From Ustilaginoidea virens (taxonomy: Eukaryota; Ascomycota; Sordariomycetes; Hypocreales; Clavicipitaceae), in assembly GCF_000687475.1 (NCBI RefSeq), contig NC_057317.1:5146501-5210500 (forward strand): DNA of 64,000 nt, in the 5' to 3' direction. The translations under genes were made by a program, and so were the position numbers. Numbering within the stretch: position 1 is the stretch's first letter; the number at the start of each line of letters is the position of its first letter. This document shows positions 1 through 64,000 of this stretch, piece after piece. The notes under the pieces are model-generated. The model had not been told where the DNA came from, ran no database searches, and worked only from the letters and a program-made list of their open reading frames with translations.

Positions 1-578
1 TCCTTCCTATTTCGTATAATTTATACGCCTAGGAAGAAAGAAGCCGGACCGCGGTCTTCTATAGTATAGACCTTATGAAATTTCCTTTTTAGCTGGTTAA
101 TATAAGTTATATTTAGACCAACTAATAGGCAATCGTCAACATAAGTGACGATAAAAGTACTGGTTTGCTTATTATAAAAGACAGCAGCATCAGAAGCTAA
201 AGGTAAGAAGCCTTTACTAGAAATTAGGTCTTTTAGCTGGTATTGCTATTCGCGGGGTGCTTATTTTAGCCCGTATAGGGCCTTTTTTAGTAAAATAGCT
301 TGCTTAACAGAGGGATTAAAGCCGGCTTCTTTAAGTAAAGTTAGTAGCCGTTATCGTTGAATATCAGACCAAAGCTTGCTATCGCTATTAGTTAGCAGTA
401 AGCTTTCTGTAAATTCAAGAAATCCGTTAGGAATATCTATATAAATGGTCTTAGAAAGCTCGCTATTTAGAAAGGCGCCTATAAAGTCGATTTGCTCTAT
501 TTCCCAGTTATTACTAGCAGCCAAGGCCAGTATAACCCTCTAGGTAGGTGGAATAGAGGTAGAAGCATAGGTATACTA
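1..578 (-). pseudogene. Copia-I copy 1 pol, distal reverse transcriptase
   Basis: This continues, in the same frame, the open reading frame ending at 576. The stop at 576-578 is TAG where copy 2 has CAG (Gln in GKDFQHTYA), a RIP-type C-to-T change. The palm motif YVDD is intact at 132-143, followed by copia RT residues conserved with copy 2 (FLGVQI region at the window edge). RNase H and the 3' LTR lie outside. Apart from scattered Gln/Trp-to-stop changes the catalytic core looks preserved, which makes this copy less damaged than copy 2, where the motif reads YIND. Confidence 0.85.
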
Positions 579-2084
579 AAAGTCCTTTCCTTCGACTTGC
601 ATAAAGCCCTTTACTACTAATCTAGCCTTATATTTTATAGGCTGATTATTAGCATCCTTTTTAACCCGAAAAACAGGCCTATTGCGTATAATTTTCCTAT
701 CAATAGAAACGCTAGACTTAGGAATAAATTGGAAGACTTTAGTATCCAAAAGCTGCTCAAATTCCTTAAATAGTGCCTTTATCCAAAGGTCTTTTTCAGG
801 GCTTCGTAGCACATCCTTCCAGCTATTAGACGTACCATCAGGGGCCTTTTTAGCTAGCTTACGCTTAGCTGCATAGCAGGAATCCCATATTAGGTGGTAT
901 AAATCCTGATTAGGGAATAAGTCGGTAGGGCTAGTAGGGTTGGTAGGGCTAGCAGGTACAGCAGGGCTAGCAGGGCCAGCAGAGCCAGTAGGGCTAGCAA
1001 GGTCGGCAGGAGTAAGGCTAGTAAGGATATCTATAAGGTTATCCTTTGCAGTAGCCGGGGACTGTAGTATAGTACCTTCTGACTTAGGAAGGTAATCCAC
1101 GGTGGCATTAGTGTTAGTAATATCATCCGGGGTAGCATTAGTAATGCTAATAAAATTAGTAGGGTCCGGCATGCTTTCCAGGTCATCCGGTATAGTATTA
1201 GTAATGCTAGTAAGGTTAGTGGGGTCAGAAATGCTTTTAAGGTCATCCAGTAAAATAACAGGTTCTCTGCTAGATACCCCCTCTGAACCTGTATTTTGCC
1301 CTCTATGAAAGTCTCCTTCTAGGCTACTAGAAATAGGGCCTATACCTTCATTTTGATGGATAAAGGTAATAAAGGTTGTTTTAGTAATATCCTTCTTCTT
1401 TAAAGGGTAAACTAGGTAGGTATTAGCACAAGTCTTTTTAAGTAGCTGAATACCTATATGCCCTAGCCGTATATGCCAAATGCCGGCTAATTGTAATAAC
1501 TTCTGATATTCTGTATCAGCAGCTATATGGGCAGGAGTAGGGCTAATAGCCACTACGGGATTTTCGCTAGTCGTAATAGCGGGCTCTTTGCTAGTCGTAA
1601 TAGCGGGATCTTTGCTAGTCGTAATAGCGGGAGAGTTAGTAGTAGGGCTAGTAGCCTCTACAGGTTCCTTACTAATCGTAGTAGTAGGAACAGGGATAGT
1701 AGGGCTAGTAGCCTCTACTAGTTCCTTACTAGTTGCAGTAGTAGGAACGGGGGTAATAGTGGTATCCTCAGAATCACTATAATCAGCAGGGTTAGTAGGG
1801 CTGGGGACCTCTACTGTTATACTATTAGTAATAGTATAGTGGCTACAAGGTTGATGTAGCAGTGGTGTGTCTATTCCTTTCTGTGGAAGGAAAAAGCCGT
1901 ATTTTTCAAAGTTAAAAATGCCGATACATTTACGGCTTGCTAACCAAAGCTGATTTTTAATTAGTACCCCTTTAGTGGCATAGTGCTTTACACCGCTAAT
2001 GATGTTAATATCCAAGGTAGGAATATATAGTGCATTCTTGAGCTCTATAATACCCCATTTGGTGGGATTCACACCCTGTAGCAC
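576..2084 (-). CDS. Copia-I copy 1 pol fragment: protease end, pre-integrase, linker, RT start; integrase deleted
   Basis: A 502-residue open segment. Residues 1-60 are the region after protease (TKWGIIELKNALYIP). About 75-190 is a low-complexity linker of repeated TSKEPVEATSPT-type units. About 200-225 is the zinc-binding start of integrase (IWHIRLGHIGIQLLKKTC). It then jumps directly to the post-integrase linker at YLVYPLKKK. From about residue 400 it enters reverse transcriptase (KDLWIKALFKEFEQLLDTK, then RVKKDANNQPIKYKARLVVKGF). The full-length relative has 253 further codons at the jump, including the DDE catalytic core, so this protein cannot be an active integrase. The initial Met is probably internal: the true start is the gag ATG at 2730-2732, separated by one stop that replaces a Trp codon. 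Confidence 0.85.
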   Translation of the reverse strand: MLQGVNPTKWGIIELKNALYIPTLDINIISGVKHYATKGVLIKNQLWLASRKCIGIFNFEKYGFFLPQKGIDTPLLHQPCSHYTITNSITVEVPSPTNPADYSDSEDTTITPVPTTATSKELVEATSPTIPVPTTTISKEPVEATSPTTNSPAITTSKDPAITTSKEPAITTSENPVVAISPTPAHIAADTEYQKLLQLAGIWHIRLGHIGIQLLKKTCANTYLVYPLKKKDITKTTFITFIHQNEGIGPISSSLEGDFHRGQNTGSEGVSSREPVILLDDLKSISDPTNLTSITNTIPDDLESMPDPTNFISITNATPDDITNTNATVDYLPKSEGTILQSPATAKDNLIDILTSLTPADLASPTGSAGPASPAVPASPTNPTSPTDLFPNQDLYHLIWDSCYAAKRKLAKKAPDGTSNSWKDVLRSPEKDLWIKALFKEFEQLLDTKVFQFIPKSSVSIDRKIIRNRPVFRVKKDANNQPIKYKARLVVKGFMQVEGKDF

Positions 2085-2102
2085 AGTAAATCGTGCTGTG
2101 CC

Positions 2103-2732
2103 CTAACTAATAGGGGAAATAGGGCCACCACCAGTGGTAATTATAGGCTTATCACCCTTCTTAAAATGGTGAAAAGTGGTGAAATGCTTCTTATCATTAA
2201 CAATATGACAAGTGGAGCCTGTATCGTAAAGGAGGGCATTCTTAGGGGTCCTACCGCCTGATTTAGCACTATAGCTTATATCAGTGGATATAGTGGAAGA
2301 AGAATAGGATATATTAGTATCCTGGGTATTATAATTGCCTTTAATAAAGGACTCGACATCTTGCTGTTTGCTGCTAGAGTCATGTTTCTTCTTCTGTTGC
2401 TGCTTCTTTTTCCTATTATTAGTAGAATTATTCTTGCTATTATTAGTAGAAGCGGCATTAGTAGTAGTAGGGCTAGTAGCCTCTACTGGGTCCTTAATAG
2501 TCGTAATAGTAGGACCGGGGATAGTAGGGCTAGTAGCCTCTACTAGTTCCTTACTAGTTGTAATAGTAGGAACGTTACTATTTTGCCTACTAACTAGGCC
2601 TTGTATAAGGATAGTTAAGGTGTTCATCTGGGACTTTATATCGTCCATATCCAGCTGTAGTTGTACAGTAAGATCAGTTTTAGAGTTGGAATTCAAAGTG
2701 GCCTTATAAGTAGAAGGCCTAGACTGTGCCAT
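2103..2732 (-). CDS. Copia-I copy 1 gag-protease, capsid region replaced
   Basis: A 209-residue open segment starting at a good ATG (MAQSRPSTYKATL). Residues 1-50 match the gag N-terminus of copy 2, including LQLDMDDIKSQMNTLT. Residues about 51-95 are two units of the TSKELVEATSPT-type repeat that otherwise belongs to the pol linker. A Lys/Gln-rich basic stretch follows, then the aspartic protease motif YDTGSTCHIV near residue 170. The roughly 300-residue capsid domain present in copy 2 is absent, so assembly would need Gag in trans. The terminating TAG is a Trp codon (TGG) in copy 3, so gag and pol were originally one frame. Confidence 0.85.
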   Translation of the reverse strand: MAQSRPSTYKATLNSNSKTDLTVQLQLDMDDIKSQMNTLTILIQGLVSRQNSNVPTITTSKELVEATSPTIPGPTITTIKDPVEATSPTTTNAASTNNSKNNSTNNRKKKQQQKKKHDSSSKQQDVESFIKGNYNTQDTNISYSSSTISTDISYSAKSGGRTPKNALLYDTGSTCHIVNDKKHFTTFHHFKKGDKPIITTGGGPISPIS

Positions 2733-3514
2733 TATAGTGGTTAAAAGTCGTTAAAAATGATGCCAATAGCTGTAAGAACAGAGGAATAATTAGCAGAAGA
2801 ATAACTAGCTAAATAGCTAGCTAAATAGTCGAGTAACTGGTAAAATAGCTAGTAAAATAGTCGAATAACTAGTCGGATTGCCAGTATATATAGTGGCTAG
2901 TAGCCTACTATAAAAATAGCCGCAGATTATAGCGGCCGGTCTCAGTATAAAAGCACAGATGCCGTAGGCGTTGTGCAAGTCCGTATTATAGCGTTGGTAT
3001 TCAAGGTGCTTATATGGTGCCGTAATATAAAGGTGCCGTAAGTGCCGTAGGTGCTATAGGTGCCGTAGGTGCCGTGGGTGCCGTGGGTGCTATAGGTGCC
3101 GTAATATAAAAGGTGCCGTAAATGCCATACCAAAAGTGCTATAAGTGGGAGAGTATAACAGGTGCCGTATAGTGCAGTGGGTGTCGTGCACTAGAGGCAA
3201 AAGTGTTATACAGTAGTATAGTGTGGTAGATATCACACTATAAAATCCGTAGGTGCCGTAGGTTACGCCGAAAGTAACGTAAGGTTATGCTAAAAGTGCC
3301 GTAAGGTTACGCCGTAAGTTGCCGTTAGGTACGCCGTTGATTGCCGCAGGGTAATACCGTAGGTAATAAGGGTAAGCCAAAGGTGATAATAGGTAAGCCG
3401 AAGTTAATAAGGGTAAGCCGAAAATACCAAAGGATAGCTATATTAGTAGTACTAATAAGCAAAAGAGACCAAAGGGTGAACACAAAAAGGTAGGGTTAAA
3501 ACAAAGAAGTAAAA
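2733..3514 (-). repeat. Copia-I copy 1 leader with 9-bp tandem array
   Basis: Untranslated leader between the primer-binding site and gag. From about 2940 to 3420 it holds a degenerate array whose unit on the plus strand is GGTGCCGTA (sense strand TACGGCACC), with variants in GGTGCCATA and GGTTACGCCG. The same array sits at the same place in copies 2 and 3. Short open frames through it (Gly-Thr-Tyr repeats) follow from the 9-bp period and are not taken as genes. Confidence 0.8.
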
Positions 3515-3529
3515 CCCGGGCTCATAACC
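3515..3529 (-). other. Copia-I copy 1 primer-binding site (half-tRNA iMet type)
   Basis: Sense-strand GGTTATGAGCCCGGG directly abuts the LTR end. Its complement contains GGGCTCATAACC, the anticodon arm of initiator tRNA-Met with the CAT anticodon. The element therefore appears to be primed by an internal tRNA fragment rather than by a tRNA 3' CCA end. Confidence 0.8.
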
Positions 3530-4284
3530 TATTGCAATTCTCAAGGTCACTATAAAAACAGAGCCTTACTAGCTAGCTAGATGGCACAAGACTGTCTGCG
3601 ACCTGTAAACTAATCTTAGTATAAATACTAGATTTTTCACCAAGTCCTAAGGCTATACAAGTGCTATAAAGCAAGGCAAGTGTAAAGGCAAGGCAAATAC
3701 AAGATAACCAGAAAACGCAGGGAAGGTAAGAAGTTAAAAGGCATATAGTGCATTAACAGACTCGATTATGCTACCCTTCTGCTATCTAGAAAGAAAGGGG
3801 AAAGCTATCCTATATATATACGAAGAAGGGGTGGGCCTAGGCATCCAGGGTAGCCAGTAAGAAAGCTCCCCGTAATGCTCGCTATGCCACGTATATGATA
3901 CGTCAGCAACCCCGCTATATCCGGCCTTTCCAACCACCCCAACCACCGCACTAGTAACCAACCACCACGCTAGTGACTAGCCACCAAGCTAGTGACTAAC
4001 CACCACGCTAGTGACTAACCACCACACTAGTAGACTAGCCACCACGCTAGTAGGCAGCCACCACGCTAGTAGGCCACCACGCTAATTTAGCAATGCCACA
4101 CCTTTTTAACAAGGCCTACCTTACTTGATATACAGTAAATAATCTACTGAAAATCCTTAAGGTAAAAGGCAAAGGCCTAAGGTAAGACTACTATAAGTCT
4201 AAGAGGCGGTATAAGGGCCAGAAAGTTAGTAAGCCAGTAGGGCATTAGGCCAGCAGCCTAGTAGGCTACTATAGGATTTTAACA
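3530..4284 (-). repeat. Copia-I copy 1 5' LTR (755 bp)
   Basis: Sense ends are TGTTAAAATCC and GAATTGCAATA, the latter from ..CAACA by a C-to-T change. Near-copies lie at 26496-27305, 33192-34001, 34906-35656 and 39374-40124. At about 3945-4085 it contains an internal minisatellite with CTAGTGACTAACCACCACG-like units. Different repeat counts appear to account for most of the length difference between 751 and 810 bp. Confidence 0.92.
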
Positions 4285-6171
4285 ATTTAGACTAATTATT
4301 ATAAATAGCCTATACTTTCTTAAATAGCACTTTAGTCTCCCCTATATCTCTTCTATAGGCTATAATATTAGTATTATTAGTAAAGCCTAATATAATAGTT
4401 AATATAACCTTTTATAGTCTTTTATAGAGCGGTATAATATAAATAAAAAAGAGGATAGAAAAAAAGGGGGACCCTTAAGGGACCCTAATAGTAATTAGCA
4501 GTTTATTTATAAATTACCTTTTAAAGTAGATTTATATTAAATATAAATCGGTAAAGCTATATATCTATACCGTTAAGGCAGGAGCCTTTTCTCTAATAAT
4601 AAGTAGATAAAATAGGTATAATTAATAGTATTAAATATAGCTAAAATATCTAATTAAAGTAGTAAAGCGATCCCACTATAGTATTAGGTTATATATATAA
4701 TTTCAACTAGTATACTTAAAGCTATATTAGTTAACCGGTTTACCCTATTGCCTATTTAAAGGTTTAAAAAGAGGTTATCCTCTTTAAAAGTAATAATAAA
4801 CTATTATATAATTATAGCTTCTAAGATTTTTCCTATTAGGTTAAAAAGCAATATTAGCCTTTAGCCTTTTACCTTAGAGTACTCTTCTAGCTTTTTCCCC
4901 GGCTCTATAGTATTACTACTCTAGCCTCCTAGTATAAAGCTAGATAATACCTAATATAATATATCTCGTTTAGGAGATATATAAGAGCAGTAATAAGTAG
5001 AGGGCTATATACTTTAAGGAATCCTATTAAGAGCCTATTAGGGCCTAATGCTTTCTAGCCTACTATATTGTATAATGCAATATATACCTCTTTATAGGAA
5101 AAGGAATTAATAGGGGGAAATATAGTAGTAATAAGCTAGGGGAATATTAGGTTGGGGATATTATTATAAGTGGCTTAAAAGGTAGAGAAGAACCACTTAA
5201 TAAAGACCTATACTTTTTCTTTATATATTATAGCTTTTAGGCTTAGGCCGCTTTATTTTAGTAGAAAGATCTCTCTTAATTTAGGCAGGAGGCCGCTATA
5301 TAGATAGGCCTATTTCTCTAGGGACTATAGGTCGGCATTTTAGGCGGTAGCTTTATTAAAGGCTTCTCTCTATAATTGGTACTATTCCTTTTATACTATA
5401 TAGGATTAAATTGCCCCCGCCTTTTATATAGTACTAAGATTCTCTAGGATATAATATACTACCTATTTTTAGTAGGCCTTTTTTATAGTATTTTAGGCTA
5501 TCTTAGTGCGGGAGTTCTATTAAGGCTCTATACTAAAAGCTTTAAATGCCTTCTTTAAGGCTATAATATTAGTAATACTCTAGAGTTAGCCGGTAAGCTA
5601 TATAGTATATATATTTATCTCGGTAGGGGAGTAAAATAGGGCTTTAATATAAAAGGTAGTAAATCGGTTTTTAGCTTTAATTTAAGCGAAGTATTAATTA
5701 AGAGACTTCTAATTATTCTTTATAGAAGGGGCTTTTATATAATAATTATTAGTCTTAATGCGTATAAGCTAGGGGATATAATTAGATTTAGTAAGGTTAG
5801 CGTTTTTAAGATATTTTACTATAATATCCTATATAACCTATATATAGTCGATAGTATTATTTTTCTTCTTAGGTGCCTGCCTTATTACCTTACTATAAGG
5901 GGTGGTTAATCTAAGCTACTATTAGGTTATAAGTTTAAAAAGGGTATTAATCTTAAGTAAGGTCTGGTCTAGGCTATCCTAAAAAAAATAGTATATATTA
6001 AAGTCTTTAATAAAGGCACTATAGGGGTAGGATAAAAACTTAGCGAATATAATAAAAAAGGTTATTTAATTTAGTTTATAACTTAAAGAGTAAATCGAGT
6101 AGATATTAATATATAATAAAGAGATCCTATACTAATTAGGTGTTTTCTCGCTAGACTATATGCCAGGCCTA
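4285..6171 (-). mobile_element. LINE-B copy 1, segment a: ORF2 reverse transcriptase to endonuclease
   Basis: Reading on the minus strand, this is the endonuclease to reverse-transcriptase part of a Tad1-like LINE, matching 10940-12830 of LINE-B copy 2 and 44020-45895 of copy 3. The RT catalytic motif FADD reads F-T-N-N at 4373-4384, both Asp codons changed by G-to-A. No open frame remains. The 3' part of this copy is not in the window; it should lie left of Copia-I copy 1. The right end stops at LINE-A copy 1, with ATATGCCAGGCCTA at 6158-6171 repeated at 26465-26478. Confidence 0.85.
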
Positions 6172-6370
6172 GACTAAAAGTTTTCGCGATTTCGCCCGCA
6201 CCTCGGTACCGGCGCGAATACACCCCTAAAACAGTTAAAAAGTTGCTAAATCAATCCTTTACCTCGTCTTACCCTATCTGCTGATGGCGTATCGGCACCG
6301 GGAGGAAGGCGCGGTCGAGGCGGCGGAAATTATAGATTTAGATAGAGGAAATAGGGGTAGACTCGAGTCG
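6172..6370 (+). promoter_or_regulatory. LINE-A copy 1 5' UTR
   Basis: A GC-richer leader starting near GACTAAAAG. Positions 6181-6216 hold GCGATTTCGCCCGCACC, followed by GGTACCGGCGCG. The same segment opens LINE-A copy 2 (46913 on), and a close version opens all three LINE-B copies. As the shared 5' end of two diverged elements it is a plausible internal promoter, but function is inferred. Confidence 0.6.
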
Positions 6371-6374
6371 AGCC

Positions 6375-7770
6375 ACTATAACCACTATGTCACTATCGCT
6401 AACGATAATCACAAACGAATTAGCGGTAATATTATATAAATTAATACAGGAACCCGAGAAGAAACCAAATTGCTTAAATAGTATTACTAAAAGATTGCAG
6501 ACTATATCCCGGCAGCTATACTAGGAAATATATGGAATGCTATTACTAGCCTAGTCGATAGCATTAAATGCATTAACCGAACTAATTTTGCCCTAAACCC
6601 GAACTTGAACCTTATTACGACTAATAATCTAGAAAAAGTAGTAGAGAGTACTATAAATAAAGCTTTTGCCTTAAAGACCCCCTCTAGAATAACCTAGGCT
6701 AGTATTACTACTAAAGGCATACTAACGATTATACTATTTAGACCGACTACCTTACCTATACCGCCGAGAATCTACCGTGAAATAATAATTAAAGGAGATA
6801 GTATTGCTAAGAACCTACAATAGAGAACCCCTATCGAGATTGTAAAAGCGGTAAATACTACTATTAAAGGTATTAACGCTATTGCCGCTCGCCGATTTTA
6901 TAGTGGAGATATAGTCGTTACTTTCGTAGAAGCTATATCCCGTTTTACTATAGAAACCACCTAAATCCCCCTTATATTTAGTATAAGAGCCGCACCGAAT
7001 ATCTATACCTTTAGTATTATTATTAAAGGATTTCCTATTTAATTCTTTAAGAATATCCCTATTAAAGATATTAAACTAAATTTAGCTTAAGCTAATAGCC
7101 CTAGTATTAGTAGAATTGCTATAAGGAAACCCTGCGAAGAAGTAATAAAAGCCCCCCTAATTATTAGAATAACTAATATAGAAGCAGTAAACCGATTCTA
7201 TAAGACTAAAATTATCTACTAAATAGAAATCTTTAAGGCTGAACCATACGATAAAACTATCTACCTAAAATAGTACTACTAATACTTTAAATTCGGATAT
7301 ATTATAAATTACTATATAGAGACCCCTTAATGCGGATGGTATAGCACGGAGAGATACCCTAATGGAGATAAAGACTGCCTTAGTATTATTAGTAATAAAA
7401 GAGAGTACTGCCTTAATTGCTAGGGACCCTATCCAGCTTAGTCTCGATTCTGCCCTATAGCGAATAGGCAATAGGATATTATAAGATAGGCTTATAGCAC
7501 CAGACTAATATAGTTCGTAAATACTAGCACCTTATTAATGCCTCCCCCCCCTATCCTAGAGGATAGGGGCTGCAGATGCCTTACTAGTAATTCCTTAAGG
7601 GAGGACTCTTTAAGAAAATAAATCGGCAGATTATATAAAAAAAGCTCTATCGCCCCCGAGAGGACTAATAGTAGTAATAATATTACTATATTCTTCTAAT
7701 CTAATTTATCTAAGCCTATTGCTATTAATGCACTAAGAGCCCCGACCCCCTAGCCCTAATACTAATAATA
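6375..7770 (+). pseudogene. LINE-A copy 1 ORF1 (gag-like nucleic-acid-binding protein)
   Basis: Recognised by reading through stops: Gln codons become TAG or TAA throughout. An N-terminal helical stretch near 6490-6600 (ADYIPAAILGNIWNAITSLV) is followed by a basic region and, at about 7265-7460, Cys/His knuckles of the fungal LINE ORF1 type (FGYI..NYC region, CGWYS, NGDKDC, EYCLNC, then GPYPAWSRFCP with one W as stop). Several knuckle Cys and His are Tyr here by C-to-T or G-to-A change. The start codon could not be fixed. The same protein is encoded by 47105-48500. Confidence 0.7.
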
Positions 7771-7774
7771 GAGG

Positions 7775-8112
7775 TATTATACTAGAATATATAAAAGAAA
7801 TTACTACTAGTATATCTTACCTTTAACTATAAATCCGAACTAGATATTATCGCCTTCTAGGAATTTATAGCCTTAGATAGACTCCCTTTATACTCTAGCC
7901 TTAATAGATACTAAATAGCTACCTACGGCGGATATATAGCGATCTATATCTATAAAAGATATACTCCCAGCTCTTAGGCAATAGACTTAGGCCTAGACTA
8001 ATGCCGTATTATACTCTAAAATACTAATATCTATTCTGTTTACTCCCTAATCCTTTCCCTAAATTAGTTTACCCCCCTTTAAGAATTCGCCTAAATCACC
8101 CCTTACCCCTAT
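7775..8112 (+). pseudogene. LINE-A copy 1 ORF2, part 1 (AP endonuclease N-terminal)
   Basis: Start of the apurinic-endonuclease domain: TRIL-like opening near 7780, then the DIIAFQEF-type strand near 7845-7870 and the YGGYIAIYI region near 7920-7960. The frame carries several TAG stops in place of Gln. The segment is cut at 8112 by LINE-B copy 2, and the sequence resumes at 14721 after a 15-bp TSD. Confidence 0.75.
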
Positions 8113-9690
8113 TATTATTATTATTAAATTACTCTAGGGGGCTATTCTAAGCTAGAAATGCCTATTTAGTACTCCGGCAAATAATCTAGAAGGGAAAAAC
8201 CCGAGGTCCGGGGGGAAAACCCTTCCTACTAATATAATTATAACAATTAGGGAGTCGGGCCCCCTAGGGGGCCGACAGGTTTCTAGTATATAGGAAAGGT
8301 AGGTGCGCTATCGCTTAGGATCATACCTAGCGGTAGTGCTAGGAAGAGTGCGAAAGCGATCTAGAGAAAGTGGGTCTAGAAAAAGGTAGGTTTAGTATTT
8401 ATAGGGGAGAGGTAGCCCTAGGTCGGTATGCTATAAATCGAAAGTAAAGTAGGGGTTATACGAGCAGGGTAGTACTAGCTGCATAGTATACGCGCCGGCT
8501 GCGCGGTATATATATCGCGCAGGGGCATTAGAGTAAGAGTAAGGGAATTTTCTATTATTAGGGCTATATTAGCGGCGAATTGACTATAGGGGGGGTGCTT
8601 AGTGGAAGGCAAGCGGTATCGGGTTAGGGGTTAGGGTGAGCTAAGTATAAAGAGAGGGCATAAGGGCCTTTAATCGGGCGAAAATATAAAGGTATAGGTG
8701 CCCCCTGACTTTTTAATCCTTTTTTCTTCCTTTCTATATAGCTATTATTTTTTCTATATATAATCCCTTTAAGCCTTATTCTCTAGCGCTATAGGGATAA
8801 TACTAACCTATACAGTAGGGCGGTAATATTAGTAATAGTATTAGTATTAGCGATAGCAGCAGTAGTAGCATTAGCAGTAGTAATAGCAGTAGCAATAATA
8901 GCTATAGTAATAGTAATAATAATAATAGTAATAGTATGCCGAAAAAGTCGGTATCTTTAGATAAAGGGGTAGGTATTACCCGCTCCTATTATGCTAGCGC
9001 TACTAACCTTTTATTATTAGCCTAATAAGCTATAAGGTTAGCCTTATGATCCTTACCTAATATAAGCCGAAAACCCTAAGTATTATTATTACTTTTAATA
9101 AGATAGGATCTAACCGATTAAACCTTAATCTAATTAGTATTCGAACGATAGTAATATAGTATAGTGCTATATAGGGCCTAGGGCGGTATATTTTATATAT
9201 ACTGCGGCGGGGAAGACCTACCGACCCTTTAAATAGACTCTTAAAAACTAAAAGTCTATTTATATTCTCCTAGGTGCCTAAGAGGTGCTAACTGCAGGGG
9301 GGGAGATATATATAAGGTGCGGGGATTATATAAGATAGGTATTAATATAGATAGGTCGATAACTATTATACCCTCTAGTTAAGGGTATAGTAGGCATTAA
9401 CTGCCTGCGGTAGGGGGAAGGTAGTAGCAGCAGCAGTAGTAATAAAAGGGAGTATTACTTTTAGGGTGACCTAAGAGGCGCTAGACCTTAAGGAGTATAA
9501 AGTGGAAGTATTAAAGGGTATTTAGGCCGCCTTAGAGCTACTTATCTTTTAAGGGCAGAAGAGGGCGGCGGAGGGGGAGGGGGAGAGGGGGAAGAAGGAA
9601 AAAGGGCTACTATAGGGGCCGGCGGGGGAGGGGGAGGGGGGGGAGGAGGGGGGCTCTAATATTAATATTATAGCTTTAGAGTAGCTAAGA
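8113..9690 (-). other. LINE-B copy 2 3' region
   Basis: About 1.5 kb beyond the recognisable ORF2, with no protein I can identify. It holds a conserved GC-rich block near 8190-8270 (GGGAAAAACCC ... CCCTTCC, also at 41405-41450 in copy 3), trinucleotide-rich runs near 8830-8935 and polypurine G-rich runs near 9560-9650. It ends in the (AAT)n tail. Confidence 0.6.
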
Positions 9691-9699
9691 ATTAATTAT

Positions 9700-12600
9700 A
9701 TTTATCTGCCTACTATATCTCCTCTCTCCTATATTAAGATATTATTATTAGATATTAGGGGCGGTATCGGGCGGTTAGGGTCGGCCTAATGCCTTTATAG
9801 GGGCGGGTCGCTAGAGCGATTAGGCAAGCTAGAATTAATTAAAGTAGTTAAGGCTAAGGATCTAATATATAAGTTAGTAGGTAAGGCTTAGCTTATTAAA
9901 GGCAATAGAGATCCTTTAGTAGTCTTAAAAAAGGCTTAGGCTAATCCTATATAGCTATTAGTGCTATCGTCTATATTTTAGGTAAGAAAGGATTAAGTAA
10001 TAATAGTCTTTAAGGGCCTCCTTATATTAATAGAAAGGTAAGGGTATAATAGGGATTTAGCGCTAATAGAAGAAGGAGTTTAATCCGATCTTTTCTATAT
10101 AAAGCTAGGTAAATACGGCCGATTTATATTTAAAGAGGCTATTATAGAGCTAAATTATTATAACTAAAGAATAGAAGTCTAAGGCCCTCTCTACCGCTAT
10201 AAGCCTATATTGCTGCCGTTTTACTCTTATAGTGGCTTAGTATTTAGACTACTTAATAAGCTACTCTTTTGCTAGGTATTCCTCGGCTATTAGCTGCTAT
10301 AGGTCGAGTTCTAAAAATAGGATATATATCTAGGGTCTTTTATAGTTATTCCGCTAATAGTATCGGAGTATTATCGCTACTACAGTAGAGGCGTAATTAA
10401 TTCGCTTAGCTATCTTAGTTTTTACTATCCTTTCTAAGAATCGCTAGTAGATATAGTTTAGGTATAAGTCGATAGGTAGTATAGCCGTTTTAATTTTAAA
10501 GATATCTATTAGTATAGCTTTAAAGGCCTTAGTAATAATTTAAAGGCAAGATAATTATTCTATAGTTAGTAATTTTGCAATACCTTTTGCTACCCCGCTA
10601 GGGGCAATAGGGGTATACTATACTCTTACGCTAAAGGCAATAGTAATATAAATAACCTATATATAGACTAATCGGGCCTCCCTATATTAATATCTCTATA
10701 TAGAGGCTGCTATTACTATAAGGGCGAGTTGCTACTACTTAAGCTTTTTAGCTATTTTTATATAATATTTATGCCACTAAAGTTTTTAGTAGATTTTAAC
10801 CCTTAGGAAATAGGCATACTACTTTAGCTAAATCGTTATAGTCTTAAGTCGGACTAGCGTTTTATCCGCCTTATAAGCATACGTAAAATAGATAAGCTTA
10901 CTTTTTCTTAAGTTGAAATTAAGCCTAGCTTATTTAGACTACTTATTATAGATTATTTATACCTTTTTAAGTAGGGTCTAAATCTCCCCTATACTCCTCT
11001 TATATACTATAATATTAGTATTATCTATAAACCCTAGGGTAATAGTAAAGGCTACCTCTTTAAGCCTCTTATAAAATAGTATAATATAGACTAAAAAGAG
11101 GATAAAAGAAAAAGGGGACCCTTATAAGACCCTAGCGGTAATAAGTAGGTTATTAATTAATTTGCCCTTAAAGTGAATTCGCGCTATATAAAAGTCGGTA
11201 AAGCCGCAGACCTATACTATAATCTATAGTAGTAATCCCTTTTCTAAAAATAGATAGATAAATCGAATATAATTTACTATATTAAAGGCTATAGATATAT
11301 TAAGCTAAAAGAGTAAAGCAATCCCGCTATAGTATTATATTATGCGAACTATTTCTATGAGAATACTAAAGGCTATATTTATAGAACGATTAGCTTTATT
11401 TCCTATCTAAAGGTCTAGGAATAAGTTGCCCTCCTTAAGGGCAGCAGTAAGCCGGCATACTATTATAGCTTTTAGGACTTTACCGGTTAGGTTAAATAAA
11501 GATATTGGTTTTTAGCCTCCCGCTTTAGAGTATTCTTTTAGTTTTTTTCCCGGCTTTTTTAGTACAACTATATAGGCCTCCTAAAATTAGGCCGGGTAAT
11601 ACCTAGTATAGTAAGACTCATTAAGAAGATAGGTAAAAGCTATAATTAAAGGGGGGCTATATACTTTAAGGAATCCTATAGGTAGCCTATTTGGTCTAAG
11701 GGCCTTCTAGCTAGCTATATAGTAAAAGGCGGTATAGACCTCTTTATATATAAATCTTTTATATAGCGGGAACTCTATATTAGCAAGTTAGGGGAAGGTT
11801 AGGTCTAGTATATCCTTAAATATTATATAAGATTAAAGGAAGAAATATTAAGCGAGGACCTATACTTTATTATTATATATAGTTGCTAAGGGGTAGCTAG
11901 GGCTAGCGTATTCAAGTAGTAAGATCTCTTTAGACTTAAGGGGGAGGCTATTATATAGTTTAGCCTATTATTCTAAGGACTAAAGGTCTATATTTTATAC
12001 TATAGCTTTCCTTAATACCTCTCTTTAAGAGTGTTATTACTCTTTTTATATAACCCAGGTTTAAGTAGCTTTTATATCTTAGGCGGCCTTATAGTTTTCG
12101 GGGGTATAGTATACTACCTACTTCTAGTATACTTTCTTCGCGGCGATAGCAGCTATTTTTATACGGTTATTCTACTACGGTTCTATAGTAGGGGCTTTAA
12201 GGGTTTTCTTTAGGGCTATAATATCTATAATTTCTTAGAGTTAGTAAGTAAGCTATTCGGTATATATATTTATTTCTTTAGGGGAGCTAAGTAGGGCCGC
12301 AGTAGCGGCAGGCATAAGGCGGTTTTTAGCTTTTGCCTAAATAAGGTATTAATTAAGGGATTTCTAGCTATTTTTCGGGTAGGCTTTAGCGGCTTATAGG
12401 TTGCCAATATTAATATAGATAAGCTATAGGATATAATCGGACCTAATAAAGTCTATATTGCTAAGGTACTTAATAGTAAGGTCTTCTGTAACCTAGGTAT
12501 AGTTTATAGTGCTATTTCTTTTACTTAGCGTTTGCTATATGATTTTGCTATAAGGGGTCGCTAGGCCGAGTCTCTATTGCATTATAAGGTCGAAGAGGGT

Positions 12601-12920
12601 ATTAATGCTAAATAAGGTTCTATTTAGGCTATCCTATAAGGGATGGTATATATTAAAGTCCCCGATGAATACGCTTTAGGGTTAAGGCGGGAGCCTTATA
12701 AGGTCTATAAGGGGGGTAGTCTAGTTATATTTATAGCTTAGGGAGTAGATAAAGTAAATATCGGTTTTAATAAGGCGGACCTTATACTAATTAGGTCCTT
12801 TCTCGATGGTCTATATACTAAGACTATACCGCTTATAAATATATATTACCGCTCGTCTGCTATAGGCTGCTAATATATATTTACTAAGGCTTAGGCTTAG
12901 CGGGGCGCGGCTAGGCGCGG
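9700..12920 (-). pseudogene. LINE-B copy 2 ORF2 (endonuclease, reverse transcriptase, C-terminal region)
   Basis: Order on the minus strand: AP endonuclease (about 12850-12450, with the GDFN strand near 12660), then reverse transcriptase (about 11750-10900). Its catalytic motif FADD is F-I-D-N at 11020-11031, so the second Asp is lost. The post-RT Tad region at about 10650-10450 contains the TPIDIF..KTAVPPIDLYLN-type motif typical of this clade. Many TAG/TAA stops replace Gln and Trp. The protein would act at the chromosomal target, nicking DNA and priming reverse transcription there, but this copy is dead. Confidence 0.75.
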
Positions 12921-12929
12921 CAGGTTCTT

Positions 12930-14500
12930 AGATCGCTATAATATTAGGTTCGCTTTAGTGGTAAAGCACTATTTATATAAGGGAGGTTTTCTTCTATATA
13001 TTCTAGTAGAAGATTAATATTATGCAGATAGGCGCATAGGGGTCGGTAGCAGCAGTATATTAATAATTATAGTAGAGGTAGAGGTCGGGGCTAGGGCAGA
13101 TATAGGCTTTAGGGCCGATAGGGTCTTAGTCTATCCTAATATTAGGACCGATTATAAGAATATAGTAAGGGTATAGTTTAATCTAGCATTAAATATTCCT
13201 TTAGAGATAAAGCCCCTTTAGCTAAAGCAGCGGCTATATTTATATAGGGAGGATCCTTTTAAAATAATACGCTCAATTAGTTCCCTTAGGGGTAAAGCGC
13301 TAGCTACTTTATATTAATTCGGTTCCGCAATAGGAATAGCATTTGCAGATATTATAAGAGGCGCTATAAAGAGCCTAGGTCGGCTAATATAAGAATTCCT
13401 AGCTAACTCCTACTGCTTATTTAAGGTTCTATAGAGGCGGGATTATACTAAGTGCGGGCCTTTATAGTTAAGGCATAACTCTTTTTATCTATAGGAGATT
13501 ATTAGGCAGGCTTACTCCCCTTCTAGGTGCCTTTCCGCGCTATATTAGCCGCACCGTAAGGCTATTATATAGTAGGCCGCGATATATCCAAACTTAAAGC
13601 AGTTATAGCACTATTTAGGGTGTAGGGCGTTATTATAAAGTTCAGCTTCGAATATCTCTGCCTAGTAGATAATACCAAACTTATAAAGCTTATTAGTAAG
13701 GTCGATAGAGTTTATGCCTATAATTAGGGGTATATATATAGCGGTCCTATATAGGCAGTAGGGGGAGGCTCTAATAAAGCCTTTTTTATTCGCTTTAGTA
13801 AGGTTTTAGTAAATTTCTTTAATTACGATATTTACTATATAGCTAGTAGGGAAATTCTTAATAATAAGACTAAATAAGCATTAGTTTAATTCTACCTCCT
13901 ACTTAAAGGCAGGTCGGACCTAAATCGTATCGGTAATAAGACTTTTTACTACTTCTTCTATAAAGGTAACGATAGTATCGCTGCTATATAGCCTGCATAC
14001 TGCGATTATAGCGTTCCTAGTAGTAGCTTTATTAATAGTATCTATAATTTCGACCGGTATTTAGTTGCATAAGACTTCGCTAATACTATTGCCTTTAATC
14101 AAAATTTCCCTATAGATATATAGCGGGACCGGAAGGGGGGCGACAGTATATTAGGGTAGTATAGTAGCAGCGGCGTGTCTTTATACCGCGATATTTGCCC
14201 AAATGGTAGCCGGCGCCTATTTCGGGATATTTTAGAGGGCTGATTTAATAGCTTTTTCGATAGTCTTCGAAATTATATCGGTAAGGGTGCCGATAGGGTC
14301 TAGGGTAGCCTTACCGCGGGCCATATTAGCTATGGTTTCTATAATTTCTCGTATTTATCTTAGTACCGCTAGGGGGATATAATCCTAAAGCTCTTTTATT
14401 GATTCTTTAATTATAACGGTAGTAGGTCGCTTCTGCTCCTAGGCAGGCTTGGTTTCGGTCTAGTTATACTGCGTGCTATTCGCGATTATGATAGTAGGGT
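12930..14500 (-). pseudogene. LINE-B copy 2 ORF1 (gag-like, zinc knuckles)
   Basis: ORF1 lies between the 5' UTR (14501-14720) and ORF2. The knuckle region at about 13640-13410 reads CYNCFKFGYIA, then CG..YSAERH, as in LINE-A ORF1, with several Cys/His replaced by Tyr. The N-terminal half has no named fold. Reading needs many stops to be ignored and the start codon is uncertain. Confidence 0.65.
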
Positions 14501-14720
14501 TATAGCGACTATATATAATGCCGCCCTTATTCCCTCTATTAATATCTATTACTTCGTTTGCGCCTACCGCGCCTACTCCTTAGACGCGATGCGCTATAGG
14601 CGAGGGGGGTAAACGGATAAGAGGAAGCGATTAGGATTATCAGAATTGATTTTAGAGGCGGTTCCGTGCCGCTACCTAAGTGCGGGCGAAATCGCGAAAA
14701 TTTTTTATACTTCGAGATTT

Positions 14721-16709
14721 ACCCCTCACCCCTATAGTATCTTTACTAGTAACTTTAATATCTACTACTCTATATAGGACCGCTTTTATAAAACCTCTTT
14801 AGGCTATAATACCCTCTTTAAACTCGTATTAAAATAGAAGCTAACCCTTATAATACTATAGGGAGAGATAACTAGATAAGCCCTAGGCAAATATAATAGT
14901 ACTATCGACTATATATAAAGTATAAGAGACCTTAATATAGAGTTTATAGGGGCGGCAGATATTATTAGATCCGATTATATCCCTTAGGTAATTTAGGTAG
15001 AAATAAGACTAAATAAGTTTTATAAACTACTGCCGATATACTAATAGAAGAAACTTAATAAAATCCTCGTTTAAGCTAAAGCTGAAGTTAGGATAGCTAT
15101 CCTATATGCTTTACACCTATCTTAATCCCCTATAGAGATCGATACTTTTACTTAATAGCTTACGACCTAACTATAGGCTATTGCTAATATTACTACGCCT
15201 AAGAGAGAAACTAAACCGCTAGGAAGGGCCCTATAGTAGACCTAGGAAATATAGTCGGCTATAATAGCGGCCCGTAAGGCTATAAGAAATTAGAGAAAAG
15301 ACTATATTAGCCTTAACTAGTTAATAGTATAAAGAGTAGAGATAAACTAAATTAAGGTTATCTAATAGGAAAGGCGCTAGATATAGAGAGAAGCCGTTAA
15401 TAAGGCTATAATAAAAAACGCGGACTTATAGTCCCTAGAGAAATAGGCCTAGATACGCAATAGACTCCCCTTAGAATTAAAAGAAATCCCTATACTTTTT
15501 TAAGGTAAAAGAGCCTAAATATAGGAAGTAAAAATATATTCTTCTAAAGTAGAAATATTAGTAAAAAGATTCTTCCCGATATTAATAGCTACCTTTAATA
15601 ATATCCTAGACCCGCGATTCCCCTACCTTACCGATATAATATTCGCCCCTAAAAATAAATTCTCTAAAATAGATATTTATAATGCCCTCCGATATATAGC
15701 CAGCTAGAAAGTATTAGGCCCCGATAGTATACCGGCGGGATTCCTTAAAGCCTATAGAGAACCGGTTTTTAGAGCCCTAATAATACTCCTTAACGCTATA
15801 TATAGAACTAGTTATTACCTAATATAATTCTAGGAAGCTAAAGTTATAATATTAAGAAAACCTAGTAAAATACCTAAAGAATACTAAAGAGTAGGAGCCT
15901 AGCGCCTAATATCCCTCTTAAACCTCTTTAGTAAAATCTTTAAAGCTATAATAATAAAAAGATTAATAATAATTATAGAAGAATAGAAATTACTATTAGA
16001 TATGCAAATAGGTAATAAAGTAAATAGATCAATAGATATAGTGCTATATACCCTAGTAGAAGCAGTTAAGGCCACTTAGTAATATAAAGGAATAGTATCG
16101 CTATTATAATTAGATATTTCTATAGCATTCGATACTATTAATTATACTAAGCTTATATACCTCCTCTTCTAAAGTAGCGCCCCCTAATAGATAGTAGCCT
16201 AGGTCTAAGGCTTTATTATATTATATTTAGCTAAAATCTTCTTTAAAGGCTAACCTACCTAAAGATTTTTAATTATAATAAGAGTGCCCTAAGGCTCCCC
16301 GATCTCTTTAGTCTTTTTCCTCTTCTATATTATATCTTTATACTATAGACTTAAAGTAGTAGATAACTTGCTAACCTTAGGATTCGCAGATAATACTAAT
16401 ATAATTATATATAGCAAAATAATATAGGATATAGTTATAATCCTTTCGAAAGTATAGAAGATCTATAAAAAATAGTCGGCAGAGGCTAGATTGAAATTTA
16501 ACCTAATAAAAAGTAAGCTAATATATTTCACTAAATAGTACCGATTAGATACTATAATAATACGACTCGGTAATACGACTATCTAGCTTATATAATATAC
16601 TTAATTTCTTAGAGTAGAGATTAACTGTAAATTTAGCTAGACTAACTATAGGGCCCGAATAATAAAAAAGCTAGAAAAGTAAAAGCTTGCCCTTATTGCT
16701 CTAGCGGCC
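14721..16709 (+). pseudogene. LINE-A copy 1 ORF2, part 2 (rest of endonuclease, reverse transcriptase)
   Basis: Resumes the endonuclease (SNFNIYYS, from a GDFN-H-H strand, near 14745-14775). It then crosses a linker with arginine-rich helices (15180-15460) and the reverse transcriptase: fingers near 15690-15830 (GFLKAYREPV), palm LDISIAFDTIN near 16110-16140, RVPQGSP near 16285. The catalytic motif is F-A-D-N at 16383-16394, its second Asp lost by G-to-A. It is cut at 16709 by Copia-II copy 1 with the 5-bp TSD CGGCC. Confidence 0.82.
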
Positions 16710-17264
16710 TGTCAAACGTTTTCGCCTGCTAAGATAATGCAGTATGCGAAGGATAAAGGCAGTGGAATGGTAAAATCGCAGTAAGGTAAAGTAACGGCAC
16801 AGATAAGATACGAGACTAAGGCGTAGGGACAATCTGATGTGCATTAATTCTGCATACTTGCTTGCATGCATACATCCATACATTCCTTCCCACTATTTGG
16901 GTAGGAATATCTAGGGATTTAAATACATAATATTCCAACATAGAATATCCCTAGTGAAATCAATCTGACGTAAATATCCTGACCATACTGTGATATCATA
17001 GATATGTGGCGAAATGTGCATTTGTAGTGCATCGAGATTTGCGACGATAAAGTAGTGTGATCAATTTGTAATGCATCATACATTTGCGCGTAAGGGAATG
17101 TGTGTAAGTATTGGGTACTCAACTTTGCTAGCAGCCGCCATATAAATATAAGTACTGAATACTTAATACCTTTTTCAATCTGATGATGCGGCGATGCGTA
17201 AGAATTGTCGGCGATTAATATCCAAAAATAATAAAATAAAATAACAAATAATTTCATTCTGATA
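16710..17264 (-). repeat. Copia-II copy 1 3' LTR (555 bp)
   Basis: Sense start TATCAGAATG is TGTCAGAATG after one G-to-A change; the sense end is GTTTGACA. It is preceded on the sense strand by a G6 polypurine tract (17267-17272). It is nearly identical to 23001-23555. Confidence 0.92.
16919..17257 (-). CDS. LTR-located ORF, 112 residues, unknown
   Basis: Starts with ATG close to the LTR 5' end and reads MKLFVILFYYFWILIADNSY, a hydrophobic N-terminus resembling a signal peptide, then a mixed region (HTTLSSQISMHYKC) and a hydrophobic end (LISLGIFYVGILCI). The same frame is open in the partner LTR (23210-23548) and in the LTR of Copia-II copy 2 (59414-59755). I recognise no family. It lies in the expected U3 part, so normal element transcription would place it at the RNA 3' end. 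It may be chance openness in an AT-rich LTR. Confidence 0.3.
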   Translation of the reverse strand: MKLFVILFYYFWILIADNSYASPHHQIEKGIKYSVLIFIWRLLAKLSTQYLHTFPYAQMYDALQIDHTTLSSQISMHYKCTFRHISMISQYGQDIYVRLISLGIFYVGILCI

Positions 17265-17290
17265 TACCCCCCTAGATAGGCTAGAATATA
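17265..17290 (-). other. Copia-II copy 1 polypurine tract
   Basis: On the sense strand a G6 run (CTAGGGGGG, at 17267-17275) followed by TA precedes the 3' LTR start, the expected site for plus-strand priming. Confidence 0.75.
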
Positions 17291-17301
17291 GCTCTATCTA
17301 G

Positions 17302-18900
17302 CTAGTCGGTATCACTCTCGTCATCTTCTGTATTTCGTACTAGGTCCTTAATATCTACTAGGCCTAGTTGGTTACGGAAGGTAGTAAATCGTTGACCTAT
17401 AAGAGCCTTTATGAGCCCATCTGCTACTATATTATTAGTAGGGATATAAGTCAGGTCGAATAAACCCTGCTGATAAGCCTGTCGCAGCCAGCTGTTGTGG
17501 ATATCAACATGCTTTAATGCAGTGTTAATACGGGGCATTGTTGTTGTTACTAGGCGTATAGCTTATAGGTTATCGCACTCAATAGTAACCTTATGATCAA
17601 GCTTAAGTCCTAGTTGTTCCATAAGACGGGTTACAGATATAGTGGTCTTAGCAGTTGATGATAGTGCTAGTAGCTCTGCTTCGGTGGAAGATGTGGTAAC
17701 GGTATGTTGTTTAGTGGCTTCCTAACTAATAGGTCCGCCAAATAGGCTGAAGAAAGAGCCCTGGGTAGACTTTCGGGTCTCTTTATCATCGGCAAAAGCA
17801 GCATCAGAAGATATTAATAGCTCTTTAGTAGACGGTTGCTGCTGGATATCATCACTTAGTTATTATATGGCAGTATATTGAATAGCTAAGTAACGTGTGA
17901 TATAGAGGTATATTGTGACCCCTATGGCTAGTAGGTAATAGTAAGGAGAAGGGTTGTGTAGATGTTCTGAAAGGCGGGAGACTGCTATAGCAGTATCAGG
18001 TTGGGTCATAGTGGTTGGGTAATTTATAGAGCCTATAAGCTTTTGGTACTGGTATATCTCGTATGCCGTAGCGATACTAGTATATTTATTAAGAGGCTGT
18101 TCTGGAATTAGATAGTCTTTATGTGTAATATTTCTTCCTTTTAAGAAGTCGTGCGCAAGCTTTTCCATATAAGAGTCTTATAATAGCCAGGTCTTAATAG
18201 GCCGATGCCATATAATTCGGATACCTAGGAACCATTTCAGAGTACTAAAATCCTTCATTTTATAGGCTGCTTTTAATTTATTGATGAGGGATTCTACTTT
18301 AGGACGATTCTTTGGTTGAAATAGTACTACTATATCATCCACAAAATAAAAGATTACTATAGTAGTAGTAATCATAATGTAAGGGTCTTCTGTGATAAGA
18401 GTAAGGTCGAGGGATATAAGGGTTAATAAAAGCTCTTATTGCCAAAGGTAAGGGGACCTGCGAAGACTATATAAGGCGCGCTGTAATAATAGTGCCTATC
18501 TAGGTCTTTTAAATCCATCCGGATATTCGATATAGACGACTTCGTCCTATAGGCTGTTAGTAAATGCCGATACAGCATCCATTTGTATAGTATCAAGGTC
18601 GAACTTTGTCATAATAGCTATTAAGATTCGGAAGGATTTAGCAGCTAGCGTAGTAGCATAAGTCTCTTTATCACTATAAGGTTGAAGATCACCACGCATA
18701 CAAATTCGGGCTTTAAATTTGATGAGAAAGCCGTGTTTATCACACTTATATTTAAACACCCACGTAAGTAGTATAGGCTTATAATTATTTGGAAGGTCTG
18801 ATAGTTGGGTAGGCTTAAAGGTTCCTTTATTCTAGTTATCATAGAATTCGCTTTTTGCGGCCTCTTTAAATTCTGGTTCGAAATAGTAACCTTTTAGGTC
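17302..18900 (-). pseudogene. Copia-II copy 1 pol: reverse transcriptase and RNase H
   Basis: Minus strand. RT has KFKARICMRGDLQPY near 18720, the LDTIQMDAVSAFTNSL strand near 18560-18600 and the catalytic FVDD (intact) at 18334-18345, then LKWFLGIRI. The connection follows at 17863-18168 (SINYPTTMTQPDTAIAVSRL). The RNase H C-terminus at 17302-17538 ends with NNIVADGLIKALIGQRF, the typical copia terminal motif. All segments are in the frame of gag, separated by stops in place of Gln/Trp. It would have made the cDNA and removed RNA in the particle; as read it is not translatable. Confidence 0.88.
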
Positions 18901-20890
18901 TTTCTAAAACCTTAGTTCAGGCGGTAAGGATAATCGGTATAGGCGTTCCTTAGTGCCTAGAAAAAAACTGCTAATAAAAGCCGTACTAGAAGCATTCTTA
19001 CTAGCCAGCCTAGCTGACCTTCGTAGTATAAGACTACTACTAGTCTTAGTACTTGCTTCGGAAGGATATATATCAGAAGGATGTGTGGAAGCTAGGGTAG
19101 GTAGCTAGACTATAAGATATTGTTGTTTACTAGGAACCGCTTATTCACCAGTAGGTATAGAAGTCGAAGGTAATATTATGCTAGTAGAAGGCATAATAGG
19201 ACTAGGAATATAAGGCTGGGTAGTGCTAGGGGTAGAAGGAATAGATATAATAGTAGTAGAAGGGTGAGATATATAGAGCTCGTCTATATCCTCATACTCA
19301 GATGCATTATCGATATGTTGTAGTAATTGTATTTCAAGTCGTTGTGGTATAGCGGCGGATTTACCACTATAGTAATTATTTTCATTAAAGGTAATATCGC
19401 GAATTCGTCGTACTTCATAAGGGTCGGGAATCTACATACGATAGATATTAGTAGAATCGTAACCTACTAAATATCCTATCTTAGCGTGTGGTGCTAGCTT
19501 TAATTCTCATCGATTAGTGCCTTTTAATACTATTATTGTTAATAGATAGGCCTTACAACCGTAAGCCTTAAGGAATGATATAGAAGGCCTAGGATTAGTA
19601 TATTAGGTATCCCTAGCGTTATTAGCTAGCTAGGAATGAAGTCGTTGATATAGTGTAATCCACTGAAGGCCTTATTGTGGTGTGCGATTATATAAGAAGG
19701 TTGCGGCTTTCCATAGCTCCGGCCATAGGTCTTCAGGTAGGTTAGCAGCTAGTCGTAAGGTCCTAACTTTAGTCCCTATAATACCCCCCAAGCGTTTAGC
19801 TAGGCCGTTTTGGGCTGAAGTATAAGGCGCTGTGACTTTATCCTCTATACCTAAGGATGTCTTCCAATTATGGTATTATTGCTGGAAAGCAGGGTCGTTA
19901 TCGCGATGAACAACAGATATAGCAAGGTTCCACTAGCGCTATAAATAATTATCAAGGTCTGCTAGCTTTCCTAGGATTTCCGACTGGGTCCTAGAGTATA
20001 AGGGATAACAGAAGATAAATTTAGTATCATCATCCCGTAGTAATAGTACTACAATAGCACCATTGTAAGCTTAGTCTAGTATAAATATATCAATATATAC
20101 CCGCCAGAAAGGTCTTAGGCTAGGTAAATAGGGCTGCCGGCTGATAATCCTAATAGCCTTAGATAGTGAGCACTGCTTACAATCAATAGTAAGTAATCCT
20201 TTAATTTTAGCGCCGGTAGTCGACTAGACTATCCTTTCTAAGGCTTCCTTATTAGGGTGGCCTAATCGTTTATACCATATCGTAGCCGTAGCTTCTGAGG
20301 CAGACGCATTTTAGGTATCCTTCGAGATAGCCACTGCTGTAGCGGGCGCTATACTGGTTAGAGTGGGATGAGATGATGTGTATTGTGTAGCCGCAGAATT
20401 ATTAATTAATGGAGACATATTTTTATCTAGTATAGTAGGGTCTTCCTTACTAATAATAGATGAAGGAGGCGTAGTATCCTCAGAAGTAGTAGTAGTGGCG
20501 GCAATAGCGACTTCGCTATACTCAATAACCTGCTAGCCAAATATCCGGTTGGTATAAAATAAACGGTCCTTATTATGTATAATCTAGCCAGTCTGTGAGT
20601 TCCAGTAGTAATTTGCACGTATAAATCGCTCTAAGCTTACCACATTAGTATGAAATATCGGTATATATACTACGTATAATAGCTCGAAGATGCCTTTATT
20701 AGTATTTAATCGCACTCTTCCATATCCTAGTATAGAAGGATTAGATTCGCCTGTAAATACTATTTCTGGCTCGATATTTAGTACGTAATCTAGCAACCGG
20801 TCCTTATTGTTGGTAATGTGGGTGTTGGAACCATTATCTAGTATCCAGGAATCTTTAAGTGGATAGGATATGGTTGAGAGAGATACTTGT
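18901..20890 (-). pseudogene. Copia-II copy 1 pol: protease and integrase
   Basis: Protease near 20845-20825 reads ILDNGSNTH, where the aspartic-protease triad would be D-S-G (S to N by G-to-A). The following open part 20584-20796 contains LLDYVLNIEPEIVF and YVVYIPIFHTNVVSLERF, the region between protease and integrase. The integrase zinc finger begins at about 20285 (WHKRLGHPNKEALERI), and the core follows (YIDIFILD near 20095, HRDNDPAF near 19910, then an NG..A.RLGG stretch near 19800) with stops between. Low-complexity Ser/Thr sequence separates integrase from RT (about 19000-19300). Confidence 0.82.
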
Positions 20891-22185
20891 GGGCTGGTAA
20901 TAGATAGGGATGCCTATAGGCTTATAATAGATAGGGATGCCTGTGGGCTTGCCTATGGGCTAATAATAGTCGTTAACGATATAGTCGGTTCGGGTTGCAC
21001 AACGTTATGTAATGTATTACTATCCTTGCTAGCAAACGCAATTCCAAGTGATATAGAAGGAGAGTGTGGTTATAACACAATAGGATTAATCGTGATTCCT
21101 TTCGCTTGCAATGCTTTAATAACTATATCCTTAAAGCGCTAGTCAGATGAAAACTTAGATTGGATTTTGTTAAGTATAGTGGTATTAGGCTTCCAATCCT
21201 TAGGCGCCTTTTGCTGGTTTAAAACATAACAATCTTCCTAGCGATATAAAAGGCCATAAATGTATGGTTGTTTTGGCTTGGTAATGTTAGTTATTTTTTG
21301 TTGATTTTTATTGGTATCTATATCCTGGAAAGAGGCAAAGGCACCTTATGCTCTTTATTGTTATGAGGCAAACTCTTGCTCGAATAAATCACTAATATAA
21401 TAACCATCAGGTATCTTCTTCTCCCATCCTTCTTTGTTATTATATTGCTTTTCCTTGATTCTATTCTTCCAATAATTAGAAAAGGCTGGTGCAATAGATT
21501 CCACGGTATCGATAAAATCCTAGGTTGGTCGGAGTCCTTATATATCTAGTATATTGATATTAATAGCTTCTGCAAGGACTTTCTTGTAGGAAGTAATCCA
21601 GCTGGATATCTTAGTCCTATTAGGACTTCGCAGTATAGCTGTATAGCGCTAGCGGATATCTTTTTCATGGTCCCAAGTGGTGGGCTGTAAGCGTTGTTTT
21701 AACAGGTATAGCTGTGCGGCAACATCATTCTCCTGGCTTATGGTATCGTAGTAGTTGCCTATAGTTGCGATAATCCAACGTTGGATATTGACGAGAGCCT
21801 TTTTCTTATCCTTATAATCCTATAGGGCAGTCCTATAGATATTCGTTATATACTGCAACCTAGTAAAATCAGAATCGTCGAGGTTAAGGATAGAGGAAGC
21901 ATAAGGCTTAATAGTAGAAGCAGTAGGCTCAACGGGTTGTTATAAAGTAGGCCTATCTTGCATAGAAGGGTTGATATAGGCCTAGATATTTTCGTTGATA
22001 GCGAACTTCTCAATAATTGAGATCCATTTAAACCAGTCTTTACTGCCTAGCAGTTGGAAGTTTGCCGGGTTCCCTAGGTCGGTATTAGTAGCTATAGTGG
22101 AATAGGTAGGAAAGGCAGGATAGGTAGGATAGGTAGGATAGGTAGGATAGGTAGGATAAGTAAGATAGATAGGAAAGAATAACAA
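20891..22185 (-). pseudogene. Copia-II copy 1 gag
   Basis: Begins in frame near 22185 with a Tyr-Pro-Thr repeat (YPTYPTYPTYPTYP, encoded by a decamer array at about 22085-22165) and continues through TNTDLGNPANFQLLGSKDWF and WISIIEKFAINENI. The rest is interrupted by stops but continues in frame to protease. No ATG is visible at the start; the first in-frame codons used are TTG/CTA, so the true start is unknown or mutated. A second coding minisatellite lies at about 20895-20975. Capsid function is inferred from position before protease. Confidence 0.7.
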
Positions 22186-22987
22186 TAAGAAAGAATAACA
22201 ACCTAGCCTTAGTCAAAGAAAATCCAACGGATAAAGGTCCAAGTAAATCCAAAGGGCAAAATAGTCCCGGTAAATAGTCTTAGGCAAAAGGGATTAATCC
22301 AGTCAATCCAGTCACAATATACCACACTTATGGTCTTCCGGCCTTAGTAGTCAAAAGTCGCTTGCCGGCTTCCTAAGTCAGAAGAAATGTTTCGCGCAGG
22401 CAAATGTGTCGGCACTGCTGCGTTCTTTTGGGCTATGCCTTATACTAGCAATTTGTATGGCGGCACGGGTGCCCTAGCAGAACTTTTGCCTAAGGCTGAT
22501 TTCTTCGTCGGAAAGAATATTTAATCGTAGAAAATCGTCTGGTAAGATAGCGATGATATAATAGAAGGTGCGTAGGTAAGCAGTTAGTATGCCTATTGCG
22601 CGTTGCACGGCGAAGGTCGGATTAAGGTGACAGAATTACAATGTGAAAATGCACGATTATGCTGGTTTGCACGCTATTTATCACGCGTTTATACGGTCCT
22701 AGTAATAATATTAGCACAGAGGTATAAGAAATATAGCAGTAAGAAAAGATTGATATTGCATAGAATGCGTAATTGCACTCTTGCAAACCTATGCACAGCT
22801 GCGTGCAGCTGGCTAAAGTCAGTATGCAGTTGTTTGCGTATATAATAAAAGGGGGAAACAGCTGGTAATCCGTCGGACTAGCTGGTAATTTGTCGGCGTA
22901 CAGCTGGCAATAAATGCACGCGAATAATAGTCGGAGAGAAATCGAAAGGATAAAATAGATAGAATAAAGCGATTTACCGGGTGCAAA
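22186..22987 (-). other. Copia-II copy 1 leader
   Basis: Untranslated leader, well conserved with 60294-61050 in copy 2 and less RIP-mutated than the coding region. It contains GC-richer hairpin-prone stretches near 22790-22920. Antisense (22603-22845) and sense short frames exist, but the sense frame is shifted between copies, so no gene is called. Confidence 0.65.
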
Positions 22988-23000
22988 CCGGGCTCATAAC
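22988..23000 (-). other. Copia-II copy 1 primer-binding site (half-tRNA iMet type)
   Basis: Sense GTTATGAGCCCGG directly follows the LTR end TGACA. It matches the complement of the initiator tRNA-Met anticodon arm, as in Copia-I. Confidence 0.8.
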
Positions 23001-23555
23001 TGTCAAACGTTTTCGCCTGCTAAGATAATGCAGTATGCGAAGGATAAAAGCAGTGGAATGGTAAAATCGCAGTAAGGTAAAATAACGGCACAGATAAGAT
23101 ACGAGACTAAGGCGTAGGGACAATCTGATGTGCATTAATTCTGCATACTTGCTTACATGCATACATCCATACATTCCTTCCCACTATTTAGGTAGGAATA
23201 TCTAGGGATTTAAATACATAATATTCCAACATAGAATATCCCTAGTGAAATCAATCTGACGTAAATATCCTGACCATACTGTGATATCATAGATATGTGG
23301 CGAAATGTGCATTTATAGTGCATCGAGATTTGCGACGATAAAGTAGTGTGATTAATTTGTAATGCATTATATATTTGCGCGTAAGGGAATGTGTGTAAGT
23401 ATTGGGTACTCAACTTTGCTAGCAGCCGCCATATAAATATAAGTACTGAATACTTAATACCTTTTTCAATCTGATGATGCGGCGATACGTAAGAATTGTC
23501 GGCGATTAATATCCAAAAATAATAAAATAAAATAACAAATAATTTCATTCTGACA
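23001..23555 (-). repeat. Copia-II copy 1 5' LTR (555 bp)
   Basis: Partner of 16710-17264 with intact TGTCA...TGACA ends; the following CGGCC is the TSD. It carries the same LTR-located frame at 23210-23548. Confidence 0.92.
23210..23548 (-). CDS. LTR-located ORF, 112 residues, second copy
   Basis: Same product as 16919-17257 with a few substitutions (YVSP for YASP, AQIYNALQINH for AQMYDALQIDH), all explained by C-to-T or G-to-A changes. It remains open despite two TGG Trp codons that RIP could have turned into stops. Function unknown. Confidence 0.3.
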   Translation of the reverse strand: MKLFVILFYYFWILIADNSYVSPHHQIEKGIKYSVLIFIWRLLAKLSTQYLHTFPYAQIYNALQINHTTLSSQISMHYKCTFRHISMISQYGQDIYVRLISLGIFYVGILCI

Positions 23556-24560
23556 CGGCCTCTATATAGGGATATTAATTCCGTAAAGCCTGACTACTAT
23601 ATATATAGGTTATTAGAACTATAATCGCTTTTAGCGCTAGAATCTAGTATACTCCTATTAAGCCGGGAGAAGTAGTAAGAGGTATTATATATAGTCTAGC
23701 TACTAAATAGTCGAAGTGCCTCTATATAATTATAGGAGCCTATTAAGTAATACCTAATATAATTATAGAAACCGAAGTAGTAGTCCCCCTATTCAACCTC
23801 TATTTTAACCTAGCCCGATAATGATTCCTTACTAGAACCTAAAAAAGTAGTATAGCCGACTTTATCTTTAATGCATATATTATTATCTAAATTTAGCTAC
23901 AATAAAGACCTACCTATAGATAAGGGCAATTAACTAAAAATAGAATACTAAACTATATAGCCCTTAAAGATTCGATTCTACTTTAGGACGATAAATTATC
24001 CTTTACTTACTCTTTAGCTTTTAAATAGATAAAGAGATAGTAATCGAAATAATAACTCGCCTAAGTATAATACCCGCTAAGGAACCGCTTTACTACCGAA
24101 TATACCCTTGATTTTACCTCTATAAAGAAGATACTAGATCTTTATAAAAACCTTTATAAATATAAGTCCTCCCTCCTTATCTAACTTAAAATAGAAAAAA
24201 TAGGCCTTAATAAGTTCCTATATAAGATAAAGGTCCTATCTATCTACTATCTATATTGCTAATATAGTCCCGATGTAGAAAATATTAAATATATAATCTT
24301 AGAGTATAGTAATTATTTTAGAAACCCTCCCTTTTGCATTTAAGACCGCCCTATATTAGATAAGTATAGTATTACTTAAGCACTTAAAAATAAAGACTTA
24401 GCTAAGTAGGTTATTAAATAGGTTCTTAATACCTGCCGGCTCGAATAGTTTATCCTAATTATTATATTTACTATTTATATAGACTTTAGCTCCAATAGCA
24501 ACCCGATATAATTGCACCCTAACCCTAGACTATATATATATATATAGATAATTATAGATA
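23556..24560 (+). pseudogene. LINE-A copy 1 ORF2, part 3 (post-RT region and CCHC finger)
   Basis: Continues after the Copia-II insertion with the Tad1-type post-RT region: ARIQYTPIKPG near 23640, KCLYIIIGAYQVIPN near 23710-23760, VVVPLFNLYFNLA near 23785-23815. Near 24250-24310 comes the C-terminal finger with Cys-x2-Cys then His/Cys positions (YCQYSPDVENIKYIILE, with Cys/His partly Tyr). Stops replace Gln and Trp throughout. It matches 50816-51800 of copy 2. Confidence 0.75.
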
Positions 24561-26464
24561 AAGATACGACTGACTATATAGATAGGGGAAGAATATCCTT
24601 TTTATATAAGCTACTTATATAGTTAATAGATTTAGACCCTTAATCTTCTTAATACCCTTAACCCCCCGGACCCTTATTTACTTTATACCACCCTCTTTAT
24701 TATTATAGCTATTATTAGGGGCTACTTTTGCTTTCTTTTTTCCCTTCCTTTTCCCCCCTAGGGAAGGGGATACTATAGATCTTAAATGCGTCTTTTATTT
24801 AACCTTAGTGGCTAGACCTAGCGTTCCTTTTATAGGCGATTTTATTATCTTTAACCCCTTCCTTTTTTTTTTAAAGGGGGAGGGGGTAGGGGTATTAGTA
24901 TAGGGACGAGGAGAAGATAGCGATAAAACTATTAATTTAGTTTATTTAGGCTATACCGACTAAGCAGTAGGCAGGGGAGGCTTTAATAGTAATATAAATA
25001 GTGCTCTAGAGGCAGATACTATTAGCTAAGACTCCGCTTAAGACTTTATAAACTTTAAAAATATAACCGTTTACTGTAATTTACTAGAAGATAGTATTAT
25101 AGGAGTCTTAGACTATATTAGTAAGACCCCTTTGCTATAAGGCGGTTCCCTTATAGTAGTAGGCTTAGGAGTAGGCTTATTATCGATATCTAATGCAATA
25201 ATAGAACTAGTAGGGCTTCTATCGCTAGTAATAGTAGTAGGAGGCTGAGGTCCTTTAACTAACGAGAGAGGCTAAGGCTTACCGCTATAGGTACGCTCTA
25301 AAGCTAAAACCCCTCTCTTAATAAGCCTAAGGAAGTTAGCTAATAGCGAGATTAGGACTATAGGTACTATTATTTGTATTATAATAGTAGAGTCGTTTTA
25401 ACCCTTTTGAGGTATTAAGGTGATTAGCGTAATAGATCGATACGCAGCCTATTAGGCCTTATAGTAATTGTCTTTATCTACCTACTAAGGTTAACTATAA
25501 AGTTAAGGGATACCGGCAAACTAATATACTTACTTCCTACTTATAAGCGTAGGCTTTTTATAATATAAGTATACTCTCTACTAGTTTGCGGTTTATAGTA
25601 TTACGCACTAGGATATAATAAGGCTTCCGCTTCGAAATATAAGCGAAATAGGCACTTTTAAGCCCTACCTACTATTAGAAAAAGATAGATAACGATTAAA
25701 GAGAACCTCTTACTTTATTAATTATAATAATAAGCGGCTATATTGGCACTATAGCGTATATAGGGACGATATGGCTATTTTCGAGCTAGGCTAGGACCTA
25801 ACTCTAGAACGGTAGGCATATTGAAGAATAAAGGATATATAAAAACTACTATAGCGCAATCGAGGCGGAGAAATAAAGGAAAATTCTTAGTAATTTTTAA
25901 TGAGGAATAAAAAGGGAAGAGAAAAGGAATTAAAAAGGTAGGGCAGGTAAGGGAGACTTTATACCGCTATATGCCTGCACTGGATCACTCGACCGTCTGC
26001 TAGCTGCCCCAACCTATATCAGACGAAGTTAATAATAATAAAACGCGCGACTTACCGCGATACTGCTGCCTACCTAATACTAATGTTACCGCCGCCTCTT
26101 ATACCTAATAATATTAATTACGTTGGTTTCGATTTATACCTACCCTAGAGCCTGACTAATGCCTAATAACTAATGACTAATAACTACTAAGGCAAATTAC
26201 CGTGCCTATCGAGGCGTGCCTATTATCTATACTTTCCTAGCCCTGCCGCTAGACCTAGTCTCGCGCGATAGGATACCTCCTCGCAATATATAGTAAACCC
26301 CTTTTAATTCCGAAGGGATACTATCGACCACAGATAGTATATAGGTTTTCCTCCCGGCACTCGGGTTTCCTATATAGATTAGGCATAGAGGTACTAGCAC
26401 TAGGCTAGATGGGGGCTTATCCCCCCCCTAGATAGCTTAGCTAGTGTAATATATATATATATAT
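24561..26464 (+). other. LINE-A copy 1 3' region with stem-loop and (AT)n tail
   Basis: About 1.9 kb beyond ORF2 with no protein I can identify. The last 300 bp are GC-richer and better preserved than the rest. A perfect 8-bp stem with a 7-base loop (ATACTATC / GATAGTAT) lies at 26318-26340, then a C-rich run near 26421-26428 and the (AT)n tail at about 26441-26464. The same layout ends LINE-A copy 2. Confidence 0.65.
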
Positions 26465-26495
26465 ATATGCCAGGCCTATACTGCTTATAGATATC
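26465..26495 (-). mobile_element. LINE-B copy 1, segment b (31 bp)
   Basis: A short piece of LINE-B between the LINE-A end and Copia-I copy 2. It starts with the LINE-A TSD ATATGCCAGGCCTA (26465-26478) and ends with the Copia-I TSD ATATC (26491-26495). It matches LINE-B copy 3 near 45885-45910. Confidence 0.85.
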
Positions 26496-27305
26496 TGTTA
26501 AAATCCTATAGTAGCCTACTAGGCTGCTGGCCTTATGCCCTACTGGCCTACTAACCTTCTGGCCCTTATACCGCCTCTTGGACTTATGGTAGTATTATCT
26601 TAGGCCTTTGCCTTTTACCTTAAGGATTTTCAGTGGATTATTTACTGTATATCAAGTAAGGTAGGCCTTATTGAAAAAGGTGTGGCATTGCTAAATTAGC
26701 GTGGTTGCCTACTAGCGTGGTGGCGGCCTACTAGCGTGGTTGCCTACTAGCGTGGTGGCGGCCTACTAGCGTGGTGTGGCATTGCTAAATTAGCGTAGTG
26801 GCCTACTAGCGTGGTGGCTAGTCCACTAGTGTGGTGGTTAGTCACTAGCGTAGTGGCTAGTTACTAGTGCGGTGACTAGTTACTAGTGCGGTGGTTAGGG
26901 TGGTTAAAAAGGCCCGATATAGTGGGGCTGCTAACGTATTATATACATGGCAAAGCGAGCATTACGAGGAGCTTTCTTACTAGCTACCTTGGATGCCTGG
27001 GCCCACCCCTCCTTCGTATATATATAGGATAGCTTTCCCCCTTCTTTCTAAATAGTAGAAGGGTAGCACAATCGAGTCTGTTAATACACTACATGCCTCT
27101 TAACTTCCACCTTCCCTGCGTTTCTAGTTATCTTATATTTGCCTTGCCTTTACACTTGCCCTGCTTTATAGCACTTGTATAGTCTTAGGACTTGGTGAAA
27201 AATCTAGTATTTATACTAAGATTAGTTCACAGGTCGCAGACAGTCTTATGCCATCTAGCTAGCTAGTAAGGCTTTACTTTTATAGTGACCTTGAGAATTG
27301 CAACA
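26496..27305 (+). repeat. Copia-I copy 2 5' LTR (810 bp)
   Basis: Ends TGTTAAAATCC and GAATTGCAACA. An internal minisatellite with unit CCTACTAGCGTGGTGGCGG and shorter forms spans about 26697-26895, longer than in copies 1 and 3. Confidence 0.93.
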
Positions 27306-27320
27306 GGTTATAAGCCCGGG
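27306..27320 (+). other. Copia-I copy 2 primer-binding site
   Basis: GGTTATAAGCCCGGG immediately after the LTR. This is the initiator tRNA-Met anticodon-arm complement with one G-to-A change (GGTTATGAGCCCGGG in copies 1 and 3). Confidence 0.8.
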
Positions 27321-28047
27321 TTTTTACTTTTTTGTTTTTACCCTACCTTTTTATATTCACCCCTTGGTCTCTTTTGCTTTTTAGTATTACTAATAGCTAT
27401 CCTTTAGTATCTTCGGCTTACCCTTATTAACTTCGGCTCACCTATTATTACCTTGGCTTACCTTTTGTTACCTACGGCATTACCCTGCGGCAATTAACGG
27501 CGTACCTAACGGCAACTTACGGCGTAATCTCACGGCACTTTTAGCGTAACCTTACGTTATTTTCGGCGTAACCTACGGCACCTACGGATTTTATAGTGTG
27601 ATATCTACCACACTATACTACTATATAACACCTTTACACCTAGTGCACGATACCTACTGCACTATACGGCACCTGTTATACTCTCCCACTTATAGCACCT
27701 TTAGTACAGTACTTACGGCACCTTTTATATTACGGCACCTATAGCATCCACGGCACCCACGGCACCTACGGCACTTACGGCACCTTTATATTACGGCACT
27801 ATATAAGCACCTAAAACACCAACGCTATAATACGGACTTACACAACGCCTTCGGCATCTGTGCCTTTATACTGAGACCTACCGCTATATTCTGCGGTTAC
27901 CTTTTATAGTAGGCTACTAGCCACTATAACTACTGGCTATCTAGCTAGTTATTCGACTATTTTGCTAGCTATTCAGCTAGTTATTCCTCTGTGTTTACAA
28001 CTATCGGCACCATTTTTCAACGGAATTTTAAACCTTTTTTGCCCACA
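27321..28047 (+). repeat. Copia-I copy 2 leader with 9-bp tandem array
   Basis: Non-coding leader. From about 27465 to 27870 it carries the TACGGCACC array and related GGCGTAACC units, in the same position as in the other two copies. Confidence 0.8.
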
Positions 28048-29290
28048 ATAGCAGAATCAGGGTCTTCTACCTATAAGGTCCCTGAATCCGATACTGAAGC
28101 TGATACTAATGCATAACTACAGCTAGATATAGACGATATAAAGTCCCAGATGAATATACTAACTGACCTTATACAGGGCCTAATTAGTAGGCAAAATAAC
28201 GACACCCAGGCTACCCAGGCTACTAATAAGAAGCCTACTAAAGCCACTAAAGCTGGACCTTCCACTAGGACGACTACCACTAAAGATAATAATAATAGTG
28301 AAGCTGACGTTATGGAAATCGACCAACCTTCTACCCCTGTAAAATATAAGGGTAAAGAACCTATTTATACCACAACAGCACCAACAACAACTATTACCAA
28401 CCAAATTAGTGATGGGGCTATTAAGGAATTAGCTAAGACTGCCAACCGCTTTAAGGAGTCTCAGAAGCTAAAAAGTCCCTATAATTTCGACCAGTGGAAG
28501 CAGGCCCTTATAATACAACTTAGGGCCTTTAAAATAGCTAACTTTGTTAACGACCCCTCTATAGCAAGGCATTTTGATGAGTCTGAGCAGGCACTTCTAC
28601 TACTAATGCTAAAGAATAGCTATAGTGAAGAAGCTGCAGAGGCTATAGACTGGTATAATGACCCAAAGGAAGCCTATCTTTTGCTAGTGGCCCAGTACTG
28701 CCACTCACCAGAAGTACAGCGGGCATACTTATATCCTACCTTTTACACCCTTATATTTACCGGTTATAAAGGCACTTTGGAAGCTTTTAATAGCGAATTT
28801 AATAGCTATATTTCTCGCCTTAGAATTCTAGGTTCCAAGATCGACTCTTTCGACCAAGTTAACCAGTATCTTTGGGCTGTAGAGGGGGTATTTACCTGCT
28901 GGATGGAACGCCAACGCTCTATGATTAGGGCTTATAGCGCCTAAGGTATTATCAATAGCAGCAAATTTAACTTCCAGTATTTTATGGTTAACCTACTAGA
29001 AGAACAGCGTTCTAAAGGGTCTAATAAGGTGGCTGCTAATAATAACTCTAAGCAGCTTAAGGCTTCCAAGGACCCTAAAAAAGGGTCTGCTAATGCCGCT
29101 TCTACTACTAATAATAGCAAGAATAATTCTACTAATAATAGGAAAAAGAAGCAGCAATAGAAGAAGAAACAAGACTCTAATAATAGCAGCAAATAGCAAG
29201 ATGTTGAGGCCTTTATTATAGGCAACTATAATACTCAGGATATTAATATATCTTATTCTTCTTCCTCTATATCCACTAATATAAGCTATA
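28048..29290 (+). pseudogene. Copia-I copy 2 gag
   Basis: The original start is at 28048, where ATA replaces the ATG of copies 1 and 3. An early TAA replaces a Gln near 28113. The open part 28150-28944 carries a Thr/Lys-rich N-terminal region (about residues 20-75). The capsid domain follows (LKSPYNFDQWKQALIIQLRA, SEEAAEAIDWYNDPKEAY, SEFNSYISRLRILGSKIDSF), a retrotransposon gag fold. Beyond the stop at 28944 the frame continues with KVAANNNSKQLKASKDPKK and a basic Asn/Lys tail. This is the capsid missing from copies 1 and 3. Confidence 0.88.
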
Positions 29291-31250
29291 GTGCTAAATC
29301 AGGCGGTAGGACTCCTAAGGATGCCCTCCTTTACGATACAGGCTCCACTTGTCATATTGTTAATAATAAGAAGCATTTCACCATTTTTCACCACTTTAAG
29401 AAGGATGATAAGCCTGTTATTACTACTGGTGGTAGCCCTATTTCCCCTACTGGTTAGGGCACGGCACGATTTACTATGCTACAGGGCGTTAATCCCACCA
29501 AATGGGGTATTATAGAGCTCAAAAATGCCCTATATATTCCTACCTTAGATATTAATATTATTAGCGGTATAAAGCACTATGCCGCTAAAGGGGTATTAAT
29601 TAAAAATCAGCTTTAGTCAGCAAGCCGTAAATACATCAGCATTTTTAACTTTAAAAAATACGGCTTTTTCCTTCCATAGAAAGGAATAGACATACCACTA
29701 CTATATCAACCTTACAGCCATTATACTGTTACTAATAGTATAACAGTAGAGGTCCCCAGCCCTACTAACCCTGCTGATTATAATAATCCTGAGGATACTA
29801 CTATTACCCCCGTTCCTACTACTGCGACTAGTAAGGAACCTGTAGAGGCTACTAGCCCTACTACTAACTCTCCCGCTATTATGACTAGCGAAGAGCCCGC
29901 TATTACGACTAGCGAAAATCCCGCTATTACGACTAGCAAAAATCCCGTAGTGGCTACTAGCCCTACTCCTGCCCCTATAGCTACTAATACAGAATACCAG
30001 AAGCTATTACAGTTAGCCGGCATTTGGCATGTATGGCTAGGGCATATAGGTATTCAGCTACTTAAAAAGACTTGTGCTAATACCCCTGGTCTTCCTAACC
30101 TTAATAAGGTTAAAGATGCTGATTTTCGCTGTCTAGCCTATATACAGGCTAAGAAGGTTAGAAGACCTTCTAAAGATACGATACCTAATCCAGCTAAATG
30201 CCTGGATATTATAGAAGGTGATACTTTTGCTATATCACCTATGCCATATAACAAACGACCTGTTGCCCTTATATTAGTGGACAGAAAATCTCGATTCCGC
30301 TGGCTTTACTTACTGCCTAATAGGGAAGGCACTGTTGTATTTAAAGCATTACAGAGCTTTATATAGAGCCTAAAGGTCAGATATGGCAAAACGCCTGTTG
30401 AATTCCACTATAATGGTGGAAATGAAATCAACAAAATGCTTAGTGATTAGCTTGTTGAACAGGGCATAACGTTTAATACATCTTGCCCTTATATTCACGA
30501 ATAAAATGGCCTAGCTGAACGGTCCATTAGGGTTATAGCTGATAGGCTACGTGCTACTATGGCCTGGTCAAGGCTACCATCTAACCTCTGGTCTGCTGTA
30601 ATTACTGGCGTTGTTATGCTAGTAAATATAATAGCTGTTACTAACAGACCTTCTAGCCCCTATCAGGAGCTATTAAAGGATTATAACTAGATAACACCGG
30701 AGCACTACCCTGACCTTATTAACCTTAGGGCTATTGGAGCAGCTATTGAGGTGCTTATACCACACGAAAAGCGTGTAAAAAGCCGCAAATTAGCGCCCCG
30801 TACCGAGCCTGGTAGGCTCCTTGCCACTCTAGGTAATAATACCTACCTAGTCTACCTTCTAAAGAAGAAGGTTATTACTAAAATAACTTTTATCACCTTT
30901 ATCCACCAAAATGAAGGAATAGGCCCTATTTCTAGTGGCCTAAAAGGAGACTTTCACAGAGGGCAAAATACAGGTTCAGAGGGGGTATCTAGCAGAAAAC
31001 CTGCTATTTTACTGGATGACCTAGAAAGCATTCCTGACCCTACTAACTCTACTAACCTTACTAGCATTACTAACACTAATGCTATACCGGATGACCTAGA
31101 AAGCATGCCGGACCCTACTAATATTACTAGCGTTACTAATACTAATGCTACCCCAGATGATATTATTAACACTAATGCTACCGTGGATTACCTTCCTAAG
31201 TCAGAAGGTATTACGCTACAGTCCCCGGCTACTGTAAAGGATGACCTTAT
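29291..31250 (+). pseudogene. Copia-I copy 2 pol: protease and integrase
   Basis: The aspartic protease motif DTGS is at 29335-29346 (YDTGSTCHIV). The linker at 29800-29960 holds one TSKEPVEATSPT unit and several ITTSENPA units. The integrase zinc finger is near 30020-30150 (WHVWLGHIGIQLLKKTC; the last Cys pair reads C-L-A-Y). In the core the first Asp is at 30280-30282 (LVDRKSRF), the second is Asn at 30412-30414 (YNGGNE) and the Glu is at 30517-30519 (GLAERS). Interior stops are at Gln/Trp positions. The 759 bp between the two TAATACC copies (30078-30084, 30837-30843) are the part deleted in copies 1 and 3. Confidence 0.88.
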
Positions 31251-33069
31251 AGATATCCTTACTAGCCTTATTTCTGCCGACCTTGCTAGCCCTACTAGCT
31301 ATACTGGCCCTGCTAGCCCTACCAGCCCTACCGACTTATTCCCTAACCAGGATTTATACCACCTAATATGGGATTCCTGCTATGCAGCTAAGCGTAAGCT
31401 AGCTAAAAAGGCTCCTGATGGTACGCCTAATAGCTGGAAGGATATGCTTCAAAGCCCTAAAAAAGACCTTTGGATAAAGGCATTATTTAAGGAATTTAAG
31501 CAGCTATTGGATACTAAAGTCTTCTAATTTATTCCTAAGTCTAGCATTCCTATTGATAGGAAAATTATACGCAACAGGCCTGTTTTTCGGGTTAAAAAGG
31601 ATGCCAATAATCAGCCTATAAAATATAAGGCTAGATTAGTTGTTAAGGGCTTTATGCAGGTCGAAGGAAAAGACTTCCAGCATACCTATGCTTCTACCTC
31701 TATCCTACCCACCTGGAGGGTTATACTGGCTTTGGCTATTAGTAATAACTGGGAAATAGAGCAGATCGACTTTATAGGCGCCTTCCTAAATAGCGAACTT
31801 TCTGAGACTATTTATATGGATATTCCTGATGGATTCCTTAAATTTACAGAAAGTTTACTAACTGATAGCAAGCTTTGGTCTAATATATAGCGCCAACGGC
31901 TACTAACTTTACTTAAAGAAGCTGGATTTGACCCTTCTATTAAGCAAGCTATTTTATTAAAGAAGGCCCTATACGGACTAAAATAAGCACCCCGCGAATA
32001 GCAACACCGGCTAAAAGACCTGATTTCTAGTGAAGGTTTTTTACCTTTAGCTTCTAATACTACCGTCTTTTATAATAAACAAACCAGCACTTTTATCGTT
32101 ACTTATATTAACGATTGCCTATTAGTTGGTCCAAATATAACTTATATTAACCAGCTAAAAAGGAAATTTCATAAGGTCTATACTATAGAAGACTGCGGTC
32201 CGACTTCCTTCTTCCTAGGCGTATAGATTATATAAAATAAGAAAGAAGGTCTCTTATAGCTACACCAAGCCCAATTTATAGCAGAGGTTCTAGCTAAATT
32301 CGGCTTATAGGATACTAAACCTTAGCTTATTCCACTTCAACCAGGGATTCTAAATAAATCTAGTGGAAAAGACCTTAGCCCTACTAATTAAAGCCTTTAT
32401 TAGAGCCTTACTGGCACTATAATGTGGCTTATGATGATGACTAGACCCGACCTAGCATTTCCTACTCAATACCTCTTTCGGTTTATATCTAAGGCAACTA
32501 ATATGCATCTAAATGCTGCAAAAGGCAGCTTTAGCTACCTTAAAGGCACTGAGAACCTAGCTATTTGCTTTAGTACTACTAAAAGCAACCAACAGCCTAT
32601 TATAACCGCTTATTCTGATAGCGATTTTGCTGGCTGTAAAGAAACCTCTAAATCTACTGGAGGCTTCCTTACTACTATTAATAGTAGTCCTATTAGCTGG
32701 CGTTCTAAGCGAGCCTCTTTAGTAGTGCTATCTACTTTAGAAGCTAAATCAGATGTATTACTTAAGACTATCCGTAAGATATAGTGGCTTTCTAACCTTT
32801 GTAAGGAGCTGGAAATTAATATTTTGCGCCCTATACCGCTATACTGCGATAATCAGGGCTCCATCTCGAATTCTAATAACTCTAATTAGCATACTCGCAC
32901 TAAGCATACTCTATTAAAATTCCGGTATATTAGAGAGTAAGCCTAGCTAGGCTTAGTTAAAATAACCTACTTACCTACTAATAGTATGCCTGCTGACGGT
33001 CTTACTAAGCCACTGCCGGGCCCTAAATTTACTAGGTTCCGCGAGTTACTAGGCCTTAAGGCCTGCTAA
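31251..33069 (+). pseudogene. Copia-I copy 2 pol: reverse transcriptase and RNase H
   Basis: RT starts near 31360 (LIWDSCYAAKRKLAKKAPDG) and passes KARLVVKGFMQVEGKDFQHT (31630-31690), QIDFIGAFLNSELSETIYMD (31760-31820) and the catalytic motif Y-I-N-D at 32104-32115 (YVDD in copies 1 and 3). RNase H has YSDSDFAGCKETSKSTGGFL near 32610-32670, SKRASLVVLSTLEAKSD, and the terminal ADGLTKPL-like stretch near 32995. It ends at the natural stop TAA 33067-33069. The open pieces 31654-31890 and 32422-32784 share the gag frame. Confidence 0.9.
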
Positions 33070-33191
33070 CTTATACTAACATATTTTTACTAAGGTTTTT
33101 TCCTATGTTTTTCCTTAGCACTTTTTACTGCATTTTCTTTCCCTATCCTTTACACGATTAGCTTGCTACTACAGTAGCTAATCAGAGGGGG
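33070..33191 (+). other. Copia-I copy 2 3' untranslated spacer and polypurine tract
   Basis: A 114-bp spacer followed by AGAGGGGG at 33184-33191, directly before the LTR. This is the expected plus-strand primer site. Confidence 0.8.
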
Positions 33192-34001
33192 TATGAAAAT
33201 CCTATAGTAGCCTACTAGGCTGCTGACCTTATGCCCTACTGGCCTACTAACCTTCTGGCCCTTATACCGCCTCTTGGACTTATGGTAGTATTACCTTAGG
33301 CCTTTGCCTTTTACCTTAAGGATTTTCAGTGGATTATTTACTGTATATCAAGTAAGGTAGGCCTTGTTGAAAAAAGTGTGGCATTACTAAATTAGCGTAG
33401 TTGCCTACTAGCATGGTGGCGGCCTACTAGCGTGGTTGCCTACTAGCGCGGTAGCGGCCTACTAGCGTGGTGTGGCATTGCTGAATTAGCGTAGTGGCCT
33501 ACTAGCGTAGTGGCTAGTCCACTAGTGTGGTGGTTAGTCACTAGCGTGGTGGCTAGTTACTAGTGCGGTGACTAGTTACTAGTGCGGTGGTTAGGGTGGT
33601 TGAAAAGGCCCGATATAGTGGGGCTGCTGACGTATTATATACGTGGCAAAGCGAGCATTACGAGGAGCTTTCTTACTGGCTACTTTGGATGCCTAGGCCC
33701 ACCCCTCCTTCGTGTATATATAGGATAGCTTTCCCCCTTCTTTCTAGATAGTAGAAGGGTAGCACAATCGAGTCTGTTAATATACTACATGCCTCTTAAC
33801 TTCTACCTTCCCTGCGTTTCTGGTTATCTTATATTTGCCTTGCCTTTACACTTGCCCTGCTTTATAGCATTTGTATAGTCTTAGGACTTAGTGAAAAATC
33901 TAGTATTTATACTAAGATTAGTTCACAGGTCGCAGACAGTCTTGTGCTATCTAGCTAGCTAGTAAGGCTTTGCTTTTATAGTGACCTTAAGAATTGCAAT
34001 A
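33192..34001 (+). repeat. Copia-I copy 2 3' LTR (810 bp)
   Basis: Starts TATGAAAATCC (TG changed to TA) and ends GAATTGCAATA. It has the same length as the 5' LTR and differs from it by scattered transitions. The minisatellite is at about 33400-33600. Confidence 0.92.
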
Positions 34002-34905
34002 ATATCTATCGCTATTCTCCTACTATATACTATTAGTATATATCTTCTAAGGCTAGGGCTTAATAAGGCCTAATTAAATACAGTAAGTTCTTAAATTGCT
34101 ATAATATTAGGCTCGCACTAGTAGTAAAGTATTAATCTTACGAGGGTAGTTTTTTTCTATATATTCTAATAAAGGATTATTATTATATAAATAATCGTAA
34201 AGGAATTAATAGTAGTAGTATATTTAGGGTGGCTATAGGTTAGGTGCCTAAAGTAGGCATGGTTATACTATAATTTAGGGCGGGAGCGGCTTAAAGAAAG
34301 GCAGTAATATTACTTCTAGCTTTAATATAGGGAGTCTTATTAATACTTTTAACCAGGCGACTTTATTTTTAAAGAGAGGGCTTATATAAAGGAGACCTAT
34401 TAGCTATATAGCAGCAGCCCTAGTCTATTATAGGGATAGTATTAGCGGCTAATATAATATATAAGGCGAAGAGCCTTAGTCTATTATTATAGGAATTTCT
34501 AGTATTTTCCTATTATTAATTTGCTACCTTATAGAGGCGGGACTATATTAGGTAAGGTCTATAATAATTAAAGTAGGATTTGTATTAGTTTTACATTATA
34601 GCTAGGCAACCTTATTTACCCTCTAAGTGGCATTTAGAACCGCACCAGCTATAGCGGGCTCCTACTATATAATATATAGTAATATAGCCGAATTTAAAGC
34701 AATTATAGTATTAGCGGGGGTATATAGTATTATTATAGGGTTCGGCTTTAAATATCTCTACTTAATATATAATACTAGCCTTATAAAGCTTATTCATAAG
34801 GTCGATAGAGTTAACCTTTATAATTAAAAGTATTTATATTATAATCCCTTTAGGGCGGCAAAAAAAGACTCTAATAAAGCCCTTTTTATTAGCTTTAATA
34901 AGGTT
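34002..34905 (-). mobile_element. LINE-B copy 1, segment c: ORF1 C-terminal half
   Basis: Collinear with LINE-B copy 3 at about 45912-46815. Minus-strand reading covers the ORF2/ORF1 junction and the ORF1 zinc-knuckle region (about 34490-34720). Bounded by the TSDs ATATC (34002-34006) and AGGTT (34901-34905). The short plus-strand frame at 34627-34827 is antisense to ORF1 and is not a gene. Confidence 0.82.
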
Positions 34906-35656
34906 TATTGCAATTCTCAAGGTCACTATAAAAGCAGAGCCTTACTAGCTAGCTAGATGGCACAAGACTGTCTGTGACCTGTGAACTAATCTTAGTATAA
35001 ATACTAGATTTTTCACCAAGTCCTAAGACTATACAAGTGCTATAAAGCAGGGCAAGTGTAAAGGCAAGGCAAATATAAGATAACCAGAAACGCAGGGAAG
35101 GTAGGAGTTAAGAGGCATATAGTGCATTAACAGACTCGATTGTGCTGCCCTTCTACTATCTAGAAAGAAGGGGGAAAGCTATCCTATATATACACGAAGG
35201 AGGGGTGGGCCCAGGCATCTAAGGTAGCTAGTAAAAAAGCTCCCCGTAATGCTCGCTTTGCCACGTATATAATACGTTAGCAGCCCCACTATATCGGGCC
35301 TTTTTAACCACCCTAACCACCGCACTAGTAACTAGTCACCGCACTAGTAACTAGCTACCACGCTAGTGACTACCCACCACACTAGTAGACTACCCACTAC
35401 ACTAGTGGACTAGCCACTACGCTAGTAGACCCACCACGCTAATTTAGCAATGCCACACCTTTTTAACAAGGCCTACCTTAAGGCCTACCTTACTTGATAT
35501 ACAGTAAATAATCCACTGAAAATCCTTAAGGTAAAAGGCAAAGGCCTGGGTTGGTAAGACCACCGTAAGTCTAAAAGACGGTATAAGGGCCAGAAGGTTA
35601 GTAGACCAGTAGGGCATTAGGCCAGCAGCCTAGTAGGCTACTATAGGATTTTAATA
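34906..35656 (-). repeat. Copia-I copy 3 3' LTR (751 bp)
   Basis: Sense start TATTAAAATCC follows the polypurine tract CAGAGGGGG (35657-35665). The outer end is the complement of GAATTGCAATA. It is near-identical to 39374-40124. Confidence 0.92.
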
Positions 35657-35778
35657 CCCCCTCTGATTAGCTACTGTAGTATCAAGCTAATCGTCGTATA
35701 AAGGATAGGAAAGGAAAATGTAATAAAAGTGCTAAGGAAAAAGCATAAGAAAAAAACCTTAGTAAAAGTTAGTATAAG

Positions 35779-38280
35779 TTAGCAGGCCCTAAGACCTAGT
35801 AACTCGCGGAACCTAGTAAATTTAGGGCCCGGCAGTGGCTTTATAAGACCGTCAGCAGGCATACTATTAGTAGGTAAGTAGGTAATTTTAACCAAGCCCA
35901 GCTGGGCTTGCTCCCTAATATACCGGAATTTTAATAGCGTATGCTTAATGCGAGCATGCTGATTAGAGTCATTAGAATTCGAAATGGAGCCCTAATTATC
36001 GCAGTATAACGATATAGGGCGTAAAATATCGATTTCCAGCTCCTTACAAAGGTTAGAAAGCCACTATACCTTACGGATAGTCTCAAGTAATGCATCAGAT
36101 TCAGCTTCTAAAGTAGATAGTACTACTAAAGAGGCTCGCTTAGAACGCCAGCTAATAGGACCACTATTAATAGTAGTCAAGAAGCCTCCAGTAGATTTAG
36201 AGGTTTCTTTACAGCCAGCAAAATCGCTATCAGAATAAGCGGCTATAATAGGCTGTTGGTTGCCTTTAGTAAAGCAAATAGCTTAGTTCTCAGTGCCTTT
36301 AAGGTAGCTAAAGCTGCCTTTTGCAGCATTTAGATGCACATTAGTTGCCTTGGATATAAACCGAGAGAGGTATTGAGTAGAAAATGCTAGATCGGGCCTA
36401 GTCATCATTATAAGCCACATTATAGTGCCAGTAAGGCTCTGATAAAGGCTCTGATCAGTAGGGCTAAGGTCTTTTCTACTAGATTTATTTAGAATCCCTG
36501 GTTGAAGTGGAATAAGCTAAGGTTTAGTATCCTGTAGGCCGAATTTAGCTAGGGCCTCTGCTATAAATTGGGCTTAGTGCAGCCACAATAGACCTTCCTT
36601 CCTATTTCGTATAATCTGTACGCCTAGAAAGAAGGAAGCCAGACCGCGGTCTTCTATAGCATAGACCTTATGAAATTTCCTTTTTAGCTAATTGATATAA
36701 GTTATATTTGGACCAACTAATAGGCAATCGTCAACATAAGTAACGATAAAGGTACTGGTTTGCTTATTATAAAAGACGGCAGCATCAGAAGCTAAAGGTA
36801 AAAAGCCTTCATTAGAAATTAGGTCTTTTAGCCGATGTTGCCATTCGCGGGGTGCTTGTTTTAGCCCGTATAGGGCCTTCTTTAGTAAAATAGCTTGCTT
36901 AATAGAGGGATTAAAGCCGGCTTCTTTAAGTAAAGTTAGTAGCCGTTACCATTGAATATCAGACCAAAGCTTGCTATCAGTTAGTAATAAGCTCTCTGTA
37001 AATTCAAGGAATCCATCAGGAATATCTATATAAATAGTCTCAGAAAGCTCGCTATTTAGAAAGGCGCCTATAAAGTCTTCTGACTTAGGAAGGTAATCCA
37101 CAGTGGCATTAGTGTTAGTAATATCATCCGGGGTAGCATTAGTAATGCTAGTAAAATTAGTAGGGTCCGGTATGCTTTCCAGGTCATCCGGTATAACATT
37201 AGTGTCAGTAATATTAGTAAGGTTAGTAGAGTTAGTAGGGTCAGAAATGCTTTCTAGGTCATCCAATAAAATAGCAGGTTCTCTGCTAGATACCCCCTCT
37301 AAACCTATATTTTGCCCTCTATAAAAGTCTCCTTCTAGGCCACTAGAAATAGGGCCTATACCTTCATTTTGGTGGATAAAGGTAATAAAGGTTGTTCTAG
37401 TAATATCCTTCTTCTTTAAAGGGTAAACCAGGTAGGTATTAGCACAGGTCTTTTTAAGTAGCTGAATACCTATATGCCCTAGCCGTATATACTAAATGCC
37501 GGCTAATTATAATAGCTTCTGATATTCTGTATCAGCTGCTATAAGGGCAGGAGTAGGGCTAGTAGCCACTACAGGATTTTCGCTAATCGTAATAGCGGGC
37601 TCTTTACTAGTCGTAATAGCAGGAGGTTGGGTGGTAGGGCTAGTAGCCTCTACAGGTTCCTTACTAGTTGCAGTAGTAGGAACGGGGGTAATAGTAGTAT
37701 CCTCAGGATCACTATAATCAGCAGGGTTAGTAGGGCTAGGGACTTCTACTGTTATACTATTAGTAACAGTATAATGGCTATAAGGTTGATGTAGTAGTGG
37801 TGTGTCTATTCCTTTCTATAGAAAGAAAAAGCCGTATTTATCAAAGTTAAAAATGCCGATGCATTTACAGCTTACTGACTAAAGCTGATTTTTAATTAGT
37901 ACCCCTTTAGCGGCATAGTGCTTTACACCGCTAATAATGTTAATATCCAAGGTAGGAATATATAGTGCATTCTTAAGCTCTATAATACCCTATTTAGTGG
38001 GATTAATGCCCTGTAGCACAGTAAATCGTGCTGTGCCCCAACCAGTAGGGGAAATAGGACTACTACCAGTAGTAATTATAGGCTTATCATCCTTCTCAAA
38101 ATAGTGAAAAGTGGTGAAATGCTTCTTATCATTAACAATATAACAAGTAGAGCCTGTATCGTAAAGGAGGGCATCCTTAGGGGTCCTACCGCCTGATTTA
38201 GCACTATAGCTTATATTAGTGGATATAGTGGTAGAAGAAGAGGAATAGGATATATTAATATCCTGGGTATTATAATTGCC
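35779..38280 (-). pseudogene. Copia-I copy 3 pol, lacking integrase and N-terminal RT
   Basis: From the minus-strand 5' side: protease (near 38155), pre-integrase zinc start (near 37470), the shared integrase deletion junction at 37435-37441, the linker (37085-37266), then the private junction near 37077, where YLPKSE runs straight into DFIGAFLNSELSETIY. The missing part corresponds to about 580 bp of copy 1, including RT fingers. The palm YVDD remains (near 36725-36737), as does RNase H through the natural stop. It cannot encode active RT, yet the frame is kept. Confidence 0.87.
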
Positions 38281-38679
38281 TATAATAAAGGACTCGACAT
38301 TTTGCTGTTTACTGCTATTATTAGAGTCCTATTCCTTCTTTTTTTGCTGCTTCTTTTTCCTATTATTAGTAGAATTATTCTTGCTATTATTAGTAAAAGC
38401 GGCATTAGTAGTAGTACGGCTAGTAGCCTCTACAGGGTCCTTGCTGTTCATATTAGTAGGACCGGAGATAGTAGGGCTAGTAGCCTCTACCAGTTCCTTG
38501 CTAATTATAATAGTAGGAACGTTACTATTTCGCCTACTAACTAAGCCTTGTAAAAGGATAGTTAGGGTGTTCATCTGGGACTTTATATAGTCCATATCTA
38601 GCTGTAGTTGTACAGTAAGATCAGCTTTAGAGTCGGAATCCAAAGTGGCCTTATAAGTGGAAGGCCTAGACTGTGCCAT
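38281..38679 (-). pseudogene. Copia-I copy 3 gag N-terminus with pol-linker patch
   Basis: Starts at ATG 38677-38679 (MAQSRPSTYKATLDSDSK), 52 residues of gag N-terminus, then the ISKELVEATSPTI and SKDPVEATSRTTT patch (about 38405-38525) in place of capsid, then the Asn/Lys-rich tail. The open segment ends at 38329 with TAG in place of a Gln codon and the frame continues into protease. Confidence 0.85.
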
Positions 38680-39358
38680 TATAGTGGCTAAAAGTCGTTA
38701 AAATAGTGCTAATAGCTGTAAGAACAGATAAATAACCTGCTAAATAGCTAGCAAAATAGTCGAGTAACTAGCTGGACAGCTAGTAAATATAATAGCTAGT
38801 AGCCTACTATAAAATATAACCGCAGAGTATAGCGGCAGGTCTCAGTATAAAAGCACAGATGCCGTAGGCGTTATGCAAGTCCGTACTATAGCGTTGGTGT
38901 TTAAGGTGCTTATATAGTGCCGTAATATAAAGGTGCCGTAAGTGCCGTAGGTGCCATAGGTCCCGTAATATAAAAGGTGCCGTAAGTGCCGTACCAAAGG
39001 TGCTATAAGTAGGAGAGTATAACAGGTGCCGTATAGTGCAGTAAGTATCGTGCACTAGGTGTAAAAGTATTATACAGTGGTATAGTGTAGTAGATATTAC
39101 ACTATAAAATCCGTAGGTGCCGTAGGTTACGCCGAAAATAATGTAAGGTTACGCTAAAATGCCGTGAGGTTACGCCGTAAGTTGCCGTAGGGGTGCGCCG
39201 TTGATTGCCGCAGGGTAATGCCGTAGGTAACAAAGGGTAAGCCAAAGGTGATAAGAGTAAGCCGAGGATACCAAAGGATAGCTATATTAGTAGTACTAAT
39301 AAGCAAGAGAGACCAAGGGGTGAACACAAAAGGTAGGGTAAAAACAAAGAAGTAAAAA
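38680..39358 (-). repeat. Copia-I copy 3 leader with 9-bp tandem array
   Basis: Leader equivalent to 2733-3514. The GGTGCCGTA-type array spans about 38840-39250 and is shorter than in copy 1. Confidence 0.78.
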
Positions 39359-39373
39359 CCCGGGCTCATAACC
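39359..39373 (-). other. Copia-I copy 3 primer-binding site
   Basis: Sense GGTTATGAGCCCGGG adjoining the LTR, unmutated relative to copy 1. Confidence 0.8.
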
Positions 39374-40124
39374 TATTGCAATTCTCAAGGTCACTATAAA
39401 AGCAGAGCCTTACTAGCTAGCTAGATGGCACAAGACTGTCTGTGACCTGTGAACTAATCTTAGTATAAATACTAGATTTTTCACCAAGTCCTAAGACTAT
39501 ACAAGTGCTATAAAGCAGGGCAAGTGTAAAGGCAAGGCAAATATAAGATAACCAGAAACGCAGGGAAGGTGGGAGTTAAGAGGCATATAGTGCATTAACA
39601 GACTCAATTGTACTGCCCTTCTACTATCTAGAAAGAAGGGGGAAAGCTATCCTATATATACACGAAGGAGGGGTGGGCCCAGGTATCCAAGGTAGCCAGT
39701 AAAAAAGCTCCCCGTAATGCTCGCTTTGCCACGTATATAATACGTCAGCAGCCCCACTATATCGGGCCTTTTTAACCACCCTAACCACCGCACTAGTAAC
39801 TAGTCACCGCACTAGTAACTAGCCACCACGCTAGTGACTACCCACCACACTAGTAGACTACCCACTACACTAGTGGACTAGCCACTACGCTAGTAGACCC
39901 ACCACGCTAATTTAGCAATGCCACACTTTTTTAACAAGGCCTACCTTAAGGCCTACCTTACTTGATATACAGTAAATAATCCACTGAAAATCCTTAAGGT
40001 AAAAGGCAAGGGCCTGGGTTGGTAAGACCACCGTAAGTCTAAAAGACGGTATAAGGGCCAGAAGGTTAGTAGACCAGTAGGGCATTAGGCCAGCAGCCTA
40101 GTAGGCTACTATAGGATTTTAACA
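39374..40124 (-). repeat. Copia-I copy 3 5' LTR (751 bp)
   Basis: Sense start TGTTAAAATCC (plus-strand GGATTTTAACA at 40114-40124), followed by the TSD AGGTT. Its minisatellite is at about 39780-39910. Confidence 0.92.
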
Positions 40125-41035
40125 AGGTTCGACTAAATATCTTCTATTATAATATTCGCAGTATAATAGATCGGGAAACTCTTAATAATAATACTAAATA
40201 AATATTGGTTAAATTCTGCCTTTTAGCTAAAGGTAAGGCAGACCTAAGCCGTATCTATAATATAGCTTACCTTTTCTTCTTTAAAGGTAATAATCATATT
40301 ACTACTATAGAGCCTATAGGCTATAACTACCGCTCTTTTAGTGATAGCCTTATTAATTATATTAATAATTTCAATTAGGATGCGGTTTTAAAGGATTCCG
40401 CTAATAGTATTTCCTTTAATAAAGACTTCGCGGTAAATATAGGGGGGTACCGCTAGGGGAGCTAGGCTATATTAGGGTGGTATAGTAGTAATATATCCTT
40501 ATATAGCAATAGATGCCCATATAATAAGGGCTAGTGCAATCTTTAGGAGATTTTATATAGCCTTATTAACTATAGTTTTAATCGTCTGCGTTAAAGTTCT
40601 AATAAGGGTATAAATATTTCCTAGGTCGGTCTCCTACTAGGCGGTTTCTACTATAAAGTTTATAGCCTTTTGCACTCTTTTTAGCACTACTAGGGGGATA
40701 TAGTCTTATAGCTCTTTTATAAAGTCTTTAATAATATTAGCTATAGGTCGTATTCGCCCTTAGGTAGGCTCGGTCTTAATCTAGTAATACTACATGCTAT
40801 TCGCGATTATAGTAGTTAGGTTATAGCAGCTATATATAATGCCGCCTTTATTCCCTCTATTGATATTTATTACTTTATTTGCGCCTGCTGCGCCTACTCC
40901 TTAGATGCAATATGCTATAGGCGAGGGGTGTAAACGGACGAGAAAAAGCGATTAGAAATATCAGAATTGATTTTAGAGGCGGTTCTATACCGCTACCTAG
41001 GTGCGGGCGAAATCGCAAAAGTTTATTATACGAGT
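40125..41035 (-). mobile_element. LINE-B copy 1, segment d: ORF1 N-terminal half and 5' end
   Basis: Collinear with LINE-B copy 2 at 13820-14700. It ends in the family 5' motif (complement GTGCGGGCGAAATCGC near 41001-41016). The exact 5' end is uncertain by about 15 bp because the terminal T-rich bases differ between copies. With segments a, b and c it gives about 3.7 kb of this copy. Confidence 0.82.
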
Positions 41036-41315
41036 TTATATATATATCTAGGTATTTTAATATCGTAGCTAGTAATATTAGTATTGCGGTTATATTATTA
41101 ACTTCCTTCGGGATATTAGGATAGTTTATTTATAACTCCTTCTGCTTCTAAAGGACCTAGATATAATTATTCTTCGACCTTAGAATACTAATAATCAATC
41201 TTATATAATTCATTAGTTTAAAAACCAGTTTCGTATATAAAAGCAGTATATTAAGATTTAGTTAGAGTTTCTATAGCACTATTATCCTAGATATCGTAAT
41301 ATTATAATTAACTAT
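41036..41315 (+). mobile_element. Helitron segment 1 (N-terminal coding part)
   Basis: Assigned to the Helitron because the 12-bp TSD of LINE-B copy 3 (ATAATTAACTAT, 41304-41315) recurs at 54555-54566, where Helitron sequence continues. The frame across the joined site is the same as for Rep. Heavily mutated, with no open frame. Sequence left of 41036 is LINE-B copy 1, so the 5' end of the Helitron is not seen. Confidence 0.65.
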
Positions 41316-42990
41316 TATTATTATTATTATTATTATTATATTACTCTAGAGGCTATTTAGACTTAAATAACCTATTTAGTACTTCTATAGGATAAATCGG
41401 AAAGGAAAAACCCGGCAGCCGGGAGAAAAACCCTTCCTACGGTCTTAAATACTATTATATGTCGCCCTATAGCAAGGGCGATAGGTATCTAGTGCGTAAG
41501 AGAGTAGGGTGCGTAGCCGCTTAGGACTATATCTAGTGGCATTACTTAGGAAGAATATAAGTATAAATTCCAGGGGTATCGGGCTTAAGTCGGGGTTCTA
41601 TCGGGTATAAAATAAAGGGGAGGTAAGGTTAGGGGGGGTAGGGTTAGTAGTATTCTCGCTAGGTATATGCCTATAAGGGCCTAAGCGCATCTTAGGCGCA
41701 TTAGTCTACGGTATGTAGGCAAAAGTAAGCCGAACTTAAGAATAGAAGCAGGTGGCCTTAGGCACTATATTAGTATATAAGTTAGCGATTCCCCCCGATT
41801 TAATGCCTTTTCCTCTTTTCTTCTTTTCCTCTATAGCGCCAAATCTAAAGTATATAATAACCCCTCTATCGCAATATAGGACCGATATTAACCCTATTAG
41901 TAGAGCGGTAGCAGTAGAAATAATAGCAATAGCAGTAATAATAATAATAGTAATAATAGCAATACTAATAATAGTAGCAATGAAATGCCTAAGCGGTTGG
42001 CGACTTTAGATAAAGGGGTAAGTATAAATTTAATATGCAATAGGGCCGCAGCTAACCCTTATATAGTAGCTAGGGGAGTTATATGCCTAGCCTTATAGGC
42101 TATATTTAATGCGCTTAGAGGATCCTAAGTATTAATATTAGAGTTAATAGAGTATATATTAGGTTATACCCACTTTTAAGCAAAGCTAATATAGGCAGGG
42201 ACCGGTATAGTATATTATCCCTATACCCTAGCGGGCAAAACTTATATACCTTTAGAGTAGACCCCTAAGAACCAGATCCTAATATAGGAACTCCTTATTA
42301 TATAGGAGATAATAGCTAAGGGGGTTAAGGTATATTTCCAATTCGTATATAGCGCGGGTTATTAGCTAACGACTTTCTAGGTAGATAGCTATAAAGCCCT
42401 CTAATAGAGGGCTAAATAGACATTTACCTCCTAAGAATATAGTCGAGCGGTAGTAGTAGTAGTAGCGGCAGTAAAAGGTTTTAGTACTCTTAAGGTAACC
42501 TAAGAGATATTAGACCTAAAGGAGTAAAAGGTAAAGGCCCTAGAGCGGTAGGCTTAGGTATAAAAGGATATCGCTATATTACTAAAGGTGCTTTTAGCCT
42601 AATAAAAGGGGGGGGAGGCTTTAAGGGGGGGTAAAATAGGGATAATAAGGATAATAAGGGCGATAAAAATAAAGGGGGGGAGGGTAATAAGGGGAGTAAA
42701 AAGGGGGAAAGGAAAAAAGATACCCCTAATGCTAAGATAATAACTATTAATTAGTTTTAGCCTATAGGGCCTAAAAGATTTACTTATTCTTAGGGCTTTT
42801 TATTCCTACTTTAGGATTACTATAAATATTATACAAGGGCTATATAGGGTTACTTAGGGCTGCCTTTAGTTATATTATATTAGAAAGATTAGGCGAATTA
42901 GAATTAATTAAATTAATTAATACTTAATATTTAATAAGCAATCGTCTATACGAAATATAGCTTATTGAATGCAATAAATATATTATATCG
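41316..42990 (-). other. LINE-B copy 3 3' region
   Basis: Corresponds to 8113-9690. It includes the conserved GC block near 41405-41450, a trinucleotide-rich stretch at about 41910-41985 and G-rich polypurine runs near 42600-42720. I see no protein in it; the short plus-strand frame at 41752-42009 is antisense and repeat-driven. Confidence 0.6.
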
Positions 42991-42999
42991 GTCGCGAAG

Positions 43000-45900
43000 T
43001 AGGCTAAAGCTAGGATTAAGCCTAAAAAGTTTATACCTTTATTTATAGTACTTTAGGCAAGTAAGGATAATATAATAGAAGTCTTTTAGGCCTTCCCTAT
43101 AGCAGCAAAAGGGTAATAGCACTAAAGGGATATATTAAAAGCAAAAAAAGGAATTAAGGCTAATTTTTTCTATATAGAGTTAGAGAAGTATTACTAATTT
43201 ATACTTTTAGAGGCCTTTATATAATCGAATTATTTTCGCTATAAAGTAGAAATCTAATACCCTTTTGGTTATTAGGGTCTTATACTAAAAGTATTTCGCC
43301 CTTACTATTACCTAATTACTTTACTATTAGTTATATTAGTCTTTTGCTAGTCTTTCTTCGGCTAAAAGTTAATAGGGGTTAAAGTTAGGAAATAGAATAT
43401 AAGCTAGGGGTCTTTAGTTACCTTTCCTTTATTAGCATTAGAGTATTACCGCTATTACTACTAATATGCAATTAATCCTATCGGTTATACCTATTTTAGC
43501 TATTCTTTTAAAAAATCGCTAATAGATATAGTTAAAATAGAGGTCGATCGGGGGTATAGCTGCCTTAATCTTAAGGGTATTTAGCGGTATAGCCTTAAAG
43601 GCCTTAGTAACTATGTAGAGGCAGGCTAATTATTCTATAGCTAGGGATTTTATAATACCTTTTGCTATCCCTTTAGGGGCAGTAGGGGTATACTATACCT
43701 TGGCGCTAAAGGCAATAGAGGTTTAGATAACTTATATATAGACTAAACATACTTCCCGATATTAATAGCCTTAGGTAGAGGCCGCTATCGCTATAAGGGC
43801 GAATCGCTACTATTTAAATTTCTTTACGATCTTAATATAGTATTCCCTTTATTTCAGCTTATAGTAGATTTCGACCCCTAAGAATCTAGTATATTATTTC
43901 AGCTATATTATAGTAGTCCTAAGCCGTACTAAAGTCTTATCTGCCTTATATATATAATTAAAGTAAATAAGCTCGCTTTTACTAAGGTTAAAATTTAGTC
44001 CTACTTACTTAGACTAATTATCGCAAATAGCCTATACTTTTTTAAATAGTACTTTAATCTCCCTTATGTCTCTCCTATAGGCTATAATATTAGTATTATT
44101 AGCGAAGCCTAAAATAATAATTAATATAACCTCTTATAGTCTCTTATAAAGCGGTATAATATAGATAAGGAAAAAGATAGAAAAGAAAAAGGACCTTTAA
44201 GGGACCCTAGCGGTAATTAGTAGTTAGTCTATAAATTACCCTTTAAAGTAAATTCGCACTAATTGTAAATCGGTAAAGCTATATACTTATACCGCTAGCT
44301 ATAGTAGGAGCCCTTTTTCTAATAGTAGATAGATAAGGCGGGTATAATTAACTATATTGAATATAGCTAAAATATTTAGTTAAAGTAGTAAAGCGATCCC
44401 GCTATAATGCTAAATTATATATATAATTTCGATTAGTATACTTAATGCTATATTAATTAATTGATTTACCCTATTGCCTATTTAAAAGTCTAAAAGGAGA
44501 TTACCTTCTTTAAGAGTAGTAGTAAGCCATTATATAACTGCGGCTTCTATAATCTTTCCTATTAAGTTAAATAGTAATATTAGTTTTTATCCTCCTACTT
44601 TAGAGTATTCCTTTAGTTTTTTCCTTAGTTTTTATAATACTACTATTTTAGCCTCCCAGAATTAGGCTAGGTAGTACCTAATATAGTATATCTCGTTTAG
44701 GAGGTATATAAAGGCGGTAATAAGTAGAGGGCTATATACTTTAAAGAATCCTATTGGGAGCCTATTAGGGCCTAATACTTTTTAGCCTATTATATTGCAT
44801 AGTATAGTATATACCTCTTTATAGGTAAAAGAATTAATAGGGGAGAATATAGTATTAGCAAGCTAAAGGAATATTAGGTTAGGAATATTATTATAGGTAG
44901 CCTATAAGGTAGGGAAGAATCGTTTAGCGAAGATTTATGCCTTTTCCTTATTTATTATTACTTTTAGGCTTAGACTACTTTATTTTAATAAGGGGATCTC
45001 TCTTAATTTAGATAGGAGGCTACTATATAAGTAGGCCTATTTCTCTAGGGACTATAGATCGGTATTCTAAGCGGTGGCTTTATTAAAGGCTTCTCGCTAT
45101 AACTAGCGCTATTCCTCCTATATAATATAGGATTAAATTGCTCTTACTTTTTAGGCGGCGCTAAGATTCTCTAAGGTATAATATACTACCTACTTTCGGT
45201 AGGCCTTCTTCGCTACTATTTAGGCTATTTTAGCGCGGGAGTTCTATTATAGCTTTATACCGGGAGCTTTAGGTGCCTTTTTCGGTATTATAATATCGGC
45301 GATACTTTAGAGTTAGCCTATAAGCTATTTAGTATATATATCTATCTCGGTAGGGGAGTAAAACAGGGCTTTAGTATAATAAATAGTAAATTGATTTTTT
45401 ACTTTAGCTTAAGCGAGGTAATAATTAAAAGACTTTTAGCTATTTTTTAAAGGGGGGGCTTTTATGCGGTAATTACTAGTCTTAATATATATAAGCTAGG
45501 GGATATAATCGGACCTTATAAGGTCGGTATTTCTAAGGTATTCGACTATAATATCTTATATAACCTATACATAGTCGATAGTACTATTTCTCTTCTTAGG
45601 TGCCTATTTTATTACCTTACTATATAGGGTGGCTAATTTAAGCTACTATTAGGTCGTAAGTTTAAAAAGGGTATTAATCCTAAGTAAGGTCTAATCTAAA
45701 TTATCCTAAAGGGGATAATATATATTAAAGTCCCTAATAAAGGTACTATAGGGGTAGGGTAGAAGCTTAGTGAATGCAATAAAGGGGGTTATTTAATTTA
45801 TTTTATAGCCTAAAGAGTAAATTAAGTAGATATCGGTATATAGTAAGGAGATCTAATACTAATTAGGTCCTTTCTCGCTAGACTATATACCAAGCTTATA

Positions 45901-46080
45901 CCGCTTATAGATATATATTGCTACTCTCCTATTATACAATACTAATATATATCTTCCGAGGCTAGGGCTTAATAGGGCCTATTTAGGCGCAGTAAATTCT
46001 TAGATCGCTATAATATTAGGCTTATACTAATAGTAAAGTGCTAATCTTATAAGGGTGGTTTTCTTCTATATATTCTAATA
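43000..46080 (-). pseudogene. LINE-B copy 3 ORF2 (endonuclease and reverse transcriptase)
   Basis: Minus strand. The post-RT Tad region is near 43560-43720. The reverse-transcriptase catalytic motif reads F-A-N-N at 44095-44106, where FADD is expected (both Asp to Asn by G-to-A). The endonuclease lies at about 45450-46000. Dense TAG/TAA stops. It matches copy 2 (9700-12920) and copy 1 segment a throughout. Confidence 0.75.
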
Positions 46081-46089
46081 AAGGACTAT

Positions 46090-46901
46090 TATTATATAGA
46101 TAGTCGTAAGGGGGTTAGTAGCAGTAGTATATTAGGGGTGGCTATAGGTTAGGTGCCTAAGGCAGGCGTAGTTATACTATAGTTTAGGGCGGGAGCGGCT
46201 TAGAGAAAGGCGGTAATACTACTTCTAGCCCTAATATAAGGGGTCTTATTAATACTTTTAACTAGGCAATCTCGTTTCTAAGGGGAGGGCTTATATAAGG
46301 AAAACCTATTAGCTATATAGCAGCAGCCCTAATCCGCAATAGGGATAGCATTAGCGGCTAATATAATATATAAGGCAAAAAGCCTTAATCTATTATTATA
46401 GGAATTTCTAGTATTTTCCTATTATTTATTCGCTACTTTATAGAAGCAAGACTATACTAGGTAAGGTCTATAATAGTTAAGGTAGGATTTATATTAGTTC
46501 TATATTATAGCTAGGCAACCTTATTTACCCTTTAGGTAGCATTTAGAACCATATTAGCCGCATTAGGCTACCACTATATAATATATAGCGATATAACCGA
46601 ATTTAAAGTAGTTATAGCACTAGCGGGGGTATATAGCATCGTTATAGGGTTCGGCTTTAAATATCTCTACCTAATATATAATACTAGCCTTATAGAGCTT
46701 ATTTGTAAGGTCGATAGAGTTAACCCCTATAATTAAAAGCACTTATATTATAGTCCCCTTAGGGCGGCAAAAAGAGACCCTAGTAAAGCCCTCTTTATTA
46801 GCTTTAATAAAGTTCAACTAAATATCTTCTATTATAGTATTCGCAGTATAATAGGTTGGGAAACTTTTAATAATAATACTAAATAAGTATTAGTTAAATT
46901 C
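46090..46901 (-). pseudogene. LINE-B copy 3 ORF1, C-terminal part
   Basis: Zinc-knuckle half of ORF1 (about 46390-46640), interrupted by LINE-A copy 2. The TSD ATTAGTTAAATTC at 46889-46901 recurs at 53723-53735, where ORF1 resumes. Confidence 0.68.
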
Positions 46902-47104
46902 GAGACTGCCAACGATTTCGCCCGCACCTCGGTACCGGCGCGAATACACCCCTAAAACAGTCAAAAAGTTGCTAGATTAATCCCTTACCTCGTCTTACCC
47001 TATCCGCCGATAGCGCATTAGCACTAAAAGGAAGGCACGGTCGAGGCGGCGGAAATTATAGACTTAAACGGAGGAAATAGGGGTAGACTCAAGTCAAGCC
47101 ACTA

Positions 47105-48500
47105 TAACCACTATATCACTATCGCTAACGATAATCACAGACGAATTAGCGGTAATATCGCATAAACTAATATAGGAACCCGAGAAGAAACCAAATTACT
47201 TAAATAGTATTACTAAAAGATCGCAGACTATATCCCGGTAGCCACGCTAGGAAATATATAGAATGCTATTACCAGCCTAGTCGATAGTATTAAATGCATT
47301 AACCGAACTAATCTTACTCTAAACCCGAACTCAAACCTTATTATAACTAATAATCTAGAAAAAGTAGTAGAGAGCACTATAAAAAAAGCTTTTGCCTTAA
47401 AGACCCCCTCTAGAACAACTTAGGCTAGTATCGCTACTAAAGGTATACTAACGACTGCACTACCTAGACCGACCACTTTACCTATACCGCCGAGAATCCA
47501 CTATAAAATAATAATTAAAGGAGATAGTATTACTAAGAACCTACAATAGAGAACCCCTATCGAGATTATAAAAGCGGTAAATACTACTACTAAAGGTATT
47601 AACGCTATTGCCGCTCGCCGACTCTATAGTAGAGATATAATTATTACCTTCATAAAAGCCGTATCTTATTTTACTATAGAAACTACCTAGATCCCCCTCG
47701 CATTCGGCATAGGAGCTATACCGAATATCTATACCTTTAGTATTATTATTAAAGGATTCCCCACCCGATTCTCTAAGAATATCCCTATTAAAGATATTAA
47801 ACTAAACCTAGCCTAAGCTAACGGCCTTAGTATTAGCAGAGTTGCTATAAGGAAACCCTATAAAAAAGCAATAAAAGCCCCCCTAATTATTAGAGTAATT
47901 AATATAGAAATAGTAAACCGATTCTATAAGACTAGAGTTATCTACTAAGCAGAAATCTTTAAAGCTAAACTATATAATAAAACTATCTACTTAAGATAGT
48001 ACTACTAATACTTTAAATTCGGATATATTGCGAATTACTATATAAAGACCCCTCGATGCAGATAATATAGCGCGGAGAGACACCCTAATAGAGATAAAGA
48101 CTGCCTTAGTATTATTAGTAATAAAAGAGAGCACTACTTTAACTACTAGGGACCTTATCCGGCTTAATTTCGATTCTACCTTATAGCAAATAGGTAATAA
48201 GATATCGTAAGATAGGCTTATAGCACTAGACTAATATAGTTTATAAATACTGGCACCTTATTAATGCCTCCCCCCTTTATCCTGGAGGATAAAGGCTGTA
48301 GATGCCTCGCTAATAACTCCCTAAAGGAGGACTCCTTAAGAAAATAAATCGATAGATTATATAAAGAAAGCTCTATTACCCCTAAGAGGACTAATAATAG
48401 TAGTAATATCGCTATATTCTTCTAACCTAACTTATCTAAGCCTACTGCTACTAATGCACTAAAAGCCCCGACCCCCCAGCCCTAATACTAATAATAGAGA
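47105..48500 (+). pseudogene. LINE-A copy 2 ORF1 (gag-like, zinc knuckles)
   Basis: Same protein as 6375-7770. The early helical part is near 47220-47330 and the knuckle region at about 47995-48190 (FKFGYIANYY, NRDKDCLSI, then a GPYPA-like stretch), with Cys-to-Tyr changes. Many Gln-to-stop changes, no open frame longer than a few dozen codons. Confidence 0.7.
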
Positions 48501-48504
48501 TATT

Positions 48505-51500
48505 ATACTAGAATATATAAAAGAAATCACTACTAGTATACCTTGCCTTTAACTATAAATCCGAACCGGATATTATTGCCCTTTAGGAATTTATAGCCCT
48601 AAATAGACTCCCCCTATATTCCAGCCTTAGTAAATACTAAATAGCTGCCTATAGTAGAAATATAGCGATCTATATCTATAAAAGATATACTCCTGGCTCT
48701 TAGGTAATAGACTTAAGTCTAGACTAATGCTATATTATACTCTAAAATACCGATATCTACTCTATTTACTTTTTAATCCCTTTTTTAAATTAATTTATCC
48801 CCCTCTAGGAATTCGCTTAAACTACCCCTCGCCCCTATAGTATCTTTACTAGTAACTTTAATATTTACTACCTTATATAGGACCGCTCTTATAGAACCTC
48901 TTTAGGCTATAATACCCTTTTCGAACTTATATTAAAATAAAAGCTAACCCTTATAATACTATAGGGAGAGATAACTAAATAAGCCCTAAGCAAATATAAT
49001 AGCACTATTGACTATATATAGAGCATAAGAGACCTTAATATAGAGTTTATAGGAGTAGCAGATATTACTAGATCCAATTATATCCTTTAGGTAATCTAAA
49101 TAGAAATAAGACTAAATAAGTTTTACAAACTACTACCGATATACTAATAGAAGAAACTTAATAAAATCCTCGCTTAAGCTAAAGCTAAAGTTAGGATAGC
49201 TATCTTATACGCCTTATACCCACCTTAGTCCCCTATAGAGATTAATGCTTTCGCCTAATAGCTTATAACCTAACTATAGGCTATTACTAATATTACTATA
49301 CTTAAGAGAGGAACTAAACCGCTAGAAAGGGCCCTATAGTAGACCTAAGAAGTATAGTCGGCTATAATAGCAGCCCGTAAGGCTATAAGAAATTAGAGAA
49401 AAGACTATACTAGCCTTAACTAGTTAATAGCATAAAGAGTAGAGATAAACTAAACTAAGGTTATCTAATAGGAAAGGCGCTAGATATAAAGAGAAGCCAT
49501 TAATAAGGCTATAATAAAAAACTTAGACCTATAGTCCCTAGAGAAATAGGCCTAGATATATAGTAGACTCCCCTTAAAATTAAAAGAAATCCTTATACTT
49601 CTCTAAGGCGAAAAAGCCTAAATATAGGAAGTAAAAATATATTCCTTTAAAGCAGAAGTATTAGTAGAAAGATTCTTCCTAATATTAATAGCTACTTTTA
49701 ATAATATCCTAGACCTATGATTCCCCTACCTTACCGATATAATATTCGCCCTTAAAGACGAATTCTCTAAAATAGATATCCATAATACCCTCCGATATAT
49801 AGCTAGCTAGAAAATATTAGGCCCTAATAGTATACTAATGGGATTCCTTAAAGCCTATAGAGAACCGGTTCTTAGAGCCTTAATAATACTCCTCAACGCT
49901 ATATATAGAACTAGTTACTACCTAATATAGTTCTAAGAAGCTAAAGTTATAATATTAAAAAAACCCGGCAAAATACTTAAGGAATACTAAAGAGTAGGAG
50001 CCTAGCGCCTAATATCCCTCCTAAACCTCTTCGGTAAAGTCCTTAAAGCTATAATAGCAAAAAGACTAATAATAATCGCAAAAGAATAGAAATTACTACC
50101 GGATATACAAATAGGCAATAGAGTAAATAGATTAATAGATATAGCGCTATATACCCTAGTAGAAGCAGTTAAGGCTACTTAGCAGCATAAAGGAATAGTA
50201 TTACTACTATAACTAGATATCTCTATAGCATTTGATACTATTAACTATACTAGGCTTATATACCTCCTCCTCTAAAGTGGCGCCCCCCGATAGATAGCAG
50301 CTTAGGTCTAAGGCTTTACTGTATTGCATTTAGCTAAAATCTTTTTTAAAGGCTAACCTACCTAAAGATTCCTAATTATAATAAGAGTGCCCTAAGGCTC
50401 CCTAATCTCTTTAGTCCTTTTCCTCTTCTATATTATACCCTTATATTATAGACTTAAAGTAGTAGATAACTCGTTAACCTTAGGATTCGTAGATAATACT
50501 AATATAATTATATATGGCAAAATAATATAGGATATAGTCGCAACCCTTTCGAAAGTATAAAAGATCTATAAAAAATAGTCGGTAAAGGCCGGACTAAAAT
50601 TTAATCTAGTAAAAAGCGAGCTAATATACTTTACTAAATAGTACCGACTAGACACTATAATAATACGATTTAATAATGCGACTATTTAGCCTATATAATA
50701 CGCCTAATTCCTTAGAGTAGAAATTAACTACAAATTTAATTAGACTAATTATAGGGCCTAAATAGTAAAAAAGCTAGAAAGGTAGAAGCTCGCCCTTATC
50801 GCTCTAGCGGCCTCTATATAGGGATATTAGTTCTGCGAAGCCTGACTATTGTATATATAGGTTATTAGAATTATAATCGCCTTTAGCGCTAGAATCTAGT
50901 ATACTCCTATTAAGCCGGGAGAAGTAATAAAAGGTATTATATATAGTCTAGCCGCTAAATAATTAAAGTGCCTTTATATAGTCATAAGAGCCTATTAAAT
51001 AATACTTAATATAATCGTAGAAACCGAAGTAGTAGTCCCCCTACTCGACCTTTACCTTAATTTAGCCTAATAACGATTCCTTATTAGAACCTAAGAAAGT
51101 AGTATAGCCGACCTTATCTCTAATATATATACTATTATTTAGACTTAGCTACAATAAAGACCTACCTATAGATAAAGGCAATTAACCGAGAATAAAATAC
51201 TAAATTATATAACCCTTAAAGATTTAATTCTATTTTAAAACGATAAATTATCCCCTACTTACTCCCTAGCTCTTAAATAAATAAAAAGATAGCAATTAAA
51301 ATAACGACTCGCCTAAATATAATACCCGCTAAAGAACCGCCCTACTGCCGAATATACCCCTAATTTTACCTTTGTAAAGAAGATGCTAAATCTCTATAAA
51401 AACCTCTATAAATATAAATCCTCCCTTTTTACCTAACTTAGAATAGAAAAAATAGGCTTTAATAAGTTCCTATATAAGATAAAGGTCCTATCTATCTGCC

Positions 51501-51800
51501 ATCTATATTACTAATATAGTCCCGATATAGAAAATATCGAATATATAATCCTAAAGTATAATAATTATTTTAAAAACCCTCCCCTTTATATTTAAGACTA
51601 CCCTATACTAAATAAGTATAGTATTACCTAAGTACTCGAAAATAAAGACTTAGCTAAATAGGTTATTAAATAGGTCCTTAATACCCACCGGCTCGAATAG
51701 TTTACTTTAGCTATTATACTTACCGCCTATATAGACTTCGGCTTTAATAGCAACCCAATATAATTATACCCTAACCTTAGACTATATATATATATATAGA
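48505..51800 (+). pseudogene. LINE-A copy 2 ORF2 (endonuclease, RT, CCHC finger)
   Basis: Endonuclease 48505-49100 (SNFNIYY strand near 48850). RT has GFLKAYREPVLRALIILLN near 49840-49900, LDISIAFDTIN near 50215-50240 and RVPQGS near 50385. The catalytic motif is F-V-D-N at 50486-50497. The post-RT region is near 50880-51060 and the C-terminal Cys/His finger near 51500-51550. Inactive by stops and by loss of the second catalytic Asp. Confidence 0.78.
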
Positions 51801-53722
51801 TAATTATAGATAAAGATATAACTAATTATATAGATAGGGGAAGAATATCCTTTTTATATAAGCTATCTATACGGTTAATAGATTTAGACCTTTAATCTTC
51901 TTAGTACCCCTAATCCTTTAGACCCCTATTTACTTTATACTACCCTTTCTATTACTATAGCTATTATTAGGGGCTATCTTTACTTTCCTTTTTCCCTTCT
52001 CCTTCCCCCCTAAGGAAGGGGATATTATAGATCTCGAATATATCTTTTATTTAACCCTAGCGGCTAGACCTAGCGTTCCTTTTATAGGTAATTTTATTGT
52101 TTTTAACCTTTTCCTCTTTTTTTTAAAAGGGGAGGGGGTAAAGGTATTAGCATAAAGATAAAGAGAGGATAGCAATAAAATTACTAATTTAGCTTATTTA
52201 GGCTATACCGACTAAGCAGTAGGTAAGAAAGGCTTTAATAGTAGTATAGATAGCGCTCTAGAGGCAGATACTATTAGCTAAGACTCCGCTTAGGACTTTA
52301 TAAACTTTAAAAACGCAACTACTTACTGCAACTTACTAGAAGATAGTATTATAGGAGTCTTAAACTATATTAGTAAGACCCCCTCGCTATAAGGCGGTTC
52401 CCCTATAGCAGTAGGCCTAAGAGTAGGCTTATTATCGATATCTAATGCAATAATAGAACTAATAGGGCTTCTATCGCTAGCAGTAGTAGCAAAAGGCTAA
52501 AGTCCCTCGACCGATAAAAGAGGCTAGGGCTCGCTACTATAGGCGCGCTCTAAAGCTAAAACCCCTCTCTTAATAAGCCTAAAGAAGTCGGCCGGTAGCG
52601 AGATTAAGACTATAGGTACCGTTATTTATATTATAATAGTAGAATCGTTTTAACCCTTTTAAGGTACTAAGGTGACTAGCGCAATAGACCAATATATAGC
52701 CTACTAGGCCTTATAGTAATCGTCTTCATCTACCTACTAAAATCAACTATAAAATTAAAGGATACTAGCAAATTAATATACTTATTTCCTACTCGTAAGT
52801 ATAGGCCTTCTGCAATATAAGCATACTTTCTATCGGTTCGCAATTCATAGTATTATACACTAGGATATAATAAGGCTTCTACTTCGAAGTATAAGCGAAA
52901 TAGGCACCCCTAAGCCCTACCTATTATTAGAAAAAGATAGATAACAATTAAAGAGAACCTCTTACCTTATTAATTATAATAATAAGCGGCTATATCGGTA
53001 CTATAGCGTACGCAGGGACGATATAGCCATTTTCGAGCTAGGCTAAAACCCAACTCTAGAACGATAGGCATATTGAAGAATAAAGGATACATAAAAACTA
53101 CTATAGCGTAATTAAGGCGGAGAAGTAAAGGAAAATTCTTAGTAATTTTCAATAAGGAATAAAAAGGGAAGAGGAAAGGAATTAAAAAGGTAGGGCAGGT
53201 AAAGGAGACTTTATACCGCTATATGCCTATACTAGATCACTCGACCGTCTGCTAGCTACCCTAACCTACATTAGACAAAGTCAATAACAATAAAACGCGC
53301 GACTTACTGCGATACCGCCGCCCACCTAATACTAATATTACCGCCGCCCTTTATACCTAATAATATTAATCACGTCGGTTCCGATTTATACCTACCCTAG
53401 AGCCTAACTAATGCCTAATAACCAATGACTAATAACTACTAATATAAATCACCGCGCCTATTGAGGCGTGCCTACTATCCACACTTTCCTAGCCCTGCCG
53501 CCAGACCTAGTCTCGCGCGATAGGACACCTCCTCGCAATATATAGTAAACCCCCTTTGATTCCGAAGGGATACTATCGACCACGGATAGTATATAGGTTT
53601 TCCTCCTAGCACTCGGGTTTCCTATATAGATTAGGCATAAAGGTACTAGCACTAGGCTAGATGGGGGCTTATCCCCCCCCTAGATAGCTTAGCTAGCGTA
53701 ATATATATATATATATATATAT
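51801..53722 (+). other. LINE-A copy 2 3' region with stem-loop
   Basis: Unidentified 3' sequence. The conserved terminal block from about 53400 has the stem-loop ATACTATC / GATAGTAT at 53570-53592, a C-rich run near 53673-53680 and the (TA)n tail. The minus-strand frames at 52970-53152 and 53458-53652 run through it without recognisable similarity and are not called. Confidence 0.62.
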
Positions 53723-54554
53723 ATTAGTTAAATTCTACCTTTTAGCCGAAAGTAGGATAGACCTAGGCTGTATCTAAAATATAGCTTGCCTTTTTTTCTT
53801 TAAAGGTAATAATTATATTACTATTATAGAGCCTATAGGCTATAACTACCGCTCTTTTAGCGGTAGCCCTATTAATTATATTAACGATTTTAATTAGGGT
53901 GCGGTTTTAGAGGATTCTGCTAATAGTATTTCCTTTAATAAGGACTTTACGGTAAATATAGGGAGGTACCGCTAGGGGAGCTAGGCTATATTAGGGTAGT
54001 ATAGCAGCGGTATATCTTTATATAGCGATGGATACCCATATAGTAAGGGCTAGTACAGTCTTTAGGAGATTCTATATAGCCTTATTAACTATGGTTTTAA
54101 TCGTCTGCATTAGGGTTCCAATAGAGGTGTAGATATTTCCTAGGTCGGCCTTTTGCTAGGTGGTTTCTACTATAAAATTTATAGCTTTTTGCATTCTTCC
54201 TAGTACTACTAGGGGGATATAGTCCTATAGCTCTTTTATAAAGTCTTTAATAATATTGGCTATAAGTTATATCCGCCTTTAGGTAGGCTCGGCCTCAGTC
54301 TAATGATACTGCGTGCTATTCGCGATCGTAGTAGTCGGGTTATAGCGGCTATATATAATGCCGCCCTTATTCCCTTTGTCGATATCTATTACTTTATTTG
54401 CGCCTATTATACCTACTCTCTAGATGCGATATACTATAGGCGAGGGGGGTAAACGGACGAGAAAAAGCGATTAGAAATATTAGAATTGATTTTAGAGGCG
54501 GTTCTATGCCGCTACCTAGGTGCGGGCGAAATTGCGAAAGTTTTAGTTTTTCAT
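53723..54554 (-). pseudogene. LINE-B copy 3 ORF1 N-terminal part and 5' UTR
   Basis: Continuation of LINE-B after LINE-A. ORF1 N-terminal half at about 53736-54400; the 5' UTR ends with the motif GTGCGGGCGAAATTGCG near 54521-54537. Followed by the TSD copy at 54555-54566. Confidence 0.75.
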
Positions 54555-54566
54555 ATAATTAACTAT

Positions 54567-56870
54567 ACTTATATTGATAAACTTCCTAAGGATAGCGATA
54601 TTATAGCGCAATTAGCTATTTAAGATATTAAAGATATTAACTTTAAGCAGCCTATAGATAAGGAAGAGGCTTATGCAACTAAGGATAACGCACATATATA
54701 TAATCAGGCAGCTATTCTAATATTTATTATAGCTTAATTAGATCTTAAATGCCTCTATAATCAGCTCTAAGGGCAGGAGCTAGCAGAGTAAGTCCCTATA
54801 CAGCTTTATATTAAGATGCCTAATATTCGCTTAACGCCTCTCAATAAGTTTAATAAATTATAAGCTCTTTTATCGCTTATTTTCCCTATGCTATATCCCT
54901 ATAATAAGGCAGACTTTATTATACATTAGGCTCGCTCTATCGAATATAGCGAGTATCTTAAGTATACTATAAAGTGGCATAACAGACGTTTCACACAGCA
55001 CCCGCGTTTTCAATATATAGTATTTAATACACTAATACAATAATAGGTTAATACTCGCAGCTCGTTTTTTATAAAGAAATCCAATTATTAAGAACCTATT
55101 AATATTAGCGCTATATAAGAAGCTTTTAATGAAGATACACCTAAGTCTTATATACTATTAAACTCTATTATATAATTCTCTAGGAGCTTATAAGGAACTT
55201 ATACTTTCTAGAGTAGTAAATAATATTAATTAAAGGCTTAAGTATATACTCTTAGATATCCGGCACTTTTCCTAACCTTTTCTACTACGGATTTACACTA
55301 GGCAAGTCTTTATAAATACTTCCCGCTATATTAGGATTAGCTAAAGGTAGACTCTTATCGTAAGCTTAAAATCTCAAGCGCAAACTTATACGATAACCCT
55401 TATATTGTTACTTATTACTTCTACTATCGATTTACTATATTCTTAAAGGAAGTACTAATTAAAAAGTTCCACTTTAATAATAGCTAGTTTCGATATAAGT
55501 GGCAGGCCCATAGAAGCATATATATTTATAGTATCTTTTGGATAAAAGATAATCTATTACTTAATCTATTTAACGCTAAGAAAATCTAGGCCTTCACAGA
55601 CTTTTAGGGTTAGTTTATAATAGCCTTTAATCCTAAGCCTTATCGAGTCGGTCATTAAGGCGATAGAGATCTATTAATATCCTTTTATACTAAAGGTCTA
55701 ATATATAAAGTTCTCTCTAATATTATTAATTGCGTTTAACGCTACTAATATAACTTAACTTATTGCTTGCGAAAACGCTATAGTATTGGTCCTAATGCCC
55801 AGCCTAAATGCCGCTTTTATTTCCCGTATTAGTATTATCCTAGCCCTTAAGTTTATCGATTATTTAATGTCAATTATTATACCTTTAATAGTGCGTATAA
55901 TAACTCGCACTTAAATAACTATAATAATATATTAGCTGTTGGCTGGCTTACTAATTATAATATATCACTATATACCTTAATACATACAGTTATTTAGTAT
56001 ATTGCGAAGTATTATAGTAAGGCGGAAACCTAAAGTTAAAGTTATTAAGCTATCGCTCGAGAATTACTTCCTTTAGTTAATTAATCGTAAAGACTTTAAG
56101 GATTTATAGCACGCTTTATAAATAAGCTTATAGCTAAAAAAGATTAGCTAGTAATAGAAGTATATTATTTGCTGCTTAACTTACCTTTATAAATCAGTAC
56201 TCGAACTATATATAATATTGACTATTACCCTCTTAATAAATAATTTTATAGTATAAAGATCAATAGCGATAAGGTTTAAGCGATAAAAAACCTATATTAG
56301 AAGTATCTATATCGCGGTACTAAATGGGAGGATCTAATATACTTTAAGTTCTTAACTAAAGTTAATTTTACTCTTTTAACCTAGCGATATTTTAATAATG
56401 CGCTTAATCGGGTGCTAGCCTACTTCCCTCGATATAAGGCTATTCCTAATCATATAGACTATAAAAACTTTTATTGCGTAAAGCTGCTCCTTTACTATAA
56501 ATATTAATATCTAGATAAGCTAAAGGAGGTTAAAAGTACTAAATTTAATATATATACTAATGCATATAGTTACTATTATGCTATATATAATAGTCTTCAC
56601 CCTAATAATTACTATTAAAACCTTCCTAAGGTAGAGCTAGATAAGTTTAAAGATAGCCTTTATAATAACTATAGTATTATAAATGCTAAGTGGGAAGAGC
56701 TTACTATATAGCTTCCGTAGTATAGTCCTAAAACTAAAGATATTAAGCTACTAGGAAACTATAATATTAATCTATAAGCGTCCTAGGTTGCTCATATTAG
56801 AAGGTATCCAAATATTATATCAACTAGCCGCGAGTTTTAGCGTATTATAAAGCGAGACTATATCGATATT
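54567..56870 (+). pseudogene. Helitron Rep (HUH endonuclease) domain
   Basis: N-terminal part: SIEYSEYLKYTIKWH and RFTQHPRFQYIVFNTL near 54935-55040. The Rep core has ADLHWQSLYKYF-type residues near 55285 and NPYIVTYYFYYRFTIF near 55395-55445. The HUH site is at 55521-55529, where the motif reads Tyr-Ile-Tyr instead of His-x-His, within RSIYIYSIFW. The Tyr-bearing helix YIAKYYSKAETQ is near 55990-56030. Between Rep and helicase is a KLLLYYKYQYLDKLKEVK-type segment near 56480-56530. Stops at Gln/Trp positions throughout. Rep would nick and join the Helitron strand ends; this one is inactive. Confidence 0.8.
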
Positions 56871-57095
56871 TGTAACGAAGTGGCCCAATTGGGCCCTAAG
56901 CGGGTGTCTGCGCACATCGTCTGGGTTTTGGCCCAACCTTCTGTCTGACCATTAGGCCAGACAAAAGAGTACGTATTGTACCAAGTTACCATACTTGGTA
57001 CAATTGACACCTATATCCCCTTGGCACTATGCTGCGCGATACGCGCACTTAAGCTTGCCCTTAGTATGAGACGGGCGTAGCCCGAATCCTTGACA
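56871..57095 (-). repeat. TRIM-like element LTR, left copy
   Basis: 225 bp. Contains three palindromes: GGCCCAATTGGGCC near 56881-56894, GTCTGACC..GGCCAGAC near 56952-56971 and the 11-bp stem TTGTACCAAGT / ACTTGGTACAA near 56986-57013. Confidence 0.85.
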
Positions 57096-57238
57096 TAGCT
57101 TCCCTCTCCGCAGCCGGCCATATGATACCACGCACCCCCCAGAGGCTAGTCCCATCCTCTGTAAGCCCAGGTGAATTGCCCGTGCGTGCTCCGCGCAAGC
57201 GGGATTCGAACCTGTGACCTTAGGTAACTTGGTACAAA
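57096..57238 (-). other. TRIM-like element interior with B-box-like motif
   Basis: 143 bp, non-coding. On the minus strand GGTTCGAATCC (near 57202-57212) is a perfect match to the Pol III B box / tRNA T arm, followed by CGCTTGCGCGG. No D arm, anticodon arm or acceptor stem could be drawn, so this is not a tRNA gene. The plus strand ends with GTAACTTGGTACAAA, repeating part of the LTR palindrome. A clear primer-binding site was not recognised. Confidence 0.5.
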
Positions 57239-57463
57239 TGTAACGAAGTGGCCCAATTGGGCCCTAAGCGGGTGTCTGCGCACATCGTCTGGGTTTTGGC
57301 CCAACCTTCTGTCTGACCATTAGGCCAGACAAAAGAGTACGTATTGTACCAAGTTACCATACTTGGTACAATTGACACCTATATCCCCTTGGCACTATGC
57401 TGCGCGATACGCGCACTTAAGCTTGCCCTTAGTATGAGACGGGCGTAGCCCGAATCCTTGACA
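57239..57463 (-). repeat. TRIM-like element LTR, right copy
   Basis: 225 bp, same sequence as 56871-57095 as far as can be read. Followed by the TSD ATATT. Confidence 0.85.
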
Positions 57464-57468
57464 ATATT

Positions 57469-58926
57469 TCAGAATATAACTTATCTAATAATATTTATAA
57501 TCAATTAAATATAAAATAGTACTTAGTATTCGATCTCTTTATTAATTATTTTATAGATGCCTTAGACGAAATAATACTAACTCCTACTTAACTATTAGTA
57601 TAGGTTGATAGATAAGGAGGAACTAGAAAGTCGTTTATAATTTATACCCTATATTAACGATTAGAATAACTAAAGCTAAAGTATATTATTCGAGTAGCAC
57701 TAACTAGTATAGCTGCGAATGCTATTAATAGGTCTATAATATATACTCTTCTTCGTCTGCTAATCTTAAGAAACACTTCGATTATATCGCTCCTATAAAA
57801 TAGTAATTTATCCGATCTTTAGGCTAAGTTTTACTATATTTAATATTTAATTCTCGATAAAAAGTTAATAATCGGCTTTAAGACTCTTAGCTATATTAAT
57901 TCACGACTATATTAGGTCTTTTTATACTATTAGGACCGTCATTTCGGTAGCCTTAGTATACTACTTCTTAGCGACTTTTACTAGCTTCCGCCTATTATAG
58001 AAAAGCTACTTTATAGCATAATTATACTTAAGAGCCCGACTAAGCTTCTAGGGCGTAATACTTATCGCGCCTTTGATAAGACTATTATTCTAAATTAGGT
58101 TATTCGGCAGTAGGGAAATAAATAGGCTGCTTTTCATTAAGCCTTAGAAGGACTCCAATATAATAGTCTAACTACTAAAGATTAGAAGCTGCTCTGCATT
58201 TATATTCAAGCTCTTCTTCCGGATAATAAAATCGCTAAATTTAATAAGGCTATACGCATCTATCTAATAAATATATAGGTTAAGGAATATAACCTCGAAT
58301 ATATGGAGCGACTACGCGTGTCATATATACTAGCTATAGTAACTAATATTAGCCTAGGTGCAGCCGATATTAATTTAATAACTACTAGCAATTTATATTA
58401 ATGTATTCCTTTATGTATTAGAGCTTATATTATACTGATAGAGAATATTTAGACTGCTATTAGTCTCGTCAATAGAGCAATTAGCACTATTCATAATATT
58501 ATATAGGATACTACAATTACCGATTTATATATAAAGCAGCCTATATTTATACTAGTCTAATTTAAGTGATATAATAGACCCTAATGCTTTAAAGACCTAG
58601 GTCTTACTAATATAATTTCTATCTTTCATTCTACTTGCGATTTCCTTAAGGGTACAGTACTATATTCACGCTTATAGTTCCCTTTAACTATTACATATAG
58701 TATCACTATATATAAATCATAGGGTATTACGCTTAAGAGAGTAGTAGTCGATATCTCGCAATAGGACTTCTAAGCCGGACTCTTATATATCGCTATTTTA
58801 TGCATTATATCTCTTTAGGGCATTATATTTAATGCTACTTTCGATCATTCTAATATTAGAGGAAGCGCCTATAGTAGCAATAGGTAAAAGGATTACGAGC
58901 GTTATATTAATTAGATATTACAGTAA
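57469..58926 (+). pseudogene. Helitron PIF1-like helicase domain
   Basis: Begins with NQLNIKQYLVFDLFINYFID near 57495-57560. The Walker A loop at 57616-57633 reads G-G-T-R-K-S, where GGTGKS is expected. Further helicase blocks: LLLSDFYQLPPI near 57960-58000 (motif III region), NQVIRQQG near 58095-58120, and the C-terminal TYSITIYKSQGITLKRVVVD near 58690-58750, the PIF1 motif VI region. Stops at Gln/Trp positions. This domain would unwind DNA during rolling-circle transfer. It runs into the tandem array at its C-terminus. Confidence 0.8.
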
Positions 58927-59406
58927 GCGACTGCGCCATCTAGGCGGTATATTATACGGTATATTATTTCTTCTTTAATAAAAAAGGTAGTATATCGCTC
59001 GGGCATTATATTGATAAGCGACTGCGCTATTTAGGCAGTACATTATGCAGTATATTATTTCTTCTTTAACAGAAGAGGTAGTATATCGCTCGGGCATTAT
59101 ATTAATAAGCGACTGCACCATCTAGGTAAACGGTATATTATTTTTTCTTCAATAGAAGAGGTACTAAGCGGTATATTATTTCTTCTTCAATAGAAGAGGT
59201 AGTATATCGCTTAGGCATTATACTAATAAGCGACTACACCATCTAGATAGACGGTATATTATTTCTTCTTTAATAGAAAAGGTACTAGGCGGTATATTAT
59301 TTCTTCTTTAATAGAAATAATAGTATATCGCTCGGGCATTATATTAATAAGCGACTATGCCATCTAGGCGGTATATTATTTCTTCTTTAACAGAAGGGGT
59401 AGATAA
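58927..59406 (+). repeat. Helitron 3' tandem array with hairpin-forming units
   Basis: Units starting GCGACTGCGCCATCTAGG begin at 58927, 59018, 59109, 59230 and 59351, with lengths 91, 91, 121 and 121 bp and a last unit truncated at 59406. The 121-bp units carry an extra internal duplication of about 30 bp. Each has a small inverted repeat of the form TCTTC..GAAGA. The array follows the end of the helicase frame and is cut by the Copia-II LTR. Confidence 0.8.
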
Positions 59407-59971
59407 TGTCAGAATGAAATTATTTATTGTTATTTTAGTTTATTATTTTTGGATATCTATCGCCGACAATCTCTACACATCGCCGCATCATCAGATTGAG
59501 AAAGGTATTAAGTATTCAGTACTTATATGTATATGGCGGCTGCTAGTAAAGTTGAGTACCCAGTACTTACACACATTCCCTCACGCGCAAACATATGATG
59601 CATCACAAATTGATCACACCACTTTATCGTCGCAAATCTCGATGCACTACAAATGCACATTTCGCCACATATCTATGATATCACAGTATGGTCATGACAT
59701 TCACGTCAGATTGATTTCACTAGGGATGTTCTATATTGGAATATTATGTATTTAAATCCCTAGATATTCCTACCTAAATAGTGGGAGGAATGTATAGATG
59801 TATGCACATAAGCAAGAGTGCACAATTAATTCAGATTGTCCCTACGCCTTAGTCTCGTATCTTATCTGTGCCGTTACTTTTACCTTACTGCGATTTTACC
59901 ATTCTACTGCCTTTATCCTTCGCATACTGCATTATCTTAGCAGACGTAAAAACCACCGTTTTTGTTTGACA
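59407..59971 (+). repeat. Copia-II copy 2 5' LTR (565 bp)
   Basis: TGTCAGAATG...TTTGACA. It is 10 bp longer than the copy 1 LTRs through a few indels, one of them a 3-bp in-frame insertion in the LTR-located frame and others near 59800 and 59955. Confidence 0.92.
59414..59755 (+). CDS. LTR-located ORF, 113 residues, third copy
   Basis: ATG at 59414, product MKLFIVILVYYFWISIADNL... ending LISLGMFYIGILCI, collinear with the 112-residue frames in the copy 1 LTRs apart from one extra codon near residue 5. The N-terminus is hydrophobic. An upstream in-frame extension to 59357 belongs to the Helitron array and is ignored. No family recognised. Two separate insertions carrying an open frame is mild support for coding. 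Confidence 0.3.
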   Translation: MKLFIVILVYYFWISIADNLYTSPHHQIEKGIKYSVLICIWRLLVKLSTQYLHTFPHAQTYDASQIDHTTLSSQISMHYKCTFRHISMISQYGHDIHVRLISLGMFYIGILCI

Positions 59972-59984
59972 GTTATGAGCCCGG
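59972..59984 (+). other. Copia-II copy 2 primer-binding site
   Basis: GTTATGAGCCCGG directly after the LTR, as in copy 1. It is repeated as GTTATAAGCCCGG at 60281-60293 beyond the foreign insertion. Confidence 0.78.
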
Positions 59985-60277
59985 GAGGGAAAGTCTTACC
60001 AAAACCTGTAACTTCCTAATATCTGTGCAAATTGCATGTGGGTCAAGGCTGTAGGTTCGAATCCTGGTCAGATCATTAGTAACCAACCACACCCAAACCC
60101 AGTAGCTAAGCTCTAAAAAGTGCTATAATGGGGTTATGCACTTAAGAAATATTCCCTTAATGTAGTGAAGTGTATCAGCTTACTACCTATTGACCTAGCT
60201 AGCAAAACTGAGGGGTGTATCGCAGTACATAATACCCAATAAAGTCACACATTGAGTGGCGTCACACTTTTAGTGCA
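59985..60277 (+). mobile_element. 293-bp SINE-like insertion in the primer-binding region
   Basis: Absent from Copia-II copy 1 (compare 22975-23000). It is bounded by a 16-bp direct repeat, ACAGTTATGAGCCCGG at 59969-59984 and ACAGTTATAAGCCCGG at 60278-60293, the size expected for LINE-mediated insertion. It is not RIP-mutated in appearance. At 60054-60064 it has GGTTCGAATCC, a Pol III B-box match; a convincing A box and a 3' tail are not seen. SINE-like is therefore an inference; another small non-autonomous element is possible. Confidence 0.55.
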
Positions 60278-60293
60278 ACAGTTATAAGCCCGG

Positions 60294-61050
60294 TTTGCAC
60301 CCGGTAAATCGCTTTATTCTATCTATTTTATCCTATCGATTTCTCTCAGACTATTATTCGCGTGCATTTATTGCCAGCTGCACGCCGACAAATTACCAGC
60401 TGGTCCGACGGATTGCTAGCTGCTTTCCCCTTTTTATTATATACGCAAACAACTGCGTACTGACTTTAGCCAGCTGCACGCAGCTGTGCATAGGTTTGCA
60501 AGAGTGCAATTACGCATTCTATGCAATATCAATCTTTTCTTGCTACTATATTTCTTATACCTCTGTGCTAATATTATTACTAGGACCGTATAAACGCGTG
60601 ATAAATAGCGTGCAAACCTGCATAATCGCGCAAATTCTGTCACTATATTCCGACCTTCGCCGCGCAATAGGCATACCAACTACTTACCTGCGCACCTTCT
60701 ATTATATCGTCGCTATCTTACTAGATGATTTTCTACGATTAAATATTCTTTCTGATAAAGAAATCAGCCTCGAGCAAAAGTTCTGCTATGGCACCCGTGC
60801 TGCTATATAAATTGCTAGTGCAAGGCATAGCCCAAAAGAACGCAGCAATACCGACACATTTGCCTGCGCGAAATATTTCTTCTGACTTAAGAAGCCGGCA
60901 AGCGACTTTTGACTACTAAGGCCGGAAGACTATAAGTATGGTATATTATGACTGGATAATTGACCCCTTTTGCCTAGGACTATTTACTAGGACTATTTTG
61001 CCCTTTAGATTTACTTGGACTTTTTATTCTATTGGATTTTCTTTGACTAA
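60294..61050 (+). other. Copia-II copy 2 leader
   Basis: Matches the leader of copy 1 (22186-22980), with small indels. A 171-codon sense frame opens at TTG 60295 but lacks an ATG at its start and is broken by a 1-bp indel in copy 1, so no gene is called. An antisense 80-codon frame (60437-60679) is shared with copy 1 without other support. Confidence 0.65.
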
Positions 61051-61058
61051 GGCTAGGT

Positions 61059-62395
61059 TATTATTCTTTCCTATTATTATTCTTTCCTATCTATCTTACC
61101 TATCTTACTTATCCTACCTATCCTTCCTTTCTACTTATTCTTCCTACTTATTCTACTATAGCTACTAATACCGACCTGGGAAACCCGGCAAACTTCTAAC
61201 TGCTAGGCAGTAAAGATTAGTTTAAATAGATCTCGATTATTAAGAAGTTCGCTATTAACGAAAATATCTGGGCCTATATCAACCCTTCTATGCAAGATAG
61301 GCCTACCTTATAATAGCCCGTTGAGCCTACTGCTTCTACTATTAAGCCTTATGCTTCCTCTATCCTTGATCTCGATAATTCTGATTTTACTAGGTTGCAG
61401 TATATAACGAATATCTATAGGACTGCCCTATAGGATTATAAGGATAAGAAAAAGGCTCTCATCAATATCCAACGCTAGATTATCGCAACTATAGGCAACT
61501 ACTATGATACTATAAGCCAGGAGAATGATATTGCCGTATAGCTATACCTATTAAAATAACGCTTGCAGCCTACCACTTAGGACTATGAAAAAGATATCTG
61601 CTAGCGCTATACAGCTGTACTGCGAAGTCCTAATAGGACTAAGATATCTAGCTGGATTACTTCCTATAAGAAAGTCCTTGCAGAAGCTATTAATATCAAC
61701 CTACTAGATACATAAGGACTCCGACCAACCTAGGATTTTATCGATGCTATGGAATCTATTGAACCAGCCTTTTCTAATTATTAGAACAATAGAATTAAGG
61801 AAAAGCAATATAATAATAAAGAAGGATAGGAGAAGAAGATACCCGACGGTCATTATATCAGTAATTTATTTAAGCAAGAGTTTGCTATATAATAAAGAGC
61901 ATAAGGTGCCTTTGCTTCTTTCTAGGATATAGATACTAATAAAAATTAATAAAATAATCAATAAAAAATAACTGATATTATTAAGCCCAAACAACTATAC
62001 GTTTGTGGCCTTTTTTATCGCTAGGAGGATTATTATATTTTAAATCAGTAAAAGGCGCCTAAGGATTGGAAGCCCAATACCACTATACTTAATAAAATCT
62101 AATCTAAGTTTTCATCTGATCAGCGCTTTAAGGATATAGTTATTAAAGCATTACAAGCGAAAGGAATCATAATTAATCCTATTGTATTATAACCACCCTC
62201 TCTTTCTATATTACTAGGAAATGCGTTTGCTAGTAAGGATAGTAATACGTTATACAACCTTATGCAACCCGAACCGACTATATCGTTAATAACTATTACC
62301 AGCCTATAGGCAAGCCTACAGGCATCTCTATCTATTACCAGCCTATAGGCATTCCTATCTATTACTAGCCTATAGGCATCTCTCTCGACTACACC
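61059..62395 (+). pseudogene. Copia-II copy 2 gag
   Basis: Begins around the Ser/Tyr/Pro decamer repeat at 61075-61140 and reads TNTDLGNPANF near 61165, then KKFAINENIWAYINPSMQDR (61235-61300), LDLDNSDFTRLQYITNIYRT (61365-61420) and SSWITSYKKVLAEAININLL near 61645-61700. A minisatellite coding SITSLQA units lies at about 62290-62390. Stops at Gln/Trp codons. The start codon is not identified. Confidence 0.75.
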
Positions 62396-64000
62396 CTATC
62401 CACTTAAAGATTCCTGGATACTGGATAGTAGTTCCAATACCCACATCACCAATAATAAAGACCGGTTATTAGATTATATTCTAAATATCGAACCGGAAAT
62501 AGTATTTACTAGTGAATCTAATCCTTCTATATTAGGATATAAAAGAGTGCGATTAAATACTAATAAAGGCATCTTCGAGCTATTACATATAGCATATATA
62601 CCGACGTTTTATACTAATATGGTAAGCCTAGAGCGATTTATGCGTGCGAATTACTACTAGAACTTATAGACTGGCTAAATTACACATAATAAGGACCATT
62701 TATTTTATACTAACCAGATATTTGGCCAGCAGGTTATAGAGTATAGCGAAGTCGCTATTGCTACTGCCACTACTACTACCACCACTGGGGATATTACGGT
62801 ATTTTACCTTTCTAACGATACTACGGTATCTTGCCCTTCTATATCTACTACCTCTGTAGATACTACGTCTCCTTCATTTATTATTAGTAGGGAAGACCCT
62901 ACTATACCGGATAAAAATATATCTCCGTCAATCAACAATTCTGCAGCTACACAATCCACACTATTTCATCCTACTCAACCTACTATAGTACCTGCTATAG
63001 CAGTAGTTATCTCGAAGGATACCTATAATGCATCTGCCTCGGAAGCTACGGCTATAATATGGCATAAGCGATTAGGCCACCCTAATAAGGAAGCCTTAGA
63101 AAGGATAGTCTAGTCGATTACTAGCGCTAAAATTAAGGGATTACTTACTATTGATTGTAAGCAGTACTCACTATCTAAGGCCACTAGGATTATCAGCCGG
63201 CAGCCCCATTTACCTAGCCTAAGACCTTTCTGGCGGGTATATATTGATATATTTATACTGGACTAAGCTTATAATGGTGCTGTTGCAGTATTATTATTAT
63301 GGGATAACGATACTAAATTTATCTTTTGTTATCCTTTATATTCTAGGACTTAATCGGAAATCCTAGGAAAGCTAGCAGACCTTGATAACTATTTATAGCG
63401 CTAGTGGAACTTTGCTATCTCTATTGTTTATCGCGATAACGACCCTGCTTTCTAGCAATAATACTATAATTGGAAGATATCCTTAGGTATAGAGGATGAA
63501 GTCATAGCGCCTTATACCTTAGCATAAAATGGCCCAGCTGAACGCTTAGGGGGTATTATAGGGACTAAAGCTAGGACCTTACGATTAGCTGCTAACCTAC
63601 CTAAAGATCTATGGCCGGAGCTATAGAAAGCCGCAACCTTCTTATATAATCGCATACTATAATAAGGCCTTCAGTAGATTATACTATATTAACAACTTCA
63701 TTCCTGGCTAGCTAATAACGCTAGGGATACCTAATATACTAACCCTAGGCCTTCTATATTATTCCTCAAGGCTTACGGTTGTAAGGCCTATCCATTAATA
63801 ATAATAGCATTAAAAGGCACTGATCAATAAGAATTAAAGCTAGCACTATACGCTAAGATAGGATATTTAGTAGGTTACGATTCTACTAATATCTACCATA
63901 TATAGATTCCCGACCCTTATAAAGTACGATGAATTCGCAATATTACCTTTAATGAAAATAGTTACTATAGTAGTAAATCCGCCGCTATACCATAACGACT
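62396..64000 (+). pseudogene. Copia-II copy 2 pol: protease and integrase (truncated by window)
   Basis: Protease near 62409-62440 reads WILDSSSNTHI (D-S-G expected; Gly to Ser by G-to-A). The bridge region is LLDYILNIEPEIVF at 62470-62510. A Thr/Ser-rich stretch follows (62760-62990). The integrase zinc finger starts at 63057 (WHKRLGHPNKEALERI). The catalytic core shows Asp in YIDIF near 63240, Asp in YRDNDPAF near 63429-63450 and Glu in NGPAERLGG near 63530-63550, so D, D and E are all present. The window ends in the linker after integrase. Confidence 0.85.

Follow-up and report, generated by a model that had tools for sequence, protein, structure and literature searches.

LTR retrotransposons are thought to help their deleted relatives freely, as Ty1 does by packaging in trans. 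In rice (Dasheng/RIRE2) and soybean (SNRE), elements with shared LTRs and cis signals are supplied in trans and reach many copies, and most of the coding capacity of Dasheng and SNRE is missing. BARE-2 represents a gag-deficient type of Copia element, while TR-GAG elements are defined by keeping gag and losing pol, and LARD and TRIM elements by having no coding capacity. In the defective RNAs of plus-strand viruses, in-frame deletions are favoured when translation in cis matters. For Ty1, two papers report that deletion derivatives need no more than the element ends for efficient movement in trans, that defective elements move as well as competent ones, and that as much as 5 kb can be taken out of the interior (PMC3945221, PMC4974528). 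Moreover, incomplete pol genes are described as common in fungal LTR elements (PMC3248453), and for this reason a missing integrase alone is not new; Onsen Copia elements are reported to recombine pairwise at high frequency in bursts (PMC5668417).

In this work we analysed a window of 64,000 nucleotides in the genome of Ustilaginoidea virens (C2:5146501-5210500; 37.16 Mb, 8 contigs), inside which lie three related Copia elements, namely copies 1, 2 and 3. The family to which they belong is like Dasheng/RIRE2 and SNRE in its shared LTRs and cis signals, its probable supply in trans and its many copies, and differs from Dasheng and SNRE in keeping a continuous frame across the deletions. As in BARE-2, there are copies that bear integrase and keep pol without a capsid, whereas here a linker-like repeat replaces gag and further deletions are added. 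The in-frame deletions recall the defective RNAs of plus-strand viruses, although we are dealing with an LTR retrotransposon and not with virus RNA. The family is not a TR-GAG, as the gag core is lost and parts of pol are retained, nor a LARD or TRIM, as its frames reach 1037 aa. It resembles the mini-Ty1 donors in that deleted elements would be moved by proteins in trans; however, those donors are engineered and no open frame is reported as needed for them (PMC4974528), whereas the family here is natural and keeps its frame. As reported for Onsen, family members recombine pairwise during bursts (PMC5668417), but here the deletions themselves are shuffled between copies. Trans-mobilised deletion derivatives are already known, and the consistent retention of the frame is the unusual part; a literature search by titles and the beginnings of abstracts, with most subscription papers outside its reach, found no in-frame non-autonomous LTR elements among the papers listed.

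The reading that we prefer, with a probability of about 0.72, is that these elements form a non-autonomous Copia family which is mobilised in trans and recombines, and in which the copies that spread retain an open frame. The family would descend from a single-frame gag-pol element that lost internal segments one after another; the proteins of complete relatives would package, reverse transcribe and integrate the deleted RNAs, with LTR ends, primer-binding site and polypurine tract shared by both kinds of element; template switching between co-packaged RNAs would shuffle the deletions with LTRs and RT segments; and an open frame, by being translated, would help an RNA to propagate though enzymes are missing or changed. 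The trans supply, the template switching and the open-frame advantage are what we infer from the observations below. If the deletions that spread in a natural family preserve the frame, this would suggest that translation still acts as a filter on the movement of RNAs.

The integrase deletion in the window and in the genome

The features of the three elements are as follows.

1..4284, minus strand: copy 1, AB type (gag replacement plus integrase deletion), partial, continuing past the window start
3530-4284, minus strand: 5' LTR of copy 1
1419..1425, minus strand: integrase-deletion junction of copy 1, with a single TAATACC
576..2102, minus strand: 508-aa open frame spanning the integrase junction of copy 1
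2465..2578, minus strand: gag-core replacement segment of copy 1, a repeat related to the protease-integrase linker
26496..34001, plus strand: copy 2, full-length structure with integrase, target-site duplication (TSD) ATATC
26496-27305 and 33192-34001, plus strand: LTRs of copy 2, 96.4% identical over 804 bp
30078..30843, plus strand: integrase segment of copy 2 including both TAATACC repeats, of which 759 bp are absent in copies 1 and 3
34906..40124, minus strand: copy 3, triple-deleted (gag replacement, integrase deletion, RT N-terminal deletion)
37435..37441, minus strand: integrase-deletion junction of copy 3
37077, minus strand: junction of the RT N-terminal (561-bp) deletion of copy 3
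36946..37491, minus strand: 181-aa frame of copy 3, open over the integrase and RT junctions
38412..38525, minus strand: gag-core replacement segment of copy 3

The gag replacement is common to copies 1 and 3, and copy 3 has the 561-bp RT deletion in addition. The LTRs of copy 3 are 98.7% identical over 749 bp and its TSD is AACCT in element orientation, while the 3' LTR of copy 1 is truncated and lies outside the window (about 603 of 755 bp matched). The first-pass annotation of this window, made from the letters alone, had described a 759-bp in-frame loss of the integrase core between two short repeats, and its structural part holds in full: TAATACC occurs twice in copy 2 (30078-30084 and 30837-30843, plus strand) and once each on the minus strand in copies 1 (1419-1425) and 3 (37435-37441), which lack 759 bp, that is 253 codons; the 508-aa frame of copy 1 runs open across the junction; and the missing codons contain the integrase residues D, D and E as aligned with Ty1 integrase (PDB 7z0h). 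An insertion in copy 2 instead of a deletion in copies 1 and 3 was rejected, because the stretch aligns with Ty1 integrase and is a conserved integrase segment. In all eight integrase-bearing copies checked, the ends of the stretch share seven bases (five copies) or six (three copies). Splicing was also rejected as a source of this deletion, as the junction sequences read offer no GT...AG placement.

For an element with complete pol we refer to L023 (L-numbered names denote family loci fetched from the genome), whose domains run in the order Pol_BBD, gag_pre-integrs, rve, SH3_retrovirus and RVT_2, with rve, gag_pre-integrs and SH3_retrovirus each slightly under the Pfam curated cut-off. In L023 the 759-bp stretch starts inside the zinc finger, so that the H-x4-H pair would be kept and the CxxC pair lost, and continues past D, D and E until about two-thirds of the way through the SH3-like match. 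The assignment to Ty1/Copia agrees with the pol order (protease, integrase, RT with RVT_2), with the alignment of Ty1 integrase, and with 5-bp TSDs in copy 2 and in nine of the 13 junction copies inspected.

Far from being limited to two insertions, as had been supposed, the deletion is spread over the genome. With a 71-base junction probe the junction was spanned by 40 of 40 scored matches, these being the best 40 of 289 candidates. A 34-base junction pattern with at most three mismatches was found in 71 places on contigs 1 to 6 and the reversed pattern, used as control, in none, so that the junction is not due to chance; the intact left boundary was found in 218 places, again with none for the backwards control. 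The frame was read in 35 of the 71 junction copies and 34 were compared for indels; 30 integrase-bearing loci were fetched and 3.7 kb of each was read.

Six shared deletions and the movement of deleted copies

Altogether six large deletions shared between copies were seen. In deletion A the gag core is replaced by a repeat of about 57 bp, with a net loss of 774, 717 or 660 bp relative to copy 2; the repeat is coding, resembles the protease-integrase linker repeat and varies in copy number between copies. Deletion A' is a longer gag form (1437 or 1494 bp), seen together with C in some integrase-bearing copies; B is the 759-bp integrase loss; C removes 561 bp of the RT N-terminus in many junction copies; D removes 711 bp of the RT palm; and E removes 231 bp of RNase H. 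Genome-wide pattern counts are 118 for A, 52 for C, 13 for D and 12 for E. As a side observation, deletion E (12 places) can be placed as GT...AG and may derive from a spliced and then reverse-transcribed RNA.

The name of an integrase-less subfamily, given in the first pass, understates these losses, since the gag core is also gone and the RT N-terminus is absent in 40 of the 71. Deletion A is seen in 13 of 14 aligned junction copies, the fourteenth beginning inside the replacement repeat, and none of these 14 shows a gag core. As for C, 40 junction places have it nearby and 31 do not show it; 12 of the 52 C places lack the junction pattern. The listing of intact boundaries covers 100 of the 218 places; eight of the 12 are among these, and the other 92 show no C. 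Every one of the four possible combinations of B and C is thus found. Besides, three loci (L030, L036 and L037) have lost gag and protease together, keep integrase and carry the RT N-terminal deletion; the columns that they share with L051 are free of stops, although the integrase-side frame is broken in L030 and L036.

That the deleted elements kept moving, as had been proposed, is borne out by their target sites. Matching 5-bp TSDs were found in nine of the 13 junction copies inspected at both ends (copy 3, L048, L050, L051, L052, L053, L056, L063 and L071), and all nine differ; in copy 1, L049, L055 and L066, one end is truncated, was not found or lies outside the stretch, so that of the two TSDs which the first pass gave as different, those of copies 1 and 3, only that of copy 3 is readable. 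The two LTRs of a copy differ at 0 of 721 positions in L063 and 0 of 720 in L071, and both of these copies are triple-deleted, so essential proteins are absent from recently inserted elements, as in a non-autonomous derivative. Because elements without capsid and integrase core, many of them also without RT fingers, inserted recently, the proteins must come from elsewhere; the suggestion that integrase is supplied from outside is likewise supported, as junction copies without an integrase core are newly inserted. The frame of L051 gave no match to rve.

The source of the proteins would most simply be the complete relatives. Among the 30 integrase-bearing loci are five without the gag replacement whose frame stays open over the whole, or almost the whole, of the 3.7 kb read. 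In ten of ten elements checked, deleted and complete, AGAGGGGG precedes the 3' LTR, and LTR starts and primer-binding site are the same except for point changes; eight further integrase-bearing 5' ends have both LTR ends in five cases, only the primer-binding site in two and neither in one. The primer-binding site, GGTTATGAGCCCGGG, is complementary to the anticodon arm of tRNA-Met, for which there are two matching genes; we take this to be the initiator tRNA, with half-tRNA priming as in Drosophila copia.

Reading-frame retention and its possible causes

Each of the six shared large deletions seen (A, A' and B to E) has a length divisible by 3. The chance of six in six is about 1 in 700 if they are independent, which may not hold for A and A' as they share a left end; the deletions were not chosen by phase, and the list covers the fetched loci. 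Among smaller changes, 45 of 49 distinct coding indels are in phase (34 junction copies against L051, merged within 40 bp), and two of the four out-of-phase ones sum to -57; outside the coding region of the same 34 copies, the in-phase share is 4 of 37 for the 5' LTR with the leader and 2 of 21 for the 3' LTR. Many of the coding indels may be inherited from functional elements. The distance from a gag marker to the junction has the same phase in 48 of the 49 copies that were paired and for 25 of 26 distinct lengths (100 of 118 gag marker places were used, and 22 of the 71 junction copies are unpaired), that from junction to C in 38 of 40, and that from junction to D in 9 of 10.

The young spreading copies have the open frame in common, and several of their enzyme domains are missing or changed. 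L051, L056, L063, L066 and L071 are stop-free and without indels over at least 3021 of 3111 columns, the frame of L051 being a single one of 1037 codons, and L051, L002 and L007, which lie 3-5% apart, all have it open. A homologue search (7989 candidates scored, 52 matches) found nothing resembling the triple-deleted protein: the best homologues come from Phyllachora maydis and bear rve, the first of them with 47% identity across 40% of the query, and one match of similar length without rve annotation (P0012, 1039 aa) is 32% identical over 31%.

The record of stops counts against the preferred reading. Ten of the 35 junction copies read have no stop in the covered part, and 25 have at least one; and the depletion of stops on internal branches is modest, 30 being observed against 38.2 expected, with 18 of 400 shuffles as low. 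With C>T and G>A left out, these numbers become 0 against 2.6 (16 of 400 shuffles). For 14 copies picked for few stops the figures are 4 against 13.8, which are biased by that choice. RIP-like change is strong: of 955 changes on the terminal branches of 28 copies, 684 are C>T or G>A, and 404 of these 684 lie at CpA/TpG.

Frame retention may be due to selection, though chance or youth may also lie behind it. The strongest competitor to our reading, which we consider improbable and yet have to take seriously, is that these are ordinary trans-mobilised deletion derivatives whose frame is open through youth and exchange with complete elements, the in-frame deletions being luck. It is in keeping with the youngest copies being 99.7-100% identical (over the aligned frame, identity is 100.0% among L051, L056 and L063, and L066 and L071 are at least 99.7% identical to each other and to these three), with the exchange of RT segments with complete copies, and with the possible descent of many indel differences from functional elements; non-autonomous LTR derivatives that have autonomous partners are known, among them Dasheng and SNRE, both named in PMC3701649. 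However, luck has then to account for six in-frame deletions of six, at odds of about 1 in 700 if independent and with A and A' sharing a left end; the indels in the gag-replacement repeat, which is absent from complete elements, are in frame too, although the length of its unit is itself a multiple of 3; and the open frame persists in copies 3-5% apart.

As to how an open frame would act within the preferred family, the simplest mechanism may be that translation aids RNA stability or entry into particles. The stricter version is that an RNA must be translated in cis for its stability or packaging, so that only deletions keeping a long frame spread while the enzymes are free to decay; we put it forward tentatively and hold it to be rather unlikely. 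If true, it would mean a translation check on RNA mobility in an LTR retrotransposon, unlike Ty1, and the 71 junction copies are a ready data set for testing such a filter. A need for an open frame is indeed unexpected under the Ty1 model, because Ty1 deletion derivatives are reported to move efficiently with the element ends only.

It is also conceivable that the truncated polyprotein has a job of its own, for example as a competing Gag fragment by which the complete element is tuned, and that the protein itself is selected; the open frame of L051 does retain the Gag N-terminus and a basic linker. Here N/S was estimated on branches against a context-matched expectation, with C>T and G>A left out. 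On internal branches it is 0.10 in the RT/RNase H half, as a selected protein would have it, but the upstream values are 0.52 (protease part) and 1.25 (integrase remnant plus linker); terminal branches give 0.31, 0.76 and 0.75, respectively. Moreover, the RT conservation is explicable by exchange with complete copies, from which the constraint could partly be inherited by recombination. Pairwise N/S of the protease from all single changes is 0.74 in 14 junction copies, 0.35 in eight gag-replaced integrase-bearing copies and 0.24 in 11 complete copies, a set of values in which RIP-hit copies may inflate that of the junction set; from transversions only it is 0.26, 0.13 and 0.25. As the transversion-only values are alike in junction and complete copies, relaxed protein constraint is not firm, and the value of 0.26 speaks for a selected polyprotein. 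N/S of copies selected for having no stops is biased by that selection and was discarded. Against a selected polyprotein, the protease motif is altered in the youngest burst, with DIG in five of five open young copies. The 30 readable junction copies have DIG in 13, DTG in 15 and NTG in 2; DIG is found in three of nine gag-replaced integrase-bearing copies; and the 17 readable complete copies have DTG in 16, NTG in 1 and DIG in none. The change from DTG to DIG would probably impair the protease. On the whole we think a selected polyprotein unlikely.

Origin of the deletion and exchange between elements

The first-pass annotation had held that the integrase deletion arose once. Its main line stands, as 30 of 33 readable junction copies share a left-flank allele at -103 that is found in 0 of 17 readable integrase-bearing copies; a second origin of the L043-like minority haplotype is possible. 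To the right of the junction there are at least three haplotypes, two of them close to ones in integrase-bearing copies, as would be expected had the 759-bp deletion arisen several times at the same 7-bp repeat. The -103 allele argues against such recurrence, and so do the group I right-flank alleles (+15, +20, +22, +35), which occur in 10 of 33 junction copies and in 0, 0, 1 and 0 of 30 integrase-bearing ones, so that we regard repeated origin as quite doubtful. One main origin followed by exchange between elements, with possibly a second origin for the minority haplotype, would fit these flanks.

In the LTR tree the junction copies do not group as had been predicted: copies 1 and 3 are not sisters, and the complete L023 and L028 have LTRs that fall within the triple-deleted set, both with moderate support. 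That copies 1 and 3 are not sisters is the outcome which the first pass had named as refuting its claim. In this tree L026 is unreliable (its LTR start was not found, non-LTR sequence is included and the branch is very long), as is L012 (239 bases only), and L019 was dropped with neither end found. Since LTRs recombine, the tree is uninformative on a single origin, and recombination between elements explains the position of copies 1 and 3 better than two independent deletions. In the protease tree the gag-replaced and junction copies mostly cluster; the exceptions are L039, L006, L055, L005 and L014, which are placed with complete copies, and L026, a complete copy placed with gag-replaced ones. 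In the RT tree L018, which is gag-replaced, joins the complete L031 with zero branch length, L033 adjoins L023, L025 and L029, and L014 branches with zero distance from the base of the L022 group. With deletions acting as exchangeable modules, the usual reading of LTR trees breaks.

Ordinary reverse transcription should give two identical LTRs. L051 and L056, whose TSDs make them independent insertions, show one and the same mismatch between their LTRs at six markers (522, 523, 536, 577, 657 and 690); the 5' LTR of L051 agrees with L063 at five of six markers, and its 3' LTR agrees with L071 at six of six. Segmental duplication instead of insertion might be suspected from this shared pair and from the complete identity of L051, L056 and L063 over the aligned frame, but it is hardly credible and already contradicted, as every one of them has its own matching 5-bp TSD and the flanks differ.

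Besides these elements, the window contains a second LTR family with two copies (16709-23553 and 59406-64000; LTR of 554 bp, 98.4% identical), which is probably another Copia element because a frame at 62679-63113 matches gag_pre-integrs. An ARAGORN call of tRNA-SeC at 59115-59206, adjoining an LTR, is probably spurious.
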